DNA from: Cyrtodaria siliqua
Taxonomy: Eukaryota > Mollusca > Bivalvia > Adapedonta > Hiatellidae
Length of the DNA stretch: 64,000 bases
Reading direction: 5' to 3'
Assembly: GCA_037043455.1 (NCBI GenBank)
Contig: JAWPHD010003087.1
Coordinates: forward strand, 62,001 to 126,000
Below, piece by piece: positions 1 through 64,000 of this stretch. The position numbers and the translations under genes are program-made. How positions within the stretch are numbered: the first letter of the stretch is position 1; every line of letters starts with the position of its first letter. Under the pieces are notes generated by a model. It saw only the letters and a program-made list of their open reading frames with translations, did no database searches and was not told where the DNA came from.

Positions 1-355
1 TAAAAGATTAATTGTTAAAAGCGAAATTACATTACAGGAGGACACTACAAAACAATTGTAAAATTATTCAGCATAATATGATACATTTTAGACAAACTTT
101 CTTCTGTAAATGTATCCAAAACAAAACTATACTGAGAAAGTAAGAGTGGGGAAATGTTGTTTACCGCAAAATAAATATAAAAAAAAATAATAAATTGTGC
201 CCTGTTATAGAAGGAGGAAGGGAACAAAAATTAAAGGGCATATTTACGTTTGACCTATGATTGATTATAAACTTCATAATGGATCATCACAATCGAATGC
301 TTGAGTAACTAATGATCTGTTACAATTGATTAATCGGTACATCACTATGACCTAC

Positions 356-503
356 CTTCAGATCTGATAACGAGTTCCACGTTAGGGAGTGTGGCACACA
401 CATTCATCACGTCCTGATACTGGCTGTCGTTCAGTGATCGCAGCAATGCTCGCCTCTCCTCCTCGTCCATGGCCACCATATCCCGTATATGCTGTATGTT
501 TCT
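356..503 (-). CDS. SEC63: SEC63 exon 13 (last exon in window)
   Basis: Encodes residues 406-454, beginning RNIQHIRDMVAMDEEERR and ending in ...ELVIRSE, matching the Sec63 segment after the ENCMKLSQ block. Acceptor attacag at the high-coordinate side, donor gtaggt below 356. Phase 0 in, phase 1 out, so the next exon lies off the left edge. Confidence 0.93.
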
Positions 504-3500
504 CTGTAATGCAAAGTTACACGGTTTACTTCCGGCCATGTATGGTACGAGACGATTACTATATTAAAAAATTTAATTGATCGCCCACTGCCTCCAGAAG
601 GATTTTGTAATATAATGAATCTGATATGTACAGTCAAACCTGTGTTTAATAGTGGTCACCTCTATTTAGCAACCACCTATTATTTAAAGCAGCCACATTT
701 TCTATATCCCGTTTGTTTCAAACAATGTTAATGTAAATCAGCCTTTATTAAGCAGCCACCTGCCTTTAGAGGTCACTATTGGTCTTTCCCTTGAGTGGCT
801 GCTTAATACAGGTTTGACTGTATATTCGTTGACAAAAGTCAATTTACCATACTAATATCAAAAGGATAATAATATAACCTTTTAATTTTTTCATCCAATT
901 TGGCTTATGTATAGTCACTGACAAGACATCTCACTATACCAATATCAAAAGGTCAAGGTCACATTCAAGGTCAAAAGTCATAGTTTAAAAGTTAGGATGA
1001 AACATACGGTAAATGCAAAAGCTTAAACATTATCTATGACCTTTTCATTTTTTCATCTAATTTTGCTTATTATATTCACAGACAAGACATCTCACCGTAC
1101 CAAACTCAAAGGGTCATGGTCGTATTCAAGGTCAGAGTATGTATTCAAGGTCAGAGTCCTGACTGTATTCAAGGTCAGAGTCTGTATTCAAGGTCAGTCT
1201 GTATTCACAAGTCAAATTAAATCTGCAGCGGGTGGACCTTACCGTCTGTGACAACTACTTGTCTATATAGCAGGAAGCAGGAGTTGTGTAATAAATAAAG
1301 ATGTGAACACATTATAGATTTGGTTGGGATTTAAAAATAAAAACAAAGGTTTTATATTTGACGAGTAACCTCAATTGAAACAAATTTTCCATAAGGCCCT
1401 AAAATGCCATCTGCTGACATGTAGCATTTAACTGATATTTAACGTGTATGCATTTGTATTCAATCATCATATGACATGCAAGAGCTGAGCATCGCCTGCC
1501 AGGCATATACGCACGTCTTTGGCAAGGTTAAGTTCCATGTTCAATTTTTTCAAAGGACAATAACTAAAGCGAACTATCACTGAGGGTGATGAATATCCCC
1601 ACTTTTGGAAAACAGTTGTTATGTGTATCTACCCATTCAAAACTGTTTGAGAAATAAAGCAATAAAAATGTGTTATGTGACTTGATAAAAATGTGTTACA
1701 GCATGCGGCGCAACAAAAATGTGACATTACGGACACCGTGATTCCTGTATAGCCCCCACTTTATAAAAGCGGGGGTATAAAACATACGAATCAGAGAGTT
1801 ATTGGATTGTCTAAGATGTATTCATTGGGTCATGATGAAGATGTGTGCAAAGTTTCGTTTCAAGCAAAATTAAGTTCCAGGTTATATCTTTTTTCAAAGG
1901 GGAATAAGTCAAAAAATATTAGAGAGTTATGGGCCAGTATCAGATGTATTCATTGAATCATGCTGAAGACGTGTACAAAGTGTCACTGTTGTAGACATTA
2001 TACTTTGAAAGTTATTAGCCACAATCAGTTGTCAGGTAAAAGTTAACCGACAGACTGATCGACCGACGGAAAACGCCACGACATAATACGTCATATAACA
2101 AATACCACCCAGCTCGGCACTCCTGGTTTACGCTACAAAAGTAACAAAAAAAACCTGAATATTAACAAAGCCTACCTTTTTAGTAACAAAATGTCTGAGC
2201 ATGTCAGGACGAACATGTGGTAGCTGTAGAAGGGGACTGGACTTGGCATCTAGGCCCTGGGTTATCATCTGTGACAATTTCATACAGTTCTCAACAGTGT
2301 CTAGACGCGGCATCTCCTGTGGACCTGTACAAAATGGTAAAGGAAAACTATTTCTGACCTAAGTTACCAAGAGGAACTATTTCTGAACTCAAGTTGCCAA
2401 GGGTATCATATCTGACCTCAAGTTACCAAGAGGAACCCAGGGCTCAACCTAGGCAAGGAATTTAGGGAGAAGTCACTTCTCCCTCAAGTGATTTTAGGGA
2501 GAAGTGGAGAGAATTTAGGGAGACTTCACGCGACGTGTATACGTAGACAACGGTGGAATAGTCATCACCATGTATATCGAAGTGCAGTGAATACAGTGTA
2601 ATGCACACTAATTCTTTTTACTCTATAATATGAGCTTGAAATATTGATGCAAATTTCTATGATAATGGATTTATTACTAAACTGTACCTTTTTAAAAAAA
2701 AAAAAAAATGTTTTTTTTTAATTTTTCGGCGACTTTAACTTCGCTTTGATGTGCTGCCAAGGCGAAGTCAAGAGATCGCGGGCGCGTTCTTCGCCCGAAT
2801 CGCCCTGTAGATTGAGCCCTGGAACCATATCTGACCTCAAGTTACCAAAAGGAACCATATCTGACCTCAAGTTACCAAGAGGAACAATATCTGACCTCAA
2901 GTTACCAAGAGGAACCATATCTGACCTCAATTTACCAAGAGGAACCATATCTGACCTCAAGTTACCAAGAGGAACCATATCTGACCTCAAGTTACCAAGA
3001 GGAACAATATCTGACTTCAAGTTACCAAGATGAACCATATGACGAACCATATCTGACCTCAATTTACCAAGAGGAACCATATCTGACCTCAAGTTATCAA
3101 CAGAACCATATCTGACCTCAAGTTACCAAGAGGAACCATATCTGACCTCAAGTTACCAAGAGGAACCATATCTGACCTCAAGTTACCAAGAGGAACCATA
3201 TCTGACCTCAAGTTATCAAGAGGAACAATATCTGATCCAAGTTATCAAGAGGAACCATATTTTACCTCAAGTTACCAAGGAGAACCATGGTGCTGGCTAC
3301 AAGCTGGGAGGAGGTTTGATATGACTTATGTTGTCTAGTCATGGTGCTGGCTACAAGCTGGGAGGCATTTGATGACTTATGTTGTCTAGCCATGGTGCTG
3401 GCTACAAGCTGGGAGGGCGTTTGATGACTTATGTTGTCTAGCCATGGTGCTGGCTACAAGCTGGGAGGGCGTTTGATGACTTATGTTGTCTAGCCATGGT

Positions 3501-6500
3501 GCTGGCTACAAGCTGGGAGGCATTTGATGACTTATGTTGTCTAGCCATGGTGCTGACTACAAGCTGGGAGGCATTTGATGACTTATGTTGTCTAGCCATG
3601 GTGCTGGCTACAAGCTGGGAGGGCGTTTGATGACTTATGTTGTCTAGCCATGGTGCTGGCTACAAGCTGGGAGGGGGTTTGATACGACATGTTGTCTAGC
3701 AATGGTGCTGGCTACAAGCGCGGAGGGCGTTTAATAAGACATGTTGTCTAGCCATTGTGCTGGCAACAAGCTGGGAGTGGGGTTGATGACTTATGTTGTC
3801 TAGCCATGGTGCTGGCAACAAGCTGGGAGGAGGTTTGATAAGACTTGTTGTCTAGCCATAGTGCTGGCTATAAGCTGGGAGTGCATTTGATGACTTATGT
3901 TGTCTAGCCATGGTGCTGGCTACAGGTTTGGAGGGTGTTTGATAAGACGTTGTCTAGCCATGGTGCTGGCTACAAGCTGGGTATGTTGTCTAGCCATAGT
4001 GCTGGCTATAAGCTGGGAGTGCATTTGATGACTTATGTTGTCTAGCCATGGTGCTGGCTATAAGCTTGGGGGCGTTTGATAAGACGTCTAGCCATTGTGC
4101 TGGCTACAAGCTGGGAGGAGGTTTGATAAGACTTGTTGTCTAGCCATGATGCTAGCTACAAGCTGGGAGTGCATTTGATGACTTATGTTGTCTAGCCATG
4201 GTGCTGGCTACAGGTTTGGAGGGTGTTTGATAAGACGTTGTCTAGCCATGGTGCTGGCTACAAGCTGGGTATGTTGTCTAGCCATGGTGCTGGCTACAAG
4301 CTGGGAGGGGGTTTGATAAGACTTTACGTTGTCTAGCCATGGTGCTGGCTACAAGCTAGGAGGGGGTTTGACGACTTATGTTTCTAGCCATGATGCTGGC
4401 AACAAGCTGGGAGTAGGTTTGATAAGACATATTGTCTAGCCATGGTGTTGGCTACAAGCTGGGTATGTTGTCTAGCCATGGTGCTGGCTACAAGCTGGGA
4501 GGGCATTTGATGACTTATGTTGTCTAGCCATGGTGCTGGCTACAAGCTTGGAGGGCGTTTGATGACGTCTAGCCAAGGTGCTGGCTAGAAGCTGGGAGGG
4601 CATTTGATGACATGTTGTCTAGCCATGGTGCTGGCTACAAGCTGGGAGGGGGTTTGATAAGACTTTACATTGTCTAGCCATGGTGCTGGCTACAAGCTGG
4701 GAGGGGGTTTGATGACATGTTGTCTAGCCATGGTGCTGGCAACAAGCTGGGAGTAGATTTGATATGACATATTGTCTAGCCATGGTGCTGGCTACAAGCT
4801 GGGAGGGCATTTGATGACTTATGTTGTCTAGCCATGGTGCTGGCTACAAGCTTGGAGGGTGTTTGATAAGACATTTTCTAGCCATGGTGCTGGCTAGAAG
4901 CTGGGAGGGCGTTTGATGACTTATGTTGTGTAGCCATGGTGCTGGCTACAAGCTGGAAGTGGTTTAGTTTAAACTTATTTATTTTACATCGATTGTAACG
5001 AAAGCTCTATGAACTTATTTGAATCACTCTCGATGTCTTCCTGGGTAGAACCAGTACTAAGCAATGCAGATAAAGTGTCTTGCTCAGGGACACAACGCAT
5101 ATGGCAATGACGGGAATCGAACCCACGACTTTTGGATCATGGGTCCAACGCTCTACCACTAGACCACCGCGCTCCTTGTCTAGCCATGGTGCTGGCTACA
5201 AGATGGGAGGGCGTTTCATGACATGTTGTCTAGCTATGGTCCTGGCTACAAGATGGGAGGGCATTTGATGACTTATGTTGTCTAGTCATGCTGCTGGCTA
5301 CAAGCTGGGAGGAGGTTTGATCTGGTTATGTTGTCTGGCCAGGGCCCTGGCTACAAGCTGGGAGGGGTTTAATACTTATGTTATCTGGCCATGGCGCTCG
5401 CTTCAAGCTGGGAGGGGTTTATTACTTATGTTGTCTGGCCATGGCACTGGCTACAAGCTGGGAGGGGTTTGATTTATTACTTACGTTGTCTGGCCATGGC
5501 ACTGGCTACTAGCTGTGAGAGAATGTTGACCATTTCGTTAATCAGTGCAGGGCATTTCTGCAGTATATATTTACGATCTGAAATAAACATACAAGCATCA
5601 ATGTAGTAAAGAAGAAATAGCACACAGAACTGTATCAACAACTTGGCTTGCAGTTACATATTGAAAAAATACTTTAAGGTAAAGAAGCATGCTTTAATAA
5701 AATACTTTGTTTCTTAATATCAGAAACTTGTTTCAATATTGAACAGTCAGTTGATTCGTGAATAATAAGGATTTTTAATATATGAATGGTGTTTTACTTC
5801 ATTTTTAGCACATGCTAGGCCATATATGACAGTTGATTTGTTCGCGGTAGCAGTAGACCACCCCATTTTTCCTGGATAGAACCAGTACTAGATACCTCCC
5901 ATCATTGGTAAGAATCGACACTTTCTCACTTGACAAGTCGAGCTCCCAGTGGGATTCGAACCCGCAGCGATGAGAGGCGAGAAAGTTGTAGAATCAATGT
6001 CTTTACTATCCTGGCTACAGAGGCACAATAATAAGGAAAACTCAATGTATAGGAGAGATATATAACTTGTCCTCTTAAAGTCCATAATTCATCACCACAT
6101 TTACACAATAACACGTGTTTCTGTTCATAATGCTTCCAGTCGCAAACGATGGCATGCTTATTGTCATTGATGACCATATGCACTCTGAGACAGCCCACTG
6201 GCCAAGGGGGGCGTAAGAATGTGTACCTACCTAGATCGAGTGAGTTTAGTGGCAGCTCCAGTCTGTTGAAGTGGGCATGTAGCAAGGCACGAGCCTTCAC
6301 ACTGTAGCCAAAACACAGAGGGCGCTCTTTATTCTTCTCATCCAGGTTAGGCAACTGCTTCATCAACTGACAAATAAAAACAGATATATCAATAACCGAC
6401 CCATCCGAGTATGAGGTATGTCAATTGCCTATTTTTTATTTATCTGATATTAATACGCAAGACTGATAAAAGACAAGACTGTAAAAATATACCAGTATCT

Positions 6501-9500
6501 GACTGTCCTCACATCTTGTAGCATAGCAGTAATGCTCAATGACAAATTAAAAACTTTAAAAATTAAAAGAACTGAAACAAAGGTAAATTATTCAGACAGA
6601 GATACATGACACAAAGTGACATGAAAATCTGCAAAAACACATAACACAAATTGGCATGAAAATATGCAAACATACACAACACAAATTGACATGAAAATAT
6701 GCAAACACACAACACAAATTGACAGGAAAATATGCAAACACACACAACACAAATCGGCATGAAAATATGCAAACACACACAACACAAATTGACAAGAAAA
6801 TATGCAGCAAACACACATCACAAATTGACACGAAAATATGCAAACACACACAACACAATCTGACAGGAAAATATGCAAACACACATAACATAAATTTACA
6901 TTAAAATATGCAAACACACAAATTGACAGAAAAAATATTCAGACAGGCATACACAATACAAATTGACCGGAAAATATGCAAACACACACAACACAAATTA
7001 ACATATCGATGTCAGTGCTCACACTGGCCATTTTAAATTAATAGCCACACATTTTTTAGTTAAGAAAATAATAGCCAACTTTAATGCGTAAGAAAATTCG
7101 GTCAGTCGTAAGAGCCAAATTTTCAATCAGGTTTTATTAGACTATCAGGGCCTCCTCTGGCTATATTTTTCCTTTTTTCACCACTTTCTCCAAGTGAAAG
7201 AAGTAGGAGCCTAGACTAGAATTCATTTATAAGTAGGATTCCAGGAACTCCTTACACATTGATAAAACAAAGAATGATGGATTAAATAATGAATAGAAAT
7301 ATACTTTATGTATCTGTCATCTATATATATCGTTTTTCTTTCCACCAACATGTATTTGTAAAGTACAGTTTTTCTCATTCGATTATGTAAAAAAAAAAAA
7401 TCAAAAAAAAAAATCCGAAATTATGTACCATCCGAAGTACTATGACACCGCAATTTTACGGCCTGAAATTTTTTTAAATCATTTAATCGAAATACCATCA
7501 ATTTTTCATGCATTAACGTGTTTTGAATGCCAAAAATGGTCTTTCTTATCAAAGGGGAAAGAAAACACAACCCTAATTGTAGGATAATGTAGTTTTATGT
7601 CATTAATTGTCGATCTCAAAGTTGTGACAAACTGAAACTGCCGACACGAAGCCAGGCACAATATTCAAACTTCTTATTGTTTCAATGTTTTAATTACTTT
7701 ATTGCAAGTGTTTTCACAGTTCACAATACACATGGGAGTTTGCTACCTCTTGGGATCATGATGGGATAGCTTTTAATGCAGATGAAAGTAGCGACTATGT
7801 TCATAATAATGCGTGCACAAATTAATTTCATCTCTTCGTAGTTTGTGTACAGAAAAACAAACAGGAAACTGAACCTACTGTTGGATGTGTAACGGATTGT
7901 CTGATTGGTCAATCGCCCGAAAGATAACAAATTGGCTATACGGTCCATTAATCACATGATGTTTGCGTGTATCAACAATGCCGATTATCCGACAACGAAG
8001 TGCCAATTAAGGGAATTAACAACTTTTACAAGCGATAATTGATAAGCGCGTGGCGACAGCACAGGGGGCGTGAAAGGATTATGTAATGTTTATTGCGGGT
8101 CATTTATTACTTGGGGTGTCAAACAGACCATTATACGAACAATTTATAAAAAATAAAAAAATAAAAAAATTTTTTATTAAAATAAAATAATCGCCATTTC
8201 TTGTCGACATTTCTTTAAAATAATCGACAGTATTATAAAATAATCGCAAATGGCGACCATGGCGTATGGTAGCGTGAGCACTGAATGTTTAGACAAACAT
8301 AGCTACATAACACAAGCTGACCGATAAATATGCAAACATATACAACACGACTTGACTGGTAAATAATCAAGACAAACATACATAACACGACTTGACTGGT
8401 AAATAATCCAGACAAACATACACAACACAACTTGACTGGTAAATAATCCAGACATACACAACACGACTTGACTGGTAAATAATCCAGACAAACACAAACA
8501 TAGATGACACAAATTAACATGAATAAAACATATTTTACAATATATCAATAAGTACTAGTGACAACTGCTAAATGACCAACATAAATTAGAATATATGAAG
8601 TTTATAGGCATTATCTTCAAGAATAAATAACCTTTGACCTGTATATATCATTTACAACTACGTACTTACCACAGGGACTTCCTCATTGTCACTGGGTCGC
8701 TCCATAATCTCTGCGTTGTGGAACTTGTCAAACTCAAATGATGCACCCATAACCATGATCAATTCTGTTGGAAAGGAAGCAACATAGTCAAGACTGTTTA
8801 GAGTTAAGCCCAACATTCTATTCAAACATCCTGTTCGAATCTGATCTCACTTTTTAAATTATCGGCAATTTATTTATACGAAACATCATTCTGATACACA
8901 TCCTTCTGATACACATCCTTCTGATACACATCCTTCTGATACACATCCTTCTGATACACATCCTTCTGATACACATCCTTCTGATACACATCATTCTGAT
9001 ACACATCCTTCTGATACACATCATTCTGATACACATCATTCTGATACACATCCTTCTGATACACATCCTTCTGATACACATCATTCTGATACACATCCTT
9101 CTGATACACATCCTTCTGATACACATCCTTCTGATACACATCATACTGATACACATCATTCTGATACACATCCTTCTGATACACATCCTTCTGATACACA
9201 TCATTCTGATACACATCCTTCTGATACACATCATTCTGATACACATCATTCTGATACACATCCTTCTGATACACATCCTTCTGATACACATCCTTCTGAT
9301 ACACATCATTCTGATACACATCCTTCTGATACACATCATACTGATACACATCATTCTGATACACATCCTTCTGATACACATCCTTCTGATACACATCCTT
9401 CTGATACACATCATTCTGATACACATCCTTCTGATACACATCATTCTGATACACATCATTCTGATACACATCATTCTGATACACATGTGAGTTTGTTTTT

Positions 9501-12500
9501 GTCGTTTTGTTTCCTCTTTGATTTCCACACAATTCATGTTTCAAACGAGTCATGAATGACTGAGTCCAACCTCCTATATAGTATGTAATACTGTCATATC
9601 TACACAATTCATGTTTCAAACGAGTCATGAATGACTGAGTCCAACCTCCTATATAGTATGTAATACTGTCATATCTACACAATTCATGTTTCAAACGAGT
9701 CATGAATAACTGAGTCCAACCTCCTATATAGTATGTAATACTGACATATCTACACAATTCATGTTTCAAACGAGTCATGAATGACTGAGTCCAACCTCCT
9801 ATATAGTATGTAATACTGACATATCTACACAATTCATGTTTCAAACGAGTCATGAATAACTGAGTCCAACCTCCTATATAGTATGTAATACTGTCATATC
9901 TACACAATTCATGTTTCAAACGAGTCATGAATAACTGAGTCCAACCTCCTATATAGTATGTAATACTGACATATCTACACAATTCATGTTTCAAACGAGT
10001 CATGAATAACTGAGTCCAACCTCCTATATAGTATGTAATACTGTCATATCTACACAATTCATGTTTCAAACGAGTCATGAATAACTGAGTCCAACCTCCT
10101 ATATAGTATGTAATACTGACATATCTACACAATTCATGTTTCAAACGAGTCATGAATGACTGAGTCCAACCTCCTATATAGTATGTAATACTGACATATC
10201 TACACAATTCATGTTTCAAACGAGTCATGAATGACTGAGTCCAACCTCCTATATAGTATGTAATACTGTCATATCTACACAATTCATGTTTCAAACGAGT
10301 CATGAATGACTGAGTCCAACCTCCTATATAGTATGTAATACTGTCATATCTACACAATTCATGTTTCAAACGAGTCATGAATAACTGAGTCCAACCTCCT
10401 ATATAGTATGTAATACTGACATATCTACACAATTCATGTTTCAAACGAGTCATGAATGACTGAGTCCAACCTCCTATATAGTATGTAATACTGACATATC
10501 TACACAATTCATGTTTCAAACGAGTCATGAATAACTGAGTCCAACCTCCTATATAGTATGTAATACTGTCATATCTACACAATTCATGTTTCAAACGAGT
10601 CATGAATAACTGAGTCCAACCTCCTATATAGTATGTAATACTGACATATCTACACAATTCATGTTTCAAACGAGTCATGAATAACTGAGTCCAACCTCCT
10701 ATATAGTATGTAATACTGTCATATCTACACAATTCATGTTTCAAACGAGTCATGAATAACTGAGTCCAACCTCCTATATAGTATGTAATACTGTCATATC
10801 TACACAATTCATGTTTCAAACGAGTCATGAATAACTGAGTCCAACCTCCTATATAGTATGTAATACTGTCATATCTACACAATTCATGTTTCAAACGAGT
10901 CATGAATGACTGAGTCCAACCTCCTATATAGTATGTAATACTGACATATCTACACAATTCATGTTTCAAACGAGTCATGAATAACTGAGTCCAACCTCCT
11001 ATATAGTATGTAATACTGACATATCTACACAATTCATGTTTCAAACGAGTCATGAATAACTGAGTCCAACCTCCTATATAGTATGTAATACTGTCATATC
11101 TACACAATTCATGTTTCAAACGAGTCATGAATGACTGAGTCCAACCTCCTATATAGTATGTAATACTGTCATATCTACACAATTCATGTTTCAAACGAGT
11201 CATGAATGACTGAGTCCAACCTCCTATATAGTATCTAATACTGACATATCTTTGTAGTAATAATTCTATTTGCTTTATTTCAATCAACAGATTTATTTGT
11301 GGAGTTTTCTGAACTAAGTAATTTGAAACTGATATATAGTCATTAAACTCTGAAAGATGTGTGAATGTTCCGCTACACCTACATTTTATCAATTAGATTT
11401 CAATAATGCAGGTATTGTATTTTCCCTAACAGAAGCGCCCGGGCGCTATGCAAAGTGGGTGGGTGAATTCTATCAAGGGAGGCATTTTTATTGGGATAAA
11501 TAACACAAGACATGATTGTCTTCAACAGAATATATCAGTTAAAAAATCGACTTACTTTTGAGTATCATTCGAGGATTCTTGCTGAAGAAGTACATGTAGA
11601 GACGTGTTGTGTCCAGCAGCACCTGATCCTTGCTGAACTTTATTGATCTATACCACCACACACCCTACAGATGAACACATAGGTTGTTTCAATTAATTAT
11701 TAAACTCTACTTGGACATTTGTATTAAAGGGAATGTTGGCATAGATATTCAAATTTTATTAATGGGAGTTTTGAAAAGCTTGGAAAAGGATGAACTAATT
11801 CTCTAAATCCGAAAAAGGTCACTTCGCCCCCGCCCACTAATAATAATACACTAATAATGCAATTACAGTGTCAGTTTTTCATACTTTTGCACATTAATTG
11901 GTATAATAGTCATCTAATAAAGAGATAAACAGCATGTCAAACGATTTATTATATTAACTCGGGACGTCTTCCCTGGGGTTCGGGTTGGAGGGGGTGGGTG
12001 GAGGGTAACGGGGTCAATTTATTTAAAGATTATTTCTCAAACATTTTGATGACAGTGGGGTGGGGGAAGGGGGTGGGGGGAGTGACCTGTGTGAATAAAA
12101 CGTGGGTATTTTACGATGGCCACACCGTCGAATTCGTTCTAATTATTATTATTAGTATATGTGTTGAACCAAGGTTTTAATCAATTCAATTCACTGTTAC
12201 ACCTGCCCAGACTAGAGGTACTGTAGAGGTACTCACCACAACTGCTGGCATGATGACCATAAATAAGACGATGTACACCAGCAGTACCTGTAATATACAT
12301 GATGACAAATGCAGTTGTAATAAAGTCGTGGTCAGATTTACACAGAATCAGAACCGAATATAATCCCACATTCCATTCCCCTGGAGGGAGGTATCTTTCA
12401 GGGTATACTCAAATTAAACAATCTTATTCCTTAGTTCTGCATTTTCCTCCAAGAAGAGGTCAAAATTAGCAGTCATACTCACCAATTAAGATAATTTCAT

Positions 12501-15500
12501 TTTTTTTTTATTTGTAGTCAAGTTTGTGACCTTTGTTAAATATACAGTTTATATGTTACAAATTCAGGTATTTCATAGTAATGTTATTTTATAAGCTTCA
12601 GGCATTAAATACACGGAAATCATTTTTTTGTTCCAAAAGTCAGGTCTAATTTAAAAGATAGTATTCAATTGTTTTTTTCTCGCAGTTACTGTTCATTTTT
12701 CATGACATCATGCTCATTTATTATGATCAATTAGCTCACACATAAATGTAATGTCTAAAAGAAGCAAAATAAAAGTACAGAATACACAGGTTAATGTGTG
12801 CACTGACCCACATGGAGTTTTCGTCATCTACAATCCATTTAGGCAATGCTATTCCAAATGTTGTCACTGAAAAAAGGGAAAAAAAGATTGCGAATAAAAA
12901 TACGAATAAATCCTGAAAATCACATACGAGTTCTTAACAAAGGTGTGATGTAGTGAAAGGGAATGCAAATAAACACAGAGTCTGATTGATTGTGTTTCAG
13001 CACATTTTAGGCTATGTATGTTTGTCAATTTTTGGTGGTGGAGGCAGACCACCCACTTATTCATGGGTAGAACCAGTACTGTATACCTCCCACCAGCCAT
13101 AAGAATCGACACATATTAAACAAAGAGCAATGCCAAGGGTACATAACACTAGCGGATCCAGGGGGGGGCGCACCCGGCGCGCGCCCCCCCTAAAATGTCC
13201 GGATCATACATGTATGTCCATGTTACTATAGATAAAATATCAAACAATTTCGTTGCACGCCCTCAGTATAAAAAAGTTTCTCGCTCGCTTCGCTCGCTCG
13301 CCGCATAATGGCTAATGTGTGGTTTAATTAACACATTGTTAAATCCTTTTATTTGGAAACGGACTTTTTTATTCATACATGTATGTCCATGTTACTGTAG
13401 ATAAAATATCAAACAATTCCGTTGCACGCCCTCAGTATAAAAAAGTTTCTCGCTCGCTCGACGCATAATGGCTAATGAGTGGTTTAATTAACACATTGTT
13501 AAATCATTTTATTTGGAAACGGACTTTTTTATTCATACATGTATGTCCATGTTACTGTAGATAAAATATCTAACAATTTCGATGCACGCCCTCAGTATAA
13601 AAAAGTTTCTCGCTCGCTTCGCTCGCTCGACGCATAATGGCTAATGTGTGGTTTAATTAACACATTGTTAAATCCTTTTATTTGGAAACGGACTTTTTTA
13701 TTCATACATGTATGTCCATGTTACTGTAGATAAAATATCAAACAATTCCGTTGCACGCCCTCAGTATAAAAAAGTTTCTCGCTCGCTCGACGCATAATGG
13801 CTAATGAGTGGTTTAACTAACACATTGTTAAATTCTTTTATTTGAAAACGGACTTTTTTACCCTATCAATGCACTACCGCAACCGTTTTATGAGGCTATA
13901 GACGGACCCGAAAATTGACCAAAATCTTACGCCCCCCCTAAGCTGAAATCCTGGATCCGCCCCTGCATAATACACCTGTCAAAAGACGATTTAACATGTA
14001 AAGTAAAAGGTATGTGTCAGATACATAATTTGAGTTTTGACTGAAAAAACATCTTATAAACAGGAATGTCGGAGAGCAGATCAAGTGCCCTGAATGGCCT
14101 TGCAAGTGGCCCAGACATAGATGGAAGGAATGTCAGTATTGGATGAATGCCCCAGGATGGACCATTATGAAGACCTTGATGTTTGACCTGACCCCAAACC
14201 CAGTAAAGTTTCTCCGCAAGGAAGTGAACGCACAGAATGAGTTATTGTTCACGGATAGATTAAAGGATGTACAGACAACCCTATATGTAAATATGTCCCA
14301 TTTACTATACTATTTATTTACAGTCATACTCATTACTACCATCTACCATATTCAATGCTTTGCATAAAACGATATTGTTGATTTTTAACATTAACATTAC
14401 TGAGTGATTAGAACCCCAGCATACCTCCCGGCCCATCAGGATTGCCATGTTCCTCCCAGTTTTTCTTCGATTCTTCATCTGTCAACCTGAAATTAACAAA
14501 AAATTACAACTGTATTTAAAACAATAGCGCCATTTTTAACTACCAGCTAAGGGTTATTCCATTAAAATATACTAAAGTGTTCAAGTTTATGAGAAGGGAC
14601 ATACATCTGCACTGGATAACTGATAAGGAAGAACTGTATAAAGTTTCATGACCATAGGTAAATATTTTGCCAAGTTATGAGCTAGGTTAGGTTGCAGGTT
14701 GAAGTTTTATGAAAATGAGCATAACTCTGCCAAAATGAAGGTCAAGAGTTATTGGACATGTGTCACAACATTTCGTTGGTTAAGATGAAAATGTGTGTGA
14801 AGTTTCATAAACATGGGTCAAATAATGTTCACATTATGGCCAGTTATGAGATAGTGTTATGAAAAGGGGCATAACTCTGCTAAAAGGAGTCAGAGATCTT
14901 GGAAACAATATTCTCAGTGATAAGATGAATATGTGTCTGTGTAAAGTTTCATGAACCTAGGTCAAATATTTCTGAATTTATAGCGATGAGGATTGCATCA
15001 CGGTATTTTGTGCCTGAAATGTGTCGTATCAAACATGGTGATCAGACAATAAAGGGTTAACTCAGGTCTGCTATATACTCACGCTGCATAAGCTTTAGCC
15101 ACTCTCATGAACATCTTACTGTCCCCCGTCTCCTTGTCAGGATGGAACATCAAACTCAACTTTCTGTATGCCTTCTTGATATCTCTGTCAGTGGCACCCT
15201 ATCAAGCAAAACAGAAGTATACATCTATGTTATAATTATTACAAACTTTTTTTCTTTCTGACAGGCTCAATAAACAAAGAAGTGTAAAACTGACACTATA
15301 ACAAAGATCTGTGAACGGCTGTATGCATCCATTTTTTTTTTCTTCAATAATGAAATATTAGAAGTCTGTCTTACAAAAAGAATTGAAAATGTTCAGAACA
15401 TGTTCAACATGTTCACATGACACCAGGGTATCATGAAGTCTGAAAGCAGGCAAAATGAACTCGTTTTTCATTAACACATGTTGTAGTTAAGGAGTCAACA

Positions 15501-18500
15501 CAGTTATATATAAATGCAGTAACAATTACCCGGTCAATCTGGAGGATCTGGAAGGGGTCGTATTCAGTGTAATCCATTTTGATTAATGACACCTTGTAGG
15601 CAAGCAAAACAAATATTACCCATCCGAATATCAGACCTAGCTTTCTGAAAAGTAAAATAAGCATACATGTAATATCTCACTCTGTTTGACCGAATTTCGT
15701 CTGTTCAGAAGTCGAAAATCTATGCAATTTGGACATTTCACTGAAAAAATTATGGAATGAAAACAAATTTAAAAGCTGTTTAATGACATTTTCCTATTTT
15801 ATTTTATCATTAAATGCTTTAAAATGGTTAAATGTATGAAAATATTTGATAAAACCTCACATATATACCTTATGCTTAAAAGATCTCCCAGATTTTGGAC
15901 AAATCTCCCTTGAACAATTCTTAAATCTCCCAGATTGTGGCTTCAATAGTATGACATGTATGAATTATAAGTATTACAGCTAAAATTCAAACGTAAAATA
16001 TTAAAGCTGCTATCCTACCAATAACAGCCAAATTTTACAACATGTGGAGTACGGTCTCTATGACATCACAGTGTTACTAAGTACACCATGCTACAAAAAA
16101 GTCTGTCTCAGCTCGTTGGTTATTTAAACACCTTGATGGGCGTACTTGATGGGCTACACTCATCTCGGTGTTTAAATAAGCCAACTCGCTGAGACCAGAC
16201 TCTTTCTATTACGTATATCATAATTACTTAGAACTTACATGGCCTTTTTTCTTGTACTTATCCATGATGTTTTAACCTGTGTCCTTTGTCGTTTCTCCAC
16301 ACATGGCGGACAGTGACAGAGTCTGCTGTTTCTCTGTTTCTCATCTGAAATCAAATGTGTAATCGTCAATCTATTTGCAAGCAGCTTGCTGACAGGAAGG
16401 ACAAGACATGGTTGCTGTACGATTGGGGAGGCCAGCAAACTCCCCGCAGTAGTTACTTCCCCTTTCTCTTACAGTAACCACTGCCACCACACTAATTTAT
16501 AGCTGAAATCCAGCTACGTTTAATCTTTTGGTTAATTATTTTTAAGTCAATATTTCAACTTGCATTGTTCATAATATAGGAAAATAGTGTAAAAAACGGT
16601 ATCTGGTTACAAAAAGAATTTATTTATTTTAAAAAAATCAGTTTTAGCGAATATGAACACCGGTTACTTGGTTACTTGTTAACAAACATGTATTCCGCTG
16701 AGAACATTACAGAAGCTGTACGTAAATTTAATAAAGAGATTACACCCAAGCCAAAACAGGTTGAATGTTTTCAACATCTTCCTGAAGGTGATGATGTTAT
16801 TGCCAATTGCCTGTTGGTTACGGCAAGAGTTTGCTGTTCCAGTGTATCGCCATTTTTGTAATCACATGGCCTCAGCTATCGTCACATCATTTATGTGGTG
16901 GCAGGGATTGTGGGCTACAATATCACCGTGTGGAAGTTGCCAAGTCAGGTGTAATCAACTAGACAACATAACCTCTGTGTCACATGTAAAGCGCTTCAGT
17001 GGCCCGGATAGTCAAGACGTTGCTTCTAAAACTTTCCTGCCTCTCACCGCTGCAGGTTCAAATAAATGCCCCCCTTTTCAAAAATGTTACACCCCCAGGG
17101 GCGTTTAATAGGGATTATACGATATTATATATGTCTAATTTTCACCATGTTTGGTTTGAAAATTGTCTCATTAAGATCTTGGATGAATTGGACATTGAAA
17201 CAAGAGGCCCAAGAGAGCCTGTGGACACTCTACTTGCTAAATATAAAGTTTATGTATAATATCATTCAACCGGAACATGGCGATGACATAGCAACTTGGC
17301 AGGGATGATCATAGCAACTAGGCTTGGTACTGATCATCCCTGGCTCCTTGAAATCCATTCCGGGCCTGTCTCATTTTGCAGACAAGGAGCCCGTCAGGCC
17401 TGTCTAAAAAAAAAAAATATATATATCCCCAAAAAAATCATTTTTACTGGATCTCAAGCTCAAGTTTCTCAAGACAAAATACTCCCATGTGTATTGTGAA
17501 CTGTGAAAACACTTGCAATAAAGTAATTAAAATGTGTTATACACACATTGAAACAATAAGAAGTTTGAATATTTTCCCTGGCTTCGTGTCGGCAGTTTGT
17601 CACAACTTTGAGGTCGACAATTGTTGACATAAAACTCATTATTCTGCTATTAGGGTTGTGTTTTCTTTCCTTTGTGATAAGAAATACCGTTTTTTGTCAC
17701 TAAAAACACACTAATGCATGAAAACAAAATCGTTATTGATGGTATTTCGATTGAATGTTTGTGAAATGTTCGGGCCGTAATAGTGAGGTGTCATAGTAGT
17801 TTGGATGGTACATAATTTCGGATAAATATACTGTATATGTATAAATACAGATATAAAGTATATTTCTATTCATTATTTAAGGTGTAAGGAGTTCCTGGAA
17901 TCCTACTTTTAAATGAATTCTAGTCCAGGCTCCTAATTCTTTACTTGGAGAAAGTGGTGACAAAAAGATAAAATATAGCCAGAGGAGGCTCTGATAGTCT
18001 CATAAAACCTGATTAAATATTTGGCTCCAAGTTTAGCTCCAGTTTCACCAAGTCGGCTCTGATTATTATCGTTTGGCAAAAGTGCTAGTACTCTCCTTTG
18101 CATTGATTATAATTTACTATGTAATATTCTATTCTAACATATTTTAAATGAAGTGGTAAATAAGTCCGCTGACCAGGGAGCATAAAGTGTTAGCAAAAAG
18201 AAAAATATAGTCAGAGGAGGTTCTGAGCTTGATTAATACATACTCCACTGTTACTGGTCCGATCTGGCTGGTTTTCGAACTTATCCGAGCTTTCATTGAT
18301 ATTAACAACCTGTTAAAGTTTGGTAAAGATCGGTTGAGATATGAAGGCCCTATCGTCTTAACGAGACAAAAGTTAACGAGACAAAAGTTAACGACAGACG
18401 GACGACGGACAACTCACCATCCCATAAGCTCTTTTGGCCCTTGGCCAGTAGAGCTAAAAACACACATAATGTTAAGTATCAGGGCACTCAAATATGTTTG

Positions 18501-21500
18501 TATAATTATGTTATTGTGAATGATAATGTACATGTAAACTATGTAACAATATTAAGTATGTCTTAATGATTATATATTTCAGAGTGTGACTGTTATCGGT
18601 TACCATGTATATGACGTACGCACATACTTGTTCAAGAGGAACACTATAACTCTTCGTATTTTCAATACAACCCTGAAATACACATACAGTAACAGTTAGC
18701 TTACTTGCCTATTGTCCCAGAGGTCAAAGGTTCAATTCTCAATGAGGTGACACCTCAGTTCTTGAAACTCACAAACGTATAACCTTACTCGGACATGGTA
18801 CCAAAAAAGTATGCCATACTTTGGGGGAGGTGTTCTACGGTCATACTTTTACTATTTAACAAACTACCTACAAATGCATAGCTGCACATAATATTCTAAA
18901 AAGGGTGTTTGCAGTATAGACAGATCTTTGTAAGCCCTAATAAAAGTATACCTGTGTTTACAGTAACATTGCTGAAAGAAATAGGGTAGGTAGGCATTTT
19001 TTTTGGGGGGGAAGTTACATTTAAGGTGGCAATGAGCTTTGGTGAATGAGAAAATGTGGTATTTTAAAAACTACAGTAGACATGGTAGATAACAATATGA
19101 AGTTGTGTAAGTTTTATTGTTTCCCAAAAGGCCTGGCAACAACTGGCTCTTTTCCCAAACACTTGCAATTATTGCAAAGGGGTAAAACAGTTTTATTTAT
19201 GCAAGTCAGGAAGAGGGTCAGCTCCAACAGCAGCACAATGAGCACATGAGTCTGATTTTATATCGGCAGTGCTCAAAGTTTTTTTATTTTTTATTTTTTT
19301 ATATAAAACTTTATTCAATTCAAACATATATATAACAACATGTTGCATACATATCAACTTGCATTTTATCTATCTATCAGTTTGTCTTTCTTTCTGCTTT
19401 CTTTCCTGTCATTTTCTTTCTTTCATTCTTTATTAAGTGTTCGTTTTCATTTCTTTAAGATGAGATCCACCATCTAGTTGTGTAAGGAATACTGATTACC
19501 TCCCCTTTACCTTTATATGGATTTAGCAAAATGAAAAGTCAGACTGGTCACCTTGTTTATATTATAAACCTGTGTGCGCCCCTTAGCTATATTTTGCTAG
19601 GTTTTTATTATCGGCATATATGGGTCACGATGGTCTAGCACGTGAAAGCTTTGTATTAAGACACGAATGGCACGTGTCTTGCACCAAAAACAAACCTGTT
19701 GATGTTTTCAAAGCAAAAACTAGTCTTGTTATATAGTGTATTTCAAAGGATTAACATCTCTCTCTGTATATAGTGAATTCAAAAGGATTAACATGACTTA
19801 TGACACTATTATTGGTGTTCGGTAAGTAAATACTAAAGCAAATTGTTAAACCTTTCTATGATGTTCTGTTGTCTGTTTGTATGTTTTAAGTATGCATGTT
19901 TTATGCTTTTTTCATATCTGAATATTCTTAAAAAATCAGACGAGTCATGTTTATTTTCACAGTTGAGGTAGGACTTAATTGTAAATGCAAAATCCTATTA
20001 ATGCCATGACTTTAGTTACCTCACTGTAACTTTCCTGATTTATTTTGTAGCCTAATATGATATATTTAAGCTGTGCCATGTTTTTTTCGTATCCGCATTG
20101 ATTAAATATGACTTGTATGTGTTTCCAAAAGGACTGTAGAGCATTGCACTCAATGAAGAAGTGGTTGTATGTGTCTACTTTGTTGCAGTTTAGAAAATTA
20201 TTTTAAGAGACAGGCCCAGGGCTTGTTGCTTCTGAAAATGGACAGGCACTGATTTAAAATGGACAGGCCCTGATTTAAAATGGAAAGGTCCAATATTTTT
20301 TTTATAGTGGAAATGTGTCTTTATTCGTTTTTATAGCACACATTTGTTATGTATGTATTACTCAAACTCAGAACCTCCCCTGACTATATTTTACTTTTTG
20401 TTACCACTTTATGCTCCCTAGTCAGCAGTCTTATTTATCACTTCGTTAGAATAGAATATTACATTGAAATTTACAACCGATGCAAAGGAGATTACTATCA
20501 CTTTTGCCAAACGATAATAATCAGAGCCGACTTGGTGAAACTGGAGCCAAATTTTTAATCAGGTTTTATTAGACTATCAGGGCCTCCTCTGGCTATATTT
20601 TTCATTTTGTCACCACTTTCTCCAAGTTAAAGAATTAGGAGCCTACAGTAAAATTCATTTAAAAGTAGGATTCCAGGAACTCCTTACACATGATAAAAGA
20701 AAGAATGATGGATTAAATAATGAATAGAAATGTTTTACTTATTCGATTATGTAAAAAAAAAAAAAAAAAAAAATCCGAAATTATGTACCATCCGAACTAC
20801 TATGACACCGCACTTTGACGGCCCGAAAATTTCACAAACATTCAATCGAAATACCATCAATTAGGAACTTTTTTCATACATGAATGTGTTTAGAGTGACA
20901 AAAATGGTATTTCTTATCAAAGAGGAAAGAATACACAACCCTAATAGCAGGATAATGTAGTTTTACGTCAGAAATTGTCGATCTCAAAGTTGTGACAAAC
21001 TGCCGACACTATGGCGACACTACGCCAGGCAAAATATTCAAACTTCTTACTGTTTCAATTTGTGTTTAACACATTTCAATTACTTTATTGCAAGTGTTTT
21101 CATAGTTCATAATACACATGGGAGTATTTTGTCTTGAGGATCTTGAGATCAAGTCAAAAAAAACAAAATTTTTTTTTTTTTGTTTTTTTTAGACAGACCC
21201 ACGGGCTCCTTGTATGCAAAATGAGACAGGCCCGGAATGGATTTCGAGGAGCCCCAGGCGTCGGACTATCCTATTCTTGGAGCACTGATCGGTACGACAG
21301 GTTGCCTGGAACTGTGATTATTAACAAACCTTTTACAAACCTTTTTGTGGTACTTGTCGAACAATTTAACAATCGATTCTTTATGGAGAGTGCATGCCAT
21401 AACATTGAGCGCTTCCATGTGCTGGCATTTTTAAAACTGTACAGCCAAAACATCACTGAGAGATGTCATTTTGACTGTTTTATACATGCGCACCATATAC

Positions 21501-23928
21501 CGTGAAATTCACACGCTGTCAAAACTTCACTGCGAAATTGAAAATTGTACTGTGATCGCGTGAACATTATTATTTTTTCAATATTTATTTTTTTATATTT
21601 TTTGAGAGAAACTGATTAGTAGGTCCAACTAGTAATAGTATCATCAAAATAAGTCCATTGAGGGGAAAAAGAAAGTAGTAAAAAAAGGTGTGTCCAACAA
21701 TTGCCAAATGAATAAGCCGTATTTTCCAATTGTTCTGGAAAAAGCAACCTAGCTGATAAATAGTGTTGTTTCCTAGCAATAATGTCATACAGACGTTTAT
21801 CTACAAAGTAATTAGTTAGACTAATATGTGTATGAATATTTAAAGTGTTATTTCAGTAAAGAATTCATGAGAATTAATAGTCGCAACAAGTTTGTTTGTA
21901 GTACCGCGCATGCGCATTAACGCAACATGACAAGAGTTGTCGTTTCTGAATGTTCATGATGTTAGCACAGTGGTTTTTTTATGTCTAATTTGGGGCTGAA
22001 TTTCGGCCCCATTCACAATTCCAAAAAGTATCCTTTTTTCACAATTATAACCAAAACATTCACAATCTGAAACATGAATTATTTTTTTTATTTTTTTTTT
22101 GGGTAAGGATACTAGTCTTATATTTCGTTTGGTTTGCTACATCTCACAATTTCAACCTCTGAAACTGTGAAAATAAAAGTGAAAAAACTTTGTTTCCCAT
22201 TTGTTATAATATTTCACAATTTTCACAATTTCTAGAAAAATGTCGCTATTTTTCACAATGGCATGGGCACAGGCTGCATTCACAAAACACATAAAAAAAA
22301 CACTGTAGCAGGTGTTAAAAAAAATGCGCAAATACAACAAGAGTGCGTAATTTTTGTGAGATTAAATTATATAAAACAAATGGAAGACTAATTCTAAGTA
22401 CTTTATTTGTACATAAACTTGAGCGTAATCATCCGATTATACTAAACTTCTGAAAACCGCACTTTGCTTCCTTTAATCCGAGCCTTCTCTGACCTTACCA
22501 GCCCTTTTTACGATTTTTGATATTTCATCTGGCTGTGTACGGTCAGAGGAACTCCTATAGTAAAAACACCGGGATCTCCTCTCCCTCGCGGGAGAGGAAC
22601 TACCCTCTTGGTTACAAATCAATATATCTATGTAAGTATTCATTGTATTAACATTTCAAGCATAGAAACCGATTAACAATATATTTATTTACCTATCTAA
22701 ATCGAAATATTTGTTTAATTAACCTTAATAAAGTTGTAACGGTCAACCGTTTCAGACGAAGTGAACAAATATTACATTTCCAACATTTGTTATTATTCAG
22801 GTCAAATGTCACGTGAGCGTGACCGGTGCGCCGATAAATATTTCCCGCAAAATTTAAAAAAAATCAAAATTGCGACCAACTTTTCCTTTTGGCACTAGCA
22901 ATACTCTGAACAACATTCAATTGTTTATCTTTAAAGTTAAGACCCTAATTATGCCCCGAGAAGAGTTTGTTCCACTCCAAAAATCCCTCGATGCTGTCAG
23001 ATGATAGTGGACTTATATGATCAGGGGAATATGAATGCCTTTACCTTTCGCGAGAATATCACGGGAATTTAATTAATATGCAAAATGACAATATGGCGGA
23101 TATAGTAAATAAAAATGTACTTCAAAACATAAATGTTTTATTGTGTCACTACCATCCATAAAGGTGCAGTTTTATCATTGCAACTTGGTATAATAAACAT
23201 TAATTGATCGATCTGTTGAGATAAATTATCGTAAAAAATCGACTCGACACCGCAAACATCGTTGAAAGTGCATGACTGTGCGTTTTTAGTCATCCCCCGA
23301 TTTTCACTATAGGAGTTCCTCTGACCCTATAAAGCCGCAAAAAAAAAAAAAAAAAAAATTTTAGGGTTAGAGAAGGCTCGGATTATGCTTCCTTTTGTTT
23401 TTCATCTACCAATAAATAATAAAGGCCACGAGGTCAATTAAGTTGTTTTTGCGGTGTTTCCTTTCCATATTCAACATAAAAAATATCCACTATTTAGTGT
23501 CTTAGCACTTAACAGATGCGTAATTTATCGGGCTTTGCATTGCAAATTTAAGCCATGGGTCCTGTATGCAGGTCTACCCTATGCACAAAAACTTCTGTCT
23601 GTCAGTGATTCACAACTCGCAAAAATAACCCTAAATTTGGTGCCAATGCACATTACATTAGTAGCCCAATGTGAAAGTAAAGAAAGACATTTAAATAACA
23701 TATGTTACAAAACGTACCACTACCAAAACAGTGTTAGAATTAGAATATTGGTAACATCTGTTCCATGTTTTTATGACGTTTCAGGTGAAAAAATGAAAAA
23801 TTACCTGAACTAGTTTTCCTCGGCCAGAGATAGTATGTGGCAGGTATGATAAAAAGAGCCCAAAATGACAAGAGGAAGTAGTAAAACGTACTACCCTCCT
23901 CATCGTACTCAAATTCCATTCCAGCCAT
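356..23928 (-). CDS. SEC63: SEC63 homologue (translocon J-protein), 13 exons, 3' part outside window
   Basis: Sec63 (DNAJC23 in vertebrates) is an ER membrane protein that works with the Sec61 channel and recruits the lumenal Hsp70 BiP for protein import. Thirteen exons join in frame: 23928-23805, 16344-16239, 15644-15530, 15198-15083, 14486-14425, 12866-12808, 12287-12237, 11664-11556, 8764-8670, 6366-6231, 5577-5485, 2324-2176 and 503-356. They give residues 1-454. Hydrophobic segments lie near residues 14-34, 79-96 and 194-212. The J domain between the second and third has HPD at 134-136, and the Brl region starts about residue 220 with an ENCMKLSQM block. The ATG at 23928 starts MAGMEFEYDEEGSTFYYF, matching the family N-terminus. 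An in-frame upstream ATG at 23976 is less likely. By family topology the J domain is lumenal and the C-terminus cytosolic. About 300 C-terminal residues should lie left of position 1. A CxCxxC motif at residues 51-56 is notable. Introns are swollen by minisatellites and transposons. Confidence 0.97.
631..820. mobile_element. 190-bp MITE, Tc1/mariner-like ends, TA duplication
   Basis: Terminal inverted repeats: cagtcaaacctgt at the left, acaggtttgactg at the right. Both sides are flanked by TA (629-630, 821-822), the target duplication of the Tc1/mariner superfamily. No coding capacity. Family assignment rests only on the TA and the ends. Confidence 0.72.
1122..1207. repeat. Short tandem repeat, ~17-23 bp unit
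   Basis: Four to five imperfect copies of gtattcaaggtcagagt at the end of a diverged repeat copy. Confidence 0.6.
2176..2324 (-). CDS. SEC63: SEC63 exon 12
   Basis: Residues 356(end)-405, containing TVENCMKLSQMITQGLD and SSPLLQLPHV, diagnostic for the Sec63 Brl region. Acceptor gtacag, donor gtaggc. Enters in phase 1 (completing Arg356) and exits in phase 0. Confidence 0.95.
2336..3285. repeat. 30-bp minisatellite in SEC63 intron 11
   Basis: Unit aggaaccatatctgacctca + agttaccaag. Copies at 2336-2437 are diverged, and copies at 2820-3285 are nearly identical. The two blocks are split by a ~382-bp insertion. Because 30 is a multiple of 3 the array is open on both strands over ~100 codons, but it has no other coding evidence. 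Confidence 0.92.
2439..2820. mobile_element. ~382-bp TIR element inside the 30-bp array
   Basis: Ends are cagggctcaac (left) and ttgagccctg (right, inverted), flanked on both sides by gaacc of the array unit. It interrupts an otherwise continuous minisatellite, so it is younger than that array. The interior has repeated 'tttagggagaagt' words and an A/T tract at 2693-2722. CAGGG-type ends recall hAT elements, but an 8-bp duplication is not visible. Confidence 0.65.
3286..5484. repeat. 52-bp minisatellite derived from SEC63 exon 11 3' end
   Basis: About 40 units of ttgtctagccatggtgctgg + ctacaagctgggagggcg + tttgatgacttatg. Read on the minus strand, each unit copies the end of exon 11 (LVASxMARQ codons) followed by the first intron bases. 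The exon edge at 5479-5519 matches the unit at about 35 of 41 positions and forms the terminal unit. Near-exon units (5325-5480) keep exon-specific bases (tctggccatggc), while distal ones read tctagccatggt. In most units the copied donor reads ATAAGT instead of GTAAGT. A SINE interrupts it at about 4966-5175. Confidence 0.93.
4966..5175 (-). mobile_element. tRNA-derived SINE inserted in the 52-bp array
   Basis: On the minus strand the head from 5175 shows a tRNA-like A box (tggtctagtggtagagcg), an anticodon-like loop cccatga (CAT) and a B box (gggttcgattcccg). These are followed by a central part ('gagcaagacactttatc') and an A/T-rich tail. The array resumes on both sides. No clear target duplication seen. 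Not a functional tRNA gene, given the SINE body. Confidence 0.8.
5485..5577 (-). CDS. SEC63: SEC63 exon 11
   Basis: Thirty-one codons, residues 325(end)-356(start): RKYILQKCPALINEMVNIL then SQLVASAMARQ, the conserved KCP(A)LL..EM block of Sec63. Acceptor tttcag at 5578-5583, donor cgtaagt below 5485. Enters and exits in phase 1. Its 3' 35 bp is the source of the adjacent minisatellite. Confidence 0.93.
5783..6028 (-). mobile_element. SINE copy (family B), nearly full length
   Basis: Minus-strand head with a tRNA-like B box (gggttcgaatcccactggga), then 'gagctcgacttgtcaagtga', 'cttaccaatgatgggaggta', 'tagtactggttctatccagg' and the tail 'gctaaaaatgaagtaaaaca'. Related copies or pieces occur at 12994-13105 (-), 16990-17070 (+), 43095-43255 (+) and 49530-49660 (-). 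Confidence 0.72.
6231..6366 (-). CDS. SEC63: SEC63 exon 10
   Basis: Residues 280-324: LMKQLPNLDEKNKERPLCF then GYSVKARALLHAHFNRLELP, matching the Sec63 'CPYSLKARVLLLSHL' region. Acceptor ctgtcag-type, donor gtaggt. Phase 0 in, phase 1 out. Confidence 0.95.
6590..7000. repeat. ~36-bp minisatellite in SEC63 intron 9, part 1
   Basis: About 11 units of cacaacacaaattgacatga + aaatatgcaaaca. Same unit family as the array at 8284-8520. The two are separated by a TIR element. Confidence 0.88.
7013..8283. mobile_element. 1.27-kb TIR element splitting one minisatellite in two
   Basis: Ends cagtgctcac (7013) and gtgagcactg (to 8283) are inverted repeats. Array units of the same family stand directly outside both ends. 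No transposase frame. It includes one copy of a dispersed family (about 7111-7735) also found at 17325-18235 and 20355-21255. CAGTG ends suggest hAT, but no 8-bp duplication is obvious. Confidence 0.65.
8284..8520. repeat. ~40-bp minisatellite in SEC63 intron 9, part 2
   Basis: About six units of cttgactggtaaataatcca + gacaaacatacacaacacga. This aligns with the 6590-7000 unit (ttgac-gg-aaata-cagacaaacacacaacaca), indicating one original array. Confidence 0.85.
8670..8764 (-). CDS. SEC63: SEC63 exon 9
   Basis: Residues 248(end)-279: LIMVMGASFEFDKFHN then AEIMERPSDNEEVPV, matching Sec63 'RLIMVLAGASEFD...RPTDN'. Acceptor caacag, donor gtaagt. Phase 1 in, phase 0 out. Confidence 0.95.
8877..9486. 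repeat. 15-bp minisatellite, ~40 copies, SEC63 intron 8
   Basis: Unit acacatccttctgat in head-to-tail order with strictly kept 15-bp spacing. Nearly all variation is one base (cctt or catt), with two cata units. The multiple-of-3 unit keeps reading frames open, producing artefactual YQKDV or CIRRM repeats on the minus strand. Confidence 0.95.
9527..11252. repeat. 75-bp minisatellite, ~23 copies, SEC63 intron 8
   Basis: Units start tctacacaattcatgtttca and repeat exactly every 75 bp. Variation among units is almost confined to two positions: gactgag/aactgag and ctgtcat/ctgacat. All four combinations occur. An 840-codon minus frame (11392-8870) runs through this and the 15-bp array because both units are multiples of three. 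It lies wholly in an intron, and I treat it as an artefact. Confidence 0.96.
11556..11664 (-). CDS. SEC63: SEC63 exon 8
   Basis: Residues 212-247: GVWWYRSIKFSKDQVLLD then TTRLYMYFFSKNPRMILK, matching Sec63 just after the third membrane segment. Acceptor ctgtag, donor gtaagt. Phase 0 in, phase 1 out. Confidence 0.95.
11665..12236. other. SEC63 intron 7: nothing recognised
   Basis: No exon, array or TIR element seen. Contains a G-rich stretch (about 11984-12090) with runs of G on the plus strand. Confidence 0.5.
12237..12287 (-). CDS. SEC63: SEC63 exon 7 (third membrane segment)
   Basis: Seventeen codons, residues 195-211, VLLVYIVLFMVIMPAVV, the core of the third transmembrane segment. Acceptor ttacag, donor gtgagt. 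Phase 0 both ends. Confidence 0.92.
12288..12807. other. SEC63 intron 6: nothing recognised
   Basis: AT-rich single-copy-looking sequence with no repeat or exon that I can identify. Confidence 0.5.
12808..12866 (-). CDS. SEC63: SEC63 exon 6
   Basis: Residues 175(end)-194, TTFGIALPKWIVDDENSMW, the conserved 'SFGIALP.WIV....' block that follows the J domain. Acceptor tttcag, donor gtcagt. Phase 1 in, phase 0 out. Confidence 0.94.
12994..13105 (-). mobile_element. SINE fragment (family B), tail part
   Basis: Shares the 'gtagaaccagtactgtatac' and 'cagcacattttaggctatg' segments with 5783-6028 and 49530-49660. The tRNA-like head is missing. Confidence 0.6.
13147..13965. mobile_element. 819-bp TIR element with four internal ~170-bp repeats
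   Basis: Left end cactagcggatccagg, right end cctggatccgcccctg (inverted). Direct cataa flanks each side (13142-13146, 13966-13970). The interior holds four ~170-bp tandem units (about 13205-13860) starting tacatgtatgtccatgtta and carrying runs such as ctcgctcgcttcgctcgctc. No coding capacity. A CAGGGGCGGATCC-type end is hAT-like, but the flank is only 5 bp, so the class is uncertain. Confidence 0.75.
14425..14486 (-). CDS. SEC63: SEC63 exon 5
   Basis: Residues 154(end)-174, LTDEESKKNWEEHGNPDGPG, the J-domain end and the highly conserved 'NWE.GNPDGP' block. Acceptor tttcag, donor gtatgc. Phase 2 in, phase 1 out. Confidence 0.96.
14540..15000. repeat. Degenerate ~150-170 bp tandem repeats in SEC63 intron 4
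   Basis: Three diverged units share words such as 'taaagtttcatgaacatggg' and 'gaaaaggggcataactctgc'. This is typical of old dispersed repeat material; no coding signal. Confidence 0.55.
15083..15198 (-). CDS. SEC63: SEC63 exon 4 (J domain, HPD)
   Basis: Residues 116-153: GATDRDIKKAYRKLSLMF then HPDKETGDSKMFMRVAKAYA. Contains the HPD tripeptide (134-136) needed by J proteins to stimulate Hsp70 ATPase. Donor gtgagt, acceptor gatag. Phase 0 in, phase 2 out. Confidence 0.97.
15530..15644 (-). CDS. SEC63: SEC63 exon 3 (second membrane segment)
   Basis: Residues 77(end)-115: KLGLIFGWVIFVLLAYKV, the second transmembrane segment, then EYDPFQILQIDR leading into the J domain. Acceptor tttcag, donor gtaatt. 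Phase 2 in, phase 0 out. Confidence 0.95.
16100..16201. repeat. ~100-bp foldback in SEC63 intron 2
   Basis: Left arm agtctgtctcagctcgttgg + ttatttaaacacc, right arm ggtgtttaaataagccaact + cgctgagaccagact, with a ~33-nt loop. Probably a small MITE; no flanking duplication established. Confidence 0.65.
16239..16344 (-). CDS. SEC63: SEC63 exon 2 (linker with CxCxxC)
   Basis: Residues 42(end)-77(start), DEKQRNSRLCHCPPCVEKRQ, then a basic stretch leading to the second membrane segment. Less conserved than neighbouring exons, but both splice sites (tttcag, gtaagt) and both phases (1 in, 2 out) fit exons 1 and 3 exactly. Contains CxCxxC at residues 51-56. Confidence 0.88.
16990..17070 (+). mobile_element. 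SINE head fragment (family B)
   Basis: Contains agtggcccggatagtcaaga and a degenerate B box (gcaggttcaaataa), matching the head of the 5783-6028 copy in the opposite orientation. Confidence 0.55.
17325..18235 (-). repeat. ~0.9-kb dispersed element, inverted copy 1
   Basis: Reverse-complement match to 20355-21255 and, for the central part, to 7111-7735. Shared landmarks include aggttttattagactatcag, tcaaagttgtgacaaactg and the tggctccttg...gagacaggcccggaatgg end. With the other copy it forms a large inverted repeat in SEC63 intron 1. Confidence 0.85.
18236..18457 (-). mobile_element. Fragment of 'agctctactggcc' repeat family
   Basis: Minus-strand copy of the start of the element at 35383-36313: tttagctctactggccaagg, a cgtccgtctgtcg-like stretch and the first ~150-bp internal unit. 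Confidence 0.7.
19022..20350. other. SEC63 intron 1 central part: no gene seen
   Basis: AT-rich sequence between the arms of the large inverted repeat. Contains pyrimidine-rich runs near 19375-19460 and short 'aatggacaggccctgattta' direct repeats at about 20238-20290. No exon supported. Confidence 0.5.
20355..21255 (+). repeat. ~0.9-kb dispersed element, inverted copy 2
   Basis: Plus-oriented partner of 17325-18235, sharing the same order of landmarks including the A-rich tract near 20752-20773. Central part also matches 7111-7735. Confidence 0.85.
22474..23385. mobile_element. 912-bp TIR element with 9-bp target duplication (Mutator-like)
   Basis: Ends taatccgagccttctctgac and gagaaggctcggatta are inverted. 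Flanked by the identical 9-mer tgcttcctt (22465-22473, 23386-23394). A second inverted pair lies further in (ggtcagaggaactcctatag / ctataggagttcctctgacc). A 9-bp duplication is typical of Mutator-like elements. No transposase frame. Confidence 0.82.
23805..23928 (-). CDS. SEC63: SEC63 exon 1 (start codon)
   Basis: Residues 1-41, MAGMEFEYDEEGSTFYYF then LLSFWALFIIPATYYLWPRK, the very conserved Sec63 N-terminus with the first membrane segment. Donor tcag|gtaatt. Start chosen by family alignment (MAG...F.YDE.G.TF.YF). Confidence 0.96.
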
Positions 23929-23949
23929 GTTGTCTGCTTCTGTTTTTGT

Positions 23950-23995
23950 GGCTAAGCGGAAGTAGGAAGTATCCACATCAATTCTCGCGAGATTC
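23950..23995 (-). promoter_or_regulatory. Probable SEC63 core promoter: ETS-like sites and TCTCGCGAGA
   Basis: The palindrome tctcgcgaga at 23983-23992 is 55 bp upstream of the ATG, next to two GGAAG motifs (gcggaagtaggaagt, 23956-23970). In animals TCTCGCGAGA and ETS sites mark TATA-less housekeeping and often bidirectional promoters. The exact transcription start is not known. Confidence 0.55.
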
Positions 23996-24029
23996 CACGT
24001 CGTTACTTCCTTGAAACTCGAAAGGTAAA

Positions 24030-25240
24030 TTCGAAACTGACATTTACGATAAATTAATTTATTTTTAGCGGTTTTTGTTATTTATTTTGTTTAGGTAATG
24101 CTGCATTTGAATTAAATATTTTAATCCGTAAGAATTAAATAGTTAAGGTTATTAATTCAACATTTTCATTGACGGAAAGTAGATTCTTATCCTAACGAGC
24201 TCAAAAATAAATGGCTGCCTCCATTGGCGCAATATTTGGTTAGACATTTTTTAATTTGTTTACAGTTTTAAGGACATTTTGTTAATTTGATTACTTTAAA
24301 AAGTAGAAGAGACATTTACAATATGGAAGTTACAATATTGACATTTGGTAATCGTGTTTAGTCTGCTTACGTGTCACTAAACTATTTTTATTAAACTTTT
24401 GCATGTGATTTTTTTTTATTCCTCAAATGATTTCAAGTGTTGTGTCCACTCTGCCACGGTAAAGAACCTAAACTTGAAACCACTACATTACAGATGCTGC
24501 ATTAATGTAACCCTTACATTACCATGATTACAGACGCTACATTAATGATTAATCCAAAGAGGGTCGGCACGGTGTTGCCTGTTGGGATGATGTTCAAATG
24601 GTTTGATATAGAGTCCTAAAACCCCAAATATCGAAAACCCATGTTACTAAGTATACATATGGACAAGGGGTCCGGCTTCCAAAATGCCATTCTGTGCAGA
24701 GAACGTGTAACTGGCCAGAAAATTAAGGATTAACATGATAATCTATTCACATAGGGCTCTATTTCAAGCAATAACACATGTGTATCTAAAAATCATATTC
24801 CATTTGTTCATAACATGTACCACCTTTTCACACCAGACCACCAAAACGACTAATTTACACCAAAATATCTAAGTAGGAAGAGATCGCGTAAAACCACGCC
24901 ACCTCACTAAAACGAGCGTCCCGCTAATGGTGCAGTCAAAAACTCAACAGCCGATTTAAGACAAACATTAAATGTTTCATAAACCGTTGTTCTTCGACTG
25001 TGAATGTCCAAATGGTCTTCAGTGATACGTTTTTTTTTCTATTTTCACAAAAATAAATCCAAGGACGCTGCCATCTTGTTTTTGAGGGTAGGTATAAAAC
25101 GCGGACTAACACACGCAAACCAGCAGAATGTGAACTAGCAGACTGCGGACCAGTATGGTATAAAATGCGGACTGGTATTTTTCGGAGCATGTACATAGAT
25201 GGGACAAATATATTTCAGACAGTACCTTTTATACCATATT
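24030..25240. other. Divergent intergenic region, unique part: no gene seen
   Basis: AT-rich. Two copies of gtataaaa-gcggact (about 25091 and 25155) and no supported frame. A plus-strand donor-like site aaag|gtaaat occurs at 24024/24025. Confidence 0.5.
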
Positions 25241-25244
25241 CAAG

Positions 25245-28200
25245 TGTATCGCGGGTGTCGCGGCTGTCCTATAGCACTGAGCTAGAGTTTGAGAAGCCCT
25301 GGGTGTCACGGCTATCCTATAGCACTGACCGAGAATTGTGAGAAGCCCTGGTAGTCGCGGCTATCCTATAGCACTGATCTAGAATGGTGAGAAGCCCTGG
25401 GTGTCGCGGCTATCCTATAGCACTGACCTAGAATTGTGAGAAGCCCTGGGTGTCGAGGCTATCCTATAGCACTGACCTAGAATTGTGAGAAGCCTGGATG
25501 TCGCGGCTATCCTATAGCACTGACCTAGAGTTTTTGAAGCTATGGGTGCCACGGCTATCCTATAGCACTGACCTAGAGTTTGAGAAGCCCTGGTCGTCGC
25601 GGCTATCCTATAGCACTGACCTAGAGTTTGAGAAGCCCTGGGTGTCGCGGCTATCCTATAGCACTGACCTAGAGTTTGAGAAGCCCTGGGTGTCACGGCT
25701 ATCCTATAGCACTGACCTAGAGTTTGAGAAGCTATGGGTGCCACGGCTATCCTATAGCACTGACTTAGATTTTGAGAAGCCTTTGGTGTCGCGGCTATCC
25801 TATAGCACCGACCTAGAGCTTGAGAAGCCCTGGGTGTCGCAGCTATCCTATAGCACTGATCTAGAGTTTGAGAAGCCCCGGGTGTCGTGGCTATACTATA
25901 GCACTGACTTATATGTAGAGTTTGAGAAGCCTCGGGTGTCGCGGCTATCCTATAGCACTGACCTAGAGTTTGATAAGCCCTGGGTGTCGCGGCTATCCTA
26001 CAGCACTGACCTAGTTTGAGAAGCCCTGGGTGTCTCGGCTATCCTATAGCACTGTCCTAGAGTCTGAGAAGCCCTGGGTGTCACGGCTATCCTATAGCAC
26101 TGATATAGAGTCTGAGAAGCCCTGGGTGTCTCGGCTATCCTATAGCACTGTCCTAGAGTCTGAGAAGCCCTGGGTGTCGCGGCTATCCTATAGCACTGAC
26201 CTAGAATTGTGAGAAGCCCTGGGTGTCGCGGCTATCCTATAGCACTGAGCTAGAGTTTGAGAAGCCCTGGGTGTCACGGCTATCCTATAGCACTGACCTA
26301 GAGTTTGAGAAGCCCTGGGTGTCACGGCTATCCTATAGCACTAACTAGAATTGTGAGAAGCCCTGGGTGTCGCAGCTATCCTATAGCACTGACCTAGAAT
26401 TGAGAGAAGCCCTGGGTGTCGCGGTTATCCTATAGCACTGACCTAGAATTGTGAGAAGCCCTGAGTGGTGCGGCTATCCTATAGCACTGACCTAGAATTG
26501 TGAGAAGCCCCGAGTGTCACGGCTATCCTATAGCACTGACATAGAATTGTGAGAAGCCCTGGGTGTCGCGGCTATCCTATAGCACTGACCTACAGTCTGA
26601 GAAGCCCTGGGTGTCTCGGCTATCCTATAGCACTGTCCTAGAGTCTGAGAAGCCCTGGGTGTCGCGGCTATCCTATAGCACTGACCTAGAATTGTGAGAA
26701 GCCCTGGGTGTCGCGGCTATCCTATAGCACTGAGCTAGAGTTTGAGAAGCCCTGGGTGTCACGGCTATCCTATAGCACTGACCTAGAGTTTGAGAAGCCC
26801 TGGGTGTCACGGCTATCCTATAGCACTAAACTAGAATTGTGAGAAGCCCTGGGTGTCGCAGCTATCCTATAGCACTGACCTAGAATTGAGAGAAGCCCTG
26901 GGTGTCGCGGTTATCCTATAGCACTGACCTAGAATTGTGAGAAGCCCTGAGTGGTGCGGCTATCCTATAGCACTGACCTAGAATTGTGAGAAGCCCCGAG
27001 TGTCACAGCTATCCTATAGCACTGACATAGAATTGTGAGAAGCCATGGGTGTCGCAGCTATCCCATAGCACTGACCTAGAATTGTGAGAAGCCCTGGGTG
27101 TCGCGGCTATCCTATAGCACTGACCTAGAGTTTGAGAAGCCCTGGGTGTCACTGCTATCCTATAGTACTGACCTAGAGTTTGAGAAGCCCTGGGTGTCAC
27201 GGCTATCCTATAGCACTGACCTAGCGTTTGAGAAGCTATGGGTGCCACGGCTATCCTATAGCACTGACCTAGAATTTGAGAAGCTATGGGTGCCACGGCT
27301 ATCCTATAGCACTGACGTGGAGTTTGAGAAGCTATTGATGCCACGGCTATCCTATAGCACTGACGTAGAGTTTGAGAAGCCCTGGGTGTCGCAGCTATCC
27401 TATAGCACTGACCTAGAGTTTGAGAAGCCCCGGGTGTCGCGGCTATACTATAGCACTGACCTACATGTAGAGTTTGAGAAGCCCCGGGTGTCGCGGCTAT
27501 CCTATAGCACTGACCTAGAGTTTGAGAAGCCCTGGGTGTCGCGGCTATCCTATAGCACTGACCTACAGTTTGAGAAGCCCTGGGTGTCTCGGCTATCCTA
27601 TAGCACTGGCCTAGAGTCTGAGAAACCCTGGATGTCACGGCTATCCTATAGCACTGATATAGAGCTTGAGAAACCCTGGGTGTCGCGGCTATCCTATAGC
27701 TCTGACCTACAGTCTGAGAAGCCCTGGGTGTCTCGGCTATCCTATAGCACTGTCCTAGAGTCTGAGAAGCCCTGGTTGTCACGGCTATCCTATAGCACTG
27801 ATATAGAGCTTGAGAAGCCCTGGGTGTCGCGGCTATCCTATAGCAATGACCTAGAATTGTGAGAAGCCCTTGGTGTCGCGGCTATCCTATAGCACTGACC
27901 TAGAGCTTGAGAAGCCCTGGGTGTCATGGCTATCCTATAGCACTGACCTAGAGTTTGAGAAGCCCTGGGTGTCACGGCTATCCTATAGCACTGACCTAGA
28001 ATTGTGAGAAGCCCTGGGTGTCGCAGCTATCCTTTAGCACTGACCTTGAATTGTGAGAAGCCCTGGGTGTCTTGGTTATCCTATAGCACTGACCGAGAAC
28101 TGTGAGAAGCCCTGGGTGTCACAGCTATCCTTTAGCACTGACCTTGAATTGTGAGAAGCCCTGGGTGTTGCGGTTATCCTATTGCACTGACCGAGAATTG

Positions 28201-28712
28201 TGAGAAGCCTTGGGTGTCGCAGCTATCCTATAGCACTGACCTAGAATTGTGAGAAGCCCTGGGTGTCGTAGCTATCCTATTGCACTGACCTAGAATTGTG
28301 AAAGCCCTGGGTGTAGCGGCTATCCTATAGCACTGACCTAGAGTTTGAGAAGCCCTGGGTGTCACAGCTATCCTATAGCACTGACCTAGAGTTTGAGAAG
28401 CCCTGGGTGTCACGGCTTTCCTATAGCACTGACCAAGAGTTTGAGAAGCTATGGGTGCCACGGCTATCCTATAGCACTGACCTAGAGTTTGAGAAGCTAT
28501 GGGTGCCACGGCTATCCTATAGCACTGATGTAGAGTTTGAGAAGCTATGGGTGCCACAGCTATCCTATAGCACTGACGTAGAGTTTGAGAAGCTATGGGT
28601 GCCACGGCTATCCTATAGCACTGACCTAGAGTTTGAGAAGCTATGGGTGCCACGGCTATCCTATAGCACTGACCTAGAGTTGGAAAAGCTATGGGTGCCA
28701 CGGCTATCCTTT
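25245..28712. repeat. 48/49-bp minisatellite between the two genes, ~72 copies
   Basis: Unit ctatcctatagcactgacct + agagtttgagaagccctggg + tgtcgcgg (48 bp). A second class has gaattgtgagaag in place of gagtttgagaag and is 49 bp. Runs of 48-bp units are open on both strands (plus: STDLEFEKPWVSRLSY; minus: ASQTLGQCYRIAVTPR), but each 49-bp unit breaks the frame, so this is not a gene. A ten-unit block of ~485 bp is duplicated in tandem around 26110-27085. Confidence 0.95.
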
Positions 28713-28740
28713 GGGGAAGACTCCTTAGTTTCGAATGAAT

Positions 28741-29364
28741 GTCCATGGGGAATTTCTTATAAAACAGAAATCTAAGAGATTAAAAGCCATGTACAGGCTA
28801 GACAATAAAAAATAAATCCACAAATGTGGTATTTTTGACTTAGTATGACATAATAGTTAATTTTGGTGTAAATAAAGTTTTTGTACTGTAACCGGTATAG
28901 AGGCTGTAAACAGAAACTAGTAACTGGTGGCTATGTTGTAAATGGTAGCTTTATTTGATTAATTCCTTCATCTCTCCATTCGACATAAGATTACGGGAAA
29001 AAAAGCCGGATAAGGTATGTAGAAATAGCATTTTTATGACAATTTGGAGTGTTTGTCATTCAATTATGGATGTGTTATATCTCAAATAAGGGACAGGTAT
29101 ATGCTGCCGTGTCTCTATAAATGTCATGTTTTCCTTTTTTTGAGTGCTAAGTGGATGGGGTAAATGAATTGTATTTATAGGCAGAGAAACTGACTTTGTT
29201 GCTTTCTAGCATGTATTTGCTATATTTTGAGAGGAAATTATATGGTCTTTCAGGAATAGGGCATGTTTGTTCGTTTTGAAAAATAGAATTCAAGTTATTT
29301 AACGTAATTAGTGTACATGTCTGAAAATAGTCTGAATTTCAAAGAAAACTGTAGATTCCGATCA
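28741..29364. other. 624-bp unique spacer between two blocks of the 48-bp array
   Basis: Non-repetitive AT-rich sequence. A donor-like site ataag|gtatgt at about 29014 (plus) makes it one possible place for a non-coding first exon of the plus-strand gene, but there is no direct evidence. Confidence 0.45.
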
Positions 29365-29965
29365 TAGCACTGACCTAGAGTTTGAGAAGCCCTGGGTGTC
29401 ACGGCTATCCTATAGCACTGACCTAGAGTATGAGAAGCTATGGGTTCCACGGCTATCCTATAGCACTGACCTAGAGTTTGAGAAGCTATGGGTGCCACGG
29501 CTATACTATAGCACTGACCTAGAGTTTGAGAAGTTATGGGTGCCACGGCTATCCTATAGCACTGACCTAGAGTTTCAGAAGCTATGGGTGCCACGGCTAT
29601 CCTATAGCACTGACCTAGAGTTTGAGAAGCCCTGGGTGCCACGGCTATCCTATAGCACTGACCTAGAGTTTGAGAAGCTATGGGTGCCACGGCTATCCTA
29701 TAGCACTGACCTAGAGTTTGAGAAGCTATGGTGCCAAGGCTATCCTATAGAACTGACCTAGAGTTTGAGAAGCTATGGGTGCCACGGCTATCCTATAGCA
29801 CTGCCCTAGAGTTTGAGAAGCCCTGGGTGTCACGGCTATCCTATAGCACTGACCTAGAGTTTGAGAAGCTATGGGTGCCACGGCTATCCTATAGCACTGA
29901 CCTAGAGTTTGAGAAGCTATGGGTGCCACGGCTATCCTATAGCACTGACGTAGAGTTTGAGAAGC
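29365..29965. repeat. 48-bp minisatellite, second block, ~12 copies
   Basis: Same unit as 25245-28712, here mostly the 'gagaagctatgggtgccacg' subtype. It ends about 55 bp before a plausible 3' splice site (atttcag at 30020) and ~90 bp before the next gene's ATG. Confidence 0.95.
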
Positions 29966-30056
29966 CCCTGGAGAGGACAAGGACAACTACAAAGTTAAAG
30001 ATAATTTTTAATAATTTCAGAAGCAATAAGAAGTTGACGCCTGCCAATCACACATA

Positions 30057-30111
30057 ATGAGTAAAAGGAAGGCCACAGCTGCAGCTCTACTGCAAACAAA
30101 GAAGACAAGAA
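30057..30111 (+). CDS. Uncharacterised gene exon 1 (start)
   Basis: ATG then SKRKATAAALLQTKKTR, basic. Donor agaa|gtaaat, phase 1 out. An acceptor-like atttcag at 30014-30020 suggests this exon has a spliced 5' UTR and a further upstream non-coding exon. Confidence 0.8.
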
Positions 30112-33100
30112 GTAAATATACTCTCTTTAATTCATTGGTTGGAAATATAGAAAAACGAAAAGATGTATATCCCGGAACAAATGGGTTAAAGCACTCAATA
30201 TAATATGAAAATCTTGGGTTGCATTATTAGTTTGTTATAAAAACTTACAAAAGTTTAAAGTCAAATTTGTAAAAAAAAGGTAATGGAGGTCCTTCATAAT
30301 AAGTGTTAACTTTGTGGGTAGCTATATTTCTAAGAGTCGTAGTGACACAGGGCTGTAGATAAGCTGAGTTTTTTGAGTAATTTTTACAAAAAAAATCAAT
30401 TTTTAAAAAATGTGAGCATCATAACTCATTGAAATACTACAAAAACTCTAAACTTTCAAAAATCATGAGTTAATATGACGGTATTGTCCTGTGGAACAGT
30501 TTTATGCCTTATTTATATGATGAGAATAGAACAAAGGTCATATAGTGTTTCTTTTGGTTTTTACTGAACTTTCATTTAATCAGAATCAATGATTTTTTTA
30601 AATTGATTAATTCACATCCATTTTGAAAGCATGAACGTTTAAAAATGATTTTTACTCTGAACGTGTTCCTTGTTACTCATTCATTTTGAATCTGATGAAT
30701 AAATACTCACTGCAGTCAACAATTATGTACAGAGCTCTCGGTAGTGTAAGCTCTGTAGTGTTCAGAGCTCTCTGTAGTGTTCAGAGCTCTCTGTAGTGTA
30801 AGCTCTGTAGTGTTCAGAGCTCTCTGTAGTGTAAGCTCTGTAGTGTTCAGAGCTCTCTGTAGTGTAAGCTCTGTTATGTTCAGAGCTCTCTGTAGTGTAA
30901 GCTATGTAGTGTTCAGAGCTCTCTGTAGTGTAAGCTCTGTAGTGTTCAGAGCTCTCTGTAGTGTAAGCTCTGTAGTGTTCAGAGCTCTCTAGTGTAAGCT
31001 CTGTTATGTTCAGAGCTCTCTGTAGTGTAAGCTATGTAGTGTTCAGAGCTCTGTGTAGTGTAAGCTATGTAGTGTTCAGAGCTCTCTGTAGTGTTGATAG
31101 ACATGTTATATCATCACCCATATTTTCAGTTTCATCAGCAAGTTCTGCCAAGAGTAACCAGACAAAGGATAAGAAACCTACAACTGTTGCTTCTTTAGAA
31201 ACAACAACAGTAGACAAGGCTGAAGAAACTTCAAAATCAACTCCAAAATCTCGGGCAAAGAAAGTTCCTGCGATAAAAGTTGAAGCTGACGATTTAGTTC
31301 CCCAGCCTAAAAAGAAAACATACTCAAAAGAGATTGATGAGGCACATAATATAGAAGTAATCATTTTATTTAAATCATTTTTCCCACCAAAGTTGTCTAT
31401 CCGTTTAATGGCGCTAACCCGCCAAATAAGGCACAAAAATAAATGGTTTGTTTCCGCTAACAGCTTAAAAAAAATTAGGGTAGGTAGGCAAAAAAAGAAA
31501 TATTTTTTATTATTAATGGCCTTATTTTTGTTAAATAGTGGGGAAGGTATTAATACCTAGATAATACATGGTTATGACCCTTTTTCAATATTTGGTAATG
31601 TACACATGAAACCCCAGGGGTTGTGGGTTCAATCAAATCTCGCTGGAGGAATGTTTTTTATTTTATTTTTTATCTCCGTAAGTTAGCGTGTTAGCGGAAA
31701 CAAACACTTTTTTCTTTTAAGCCTAACAGCAAAATTTCACTAAAAAATCACTTATCCAAACACTATCGAGGTGTTAAGGTCATAAAATAATGCATAAGTG
31801 GCGATAAAAACTATAGGTTTATTCATGGATACTTAAAATACCCAAGACTGAATATGTGTAAAATGTATTATGGGTTGGTAACTCTTAATTTGACGTTCCA
31901 GTTTTGAGTTTTGGCTTGGCTGGTTAAAGCCATTTATATTGTGTATATAGAGTTCGGATTTTCAAAATATCAGTAGGTTTAGAAACTGTGTACATATTAA
32001 CTTTGCCCGTTTATGGTGGGATCAGGACTTTAAATGAACAACTCGACAATGGTGTCCCAAAGACATTACTTTGTCCAAAAATGTTAACGTTTATGAATTT
32101 ACTTTAAATTTCATCCATAGTCATATAGCTGCTTTAAACAGTCTATTAACTCATTTTAGAATTATTTTATCATTAGAATTTTGTGTTTCTGGGTTTCAAG
32201 AACCTCACTACTCAATGTCCAGTAAAACCTCAGTGTGTTCTGAGAATACAATGAGCTTTCAATTAACTGGTTTCATTGGTTTAATTTTTATCAGTGAACC
32301 AATCAGAATGCTTCATTCATAATTTCCTTTGGTTGCTTCTATCATGACATCACTTTCTGTTTTTATGACATCACACCCTAGATAATTATGACATCACGTC
32401 ATGCTATTATGACATCACATCATGCTATTATAATGCAGCTCAATGTGTTCTCAGAACCTAATGAGCATTTTAATTGCTGTGAGCAACATATTAAGAATAT
32501 TTGTATCACTCATTGAGGAATGAGTTTCTTGAAATCAAGAATCGCAGAATTCTAAAGATAAAATAATTCTAAAATGATTTAATAGACTGTTTTTAATGAA
32601 CTGATCAACATGACATTGTACGTTCTTATAATATTATTTAGTGCATTCGAACATGTTAATATTTATGTTTAGGTCAGATACTGTATGTTTGTTCTACAAG
32701 CTTCATATATGCATGTATACATACTAACAACCACTGAACATTCATACCAAAAGTAACTTCTCCATTGTCGACCTTGACCTTTTTTAATTCTGTTTATTAA
32801 GTGTATGTTAGAAAATGCAGAGAGTTGTTTTCATTTGAAAAAAATAAAGTTTAATTTAGCTTAGTTCATTTTCTAAGGCAGAATTCAGCATACTGTGTTT
32901 ACATTTAATAATAACCACCACAATACATTCATATAAACCAAAGGTAGGTCACCATGACCTTGACATACTTTTTGTTAAGCCCTTCAGCGAAAAACGTCAT
33001 TATTTATCCAACAGTCTTCAACTTTATGCGTATTTATATATTAACCACCGCTGTTGTCTTACCAACAGTAGTCCACCTCTCCCAGACTTTACTTAATTGT

Positions 33101-36100
33101 TCAACTTTTGTTTAGTGTGTTGGGGCTGGCGTGGCGCAGTCGGTAGCGCGGCGGATTTGTAACCGGAGGCCCCGGGTTCAATCCTCCGTGGTGCCACTGA
33201 ATTCCGTCGGTGTGTCCTTGGGCAAGACACTTTACCTTAGCCTCGTCCGTCGGATGGGGACGTAAACCGGGCGGTCCCGTGTATCGGTCTATCCTCCGAG
33301 CACGTTAAAGAACCATAGGAATCTATTTGATAATAAGAGTAGGGCAGGTTCCCGGATTCCTATGTATCCTTCCCCTCTCTCTCGGGCGGCTCTAAATAAC
33401 CTATACTGTGTTGATGAGCCGTTAAACAACATTCAATTCAATTATTTAGTGTGTTGGATAAATGGTCAAGTTTGCTTTTAGCAAAAGGTTCTTTGTGGAT
33501 AAATCAGTTGCTTAGACACAATTTACCCATGGGTATTTAAACTCTAACTTACATACACATACATTCAAACAATCGGTACACTACACATTCCTTCTGTCCT
33601 AGTCGGGACATGATGTATGTAAGTGCGTTCAAAAGCATTAATGTTTGCGATTAATCCAGTTTCTAAGACACTGTTTACACTACTGTTTGGGGCACTTTTT
33701 TCTGCTAAAGTTTTTTTGATGTTTAAGAAACAACTAAAATAAAGCATCAGTAAGTTATATTTCATTTAAACAGACATTTTTAGTGATGGAAAATATTTTT
33801 TACTTTTTGAAGTCAGTGGAGAAATAAAAATTTCACATTGAAAAGTTGTTTTTGATAGGTAATTTTCAATGCAAAATTATGCTCCATGAAAAATTAGATT
33901 GACAGTTTCGCACTTATAAGTCAAGCTCCACTTTCTCACTTATAAGTCAAGTTCCACTTTCACACTTATAAGGCAAGTTCCACTTTCTCAAGTCAAGCTC
34001 CACTTTCACACTTATAAGTCAAGTTCCACTTTCACACTTATAAGTCAAGTTCCACTTTCTCACTTATAAGTCAAGCTCCACTTTTTCACTTATAAGTCAA
34101 GCTCCACTTTCTCACTTATAAGTCAAGCTCCACTTTCTCACTTATAAGTCTAGTTCTTCCCATTTTCTTTTTTTGGGATAACTGTTTAACGTCGGCCCTT
34201 AAAAACAAGAATTCGGAACCACACATATAACATGTATAATTTGGCACTGGTGTATTCCTTTTCCCGTAACGTGGCAGAGGCAAGTAATGACAGATGGCAG
34301 TAGGAACATTTCGTTACCAGTAACTTATCTTTTATTTAGATTTACTTTTTGGATTTTAGACAGTTAACCCCAACTTGATAGAGTACACCGAGAGTCCTCC
34401 TAAAAAGAATGCAAAGGGTCAGCTTGTATTTCCCGACCAGCTGGATTTCCGCCCAAATATGACACCCCAAGAAGTGATGCAGGCAGGCAGTTTTGGTGGA
34501 ACATATTTCCGGGATATAAAGTCTTCTGTTACAGGTATGGTAGAGATGTGTACTGGGATGTCACAAATTGTTTTACTGTCATAAAAATGTTGATACTGGA
34601 AAAAGTATATATTGGTACTGCTAGTCTTGGTAGTTTGAGCCATGCTAGAAAAAGGGGCGTCCATGGCCGAGTGGTTAGAGTCTGACTTGAAATCACTTGC
34701 CCCTCAGGCCATCCTTAAAAAATATCTGTATGCCGTTTCTCAGGATTTCATAAATGGGTAGGTAGCTAGGTGTTGTATTTTTTGTCAAGGACATTAAACA
34801 CCTTTAAAAGCAAGAAATTAAAGAACGATATACTTAAAATAGCAACAAAAAAAAATAATGTTAAAGAACTGCAATAAACGGTTTTGAGTAGGGCCTCTTT
34901 TTTTGGGGTAAGTAGGGAAACAGCAAACTGACAATATTTTATGGCCGACCTCACCTAATGTACATGTGCCAATTAAAACAATCGGTTTATTCACAAGTTC
35001 TTAAAATAAGCGTGATTGAATATAATCAGAACTTTCTCTGACCTTAAAAGCCTTTTTTTCTCTTTTCTTTTTTGTGGCTGGTAAGGTCCGAGAATGCTCG
35101 GATTAGATTGAATATGCATAAAATGAATTATGTGTATAGGTAACTTTTAATTCAACGCTACAGTTTTTGGGTTTGGACTGGCTGGTTAAAGCCGTTTATA
35201 ATGAGGGCTGACTATTGAAAGGACAATTGACTATTGCGATATTATTGCTATTGCAGAAATTACAAATGCAGTACTATTACCATTGAGATATACTATTGCA
35301 ATGCTGTTGGGCAAAATTGAATTATTACAACTACCTTATGAGATAAGACTGTAACAAAGAAGCGGATGAAATTATACTGTTTTTAGCTCTACTGGCCAAA
35401 GGCCAGCAGAGCTTATGGGATGCCGAGTTGTCCGTCGTCCGTCCGTCGTCGGCGTTAACTTTTGGCTCGTTAAGACGATAGGGCTTTCATTTTTGATCCG
35501 ATCTTTACCAAACTTTTATGGGTTGTTAATATCAACGAAAACAAGCCAGATCGGACAAGTAACAGCGGAGTTATGGCCCTTGATTTAGTTAAAAATGCTA
35601 TATTGCTATATTTTGCCTCGTTAAGACGATAGGGCCTTCATTTTTCATCCTAACTTTACCAAACTTTACCACATTGTTAATATCAATGAAAGCTCGGACA
35701 AGTTCGAAAACCAGCCATATCCGACCAGTAACAGCAGAGTTATGGTCCTTGATTTAGTTAAAAATGCTATATTGTTATATTTTACCTCGTTAAGACGATA
35801 GGGCCTTCGTTTTTCATCCTATCTTTACCAAACTTTACCACATTGTTAATATCAATGAAAGCTCGGACAAGTTCGAAAACCAGCCATATCGGACTAGTAA
35901 CAGCGGAGTTGTGGCCCTTGATTTAGTTAAAAATGCTATATTTTGCATCGTTATGACGATAGAGGTTTCATTGTTCATCCGATCTTTCCCAATCTTAAAC
36001 AGATTGTTAATGTTGTTGAAAGCTCGAACAATTTGAAAAACAGCTATATCGGACCAGTAACAGCGGAGTTATGGCCCTTGATTTAGTTAAAAATGCTATA

Positions 36101-39100
36101 TTTTGCCTCGTTAATACGGTGGGGCCTTCATTTTTCATCTGATCTTTACCAAACTTTACCAGATTCTTTAGTTATGGCCCTTGATTTAGTTAAAAAGCTG
36201 TTTTTTGCCCGAAACTTTCAACAAAACCGTAAATGGCAGTCAGTCGCTTCATTGATGTTATAAGAGCCGTGTTAGCCAGTAGAGCATCCACAGGCCCTCT
36301 TGGGCCTCTTGTTTGTTTTTATATTATCTCCAAATGAACAAGATGAAATATAAAAATTGCATTTGTAATTTTGACTATTTCGAAAGGTGTGTTTGCGGCC
36401 ATATTTGTTGTTTTACATTGTACTCGAGTATAGTATGCAGTTTTTTAGCTCGACTGATCAGCAGAGCTTATGCCGTGGTGTGGCGTCCGGCGTCCGTCTG
36501 TCGGTAAACTTTTATTTGTAGCGACAACTCCTCTGAAACTACTGGATGGATATTCATGAAACTTTACAGAAATGTTGCCCATAAAGTCTAGTTGATCCTA
36601 GCAAAAATTCATGTTGATGTGAAATCCAAGATGGCCGCCAAAGCTAAAAATAGAGTTTTAAAATACAAGATTGTAGCGACTACTTCTTGAAAACTATAAG
36701 TGATATTGATATGGGACTTTTTCTAAAATGATCAGCATGACATGATGTTGATCCTTGTCAAAAATCGTTTTGATTCAACGTTAAACATGGCTGCCAGCGG
36801 CCATCTTTGTTTACATAGAGTTATATAGTAAAAACTTGTAGCGACTACTCCTCTGAAACTACTTGGCGGATTGTCATGAAACTTTACAGGAATGTTGCTC
36901 TTAATGTCTAATTGATCCTAGCAAAATTTCAGATCTGTGAGAAATTCAAGATGGCCACCACAGCTAAAAATAGATTTTTAAAAAATAAGTTTGTAGCGAC
37001 TACTTCTTGAAAACTGTAAGTGATATTGATATGGGACTTTTTCTAAAATGATCAGCATGACATGATGGTTATCCGAGTCGAATATCGTTTTGATTTGACG
37101 TTAAACATGGCTGCCAGCGGCCATCTTTGTTTACGTAGAGTTATATAATGAAAACTTGTAGCGACTACTTCTCTGAAACTACTAGACAGATTTTCATGAA
37201 ATTTCACAGGAATGTTGCTCTTAATGTCTTATTGATCCTAGCAAAATTTCAGGTCGGCCGGAAATTCAAGATGGCCGCCACGGTTAAAAATAGATTTTCA
37301 AAAAACAAGTCTGTAGCGACTACTTTCTGAAATCAAAATCAATCAGTAGAGCTTCAAGGTCATTGACCTCTTGTTTTACTTATTTTACTGTTTTCAAAAG
37401 GGAGGTCTAAGAAGGGTGCATACTATACACGGTAAAATACAGTATGTGACCTATCAGTGACTTCTAAAAGACGGTACATTCAAAATAACCTGCGATATGA
37501 GGAAAGTCGTCCCGTAAAGTAGTTGATGTCAAAGACAAACAAAATACTCACCAAAATAAACTTTTTTAAAAAAAATATTTGTGTTTAGTGTTAATTCAAT
37601 ATTCATGCATTACAATAAATAAATTACAAGCATTAGTTTTAAATTCCTAAATTGTGCATGTTCAACAATCAATCGTCCCGTCTTTTAGTAGTCACCATTA
37701 GTTTTACAACTTTGGGGATCGCTATATATATATATTAAAATCAATACTACTACCCCTCTAGGTCATAAATGAATCAGTGCATGCATTTGCTTAATTTTTT
37801 GAAATGACTATTTTTAGGAGAGGAAAACACAACTTAGAAGACGTAAAAACACAAATTAAGTTTTTAAACAGATTATTAAATGAAATATATACTGCCTATT
37901 GAAACTACCGTTAGTCCAGCATACTATTGGCGATTGTAATCGATAGTTCAAGTTGCTTTTGATGCATTGCTATTGGGACGATCACTATTGCAATACATCG
38001 ATAGTTTGATGTATTTTTACTCCTCTATTTATAATGTATCTATAGAGTTTGGATTCTCAAAATATTCAGGGCATTTTTATCAGTTTTGGGGAAGGGGCCT
38101 TTTGCGCTTATACGGGCCGCTGCGAAGAATGGTAAAACGGCCCTGATATGTAAACTATATATATATGTATATACCTCCTAGTCAGTAGGTTCAGACACGG
38201 TGTACATCTGTATATACCTCCTAGTCAGTAGGTTCAGACACGGTGTACATCTGTATATACCTCCTAGTCAGTAGGTTCAGACACGGTGTACATCTGTATA
38301 TACCTCCTCGTCAGTAGGTTCAGACACGGTGTACATCTGTATATACCTCCTCGTCAGTAGGTTCAGACACGGTGTACATCTGTATATACCTCCTAGTCAG
38401 TAGGTTCACACACGGTGTACATCTGTATATACCTCCTAGTCAGTAGGTTCAGACACGGTGTACATCTGTATATACCTCCTCGTCAGTAGGTTCAGACACG
38501 GTGTACATCTGTATATACCTCCTAGTCAGTAGGTTCAGGCACGGTGTACATCTGTATATACCTCCTCGTCAGTAGGTTCAGACACGGTGTACATCTGTAT
38601 ATACCTCCTCGTCAGTAGGTTCACACACGGTGTACATCTGTATATACCTCCTCGTCAGTAGGTTCAGACACGGTGTACATCTGTATATACCACCTAGTCA
38701 GTAGGTTCAGACACGGTGTACATCTGTATATACCTCCTCGTCAGTAGATTCAGACACGGTGTACATCTGTATATACCTCCTAGTCAGTAGGTTCAGACAC
38801 GGTGTACATCTGTATATACCTCCTAGTCAGTAGATTCAGACACGGTGTACATCTGTATATACCTCCTAGTCAGTAGGTTCAGACACGGTGTACATCTGTA
38901 TATACCTCCTAGTCAGTAGGTTCAGGCACGGTGTACATCTGTATATACCACCTAGTCAGTAGGTTCACACACGGTGTACATCTGTATATACCTCCTCGTC
39001 AGTAGGTTCAGACACGGTGTACATCTGTATATACCACCTAGTCAGTAGGTTCACACACGGTGTACATCTGTATATACCTCCTCGTCAGTAGGTTCAGACA

Positions 39101-42100
39101 CGGTGTACATCTGTATATACCTCCTCGTCAGTAGGTTCAGACACGGTGTACATCTGTATATACCTCCTAGTCAGTAGGTTCACACACGGTGTACATCTGT
39201 ATATACCACCTAGTCAGTAGGTTCAGACACGGTGTACATCTGTATATACCACCTCGTCAGTAGGTTCAGACACGGTGTACATATGTATATACCTCCTCGT
39301 CAGTAGGTTCAGACACGGTGTACATCTGTATATACCTCCTCGTCAGTAGGTTCACACACGGTGTACATCTGTATATACCACCTAGTCAGTAGGTTCAGAC
39401 ACGGTGTACATCTGTATATACCACCTCGTCAGTAGGTTCAGACACGGTGTACATCTGTATATACCTCCTAGTCAGTAGGTTTAGACACGGTGTACATATG
39501 TATATACCTCCTCGTCAGTAGGTTCAGACACGGTGTAAATATGTATATACCTCCTAGTCAGTAGGTTCAGACACGGTGTACATCTGTATATACCACCTCG
39601 TCAGTAGGTTCAGACACGGTGTACATATGTATATACCTCCTCGTCAGTAGGTTCAGACACGGTGTACATATGTATATACCTCCTAGTCAGTAGGTTCAGA
39701 CACGGTGTACATCTGTATATACCTCCTAGTCAGTAGGTTCAGACACGGTGTACATATGTATATACCTCCTCGTCAGTAGGTTCAGACACGGTGTACATCT
39801 GTATATACCTCCTAGTCAGTAGGTTCAGACACGGTGTACATCTGTATATACCTCCTCGTCAGTAGGTTCAGACACGGTGTACATCTGTATATACCTCCTA
39901 GTCAGTAGGTTCAGGCACGGTGTACATCTGTATATACCTCCTCGTCAGTAGGTTCAGACACGGTGTACATCTGTATATACCACCTCGTCAGTAGGTTCAG
40001 ACACGGTGTACATCTGTATATACCTCCTAGTCAGTAGGTTCAGACACGGTGTACATCTGTATATACCTCCTAGTCAGTAGGTTCAGACACGGTGTACATC
40101 TGTATATACCTCCTCGTCAGTAGGTTCACACACGGTGTACATCTGTATATACCTCCTAGTCAGTAGGTTCAGACACGGTGTACATCTGTATATACCTCCT
40201 CGTCAGTAGGTTCAGACACGGTGTACATCTGTATATACCTCCTAGTCAGTAGGTTCAGACACGGTGTACATCTGTATATACCACCTAGTCAGTAGGTTCA
40301 GACACGGTGTACATCTGTATATACCACCTCGTCAGTAGGTTCAGACACGGTGTACATCTGTATATACCTCCTCGTCAGTAGGTTCAGACACGGTGTACAT
40401 CTGTATATACCTCCTCGTCAGTAGGTTCAGACACGGTGTACATCTGTATATACCTCCTCGTCAGTAGGTTCAGACACGGTGTACATCTGTATATACCTCC
40501 TAGTCAGTAGGTTCAGACACGGTGTACATCTGTATATACCTCCTCGTCAGTAGGTTCAGACACGGTGTACATCTGTATATACCTCCTAGTCAGTAGGTTC
40601 AGACACGGTGTACATCTGTATATACCTCCTCGTCAGTAGGTTCAGACACGGTGTACATCTGTATATACCTCCTAGTCGGTAGGTTCAGACACGGTGTACA
40701 TCTGTATATACCTCCTCGTCGGTAGGTTCAGACACGGTGTACATCTGTATATACCTCCTAGTCAGTAGGTTCAGACACGGTGTACATCTGTATATACCTC
40801 CTCGTCAGTAGGTTCAGACACGGTGTACATCTGTATATACCTCCTCGTCAGTAGGTTCAGACACGGTGTACATCTGTTGTACAATTGCCTGTTGATGGCT
40901 GAATAGGGATATAAGGCCAAATAAAATAATAGGTGTGTTTCCGGTTACCCGACCTACCCTAGAAATTCCCGCCAACCCTATGGTTTTTATTGCATTCCAA
41001 AAAAAAAAAAAAAAATTTCAAGCCGACCCCCGTCCGTAATGGATTCCGGAATATCAGGCAGGCGCTTGATTGAGTTAATAGATATCAGGGTTCTCAATAG
41101 ACGCGTACACACGCATTTTGACGCATGGAAATTCAGTTTGACCAAATTCTGACGCAGCTAATTTACCACCTGTGCGTGCTTATGACGCGCGTGTATTTGC
41201 TTCCAAGCATCAATCCAATACACATGTACCTATTTTCGATAGCCCAAACATCACAATAATGAGCACGCGCTGCATATCAGTGATTGACACCTTGGCTGAC
41301 GACCTTGATCGCCTCTCGACCAATCAAATTCGCTGCTGTCACAGCTTGTGGCACAGAGGCGGAAATAACTTGTCTATAAATGGTGTCACTGTGTAATCTA
41401 ATCGCTGCTTTTGTGTTAATAATTTAACGATTATCTTTGAAGTTTATGATGCTTTTTGCGGGTGGAGACTATTATGACCTCATTGGATTAACTGTTTAAT
41501 TGATTGCTACCGGCTTCTGATTGATTACCGGTTAATTAGACCGAACTGAAATAAAACAAATGCTAGCGATCAAACATGTGAAAAATATAAAAATCGGCAA
41601 ACATAAAATCGACTTTATTTGTGTTTGTTGACGTTGTTTTTTAATTGTGTTTGTTGTTTATTAATTTTGTTTTACCCATAAAGAACAAAGAAACGCGTAT
41701 TTTAACCTGGGTTATTGTTCAGTCAAAACTTACCGGACATTACGCATTGTTATATTTTGTGTTGACATACTATTTTTGTGCAGTCGAGTAACGGACTTTA
41801 TTAATTCATGTATGTTCAAAATTTATGTATGTTCAATACACAAATGGCGCAAAGAAGTATATTTTTATTTATGTCATCGCAGTCTACGAAACGGCCTGTG
41901 TGTTGGGGATGCACTGTCTGAGGTAGTCTCATTTATTTGACGTCTTCGGGTGCCTTTTTTTTTTTTACATACGGACGTTTATAGATGCACCCTAGGTGCA
42001 GTCTGACCCCGAAGAAGCAGAAAATAAGACAGCTAGTATTATAATAACACCAATAACTTATAATATATAATATCACCAATAACTTTTAATTTTAACAGAT

Positions 42101-45100
42101 GTGGACCCCAACTTATTAAACAGCCTTTCATGACTTTGAATCTTTGACATTACACATTATTGTAAAATGGAATAGTAGTTTTTTAAGTTCAAATGCATAT
42201 CCTTGCACACCTTTCTTGGCGATAAAATATTTACAGAATTCACAAAAATTAAAGTTATTAAAGGATGACGTTTTATAAAACGGCGCTTCGATTTGTTTAA
42301 TTTATATTTGACCGTTGACATTTCAATGTAATGTAATATACATAGTGATATAGAACATGTGTAATATACATAGTGATATAGAACATGTGTAATATACATA
42401 GTGATATAGAACACAAGACGAAGCAGGAATTGTCCGGCACCAGTTTCAGCACCATTTATTAAGGTTATACAAAATATGTCACAAAGTAGGTGATATTAAA
42501 GAGTGTGAACTTGCTCTATATCACGAGGAGTTTTATTGTCGGACAAAAAAAAATATAAAAAAATCCCTACCTACCCTACTAAATTGGCAATAAAAAGTAA
42601 AACCAAAAAAAAAAAGATTTCACCTACCTACCTACCCTATATTTGTTTTCAATGTAACAGGAAACATCTATTATTTTATTTGGCCTAAGTTACCTGTTGA
42701 GATTATAGTGTTGTATTGTTCATTGTTGTCATAATGTTCTGTATTCAGGTAAGAGTTACCAAGGTGCATGGAAGGAGTTTCCCGCTATTTGGTTTGATGG
42801 ACTGACTACAGGAAAACAGGTTAGTTGTTAATTTAAATACTGCAATTTCAATTATCAAAAGGGAGCTAATTCTGAATGGAATATGTCTGGTGTAGTTCAA
42901 GATTTAAATGGTTACCTCCCCTCACATGTAGTGGTAACATAATAAGAATTGGACATTTTGATCAGCCTCGGCTTGGATATTTCTTGTGGTTTAGATCTGC
43001 AGAGCTCTGCCCCTCGTGGGTTCACTAATTTGCAAAGGCAAGTCTGATGGGAACCTTCCTCTCGTCTCTCTCTGAGAGTGCTGTCTCGATACAAAACCAA
43101 ACGCATCTAAAATGTTCTCGCCTGTTACTTCTCTCTGCAAGTTTGAATCCCACTGGGAGCTCGACTTGTCAAGTGAGAAAGCGTTGATTCTTACGGATGA
43201 CCTAACATGCGCTAAAAATATTGTAAAACACCATTCAAACAAACAAACATCCATTCAAAACACGTTAACCTGTTGCAATACCCCATTTCATTTCAACATT
43301 TTCTCTCAGGTTGCCTCTGCCAAATATGACGTAGGCGTGAACACATACGGTGTGAAGTGTGGGGGCAGCCTTGAAATGTGGGAAACCAGCGGATGGATAC
43401 ACAAGCAAGATCCTTATGGCTGGTTCCAGTGGTTCTGCAGGTACGTGGACATGACGACAGGAAAATTATTTAATGATATTACATTATTAATAAATATTGA
43501 AAAGGGGATCAACAAACACAAACAAGTGAGAAAAATAGCCGACTCGGTTTTGTTGAGTAAAATGCTAATTTATTGCTTGAAATGTACTTCAGGATTAAAA
43601 TGTAGTTATTCACTATGAACCAGATTGCAAGTATTTTCATTCTATTTTCAAGTCTCGGTTTTTGTAAGTACAGTCCACACACACTCAGTAATTCCAACTC
43701 GCTTACTTCGAAATTCCGCTTACGTCGAATTTTAGTCACGGTCATAAATTTAATTGCTTCTATGTTTATGTTAGTGTTCGGAATCAGCTGAAAATTCATG
43801 ATCGATCATCAGAATATTTAACCGACTGATGCTCGATCATTAATCGATTAAACATGGCTGCTATAAAAGACAAGTGTTAGCCTTTTCCAGATTATAAAGA
43901 AGAAAAGAATCACATTTCAAGTATGTTCTGGTGATAAAGGAACTGAATGAAACTGACATAATTTTTATACATATATTTAAAAAAATAAGTTGTGATACCC
44001 ACTATAAATATGTGATTACTTTTTTCAAAATTATAACCCATTTTATTTTCTTGTATATACATTTTAGTACAAGAGAATGAAATAAGCCATGATTTTCAAC
44101 AACCGAGTAAAGTCGTTCAAGAAAAATTGTAATCGATTAATCAGATCAAAGGCATAACTGACTTATCAAATAGATTAATCGGAACAACACTAGTTTATGT
44201 AATCTGACTTCTTTTAAGTCAAATTTCGTATAAAGTCAAACTATTCACTTACTCGATATGTTTTTAGTCCCTAACATAGTATTACATGGTGACTGTACTT
44301 TACACTCGTTTATTCGAAGCAAACAATTGGTGATAATTGCTGAGATGTTTTGAATATGGGTGATTTCAAAAATAATGAAGCTTTTTATTAACATTCCAAT
44401 ATCTATTTACCAGAAAGCTAAATAACTAAGTTTTTTAAGTCCTGGAGATGTGTTTAGTGGTAGTTGATTCTCATGCAAAGTTTCATTACATTAGCTTGCT
44501 TCCTTAAAAAGTTATGTTGTAAAAACATGTCAAAAAGTGTCCCAAGTGTACTGTTTTGCGTGACATTTCAACTAAAACACCATTTTTAATTTTGAATAAC
44601 TATGCAACCAACTGACATATCAGCAAATAGTATTTTTTATACAGTAGCATGCCATATTCACTATCGGTTACATAACATGTAACCCGTCTCCAAACATGTT
44701 TTATTTTTCCATAAGAGTTTGAAGTTGAAGTGTACTAAGACTTTTTGCACACATTTTTTCACCAGAATTGGTATACTGAGGTGCTGGTAGAAAAGGTGTT
44801 GATAATGAGGTGAATAAACGTTTTCTATTTCAGCACATAAATATGTATTCTTTAAGTTTTTCTACATTTCTATACATTATCTTGTTCATTGAACTTGTTG
44901 ACAGCCATATACAATAACCAGTCAAAAACTGTCCCAAGTGTACAATTTAGCATAAATGATAGTTATTTTTTAAGTCCACATGCCTTTTCAATCTCTAAGC
45001 ACTTTTTTAGTAAGAACATGTCCAATAGGCATCAGCTATGACAACATTGTGATGGTAAGATAGCATGTAAAAATAATTCTAGCATATTTGTGTTGTCCCA

Positions 45101-48100
45101 AGTGTACATGAAATTTTTCAATTTTGATTGAGAGGTGTCAGTTCCAGGAAAATTATACCACAATTCATTCTATTACAAGGCAGCAAGCAGAAAGGTGTAA
45201 TTTCCATAGAAAATAGTCTAGAGAAGTGTTCTAATGGTAAAATAACATGATATTTTGTAAATATTCCAAATTAACCTACAAGAAAAAAAGGTAAAATCAT
45301 ATATTTTTGTTGTTAACAATTATATTTGTTCTTTCTCTGTTCCATAGTAAGGCAACATTCTTCTACTTGACATGTGCTGTATAAGGTTTAATAGATAATG
45401 CCTCTATGAGTATTTTACACTGCACATAAATATAACTATTGTTATTGTACACTTGGGACATAAAAAACTGGTTTTGCTCATTACACTTGATAAATGTCAA
45501 ATAAGTTTTCAGGAAATGATTTGATACATTAAAGATGGCAACTCTGGTCCTTAAAGTTCCCTTTGAGGGCACTTTAAGAAGTAAAACTGTTGTGACTCCA
45601 ACTCAAACACATATTCAAGGCCTTTTTTTTAGAAGGCCAGAGACCATTATATCAAATGAAGATTAATTGAGGTACCGGTACACTTGTTTGGATGTACAGT
45701 CTAGGTACAGAGATAAACTGGCTTGGATGTACAGAGGTACACCTTTTTACATTCAAAAAGGTGTACCTGTTTGAATATACAGAGATTCAGTTGTTTGGAT
45801 GTACAGAGGAATACTTGCTTGGATGTACAGAGGTATATGTGCAGAGGTGCATTTGTTTGGATGTACTCATGTTCACTGATATACAGAGGTACAGCTGTAT
45901 AGAGATACTAGTACTAGTCTAGATGTAAAGAGGTACCATTGTTTGCATGTACAGAGGCACCATTGTTTGCATTTATAAACCAGATGTACTGAAGTACACT
46001 TGTTTGGCTGTACAGATGTAGAGGTACATTTCTTTGCATGTATCAGATGTACATTATTATGTACACTTGTTTGGCTGTACAAATGTACCGAGATACAATT
46101 GTTTAATGTGCCAGAGATACATTTGTTTGCATGTACCAGAGGTACATTATTATGTACACTTGTTTGGCTGTACAGATGGACAGAGGTTCATTTGTTAAGA
46201 TATACAGAGATATAGATTTACACTTTTTTTCTACATGTGAGCATATGTACAATTGTTTGCATTTATAGATAACAGATACATGTTAAGATGTACAGATGTA
46301 GATTTGGTTGGATGTACAGAGTTACACATGTATGGATGTATATAAGAGGTACAATTGTAAGGATGAACAGAGGTATAAAGGTACACTTGTTTGAATGTAC
46401 AAAGGTACACTAAATGTTTGGGTGTACAAGGGTACACTCGTTAAGATGTACAGAGGTACACCTTTTTGGATTTACAGAGATACATCTGTTTGGATACAGA
46501 GAGGTACACTTGTTTGCATGTACATATGTGCAGCTGTTTTGCTGTAAAGATGTATGGAGGTACACTTGTTTGCATGTACAGAGGCACAGAGGTAAGCTTA
46601 TTTGAAAGTAGAAAGGTACGGCAACACTTGTTTGCATGTACAGGTCAGAGATACATTTGTTTGGCTGTACATTGAATGTAGAAAAGTACGCTTGTTTTAA
46701 TGTACATACATATGTACACTTGTTTCACTGTACATAAATGTATTGGTACACTTTTGTTGCATGTACAGAGGTACAAGAACAAGTGTCTGAGTTCAGGGTT
46801 TAATAATTGTGTTCTGGCTTGGGATATAATACTTCAGACCATTATGTTTAAGCATTTAACATGACTTCATTTGTTAGGAGTTAAGTCATGTATAATCAGT
46901 TGAATTGTATAGATGTTTGTTAAAAGTAAATTGTTTTCAGTGTTTGAATAATATAACAATAATATAGGTATTCCTACGGAAAGTTAATCTTGGTAATGGT
47001 AATTCATTTGATAATTTAGAAAGTTTAATTTGTTCAATAGTTTTGTCCCAAGTGTACACATTTATAAATTATCTTTTATCAAATGCTATAAATTAACTCT
47101 TATTTCTGAGGTATCAATATATTTATTGTAAGTTTTTGGGAGTCTACCAGAACAAAAGCAAAGATTTATTTTTCCACAATAAATTGTCTTAATGCTAAGA
47201 TATTATTCAATCATTACTTTATTCTGATAAGATCTCTTGTTTTCAGAATAATAAGAAATCACTTTGCAATATTTAATTTTTCTATATTGTATGGAATTTT
47301 ATCGTGAAATAACATTATAAGTGTTTATATTTACATATGTTCCTACAGGAACACTGATTTACACATTAAAATAAACATATTGATGATGTTAGTAAATTGT
47401 CCCAAGTGTACAGAATTATGGTTAATGTTTAAAACAAAAAAAATGAAGACATTTTAAGCTCTTTAAGGGCATTCATGGATCATTGAAACCAAGAAAATGA
47501 GTGAATCATTGTTTAAAGTTTTATTTTGATGCTGTATTTACATTCATTGTTCATTTCCATCCAAATGATTTGAGATAGAACGGTCTAAACCTGCAAACAT
47601 TAAATGTAATCTTTAACTATTAAATCTTGAAACAGAATATTACAAATAAAATTCCTGTTTAACACATAGGTCATGGGGCAAATTTTAAAAGTTCTTAACT
47701 TTGTAGCCAGTAGACTCTGTTTTAAGATCAGAAATGTATGTTGATTTTTAATAATGCAAGGCATTGTCCCAAGTGTACAAAAAAGCAAGACAATGTGGCT
47801 TTTTTTAAGTATTCATATTTTTGGCAAATTTTAATTTACACTTATGAAACTTTGCAAATATCTCGAGTATGTCCTAAATTATGCAAAACATAAAGTTTAC
47901 TCTTCCAAAGTTTAAGATAATGGTGCATAAAAATGACATTAAGGTGTGTGTTTATAAAATAATAGGACTTAAAAGCATAAAAACCTATATTTTTCAATTG
48001 TATTTTGGACTACAGAACATATTTTTACTAAAAAATTATTGTTGAACATGTTACTTTATATGTACATGCTGCAAAAACAGTATTATGATTATTGTTTGAG

Positions 48101-51100
48101 ATAATTTGTGGATCACAATTTGGTTATTTATTTCAAAAAAGTTCATTAAAATTCATATAAACACTTAGATTTTTATTGTAACATGTTAACTTATCCATTG
48201 GCCGTATTCATGACATAAACTTGAACATATTGGCTAACTATTGCACTAAAAATTATAATCCCATCTGTAATTTGAAATTTTACCAAAAAATTACACTTAT
48301 GCTTCATTATTTTTGAAATCACCCATATGTGGCATTTGTACAGCATTGTTTGTGAATTGTTTGTTAGATCTTTTATCTAATTGAGCATGGTAAACTTACC
48401 ATTGTAACAAGAAGGTTTGTTTTTCATAAATTAATAACAAGTTTGTGTTTAGGGTACTTAGAATAGAGTATAATAACTTTAATTTTCCAGTCAAAGGCCA
48501 TAAAACATTAATAAGAACTATAGTATGTTTGTATTTTGAGTTGTCCTTCTTAATAAAATGTAACAACATAAATACCGGGTATTATATGCCAATTTTGGAA
48601 GATTTTATAAAATGAAAGGACAGTTACAGGCATTATGTAACTGCAGCCTGATCAAGAAACTGCTAGGTAAAGGGAGTTTAATATTAATGCAGTTTTATTT
48701 TTCTCTTCAATCTCAATAACGTTAATTTTCAAACAAGGTTTATTTTAAAGGGCTCTGAAAAACATAAAAAAGGCTGAAAGAATTATCAAAATAAAATGAA
48801 AAATGAAGCAGATATTAAAATTTGCATAGAAACAAAAAATGGAGGCGGCCAGCTTGGAACGATGACGTCATTGCACCATTTTACCATATATGGCATACTA
48901 AAAAAATGTCTTTTAAAGCAAAGAAAAGCACTGCAAATGAAAAAAATAAGCATACAATTATACATTTTACATATGTAAATTTGTTTTTAATAAATTTTAG
49001 TGATTTTCTTTAGTGTATTTTGTCAATATGTCATATATGGTAAAAAGGCGCAATGACGTCATCGTTCCAAGATAGCCACTTCCATTTATGTTCTTTGCAA
49101 ATTTTCAATAGGTCAGATCTCTTTTATTTTTCATGGCATTTTGATAATTCTTTCAGCTTTTTTCAAGTTTTTCAGAGCCCTTTTAAATGAGTCAGAATAG
49201 TGCATAAACCCCTTTTATAATAGTTACAAAATGAAAACAGTATATAAACACATATGTGTAGAAGACCTGTATTTTATAAAACACAGTGTTACTGTGTAAA
49301 ACCGGTGGGTGGGGTAATGAATAAAAAGAAAAATAAGTCTGCAGAAATCCAAGATCTTTTAATTCGAACTTCTGATAGGTCAAACTTTTCTTCTGGACCC
49401 TTGGACTTCGAGTTACTGAGTGTGGACTGTATTTAATATAAACTATTCAAGAGACGTTTTACAATGACCATTGACATTTTGAATGTGCACTTAATTTAAG
49501 TCTTAAATGGAGAACAGCTTAGATTTTTTTTTTGGTGTTTTACGTCACTTTTAGCACATGTTCATATATTACAGTCGATTTTTATGTGGTAGAGGTAAAC
49601 CGCCCCATTTTCCTAGGTAGAACCAGTACTGTATACCTCCCGCCATCTTTTAGAAGCAGCGTTTTTACTATCTTCAGACTTGGCCACGGAGAACAGTTTG
49701 AGGAAAATATGCAATTGTTCCTGGCACAATATTGCATCACAGTGAGGGTGACAGTGGATATTATCAATCAACGCCTCGGTCGACATAATTAGCTCTACTG
49801 ATCAGAGATCCGTCCGTCCGTCCGTCTGTCTGTCCGTAAACTTTTTTTTGTAGCGACTACTCCTCTGAAACTACTGAATGGATTTTCATGAAACTTTACA
49901 GAAATGTTGCCCATGAAGTCTAGTTGATCCTAGCAAAAATTCATGTTGATGTGAAATCCAAGATGGCCACCAAATCTAAAAATAGATTTTTAAAAAACAA
50001 GTTTGTAGCGACTACTTCTTGAAAACTCTAAGTGATATTGATATGGGACTTTTTCTAAAATGATCAGCATGACATGATGTTGGTCCTTGTCGAAAATCGT
50101 TTTGATTCGACGTTAAACATGGCTGCCAGTGGCCATCTTTGTTTACATAGAGTTATTTAGTAAAAACTTGTAGCGACTACTCCTCTGAAACTACGCAATG
50201 GATTTTCATGAAATTTCACAGGAATGTTGCTCTTGATGTCTGATTGATCCTAGCAAAATTTCGGATCGGCCGGAAATTCAAGATGGCTGCCACGGCTAAA
50301 AATAAATTTAAAAAAAAAAAATGTAGCGACTACTTCTTGAAAACTATAAGTGATATTGATATGCGTCTTTCCTAAAATGATCAATATGACATGACGTTGA
50401 TCCTTGTCGAAAATTATTTTGATTCGACGTTAAACATGGCTGCCAGTGGCCATCTTTGTTTACATAGAGTTATATAATGAAAACTTGATGTCTAATTGAT
50501 CCTAGCAAAACTTCAGGTCAGTCGGAAATTCAAAATGACCACCACGACTAAAAATAGATTTTCAAAAAACAAGTTTGTAGCGACTACTTCTTGAAAACTC
50601 TAAGTGATATTGATATGGGTTTTTTTCTAAAATGATCGGTATGACATGATGTTGATCCTTGCCAAAAATTATTTTGATTTGACGTCAAACATGGCCGCAG
50701 CTTCGGCCGCCAGCTATCATCTTTGTTTACATAGAGTTATATAATGAAAACTTGTAACGACTACTCCTCTGAAACTACTTGACGGATTTTCATGAAACTT
50801 CACAGGAATTTTGCTCTTGATGTCTAAAAATTTCAGGTCGGCCGGAAATTCAAGACGGCTATTTTAATATTTATTTACCAGTTTGGATTTAAGTAACACG
50901 TTATGGTCAACAAAAACATTATTCATATCTTTAAAAAAAATGCACATTCATCAACATTTTAGAAATATAAAAAACATAATACATATTACTTATAAAGTGT
51001 TCACCGATTCATTTGCGCATAACATGTTGGTCATGGAAAAAAAACATTCTATTTATAAACTTGCTGTGACATCAGATTTTATCATTAGAAATACATTGAT

Positions 51101-52239
51101 TTTGAGATGATGCGATTGGGAGAATTAAAAAAATGCTTCCCTCCAATGCCGTCACTCCAGTATGTGACATTACAACGTGTGTGTGTGTGTGTCTCATTCT
51201 AAGTTTTAAAGTCCCTTCGCCTATACTGGACACCAAGAAAACCTGGTACGCCCAAGATAATGTGTGGACCGATCTAGTTGAGATGTGTAGGTTGTATCTG
51301 CGTAGTTGTTGTGCGTCTATTCTCTTGACGTGTGTTGTGCTGTGTCGCTCTGCTCTGTGTAGTTTCGCTGTGGCGTTGTGTGATGGCTGCTGGTGTTGCT
51401 GGATCCTACATCCCCTAGGTGCTGCATGCCTACATCTTCTACTGGTGGGTCCTACATCTGCTACCGGGCCGTCTGGGTAATGTGTTGTTGGGGGCCATCT
51501 CCGTCACAGTATGACCCGACCGCCGCACACACCATCCGATGGTTAGTACATCTTCCCTCGTCTTCAGTCTGAAGTCTTCCATCGTCCGCGTCGATCCCTA
51601 CTACTACCTATGCTAGACTGTCATCCACAACTACCCCCGCATTACTCTACTGCTACTGTGGATGGTGGTTGATCTCGGCTCCGGATATCTGACTTCCCAA
51701 TTTCCGAGTTTGGTGTCGTCCTCAGGTGATGTGTGCTGCAACAGGACGCAGGAGACATCCTTAATTTGGTCAAATGACACTCATGCTACTAAAAAGTTGT
51801 GTACACAAACAGCATAGTGTCATCAGTGCCCATACAGCGACGTGCATGCGGTGAAGATACCAGGTGGTACAACAATGTACAACAGCACGAAATGCTAGAT
51901 AGCAGTCTATGGGAATTTAACATGGGGGATTGACATGGTATAATAAACCTATATGTATCCTGCATTCTTAATATCTTATTTATTTTGTTTTATAGGTTTT
52001 ATTTGGGGAGAAGAAGCGCAGATGATGATCGCCAGATTGGACGATGGCTTCGGTGTGCTGGTAACACCGGAAGGTGGCGTAACAACCTCATCTCTAAATG
52101 CGTGCGCTCGGGCTGCGGGTTCGATAATGCGGCGGTATCTCCGGTTGTCCGCCAGACTTTACAACACTGGGCCTATAGGCTTACAAAGGAAGACTTTGAT
52201 GTGGGTGCCAAGAAAGTAAAAAGCAAAGGATTAGCTTGA
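30057..52239 (+). CDS. Conserved uncharacterised eukaryotic protein, 300 aa, 6 exons
   Basis: Exons 30057-30111, 31130-31356, 34360-34534, 42749-42819, 43310-43440 and 51996-52239 join in frame at GT-AG sites to a 300-residue protein ending at TGA 52237-52239. Residues 1-94 are lysine-rich and low-complexity with NLS-like basic clusters (KRK, PKSRAKK, PKKK). Residues ~113-285 are conserved: DFRPNMTPQEV, GSFGGTYFR (137-145), SSVTGKSY, KYDVGVNTYGVKCGGSLEMW, DPYGWFQWFCRFYLGRR (210-226), DDDRQIGRW, GRWRNNL (245-251), SPVVRQTLQHWAYRLT (268-283). From memory, proteins with these blocks occur in fungi, protists and invertebrates as hypothetical proteins; I know no assigned function. No signal peptide or membrane segment. 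The many Trp/Arg/Asp suggest a compact, possibly nucleic-acid- or ligand-binding fold, which is inference only. Confidence 0.93.
30730..31095. repeat. 33-bp minisatellite in intron 1 of the uncharacterised gene
   Basis: Unit agctctctgtagtgtaagct + ctgtagtgttcag, ~11 copies, with half-unit similarity (agctct-gtagtgt twice per unit). It ends ~35 bp before the exon 2 acceptor. A frame runs from it into exon 2 only because 33 is a multiple of 3. Confidence 0.93.
31130..31356 (+). CDS. Uncharacterised gene exon 2
   Basis: Acceptor attttcag, donor gaa|gtaatc; phase 1 in, 0 out. Encodes Ser/Thr/Lys-rich residues 20-94 (SSASSAKSNQTKDKKPTTV ... EIDEAHNIE). Low conservation expected; included because both phases fit flanking exons. 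Confidence 0.85.
31446..31705. mobile_element. Probable MITE, 16-bp perfect inverted repeats
   Basis: gtttgtttccgctaac (31446-31461) and gttagcggaaacaaac (31690-31705). Interior has 'agggtaggtaggcaaaaaa', seen also inside the Harbinger-like element at 40915-42685. Exact ends unclear. Confidence 0.55.
31780..31998 (+). repeat. Dispersed repeat, intact copy (seed of 43-bp array)
   Basis: Matches, in order, 34975-35022, 35106-35203 and 38037-38065 plus the first units of the 43-bp array. 31970-31995 (tcagtaggtttagaaactgt + gtacat) is ~23/26 identical to the 43-bp unit core. Confidence 0.7.
32338..32425. repeat. Four short tatgacatcac repeats
   Basis: Spaced ~20-30 bp copies of tatgacatcac, CRE-like half sites, in intron 2. 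Functional meaning not supported. Confidence 0.45.
33124..33444 (+). mobile_element. tRNA-derived SINE with perfect 13-bp target duplication
   Basis: Flanked by identical tttagtgtgttgg (33111-33123, 33445-33457). The head 33124-33196 folds as a tRNA (A box tggcgcagtcggtagcgcg, anticodon-loop tttgtaa, B box gggttcaatcc), Thr(TGT)-like. The body has tccttgggcaagacactt and a 3' tail ending caattcaatt. Not a functional tRNA gene, since it is fused to a SINE body. Confidence 0.9.
33905..34150. repeat. 26-bp minisatellite in intron 2 of the uncharacterised gene
   Basis: About nine units of cttataagtcaagctccact + ttctca. It ends ~210 bp before the exon 3 acceptor. Confidence 0.9.
34360..34534 (+). 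CDS. Uncharacterised gene exon 3 (conserved block 1)
   Basis: Acceptor ttttag, donor acag|gtatgg; phase 0 in, 1 out. Residues 95-152, with DQLDFRPNMTPQEVMQAGSF and GGTYFRDIKSSVTG, the first strongly conserved part of the family. Confidence 0.93.
34654..34715 (+). mobile_element. Truncated tRNA-like SINE head
   Basis: gcgtccatggccgagtggtt + agagtctgacttgaaatc resembles a tRNA 5' half with a type II A box. B box region not convincing. Confidence 0.5.
35023..35105. mobile_element. 83-bp MITE with 9-bp duplication, same family as 22474-23385
   Basis: Ends taatcagaactttctctgac and ccgagaatgctcggatta. Identical 9-mer gattgaata on both sides (35014-35022, 35106-35114). Inserted into a copy of the dispersed repeat seen intact at 31780-31998. 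Confidence 0.8.
35383..36313 (+). mobile_element. 'agctctactggcc' repeat with ~155-bp internal units
   Basis: Starts tagctctactggccaaaggcc, then gtccgtcgtccgtccgtcgt and four to five ~155-bp units containing cctcgttaagacgatagggc and taacagcggagttatggcc. Ends ccctcttgggcctcttgttt. A partial minus copy is at 18236-18457. Confidence 0.75.
36447..37375 (+). mobile_element. 'agctcgactgatcag' repeat with ~300-bp internal units, copy 1
   Basis: Internal units contain tttgtagcgactactcctct, ttgatcctagcaaaatttca, attcaagatggccgccac and aacatggctgccagcggcca. Ends 'gtcattgacctcttgtttt'. Second copy at 49791-50865. Confidence 0.75.
38066..38146. mobile_element. 81-bp MITE
   Basis: tcagggc at left, gccctga at right, flanked by tat on both sides. 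Inserted a few bases before the 43-bp array in the dispersed repeat copy. Confidence 0.55.
38165..40877. repeat. 43-bp minisatellite, ~63 copies, intron 3
   Basis: Unit gtatatacctcctagtcagt + aggttcagacacggtgtaca + tct. Low divergence, with variation concentrated at a few sites (tag/tcg, cctcc/ccacc, cagaca/cacaca, atctg/atatg). The core matches a dispersed repeat whose other copy is at 31970-31995. Confidence 0.96.
40915..42685. mobile_element. 1.77-kb PIF/Harbinger-like non-autonomous element
   Basis: Ends ggccaaataaaataatag and ctattattttatttggcc (inverted, ~30 bp with mismatches). Flanked by taa on both sides (40912-40914, 42686-42688). A TWA duplication and GGCC ends fit PIF/Harbinger. 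No transposase frame. Contains a three-copy 28-bp repeat at 42333-42412. Confidence 0.75.
42333..42412. repeat. 28-bp tandem repeat, 3 copies
   Basis: acatagtgatatagaacatg + tgtaatat repeated almost perfectly. Confidence 0.85.
42749..42819 (+). CDS. Uncharacterised gene exon 4
   Basis: Acceptor attcag, donor cag|gttagt; phase 1 in, 0 out. Residues 153(end)-176, KSYQGAWKEFPAIWFDGLTT then GKQ. Confidence 0.92.
43095..43255 (+). mobile_element. SINE copy (family B)
   Basis: B-box-like aagtttgaatcccactggga, then gctcgacttgtcaagtgaga, attcttacggatgacctaac and gctaaaaatattgtaaaaca, matching 5783-6028 reversed. It lies ~55 bp before exon 5. Confidence 0.7.
43310..43440 (+). CDS. Uncharacterised gene exon 5 (conserved block 2)
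   Basis: Acceptor tctcag, donor gcag|gtacgt; phase 0 in, 2 out. Residues 177-220(start), with YGVKCGGSLEMWETSGWI and DPYGWFQWFC. Confidence 0.95.
44357..48325. mobile_element. 3.97-kb TIR element with TA flanks and reiterated 15-mer
   Basis: Perfect ~25-bp inverted ends (tgggtgatttcaaaaataat + gaagc), flanked by TA at 44355-44356 and 48326-48327. No frame longer than ~76 codons, so non-autonomous or decayed. The 15-mer tgtcccaagtgtaca occurs at 44538, 44930, 45094, 47044, 47398 and 47765 (plus; the 44538 copy lacks the final a) and 45446 (minus). A degenerate array fills 45670-46770. Confidence 0.78.
45670..46770. repeat. Degenerate array of gtacagaggtacacttgtttg units
   Basis: Several dozen imperfect units of ~25-40 bp built from gatgtacagaggtacacttg and tttggctgtac. 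Open frames here (for example FGCTEVHLFACT-like) follow the repeat and are not taken as genes. Confidence 0.8.
48750..49180. mobile_element. 431-bp long-palindrome foldback element
   Basis: Arms from gggctctgaaaaacataaaa to gttccaagatagccacttcc are near-complete reverse complements over ~150 bp each, meeting around a ~115-bp centre. Both arms carry gatgacgtcat (a CRE palindrome). Flanked by ttttaaa on both sides (48743-48749, 49181-49187). Confidence 0.82.
49530..49660 (-). mobile_element. SINE fragment (family B), tail part
   Basis: ggtgttttacgtcactttta, cagtcgatttttatgtggta and tagaaccagtactgtatacc match the tail of 5783-6028. Confidence 0.6.
49791..50865 (+). mobile_element. 'agctcgactgatcag' repeat, copy 2
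   Basis: Starts tagctctactgatcagagat + ccgtccgtccgtccg, then three ~300-bp units like those of 36447-37375. The end is lost. Confidence 0.72.
51120..51950. other. GC-richer unassigned block in intron 5
   Basis: Composition shifts to C/T- and G-rich relative to the AT-rich surroundings, with (GT)n at 51178-51192. A 115-codon plus frame (51133-51480) is Cys/Leu-rich without recognisable domains. It may be a piece of a retroelement; I cannot assign it. Confidence 0.35.
51996..52239 (+). CDS. Uncharacterised gene exon 6 (terminal, conserved block 3)
   Basis: Acceptor ttatag, phase 2 in, TGA stop at 52237-52239. Residues 220(end)-300: FYLGRRSADDDRQIGRWL, GRWRNNLISKCVRSG, SPVVRQTLQHWAYRLTKEDF, then a lysine-rich tail. 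Another frame across the same bases is open but does not continue exon 5. Confidence 0.95.
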
Positions 52240-52725
52240 TTGTATAATATATACATGTGCAATATTGGATTCTCAGGATACGGTGTTTGCAATACATATG
52301 CCAGTCACTGACAGGCATATCACAAATCTCAGGTTTAACAAATGATAGGCAATTGGTTGAAATTTACAGTCGATCATTTGTTGCAATCGTTTGTACATTA
52401 CCGATCAACCATCGGTTATAATCGTTTAGTCAGTATGAAGTATAAGTGTGTGTATGTGTGGATAAGTTTAGATATAACATGTAATACTTTTGAGGCAAAA
52501 TATTAAGTAGATGTTTAATAAAGGTCGCAAGATATTTTTACTACATAGTGAACACCTTCTCCACGATAGAAGTTCATATTATTATTATTGAGATAATGCA
52601 TACCAGGCTAGTGTTATGCGTATTTCAGTGTTGTATTATTGCTTATTTGTGTCTTAAAATATCACTGTCTGTCATTATTATATTATCATATTTGTACCTC
52701 ACGGGCAGATGCCTATTGGATTTGA

Positions 52726-52731
52726 AATAAA
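52726..52731 (+). terminator. Candidate polyadenylation signal AATAAA
   Basis: First canonical AATAAA seen downstream of the stop, ~490 bp away, followed by tattctattctattcta. The (TATTC)n-type tail also looks like the 3' end of a LINE/SINE, so the signal may be transposon-donated. Confidence 0.45.
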
Positions 52732-52744
52732 CTATTCTATTCTA

Positions 52745-55660
52745 TTCTAACATGAACTTAGAATAATTTCTGATTAAGTATGTATTCTTTCCTGTTTTAT
52801 ATCACAGGGGCACAAATTAGCACTTGCCCAGTCGCCATTGGCGAGTAGAAATGGTCTGGGCGACCAGAGTTTGACTTTCACGCGCCCATGCGGCGACCAA
52901 AAATATTCAATCCAAAAAAAGGAAAAAGGGTAATCATTCAACACAAAAGAGTGACAGCAGTCTGGGTGTAATTGATATTCTGTCAATAACTTTGACATCA
53001 TAACTATGCACATTTATATGTTCATTATTTGCCCAAACAGGGGTTGCTTTTCTAAAATGTTATTGGCAAGCCTTTTTTTACATAGAGAATAATGAATAGG
53101 CATTTTCATATCACACCCTGTATCAGCCCGAGAGCTTTAGCAGGGTGTGATATGAAAATGCCCATTTCTTATTCTATTATCATAAACTTTTAAGACGTTT
53201 ATTTACCAAAAATAAGAAAGTTTTTTCTGTTTTTAGAGCCTTTTAAGACTTACTAAAAAAAAGGGCCAGCCCCTAAAAAATATTCTTATAGTTTTATGCG
53301 TTTATTTTCCCAACGTTTACTAATAAACATATAGGGCTGATATGAGAAGTGAAACCTAGGATGCAAAATGTTCTTATTTGTTGGTAAGTTTATTATTCGC
53401 TCAAACGGGTTGTTTTCCTAAAATGTTATTGGCAAGCATAGTTAGTAAGTTAATGAACTAGTTCAACTACTGTTTATAGTTGTGGTTTATAAACGAAGCG
53501 GGTAAGTAACACAAGACCCAGTTTGGCTTCATATCAAGTTTGCAGACCTCATGGACACTGATGATCCACTCCACCTGCACCTCCCTGGGACCACAGGGTC
53601 CAAGGCCCGGTTGACAACCATACTTTTCGATTTTCATATATCTAATACCAAATTACACTGATTTTAAATGTCATATTAGCAAAAATACGTAAATCCTGGC
53701 AAGCCGATTGGCTTAGTAAGAACTAACAATATGATGTCTAGTAGCGCATATCAGGATGTTACGGTTGAAAAAAATTTGTAAATGTCATGGGACTTCGACG
53801 TTTTTCAAGTAAAAAGCTTGTCTGCACAACTCCTACATTTGTCATTCGATTGAATCACATGTGTACCTTTATTTGTGGAGCATCCAACGGTTATATGCCA
53901 GACTATACCAGAGAATAATAGCTAAACTTTATAAACATTACAAACACCTGGTATTGGTTCCAGTACTGTGAAAGTGAAACGTTCAATTGAGCGGAGAACC
54001 ATATTGCTCCTCGCGCTATTATACATTCTCGCTAAAGTCTTCACATTTTAAACAGAGAACCAGTTACTTTCAGTATAAAACCTAAAGTCACATAGGCTAG
54101 CACTTGTAAATACAAGCCAAAAATAGTAACTGTCCACTTGTTTAGTCATTAGACTGGCTTTGTCCTTATGTTTGTTTATCTTTATAATATTTCAGACAAC
54201 TCAGGCTATCATCAAAGGAAATAGTTGCATGCTATTCAGAAAAAGACTGATAAACATTTTTAGGATGTAAGATTTTATTTTGATTCTGATTAAATTAAAC
54301 TATAACCACTGAGACGACAGCCAGTCTATTTAGGCATACATACATTGATTTCGAAATTACGCAGAATGGCGGAAGGAATATATTGTTACCCCTGTCCATG
54401 CCTCTGTGTCAGAAATGTTGTCTGGATTCTAACTTGCGCAATTGTTAATGAATCTTCTCCAAACTTGGTGAAATTGTATATGGGCACATTGTTTCGACAG
54501 AGTTCGATAATCGGCCCCATGGCCGTAGTAATTCCAGAGTTATGCCCCTTAGAATTGTAAAAATTCATCAAATTAATGTTGTCTGGACTCTAACTTGGGT
54601 ATTTCTTATCCAATTTTCTCGGAACTTGGTCAGACATAATCTCTTGGCCAAGTTCAGTAATAGGCCCCATCGCCTCAGTAATTCGGCAGTGCTACAATAA
54701 TGCTGTAAAGCCAAATCAGCTTTTACTTTATTTTCTACCAGAAAAGGAATTTTCTTTCTAAACCTCTTATACGATACTACCCAAGTGATTACACCAACAT
54801 GTTGAGTTTGAGAAGAATACTGTTGCATAATTTAGTGGTTTCTTCTGTTTGTTTTAGTTCATGTAGAAGACTAGTATTGATTCTGCTATGTTATCCAACA
54901 ACGGAAAACATGCAAGATATTGCAAGGTGCAAAAGCATATTAAGCTGTTTACAAATGGATACAAATCAAATAGAAAATCAATGAAATGATTACAAACTCT
55001 AAACTAGGTCAAACAATTAGTCTGTTAAATGACTGCTTTTTGAATTACATTTACAGGTTAATGTTTTTAAACCAAGTTCAGGGTCACATTTTTAAGGTCA
55101 TGTTAATGCAGTTTTCATTTCTGGTTCATAACTCCTAATAGCTTGAGGTGATGGAATGAAACTTTATGTATGCATGCATTATACAGTTATATAGTAAGTA
55201 GGCAGTGTTGTACTTCAAACTAGAAGTTGTGTAAATGATTGTTTTTCGTCCAGTCATTGGACTGAGGACCACAGTGGACGAATTTGCATGTTAATAAGGA
55301 ATTCAAGTATTACCGGTACACATCAATCGGTACGCATCAACCGGTACACATCAGTCGGTACACATCAGTCGAGGACATGAGCTACTCCGATACTGCTGTA
55401 ATAATAGTGTGATCATACCTGCTACTTGATTATTTCAATCTAACCAGGGTTCAAATTTTTAACACTTATTTACTTGCTAAATGCAAGTATATTTTTGCAG
55501 ATTGCAATGTGAAAATATCAGCACTTGTAATAAAGGAAACTCACAAAGTCTTAAGTCTACATTTATTCACTGAACATATTCATCAAACTTAGTAAAATAG
55601 GTGCATAGTAAGTATATAATGACGCATTATTAACTTGTTGCATCCAGCTGAGTGTAAAAG
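52745..55660. other. Downstream intergenic region: no gene seen
   Basis: Contains a hairpin (53099-53162, arms ggcattttcatatcacaccc + tg), a direct repeat pair of ctaaaatgttattggcaagc (about 53053 and 53419), and two diverged ~150-bp units around 54415-54700 sharing 'ttgtctgga-tctaacttg' and 'aataggccccat'. Confidence 0.5.
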
Positions 55661-55670
55661 TCATCATTTA

Positions 55671-56323
55671 GGCCATAAAAAATTAATTACCTGGTTCTCA
55701 GGCCCGCCCGCATGTCTTTTTTTGGTGCCGCATTGCCGATTTTATCTCAAAAGTAATAAAATAAAAATTGGAAATGCGCTACCGAAATTTCGAAAAAAAA
55801 GTTCCGCATCCAAGTTCGTTCCGGTTTTTACATGCAACTACCTCAGGGGAATCCCCTTGTGGGTGCGCGGTCGACTATCTGCCCCTCTGCTCGCTAGCTT
55901 GTGAGTGTTGCAGTCATACGGGTACCAATCTAGGAGAGTGAGACGCTTGGAACTAGTAGGTGCTACAGAACAGGCGATTTATTCAAGCGTCTATATCGAC
56001 AAAGTCTCACAACAACATGCAATTGAAGTTCATGCGTGATCTAATACAAATATACGGAGTTATTGTGATTGAAAGAAGCATAAGTCCAGAAGCAATGATA
56101 AGGTAATGATCGACAATAGAGATGAGCTGATCCAACTGGTTATTGCACATGTATTTCGAGATATTTTGCATCAATACATGTATTGAGAATTAAAAGTTTG
56201 GATGAAAAAAAAATCGCCCGCATGTCTGTTGACCACTGTAAAATTGTTAAAAAAAAATGCGCCCGCCTGCATCTCTTCTCAGAAAAAGTGGCCTGAGAAC
56301 CAGGTAATTAATTTTTTGTGGCC
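55671..56323. mobile_element. 653-bp PIF/Harbinger-like MITE
   Basis: Inverted ends ggccataaaaaattaattac + ctggttctcaggcc, right end ggcctgagaaccaggtaatt. Flanked by tta on both sides (55668-55670, 56324-56326). Confidence 0.8.
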
Positions 56324-56455
56324 TTACATGTTTGGCAATCCTGCTAAAATAAATCGAAAGTTCTAAATGATTAATTAATGAAAGTACCTTGATTAAAATA
56401 GCAAGTACAAGATCTTGGCACTTGCTTTTTGTGTCTTCTTTTCGAAGAAAATGCG

Positions 56456-57230
56456 ATACATAGGGATCACTTTGTTGTCAGTCCGTCACGAAAGTTAACG
56501 TTGGCTATAACTTTTCTCATTTCTTGATATTTTCTTCATCAAACTTTCAATATATACTCATCATGACAACATCGACATGACCATACTAAAATATAAAGGT
56601 CAAGTCACACCGAAGGTCATTATATGAGTTAAATTCTCATTGTTTGTTCTTTCGCGAAAACTTAACGGCTAAAACTTTCTCATTTTCTTGATATTCTTCA
56701 TAAACATTCAATATATACTCATCATGACAACGTCGACATGACCATACTAAAATAATAAAGGTCACGGTCACACCCGAAGGTCATTATAAGAGAAATACTC
56801 ATTATTTTTCTACACACAAAATTATAAACGTTGGCTAGAACTTTCTCATTTCTTGACATTTCTGCATCAAACTTTCAATATATATAATTATCATAACATC
56901 GACATGGCCATACTAAAAATATAAAGGTCACACTGAAGGTCATTATGTGGGTTAAATACTCATTTTTTTCTTCACGAAAACTTAGGCCAGTTTGTCAAGG
57001 TCATTCATCTGGGTCCAGAAAACCTTGTTATACTGACAAAGCGCTGACAGGCGACACACGTGTTCTGCGGAACACCCATCTAGTATTAGTGACTAAAAAT
57101 ATTAAATTTAATCCCTACTAACTGACTGAATGTATAAGTCACTCCTGTCAATTTTCATAAAAAAAGCATGTTAACCAGTAGAGCTTCGGTAGGCCTTCAT
57201 AGGTCTCTTGTTGGCCTCTTGTTAAGATGT
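56456..57230 (+). repeat. Dispersed repeat with three ~150-bp internal units
   Basis: Units share taactttctcatttcttgat, caatatatactcatcatgac and catgaccatactaaaatata. Ends 'ggcctcttgtt', like the other two 'cttgtt' families in the window. Confidence 0.65.
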
Positions 57231-59265
57231 TAAACCAATGTTGGTTTATAGGCCTACGTGTACATGTACTCTATTCTGTGGGATTTGTTGAGTAAGAGGT
57301 GTGAACTTAACTGTTATTGGAATTTTATGCATGAGCAATTATATTTACTTGATACCTGAAATAGTTTGTAATATTATGCTACATATATATTCATACCATA
57401 GCTAGATATCTGAGTTATGTTCAAGGTGAACTGTTTTCCCACATTATGTTATGTGATTATGTTAATTTTACAGTGTTGAAGTTATGTTGTCTGTATGAAA
57501 TAAAAAAATGTCAAGCCTGAATATTGCCTTAAAACAGGCTTATAAATTGGCGTAAACTGGGTGGGCGTAAACATTTTCTTTTTGTTATATCTTAGCATAG
57601 CCATGTCCAATCCTCACAAAACTTTAACAGCACCTTCTTCTCATGAAGCAGTTACCTTACCCAGAAAACTAGGTCACTGTTACCTACTTTCTCCAAAACA
57701 TGTTACTTAACTTTTTTGTTTAATTTTCATTTTCGCTCAATTACTTTAGTTAGGAATGAGATATGGGCACGAAACTTTCTGGATAGGTAGCTTATACGAA
57801 GAGGAAGCTTGGTATGGCATAGAAAAACGGTTTCAGAATTAGCCCCCTTGAATATTTTCAGAATTAGTCTCGTTTCTTTACTTAAAATTTGCTTTAAGTT
57901 TACATCCAGTTTGTCAGTAATTGAAAAAAATTGTATCGCGAATACTGTATGTTGAAAAGAAACTAAAATATGTTTACATCTTGCAGACACTATTCAAATG
58001 ACTCACCTTTCACATTGTGGAAAACCCTGCTTTAATGGCAACAGGCGTTTCTCTTGTTATAGTTGAATTGGGGTTTACTGTGCATCTACATAAAAAGGTT
58101 ATATGACGCCATCAAGAATGAACATTCCAGACTCACCATTGACATCTAGATAAAGAATGGGCATAGAACCTTCTAACCCGCTGAACTATAAAGTTGCTGC
58201 AAATTCTATTGTAAACGCTCCATTTTTTTGCTGAAGCCACGATATTGTTTTCTGCCACCACAAAAGTAGCACTTGAAACAATAGTGATCATGAAGAAGAC
58301 CTTTAATGAACATGACAAAATGAATGTGGTGTAGGGTGGGCGGAGCAATTCTACCCCTCTGCCTGGATAAGCAATGGCCCTGTTCTTGCCCGGGAACCAT
58401 ACAGGACTCTTTTTTTTTCTTTTTTCTTTTTTTTTATATAAAAATTAGGTTCTGTTGAAGGGCAAAACTTATAACACATGCAGTGTAGATTGGCAAGCGG
58501 TGGTATGCATTTTATAGCTGTTCTTACATTTTATATTATTAAACTTAAGCAGTTCTTATGATCACAAAGGGAACCACTCGAGCAGTTTAATACAAACATG
58601 GTGGCAGTTTAAAAAGTTAATCTAGCCATTTTTGCCACACTGTCGATGCCAAAATTTCTCTCCTTTTATGTGCCAAAATGACTAGCCAAATTGGCTAAAG
58701 TTTAGTCATTTTATAATGTGTTTAGCCTATGGCGACTGGCGAAGGCTAATAGCCAGCGTTTACAATTTTACACAATTGTCACACTGGGTGGGCAGGTCTG
58801 TTGAACAATTTAATTCTCAGCTTGATTCTCACCTTGTGAACATAACCTTTGTGGAAGAGATGTTGTGGATGTAACTATACACATTTGTCCTCGGTGACTT
58901 GTATTTAGGTCACTAATCAATAGAGCTTGGTTTACATAAATTAATAATAAGATTACAATATTGGGACCAGCTGTGTATATAGTTCTATTGTAGGGTTGTG
59001 ATGACCATTAATTTCACTCTTTTTACAAATTGTGCCGATTTTCTATATTAATGAGGGTCTGCCATGGGGCTCTCAATCAATCTCTATTCTTAGGTCCATA
59101 TTATCTAGACATGCTATTCTTATTCCTTAAATATTATGTTTTGAACTTTTGACAGAAATTAGTAGATTGATAGTATATACTCAATGCCTTCACAAAACAA
59201 TCAGTTAGGACAATGTTCATGGGATGGATCCAGGAATTCATGTAGAGGCTTGAGGCAAAAAAATG
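57231..59265. other. AT-rich stretch without supported gene
   Basis: Several short frames only. Nothing recognised beyond old repeat-like sequence. Confidence 0.5.
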
Positions 59266-59269
59266 TATT

Positions 59270-59800
59270 TGCCCTGTGCATACCCTCAATTTATTGTAAT
59301 TTACCCCGTGCAGACTCATTTTATTTTAATTTACCCTGTGCAGACCCTCATTTTATTGTAATTTACTCCATGCTGACCCTCAGTTTATTGTAATAGACAC
59401 TTAGTTTATTGTAATTTACCCCGTGTAGACCCTCATCTTATTGTTATTTACTCCATGCAGCCTCAGTTTATTGTAATAGACACTTAGTTTATTGTAATTT
59501 ACCCCGTGTAGACCCTCATTTTATTGTAATTTACTTCATGCAGACCCTCAGTTTATTGTAATAGACACTTAGTTTATTGTAATTTACCCCGTGAAGACCC
59601 TCATCTTATTGTAATTTACTCCATGCAGCCTCAGTTTATTGTAATAGACACTTTGTTTATTGTAATTTACCCCGTGTAGACCCTCATTTTATTGTAATTT
59701 ACTCCATGCAGACCCTCAGTTTATTGTAATAGACACTTAGTTTATTGTAATTTACCTCCTGTAGACCCTCATTTTATTGTAATATACCCCATCCAGAACC
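59270..59800. repeat. Composite tandem repeat (~30-bp subunits in ~85-100-bp blocks)
   Basis: Subunits tttattgtaatttaccccgt + gtagaccctca alternate with ttactccatgcagaccctca and gtttattgtaatagacactt, giving a higher-order block repeated about five times. Confidence 0.85.
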
Positions 59801-59884
59801 TCATTAAAAGAGATTAACACTTTAAATATTGTACTTGGAACAGTACCATGTTCTATGTTATAGCTCTGTTCATTGTGGAGTCAA

Positions 59885-59996
59885 GCTTTACTACCACAGA
59901 CCTTGTGGTTGTCTTTACTACCACAGACCTTGTGGTTGTCTTTACTACCACAGACCTTGTGGTTGTCTTTACTACCACAGACCTTGTGGTTGTCAC
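59885..59996. repeat. 27-bp tandem repeat, 4 copies
   Basis: ctttactaccacagaccttg + tggttgt repeated without change. Open in three frames because 27 is a multiple of 3. Confidence 0.92.
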
Positions 59997-60239
59997 TCCT
60001 ACATTATGTTTACAAGATTATACCTCATGTATTTAACTGCTTTCTGTGTACACATGCTTTGCATTATATTGTGTTATGTGGTGCCATAAAAACCAAATCA
60101 GTTGAATTTGAAACACAGGGTCTCTGCTAAGAATTGTTGCCCTTTGTTCTATAAGCTAAAAAAATAAAGTAAACAAAATGGCAAATATTCGTGAAATCTT
60201 GATTGTCTGACTTTGAGAAGCTCCTTCTTAATTGTTCAA

Positions 60240-63200
60240 ATAATGTTAGGTCCCCTCACTATTTCAGGTGTTAGGTCCCCCTCAATAGTTCAGATGTGGT
60301 GTCTCCTCAATAGTTCAGGTGTTAGGTCCCCTAGTAGTTCAGGTGTTATGTCTCCTCAGTAGTTCAGGTGTTAGATCCCCACAGTAGTTCAGGTGTAGGT
60401 TCCCGTCATTATTTCAGGTGTTAGGTCCCCCAATAGTTAGGTGTTAGATACCGTCAATAGTTCAGATGTTAGGTCCCAATCAATAGTTCAGGTGTTAGGT
60501 CCCATCAATAGTTCAGGTATTAGGTCCCCCTCAATAGTTCAGGTGTAAGGTTCCCCTCATTATTTCAGGTGTTAGGTCCACCAATAGTAAGGTGTTTGAT
60601 ACCAATCAATAGGTCAGTTTTAGGTCCCGTGTTAGGTCCCGTCAATAGTTCAGGTGTTAGGTCCCCCTCAATAGTTCAGGCGTTAGGTCCCCCTCAGTAG
60701 TTCAGGTGTTGGCTCCCCCTCAATAGTTCAGGTGTTAGGTCCCCCTCAGTAGTTCAGGTGTTGGGTCCCCCTCAGTAGGTAGTTCAGGTGTTAGGTCCCC
60801 CTCAGTAGTTCAGGTATTAGGTCCCCCTCACTCAATAGTTCAGGTGTTGGGTCCCCTCAATAGTTCAGGTGTTGGGTCCCCCTCAATAGTTCAGGTGTTA
60901 GGTCCCATCAATAGTTCAGGTGTTAGATCCCATCAATAGTTTAGGTGTTAGGTCCCCCTCAGTAGTTCAGGTGTTAGGTGTTACGTCCCCCTCAATAGTT
61001 CAGGTGTTAGGTCCTCTCAATAGTGTGTGTGTTAGGTCCCCCTCAATAGTTCAGGTGTTGGGTCCCCTCAGTAGTTCAGGTGTTACATCCCCCTCAGTAG
61101 TTCAGGTGTTACATCCCCCTCAGTAGTTCAGGTGTTACATCCCTCTCAATAGTGCAGGTGTTGGGTCACCCTCAATAGTTCAGGTGTTAGGTTCCCACAA
61201 ATAGTTCAGGTGTTGGGTCCCCTCAATAGTTCAGGTGTTGGGTCCCCCTCAATAGTTCAGGTGTTGGGTCCCCTAAATAGGTCAGGTGTTGGTCCCCTAA
61301 ATAGTTCAGGTGTTAGGTTCTGTCAATAGTTCAGGTGTTAGGTCCCCTCAATAGGTCAGGTGTTGGTCCCCTAAATAGTTCAGGTGTTAGGTCCCCCCTC
61401 AATAGTTCAGGTGTTGGGTCACCCTCAATAGTTCAGGTGTTAGGTTCCCACAAATAGTTAGGTGTTGGGTCCCCTCAATAGTTCAGGTGTTAGGTCCCTT
61501 TAATAGTTCAGGTGTTAGGTTCTCTCAATCATTAGGTGTTGGGTCCCCTCAATAGGTCATGTGTTAGTCCCCTCAATAGTTCAGGTGTTATGTCCCTTCA
61601 ATAGATCATGTGTTAGGTCCCCCTCAATAGTTCAGGTGTAAGGTCCCCTCAATAGTTCAGGTGTTAGATCCCCTCAGTAGTTCAGGCGTTGGGTCCCCTC
61701 GGTAGTTCGAGTGTTAGGTCCCCTAAATACTTCAGATGTGAGGTCCCCTCAAGAGTTAGTTGTTAGGTCCCCTCAATAGTTCAGGTTTGATGTCCCCCTC
61801 AATAGTTCAGGTGTTGGGTCCCCACAATAGTTCAGATGTTAGGTCCCCCTCAGTAGTTCAGGTGTAAGGTCCCCCTCAGTAGTTCAGGTGTTGGGTCCTC
61901 CTCAATAGTTCATGTGTTGGGTCCCCCTCAATAGTTCAGGTGTTGGGTCCCCTCAGTAGTTCAGGTGTTGGGTCCCCCTCAGTAGTTAAGGTATTAGGTC
62001 CCCCTCAATAGTTCAGGTGTTGGGTCCCCCTCAATAGTTCAGGTGTTGGGTCCCCTCAATAGGTCAGGTGTTAGTCCCCTAAATAGTTAAGGTGTTAGGT
62101 TCTGTCAATAGTTCAGGTGTTGGGTCCCCTCAATAGGTCAGGTGTTGATCCCCTAAATAGTTCAAATGTTAGGTTCCCACTCAATAGTTCAGGTGTTGGG
62201 TCACCCTCAATAGTTCAGATGTTAGGTTCCCACTCAATAGTTCAGATGTTAGGTTCCCGTCAATAGTGAGGTGTTTGGTCCCCTCAATAGTTCAGGTGTT
62301 AGGTCCCTTTAATAATTCAGGTGTTGGGTCCCCCTCAATAGTTCAGGTGTTGGGTCCCCTCAGTAGTTCAGGTGTTAGGTCCCCCTCAATAGTTCAGGTG
62401 TTGGGTCCCCCTCAATAGATCAGGTGTTGGGTCCCCCTCAATAGGTCAGGTGTGGTCCCCTAAATAGTTCAGGTGTTAGGTTCCCTCAAAAGGTCATGTG
62501 TTAGTCCCCTCAATAGTTCAGGTGTTATGTTCCCTCAATAGATCAGGTGTTAGGTCCCCCTCAATAGTTCAGATGTTGGGCCCCCTCAGTAGTTTAGGTG
62601 TTGGGTCCCCTCAATAGTTTAGGTGTTTGGTCCCCCTCAATAGTTCAGGTGTTGGGTCCCCTCAATAGGTCAGGTGTTGGTCCCCTAAATAGTTAAGGTG
62701 TTAGGTTCTGTCAATAGTTCAGGTGTTGGGTCCCCTCAATAGGTCAGGTGTTGGTCCCCTAAATAGTTCACGTGTTAGGTCCCCCCTCAATAGTGCAGGT
62801 GTTGGTTCACCCTCAATATTTCAGGTTTTAGGCTCTCTCAATAGTTAGGTGTTGGGTCCCCTCAATAGGTCATGTATTAGTCCCCTCAATAGTTCAGGTG
62901 TTATGTCCCCTCAATAGATCAGGTATTAGGTCCCCCCTCAATAGTTCAGGTGTAAGGTCCCCTCAATAGTTCAGGCATGCGGTCCCTCAGTAGTTCGAAT
63001 GTTAGGTCCCCTCAATACTTCAGATGTGAGGTCCCCTCAATAGTTAGGTGTTAGGTCTCCTCACTATTTCAGGTGTTAGGTCCCCTCAGTAGTTCAGGCG
63101 TTGGGTACCCTCGGTAGTTTGAGTGTTAGGTCCCCTAAATAATTCAGATGTGAGGTCCCCTCAATAGTTAGTTTTACGGTCCCCTCAATAGTTCAGGTGT

Positions 63201-64000
63201 TAGGTCCCCCTCAATAGTTCAGGTGTTGGGTCCCCTCAATAGTTTAGATGTTAGGTCCCCCTCAGTAGTTCAGGTGTTGGGTCCTCCTCAATAGTTCATG
63301 AGTTAGGTCCCCCTCAATAGTTCAGGTGTTGGGTCCCCTCAGTAGTTCAGGTGTTAGGTCCCCCTCAATAGTTAGGTGTTAGGTGCCCCTCAATAGTTCA
63401 GGTGTTGGGTCCCCTCAATAGGTCAGGTGTTGTTCCCCTAAATAGTTCAGGTGTTAGGTTCTGTCAATAGTTCAGGTGTTGGGTCACCCTCAATAGTTCA
63501 GGTGTTAGGTTCCCGTCAATAGTGAGGTGTTGGGTCCCTCAATAGTTCAGGTGTTAGGTCCCTTTAATAGTTCAGGTGTTAGGTTCTCTCAATAGTTCAT
63601 GTGTTAGGTGCCCCTCAATAGTTCAGGTGTTGGGTCCCCTCAGTAGTTCAGGTGTTGGTTCTCCTAAATACTTCAGATGTGATGTCCCGTCAATAGTTCA
63701 GGTGTTTAGGTCCCCTCAGTAGTTCGAATACTTCAGATGTGAGTTCCCTCAATAGTTCAGGTGTTAGGTCCCCTCAATAGTTCAGGTGTTAGGTTGTTAG
63801 GTTCCCTCAGTAGTTCAGATAAGTTAAGGTGTTAGGTCCCCCTAAATAGTTCAGGCGTTGGTCCCCCTCAGTAGTTCAGGTGTTAGGCCCTTCTCGATAG
63901 TTCAGGTGTTTGGTCCCCTAAATAGTTCAGGCCTTGGGTCCCTCCTCAATAGTTCAGGTGCCAGGTCTCCCTCAATAGTTCAGGCGTTGGGTCCCCTCAA
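60240..64000. repeat. ~25-bp minisatellite, ~145 copies, runs off the window
   Basis: Unit aatagttcaggtgttaggtc + cccctc with 23-28-bp length variants and frequent substitutions (ttaggt/ttgggt, caatag/cagtag, variable C-runs). Longest array in the window; its right end is not seen. Confidence 0.95.

What the first reader, a model, noticed from the sequence alone, without database searches (positions are those of the whole stretch)
3286..5577. A minisatellite built from the 3' end of a coding exon and its splice donor
On the minus strand each 52-bp unit copies about 35 bp of SEC63 exon 11 (codons LVASxMARQ) plus the start of intron 11. The array abuts the true exon, which is its terminal unit (about 35/41 matches at 5479-5519). 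About 40 tandem copies of a coding-exon edge beside the functional exon could offer decoy 5' splice sites or a reservoir for gene conversion into the exon. I do not know of a described precedent, though I cannot search.
Basis: partly seen in the sequence, partly recalled or inferred. Interest (0 to 1): 0.9.

Follow-up and report, generated by a model that had tools for sequence, protein, structure and literature searches.

The report
Repeated exon edge beside SEC63 exon
In this bivalve mollusc a short piece covering the end of one coding exon of the SEC63 gene and the start of the next intron has been copied about 40 times in a row; this is a known but rarely reported kind of repeat, described in amphioxus, and a small survey suggests that it is fairly common in this mollusc's genome.

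Summary
On the minus strand, SEC63 exon 11 (5485-5577) is followed by 40 tandem units (36-55 bp, usually 50-52) copying about 30-45 nt of its 3' end plus the first ~12 nt of intron 11; a tRNA-headed SINE interrupts one unit. The exon is the source: its end reads QLVASAMARQR, as in Dreissena and Mya. The two proposed roles are not supported. None of 40 units keeps GTAAGT; +1 is A in 31 of the 36 units that retain that position, and only two units carry a weak GTAAAG. The exon has none of five array-majority letters, so there is no sign of conversion into it. A precedent exists: 'mirage' minisatellites of amphioxus (PMC3087553). In the same 2.88-Gb assembly, 3 of 58 distinct kinesin exons carry similar edge arrays of 3 to 21 copies, whose units mostly keep their splice signals, while 50 of 140 random flanking intervals have local repeats. 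Best reading: a by-product of a duplication-prone genome. A database protein (P0007) reads through six copies of the SEC63 exon-12 peptide in another animal. New member of a known kind; the frequency in this genome is the interesting part.

The parts
5485..5577 (-). SEC63 exon 11 (93 nt), TTTCAG|ATCGT...AGACAAC|GTAAGT; reads DRKYILQKCPALINEMVNILSQLVASAMARQ with a split codon at each end
5485..5519 (-). 3' end of exon 11 that is copied in the units (terminal, true unit; homology may reach ~5532)
5205..5484 (-). intron 11 start and proximal units u01-u05; u01 matches the exon edge at 44 of 47, u01-u03 keep some exon-type letters; donor +1 is A in all five
4955..5204 (-). unit u06, interrupted by the SINE-like insert
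4957..5175 (-). SINE-like insert with tRNA-like head at 5102-5173 (the name MetaSINE is recalled)
   Evidence: Rfam RF00005, 37.6 bits; ARAGORN reports no tRNA in the window
3286..4954 (-). distal units u07-u40, mostly 50-52 bp, three of 36 bp
4663..4671 (-). possible weak decoy donor AAT|GTAAAG in u12 (6 of 9 consensus places)
4322..4330 (-). possible weak decoy donor AAC|GTAAAG in u19 (6 of 9)
6231..6366 (-). SEC63 exon 10
2176..2324 (-). SEC63 exon 12, the exon to which exon 11 has to be spliced across the array

Best explanation
It is a 'mirage' minisatellite: a tandem array founded on an exon-intron boundary. A short tandem duplication of ~50 bp spanning the 3' end of SEC63 exon 11 and its donor put a second boundary just inside intron 11 (inferred). 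The founder copy carried or soon gained +1 G>A, so the copy's donor was dead (the widely shared A is shown; the order of events is inferred). Unequal exchange or slippage then expanded mainly the distal copies to 40 units, leaving the units next to the exon outside that turnover (fits the unit tree; the process is inferred). Purifying selection keeps the true exon edge unchanged (its residues are shared with other bivalves; the selection is inferred). The true donor is much stronger than any unit donor by consensus and U1 pairing, so exon 11 is most likely still spliced normally to exon 12 across the array (inferred). No function is needed: this genome is full of local tandem repeats, and some fall on exon edges.
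For: Homology of all 40 units to the exon edge. Exon end LVASAMARQR shared with Dreissena, Mya and three unnamed homologues P0002, P0003 and P0006 (Mactra has LVGSAMVRQR), so the exon is ancestral. u01 and u02 branch next to the exon and the other units form one clade (tree without support values). +1/+2: AT 29, AA 2, GT 5, absent 4 of 40; GTAAGT in 0 of 40. Similar arrays at other exons of the same genome: L075 acceptor side, 21 units of 68 bp; L082 donor side, about ten units of ~83 bp; L020 acceptor side, 3.4 units of 54 bp. Local direct repeats at 50 of 140 random flanking intervals against 8 of 70 exon loci, Fisher p 0.00015. Same anatomy and boundary behaviour as amphioxus mirages.
Against: No RNA and no DNA from a related species was available, so normal splicing, age and founder order are inferred. 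The exon-derived part of the distal units varies less than the rest (0.062 against 0.242 by alignment column; 0.064 against 0.326 for the first 28 and last 9 nt; pairs with gaps 6% against 87%), which a purely neutral array does not predict at once, although gap-tolerant mismatch rates are close (0.069 against 0.084). Exon likeness shows no trend with distance over the whole array (Spearman -0.03) and neighbouring units are no more alike than random ones (p 0.40), so the expansion history is not resolved. The survey covers one protein family plus SEC63.
Confidence: 0.85

Rival explanations
1. The array is kept because it regulates SEC63 splicing: decoy donors or exon-like elements in the units compete with exon 11 and tune exon 11 use or intron 11 retention.
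For: Two units carry GTAAAG at the donor place. The exon-derived part of the units is the less variable part.
Against: 0 of 40 units have GTAAGT; of 93 GTs in the array stretch (SINE included) none reaches 7 of 9 consensus places, against 21 of 451 in an 8-kb stretch over introns 1-2 and exon 2 (tandem copies are not independent). Kinesin arrays in the same genome mostly keep their signals, so there is no common design. Three units fold hardly better than shuffles, z -1.2, 25 of 200 shuffles as good.
Confidence: 0.05
2. The array is a donor of gene conversion into exon 11.
For: Adjacent, same orientation, 30-45 nt of homology.
Against: The exon carries 0 of 5 array-majority letters, of which +1 A would kill its donor and one would change Ala to Thr; the exon residues match Dreissena and Mya. 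Exon-like u01-u03 would fit conversion in the reverse direction as well as ancestry.
Confidence: 0.03
3. Independent satellite next to the exon; the exon end was taken from the array.
For: None beyond the similarity itself.
Against: The exon end LVASAMARQR is shared residue for residue with Dreissena and Mya, and the unit was found nowhere else among the candidates scored in the 2.88-Gb assembly.
Confidence: 0.02
4. Assembly artefact (false expansion or collapse of reads at the exon edge).
For: The assembly has 26,948 contigs and holds near-identical exon pairs; array length could be wrong.
Against: Many units differ from each other by substitutions and indels, and one holds a SINE-like insert, so existence is not an artefact; only the count may be.
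Confidence: 0.04

Closest known systems
'Mirage' minisatellites of amphioxus (Adh3; globins BflGb6 and BflGb9), PMC3087553; section 16 read whole, passages of the abstract seen
   Same: [quoted passage not shown] boundary units outside homogenisation; some units keep and some lose splice signals.
   Different: Mollusc, SEC63, 40 units (amphioxus BflGb6: 6 and 3 units in two haplotypes), donors altered in nearly all units here; expression and length polymorphism untested here.
Minisatellite giving multiple splice donors in human IFI6 (6-16), Turri et al. 1995; seen only as a reference and in short passages of citing papers, original not held
   Same: Minisatellite at an exon-intron edge that contains the donor.
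   Different: There two downstream repeat units serve as donors according to PMC4526556; here GTAAGT is intact in 0 of 40 units. The 12-bp unit length of IFI6 is recalled.
Intron gain by tandem duplication of exon pieces (e.g. PMC4974935, search listing only)
   Same: Tandem duplication that creates extra splice-site copies.
   Different: No new intron here; all copies lie inside an existing intron.
Internal tandem repeats of human segmental-duplication genes (PMC2812944, passages)
   Same: Minisatellites, some at exon-intron boundaries, that can alter gene structure.
   Different: On average 4 copies of 30 bp there, half of them coding.

Membership tests
mirage minisatellite (amphioxus type) | tandem units span an exon-intron boundary | tested here: met
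   40 of 40 units match the exon edge above their shuffles
mirage minisatellite (amphioxus type) | array abuts the true boundary, which is its terminal unit | tested here: met
mirage minisatellite (amphioxus type) | minisatellite-sized units | tested here: met
   36-55 bp; amphioxus 10-72 and 150-160 bp
mirage minisatellite (amphioxus type) | boundary units escape homogenisation | tested here: met
   u01 and u02 next to the exon in the tree, the rest one clade, no support values; u01-u03 alone keep exon letters at two or three diagnostic places; no overall trend with position (Spearman -0.03)
mirage minisatellite (amphioxus type) | regular splicing undisturbed | not testable with these tools
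   no RNA
mirage minisatellite (amphioxus type) | length differs between alleles or cells | not testable with these tools
   exon 11 found on one contig only
IFI6-type splice-donor minisatellite | repeat units hold working donors | tested here: not met
   by sequence only: GTAAGT in 0 of 40 units, GTAAAG in 2
intron gain by tandem duplication | a new intron in the coding sequence | tested here: not met
   exon 11 residues align without insertion to Dreissena, Mya, P0002, P0003 and P0006

The most novel reading that the evidence does not exclude
Exon-edge minisatellites are a general feature of this bivalve's genome: about one exon in twenty carries an array of its own splice-site-bearing edge, renewed by a high rate of local tandem duplication, some arrays with many intact splice signals. 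Such a genome would constantly produce raw material for new introns and exons, and would let one test how the spliceosome picks one site among up to 21 near-copies.
Probability: 0.5. Interest if true: 0.65.

Novelty: new member of a known kind. Interest (0 to 1): 0.48.

Why it matters
In my ten paper searches mirages turned up only for amphioxus; a bivalve with one at SEC63 and three among 58 distinct kinesin exons suggests that they are a regular product of repeat-rich genomes. They set up natural tests of splice-site choice, of intron gain by duplication, and of how selection keeps a functional exon edge distinct from dozens of neighbouring copies. They are also a trap for gene annotation.

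Tried and rejected
Array as source of the exon: rejected by ortholog residues. RNA structure of three units: z -1.2, not notable. Spatial gradient of exon likeness: none beyond the first three units; neighbours no more alike than random pairs, p 0.40. A survivorship rule that exon-edge arrays need dead donors: considered and dropped, because the donor-side kinesin array L082 keeps GTAAGT at six of about ten derived donor places (my reading of the sequence and the positions). A first count of L075 and L082 sites by fuzzy pattern skipped units and was replaced by the listing. L059 was a positive of the self-repeat test but is 97% alike over 242 bp including the exon and groups with L054, so I read it as a tandem gene or exon copy and dropped it from the mirage count. 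A PDB sequence search with exons 10-12 met mainly Brr2-type helicases and Sec63 itself only at E 0.18, so it did not help to name the gene; the protein search did. Protein structure prediction, fold searches and collection scans were not used: the question is not about a fold, and the collections open to me hold prokaryotes and viruses.
Full report
What is there. The window is C3087:62001-126000 of an unnamed assembly of 2.88 Gb in 26,948 contigs. On the minus strand it holds thirteen exons of SEC63, from 23.9 kb down to 0.36 kb. Spliced together they give 452 residues; in the scored region the best hits are unnamed sequences (82%) and SEC63 of Dreissena polymorpha (81%), Mya arenaria (81%) and Mactra antiquata (80%) (120 of 622 hits listed), and Pfam finds DnaJ and Sec63 domains. 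So the host is a bivalve, probably a heterodont near those (inference). Exon 11 is 5485-5577, with TTTCAG before it and C|GTAAGT at its end; exon 12 starts at 2324 and completes the split codon.

The array. From the exon's donor to about 3286, forty tandem units follow, 36-55 bp long and mostly 50-52. Each starts inside the exon sequence (AGCTTGTAGCCAGCACCATGGCTAGACAAC in the commonest form) and goes on into what were the first intron bases (ATAAGTCATCAAA in the commonest form). All 40 units beat their own shuffles in alignment to the exon edge. A SINE-like insert with a tRNA-like head (Rfam RF00005 at 5102-5173; ARAGORN reports no tRNA) sits in unit 6; the name MetaSINE is recalled. Among 351 exon-array pairs in the window (13 exons, 27 arrays, first 600 bases of each), only exon 11 with this array stands out. 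The unit occurs nowhere else in the window, and the two candidates scored in the whole assembly both lie on this contig (the search skips very common words).

Direction. Dreissena, Mya and three unnamed homologues (P0002, P0003, P0006) have the same LVASAMARQR at the exon end; Mactra has LVGSAMVRQR. The exon is thus ancestral and the array derived. In the unit tree, which has no support values, u01 and u02 lie next to the exon and the other units form one clade. u01-u03 keep exon letters at two or three of the five diagnostic places; the other units do not, apart from five with G at +1. Beyond these first units exon likeness does not fall with distance (Spearman -0.03), and neighbours are no more alike than random pairs (p 0.40).

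Splice signals. At the donor place +1/+2 is AT in 29 units, AA in 2, GT in 5 and absent in 4; GTAAGT occurs in none of 40. Of the five GT units, three read GTCTTA, which I take to be a shifted reading after a small deletion (inference), and two read GTAAAG. By matches to CAG|GTAAGT the true donor scores 8 of 9 and those two 6 of 9; computed pairing with the U1 end is -7.3 against -1.6 and -1.9 kcal/mol. The array so offers at most two weak decoys at the donor place. Because most units share one A, this is most simply one change in a founder and no proof of selection.

Conversion. At five places of the exon edge more than 80% of the units share a letter that differs from the exon; the exon has none of these letters. 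There is no sign that the array has written into the exon. Exon-like u01-u03 may be old copies or copies converted by the exon; I cannot tell which.

A survey of the same genome. To see whether this is special, I took kinesin-domain exons (PF00225; 127 matches): 30 loci given by the search and 40 more that I picked from its list, leaving out some that looked like pairs, 70 loci in all, 58 distinct after merging those more than 93% alike. Another 20 could not be fetched. Each match with 40 nt on both sides was compared with its own 3-kb locus. Eight of 70 had a local direct copy. Three are arrays of the exon's own edge. L075, acceptor side, has 21 units of mostly 68 bp; by my reading of the listing the AG at the junction is kept in 15 of 21. 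L082, donor side, has about ten units of ~83 bp; by my reading GTAAGT is kept at six of about ten derived donor places. L020, acceptor side, has 3.4 units of 54 bp, AG kept in the three full ones. L031/L032 (one probable haplotype pair), L070 and L071 have one or two degenerate copies; L059 looks like a tandem gene or exon copy and is not counted as a mirage. That is 3 of 58 distinct kinesin exons, 5.2% with a 95% interval of 1.1-14.4%; with SEC63, where one of 13 exons is positive but was the given finding, 4 of 71, 5.6% (1.6-13.8%). Random intervals of the same lengths in the same flanks had local direct repeats in 50 of 140 cases in that run, and 35 of 100 in an earlier one. Exons are therefore less often touched than their surroundings (8 of 70 against 50 of 140, Fisher p 0.00015; loci are not all independent), as expected if duplications fall anywhere and selection removes many at exons. 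This supports a passive origin. It also shows that dead donors are not a rule.

A second animal. P0007, an unnamed 306-aa reading frame on a 454,666-base ENA contig, consists of six tandem copies (the first and last incomplete or altered at their ends) of the SEC63 exon-12 peptide, joined by VVISAHAQ or IVVISAHAQ. Among 223 proteins compared, its unit is nearest to lophotrochozoan SEC63s (35 of 44 residues with the chiton Liolophura, 33 of 43 with the window). VVIS fits an intron end such as TTATTTCAG, but the DNA was not seen, so an acceptor-side exon-12 array is inferred, and whether it lies inside SEC63 is unknown. A second search found no comparable protein: P0007 itself 644 bits, next 66 (120 of 148 hits listed, 7997 candidates scored). 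Exon 12 is on the other side of the same intron of the same gene, which may be coincidence.

Place in the literature. Ten paper searches were made. PMC3087553 (section 16 whole, passages of the abstract; [quoted passage not shown] its authors' RT-PCR suggests that they do not disturb regular splicing, and it reports length and somatic instability and boundary units left out of homogenisation. The window's array meets the four features of that kind that I could test. Human IFI6 has a minisatellite whose units serve as donors (passages in PMC4526556 and PMC3618361, reference in PMC2572611; original not held). In these searches I saw no report of mirages in molluscs; that is a statement about these ten searches only.

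Unexplained. Among the 33 distal units the exon-derived columns have a diversity of 0.062 against 0.242 for the rest; the first 28 nt differ by 0.064 per site, the last 9 nt of the unit by 0.326; with gaps allowed the mismatch rates are 0.069 and 0.084, but 87% of pairs need a gap in the intron-derived part against 6% in the exon-derived part. A mutational bias of the intron-derived part is the plain reading; constraint on the exon-like part is not excluded.

Verdict. The proposed roles are not supported and a precedent exists. The finding is a new member of a known kind, with added interest because such arrays look common in this genome.

Noticed in passing
P0007: Reading frame of six tandem copies of the SEC63 exon-12 peptide in another, unnamed animal genome; probable acceptor-side mirage of the exon on the other side of the same intron.
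   Followed up: partly
L075 (G000:C14:847884-851018): Acceptor-side array of a kinesin exon edge, 21 units of mostly 68 bp, AG kept in 15 of 21 by my reading.
   Followed up: partly
L082 (G000:C9050:104627-107809): Donor-side array of a kinesin exon edge, about ten units of ~83 bp, GTAAGT kept at about six of ten places.
   Followed up: partly
L020, positions 1251-1520: Acceptor-side array of a kinesin exon edge, 3.4 units of 54 bp.
   Followed up: partly
L031/L032, L070, L071: One or two degenerate local copies of a kinesin exon edge.
   Followed up: no
window 3286-4954: Exon-derived part of the units varies less and has far fewer indels than the intron-derived part.
   Followed up: partly
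window 5850-6000, 43106-43200, 13046-13112, 49595-49641, 17017-17063: Dispersed SINE-like pieces related to the piece at 5850-6000.
   Followed up: no
window 2346-2436 and 2821-3288: Another, 30-bp minisatellite in the same intron 11, abutting the exon-edge array at 3285-3288; related copies lie just upstream of the exon 12 acceptor.
   Followed up: no
window 25253-28710, 38166-40877, 60244-64000, 9527-11251: Large minisatellites of 48, 43, 25 and 75 bp; the window is very rich in tandem repeats (79 TRF rows).
   Followed up: no
G000 assembly: Near-identical exons on different contigs or places (10 of 58 groups have two or three members), suggesting that both haplotypes are partly assembled apart.
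   Followed up: no
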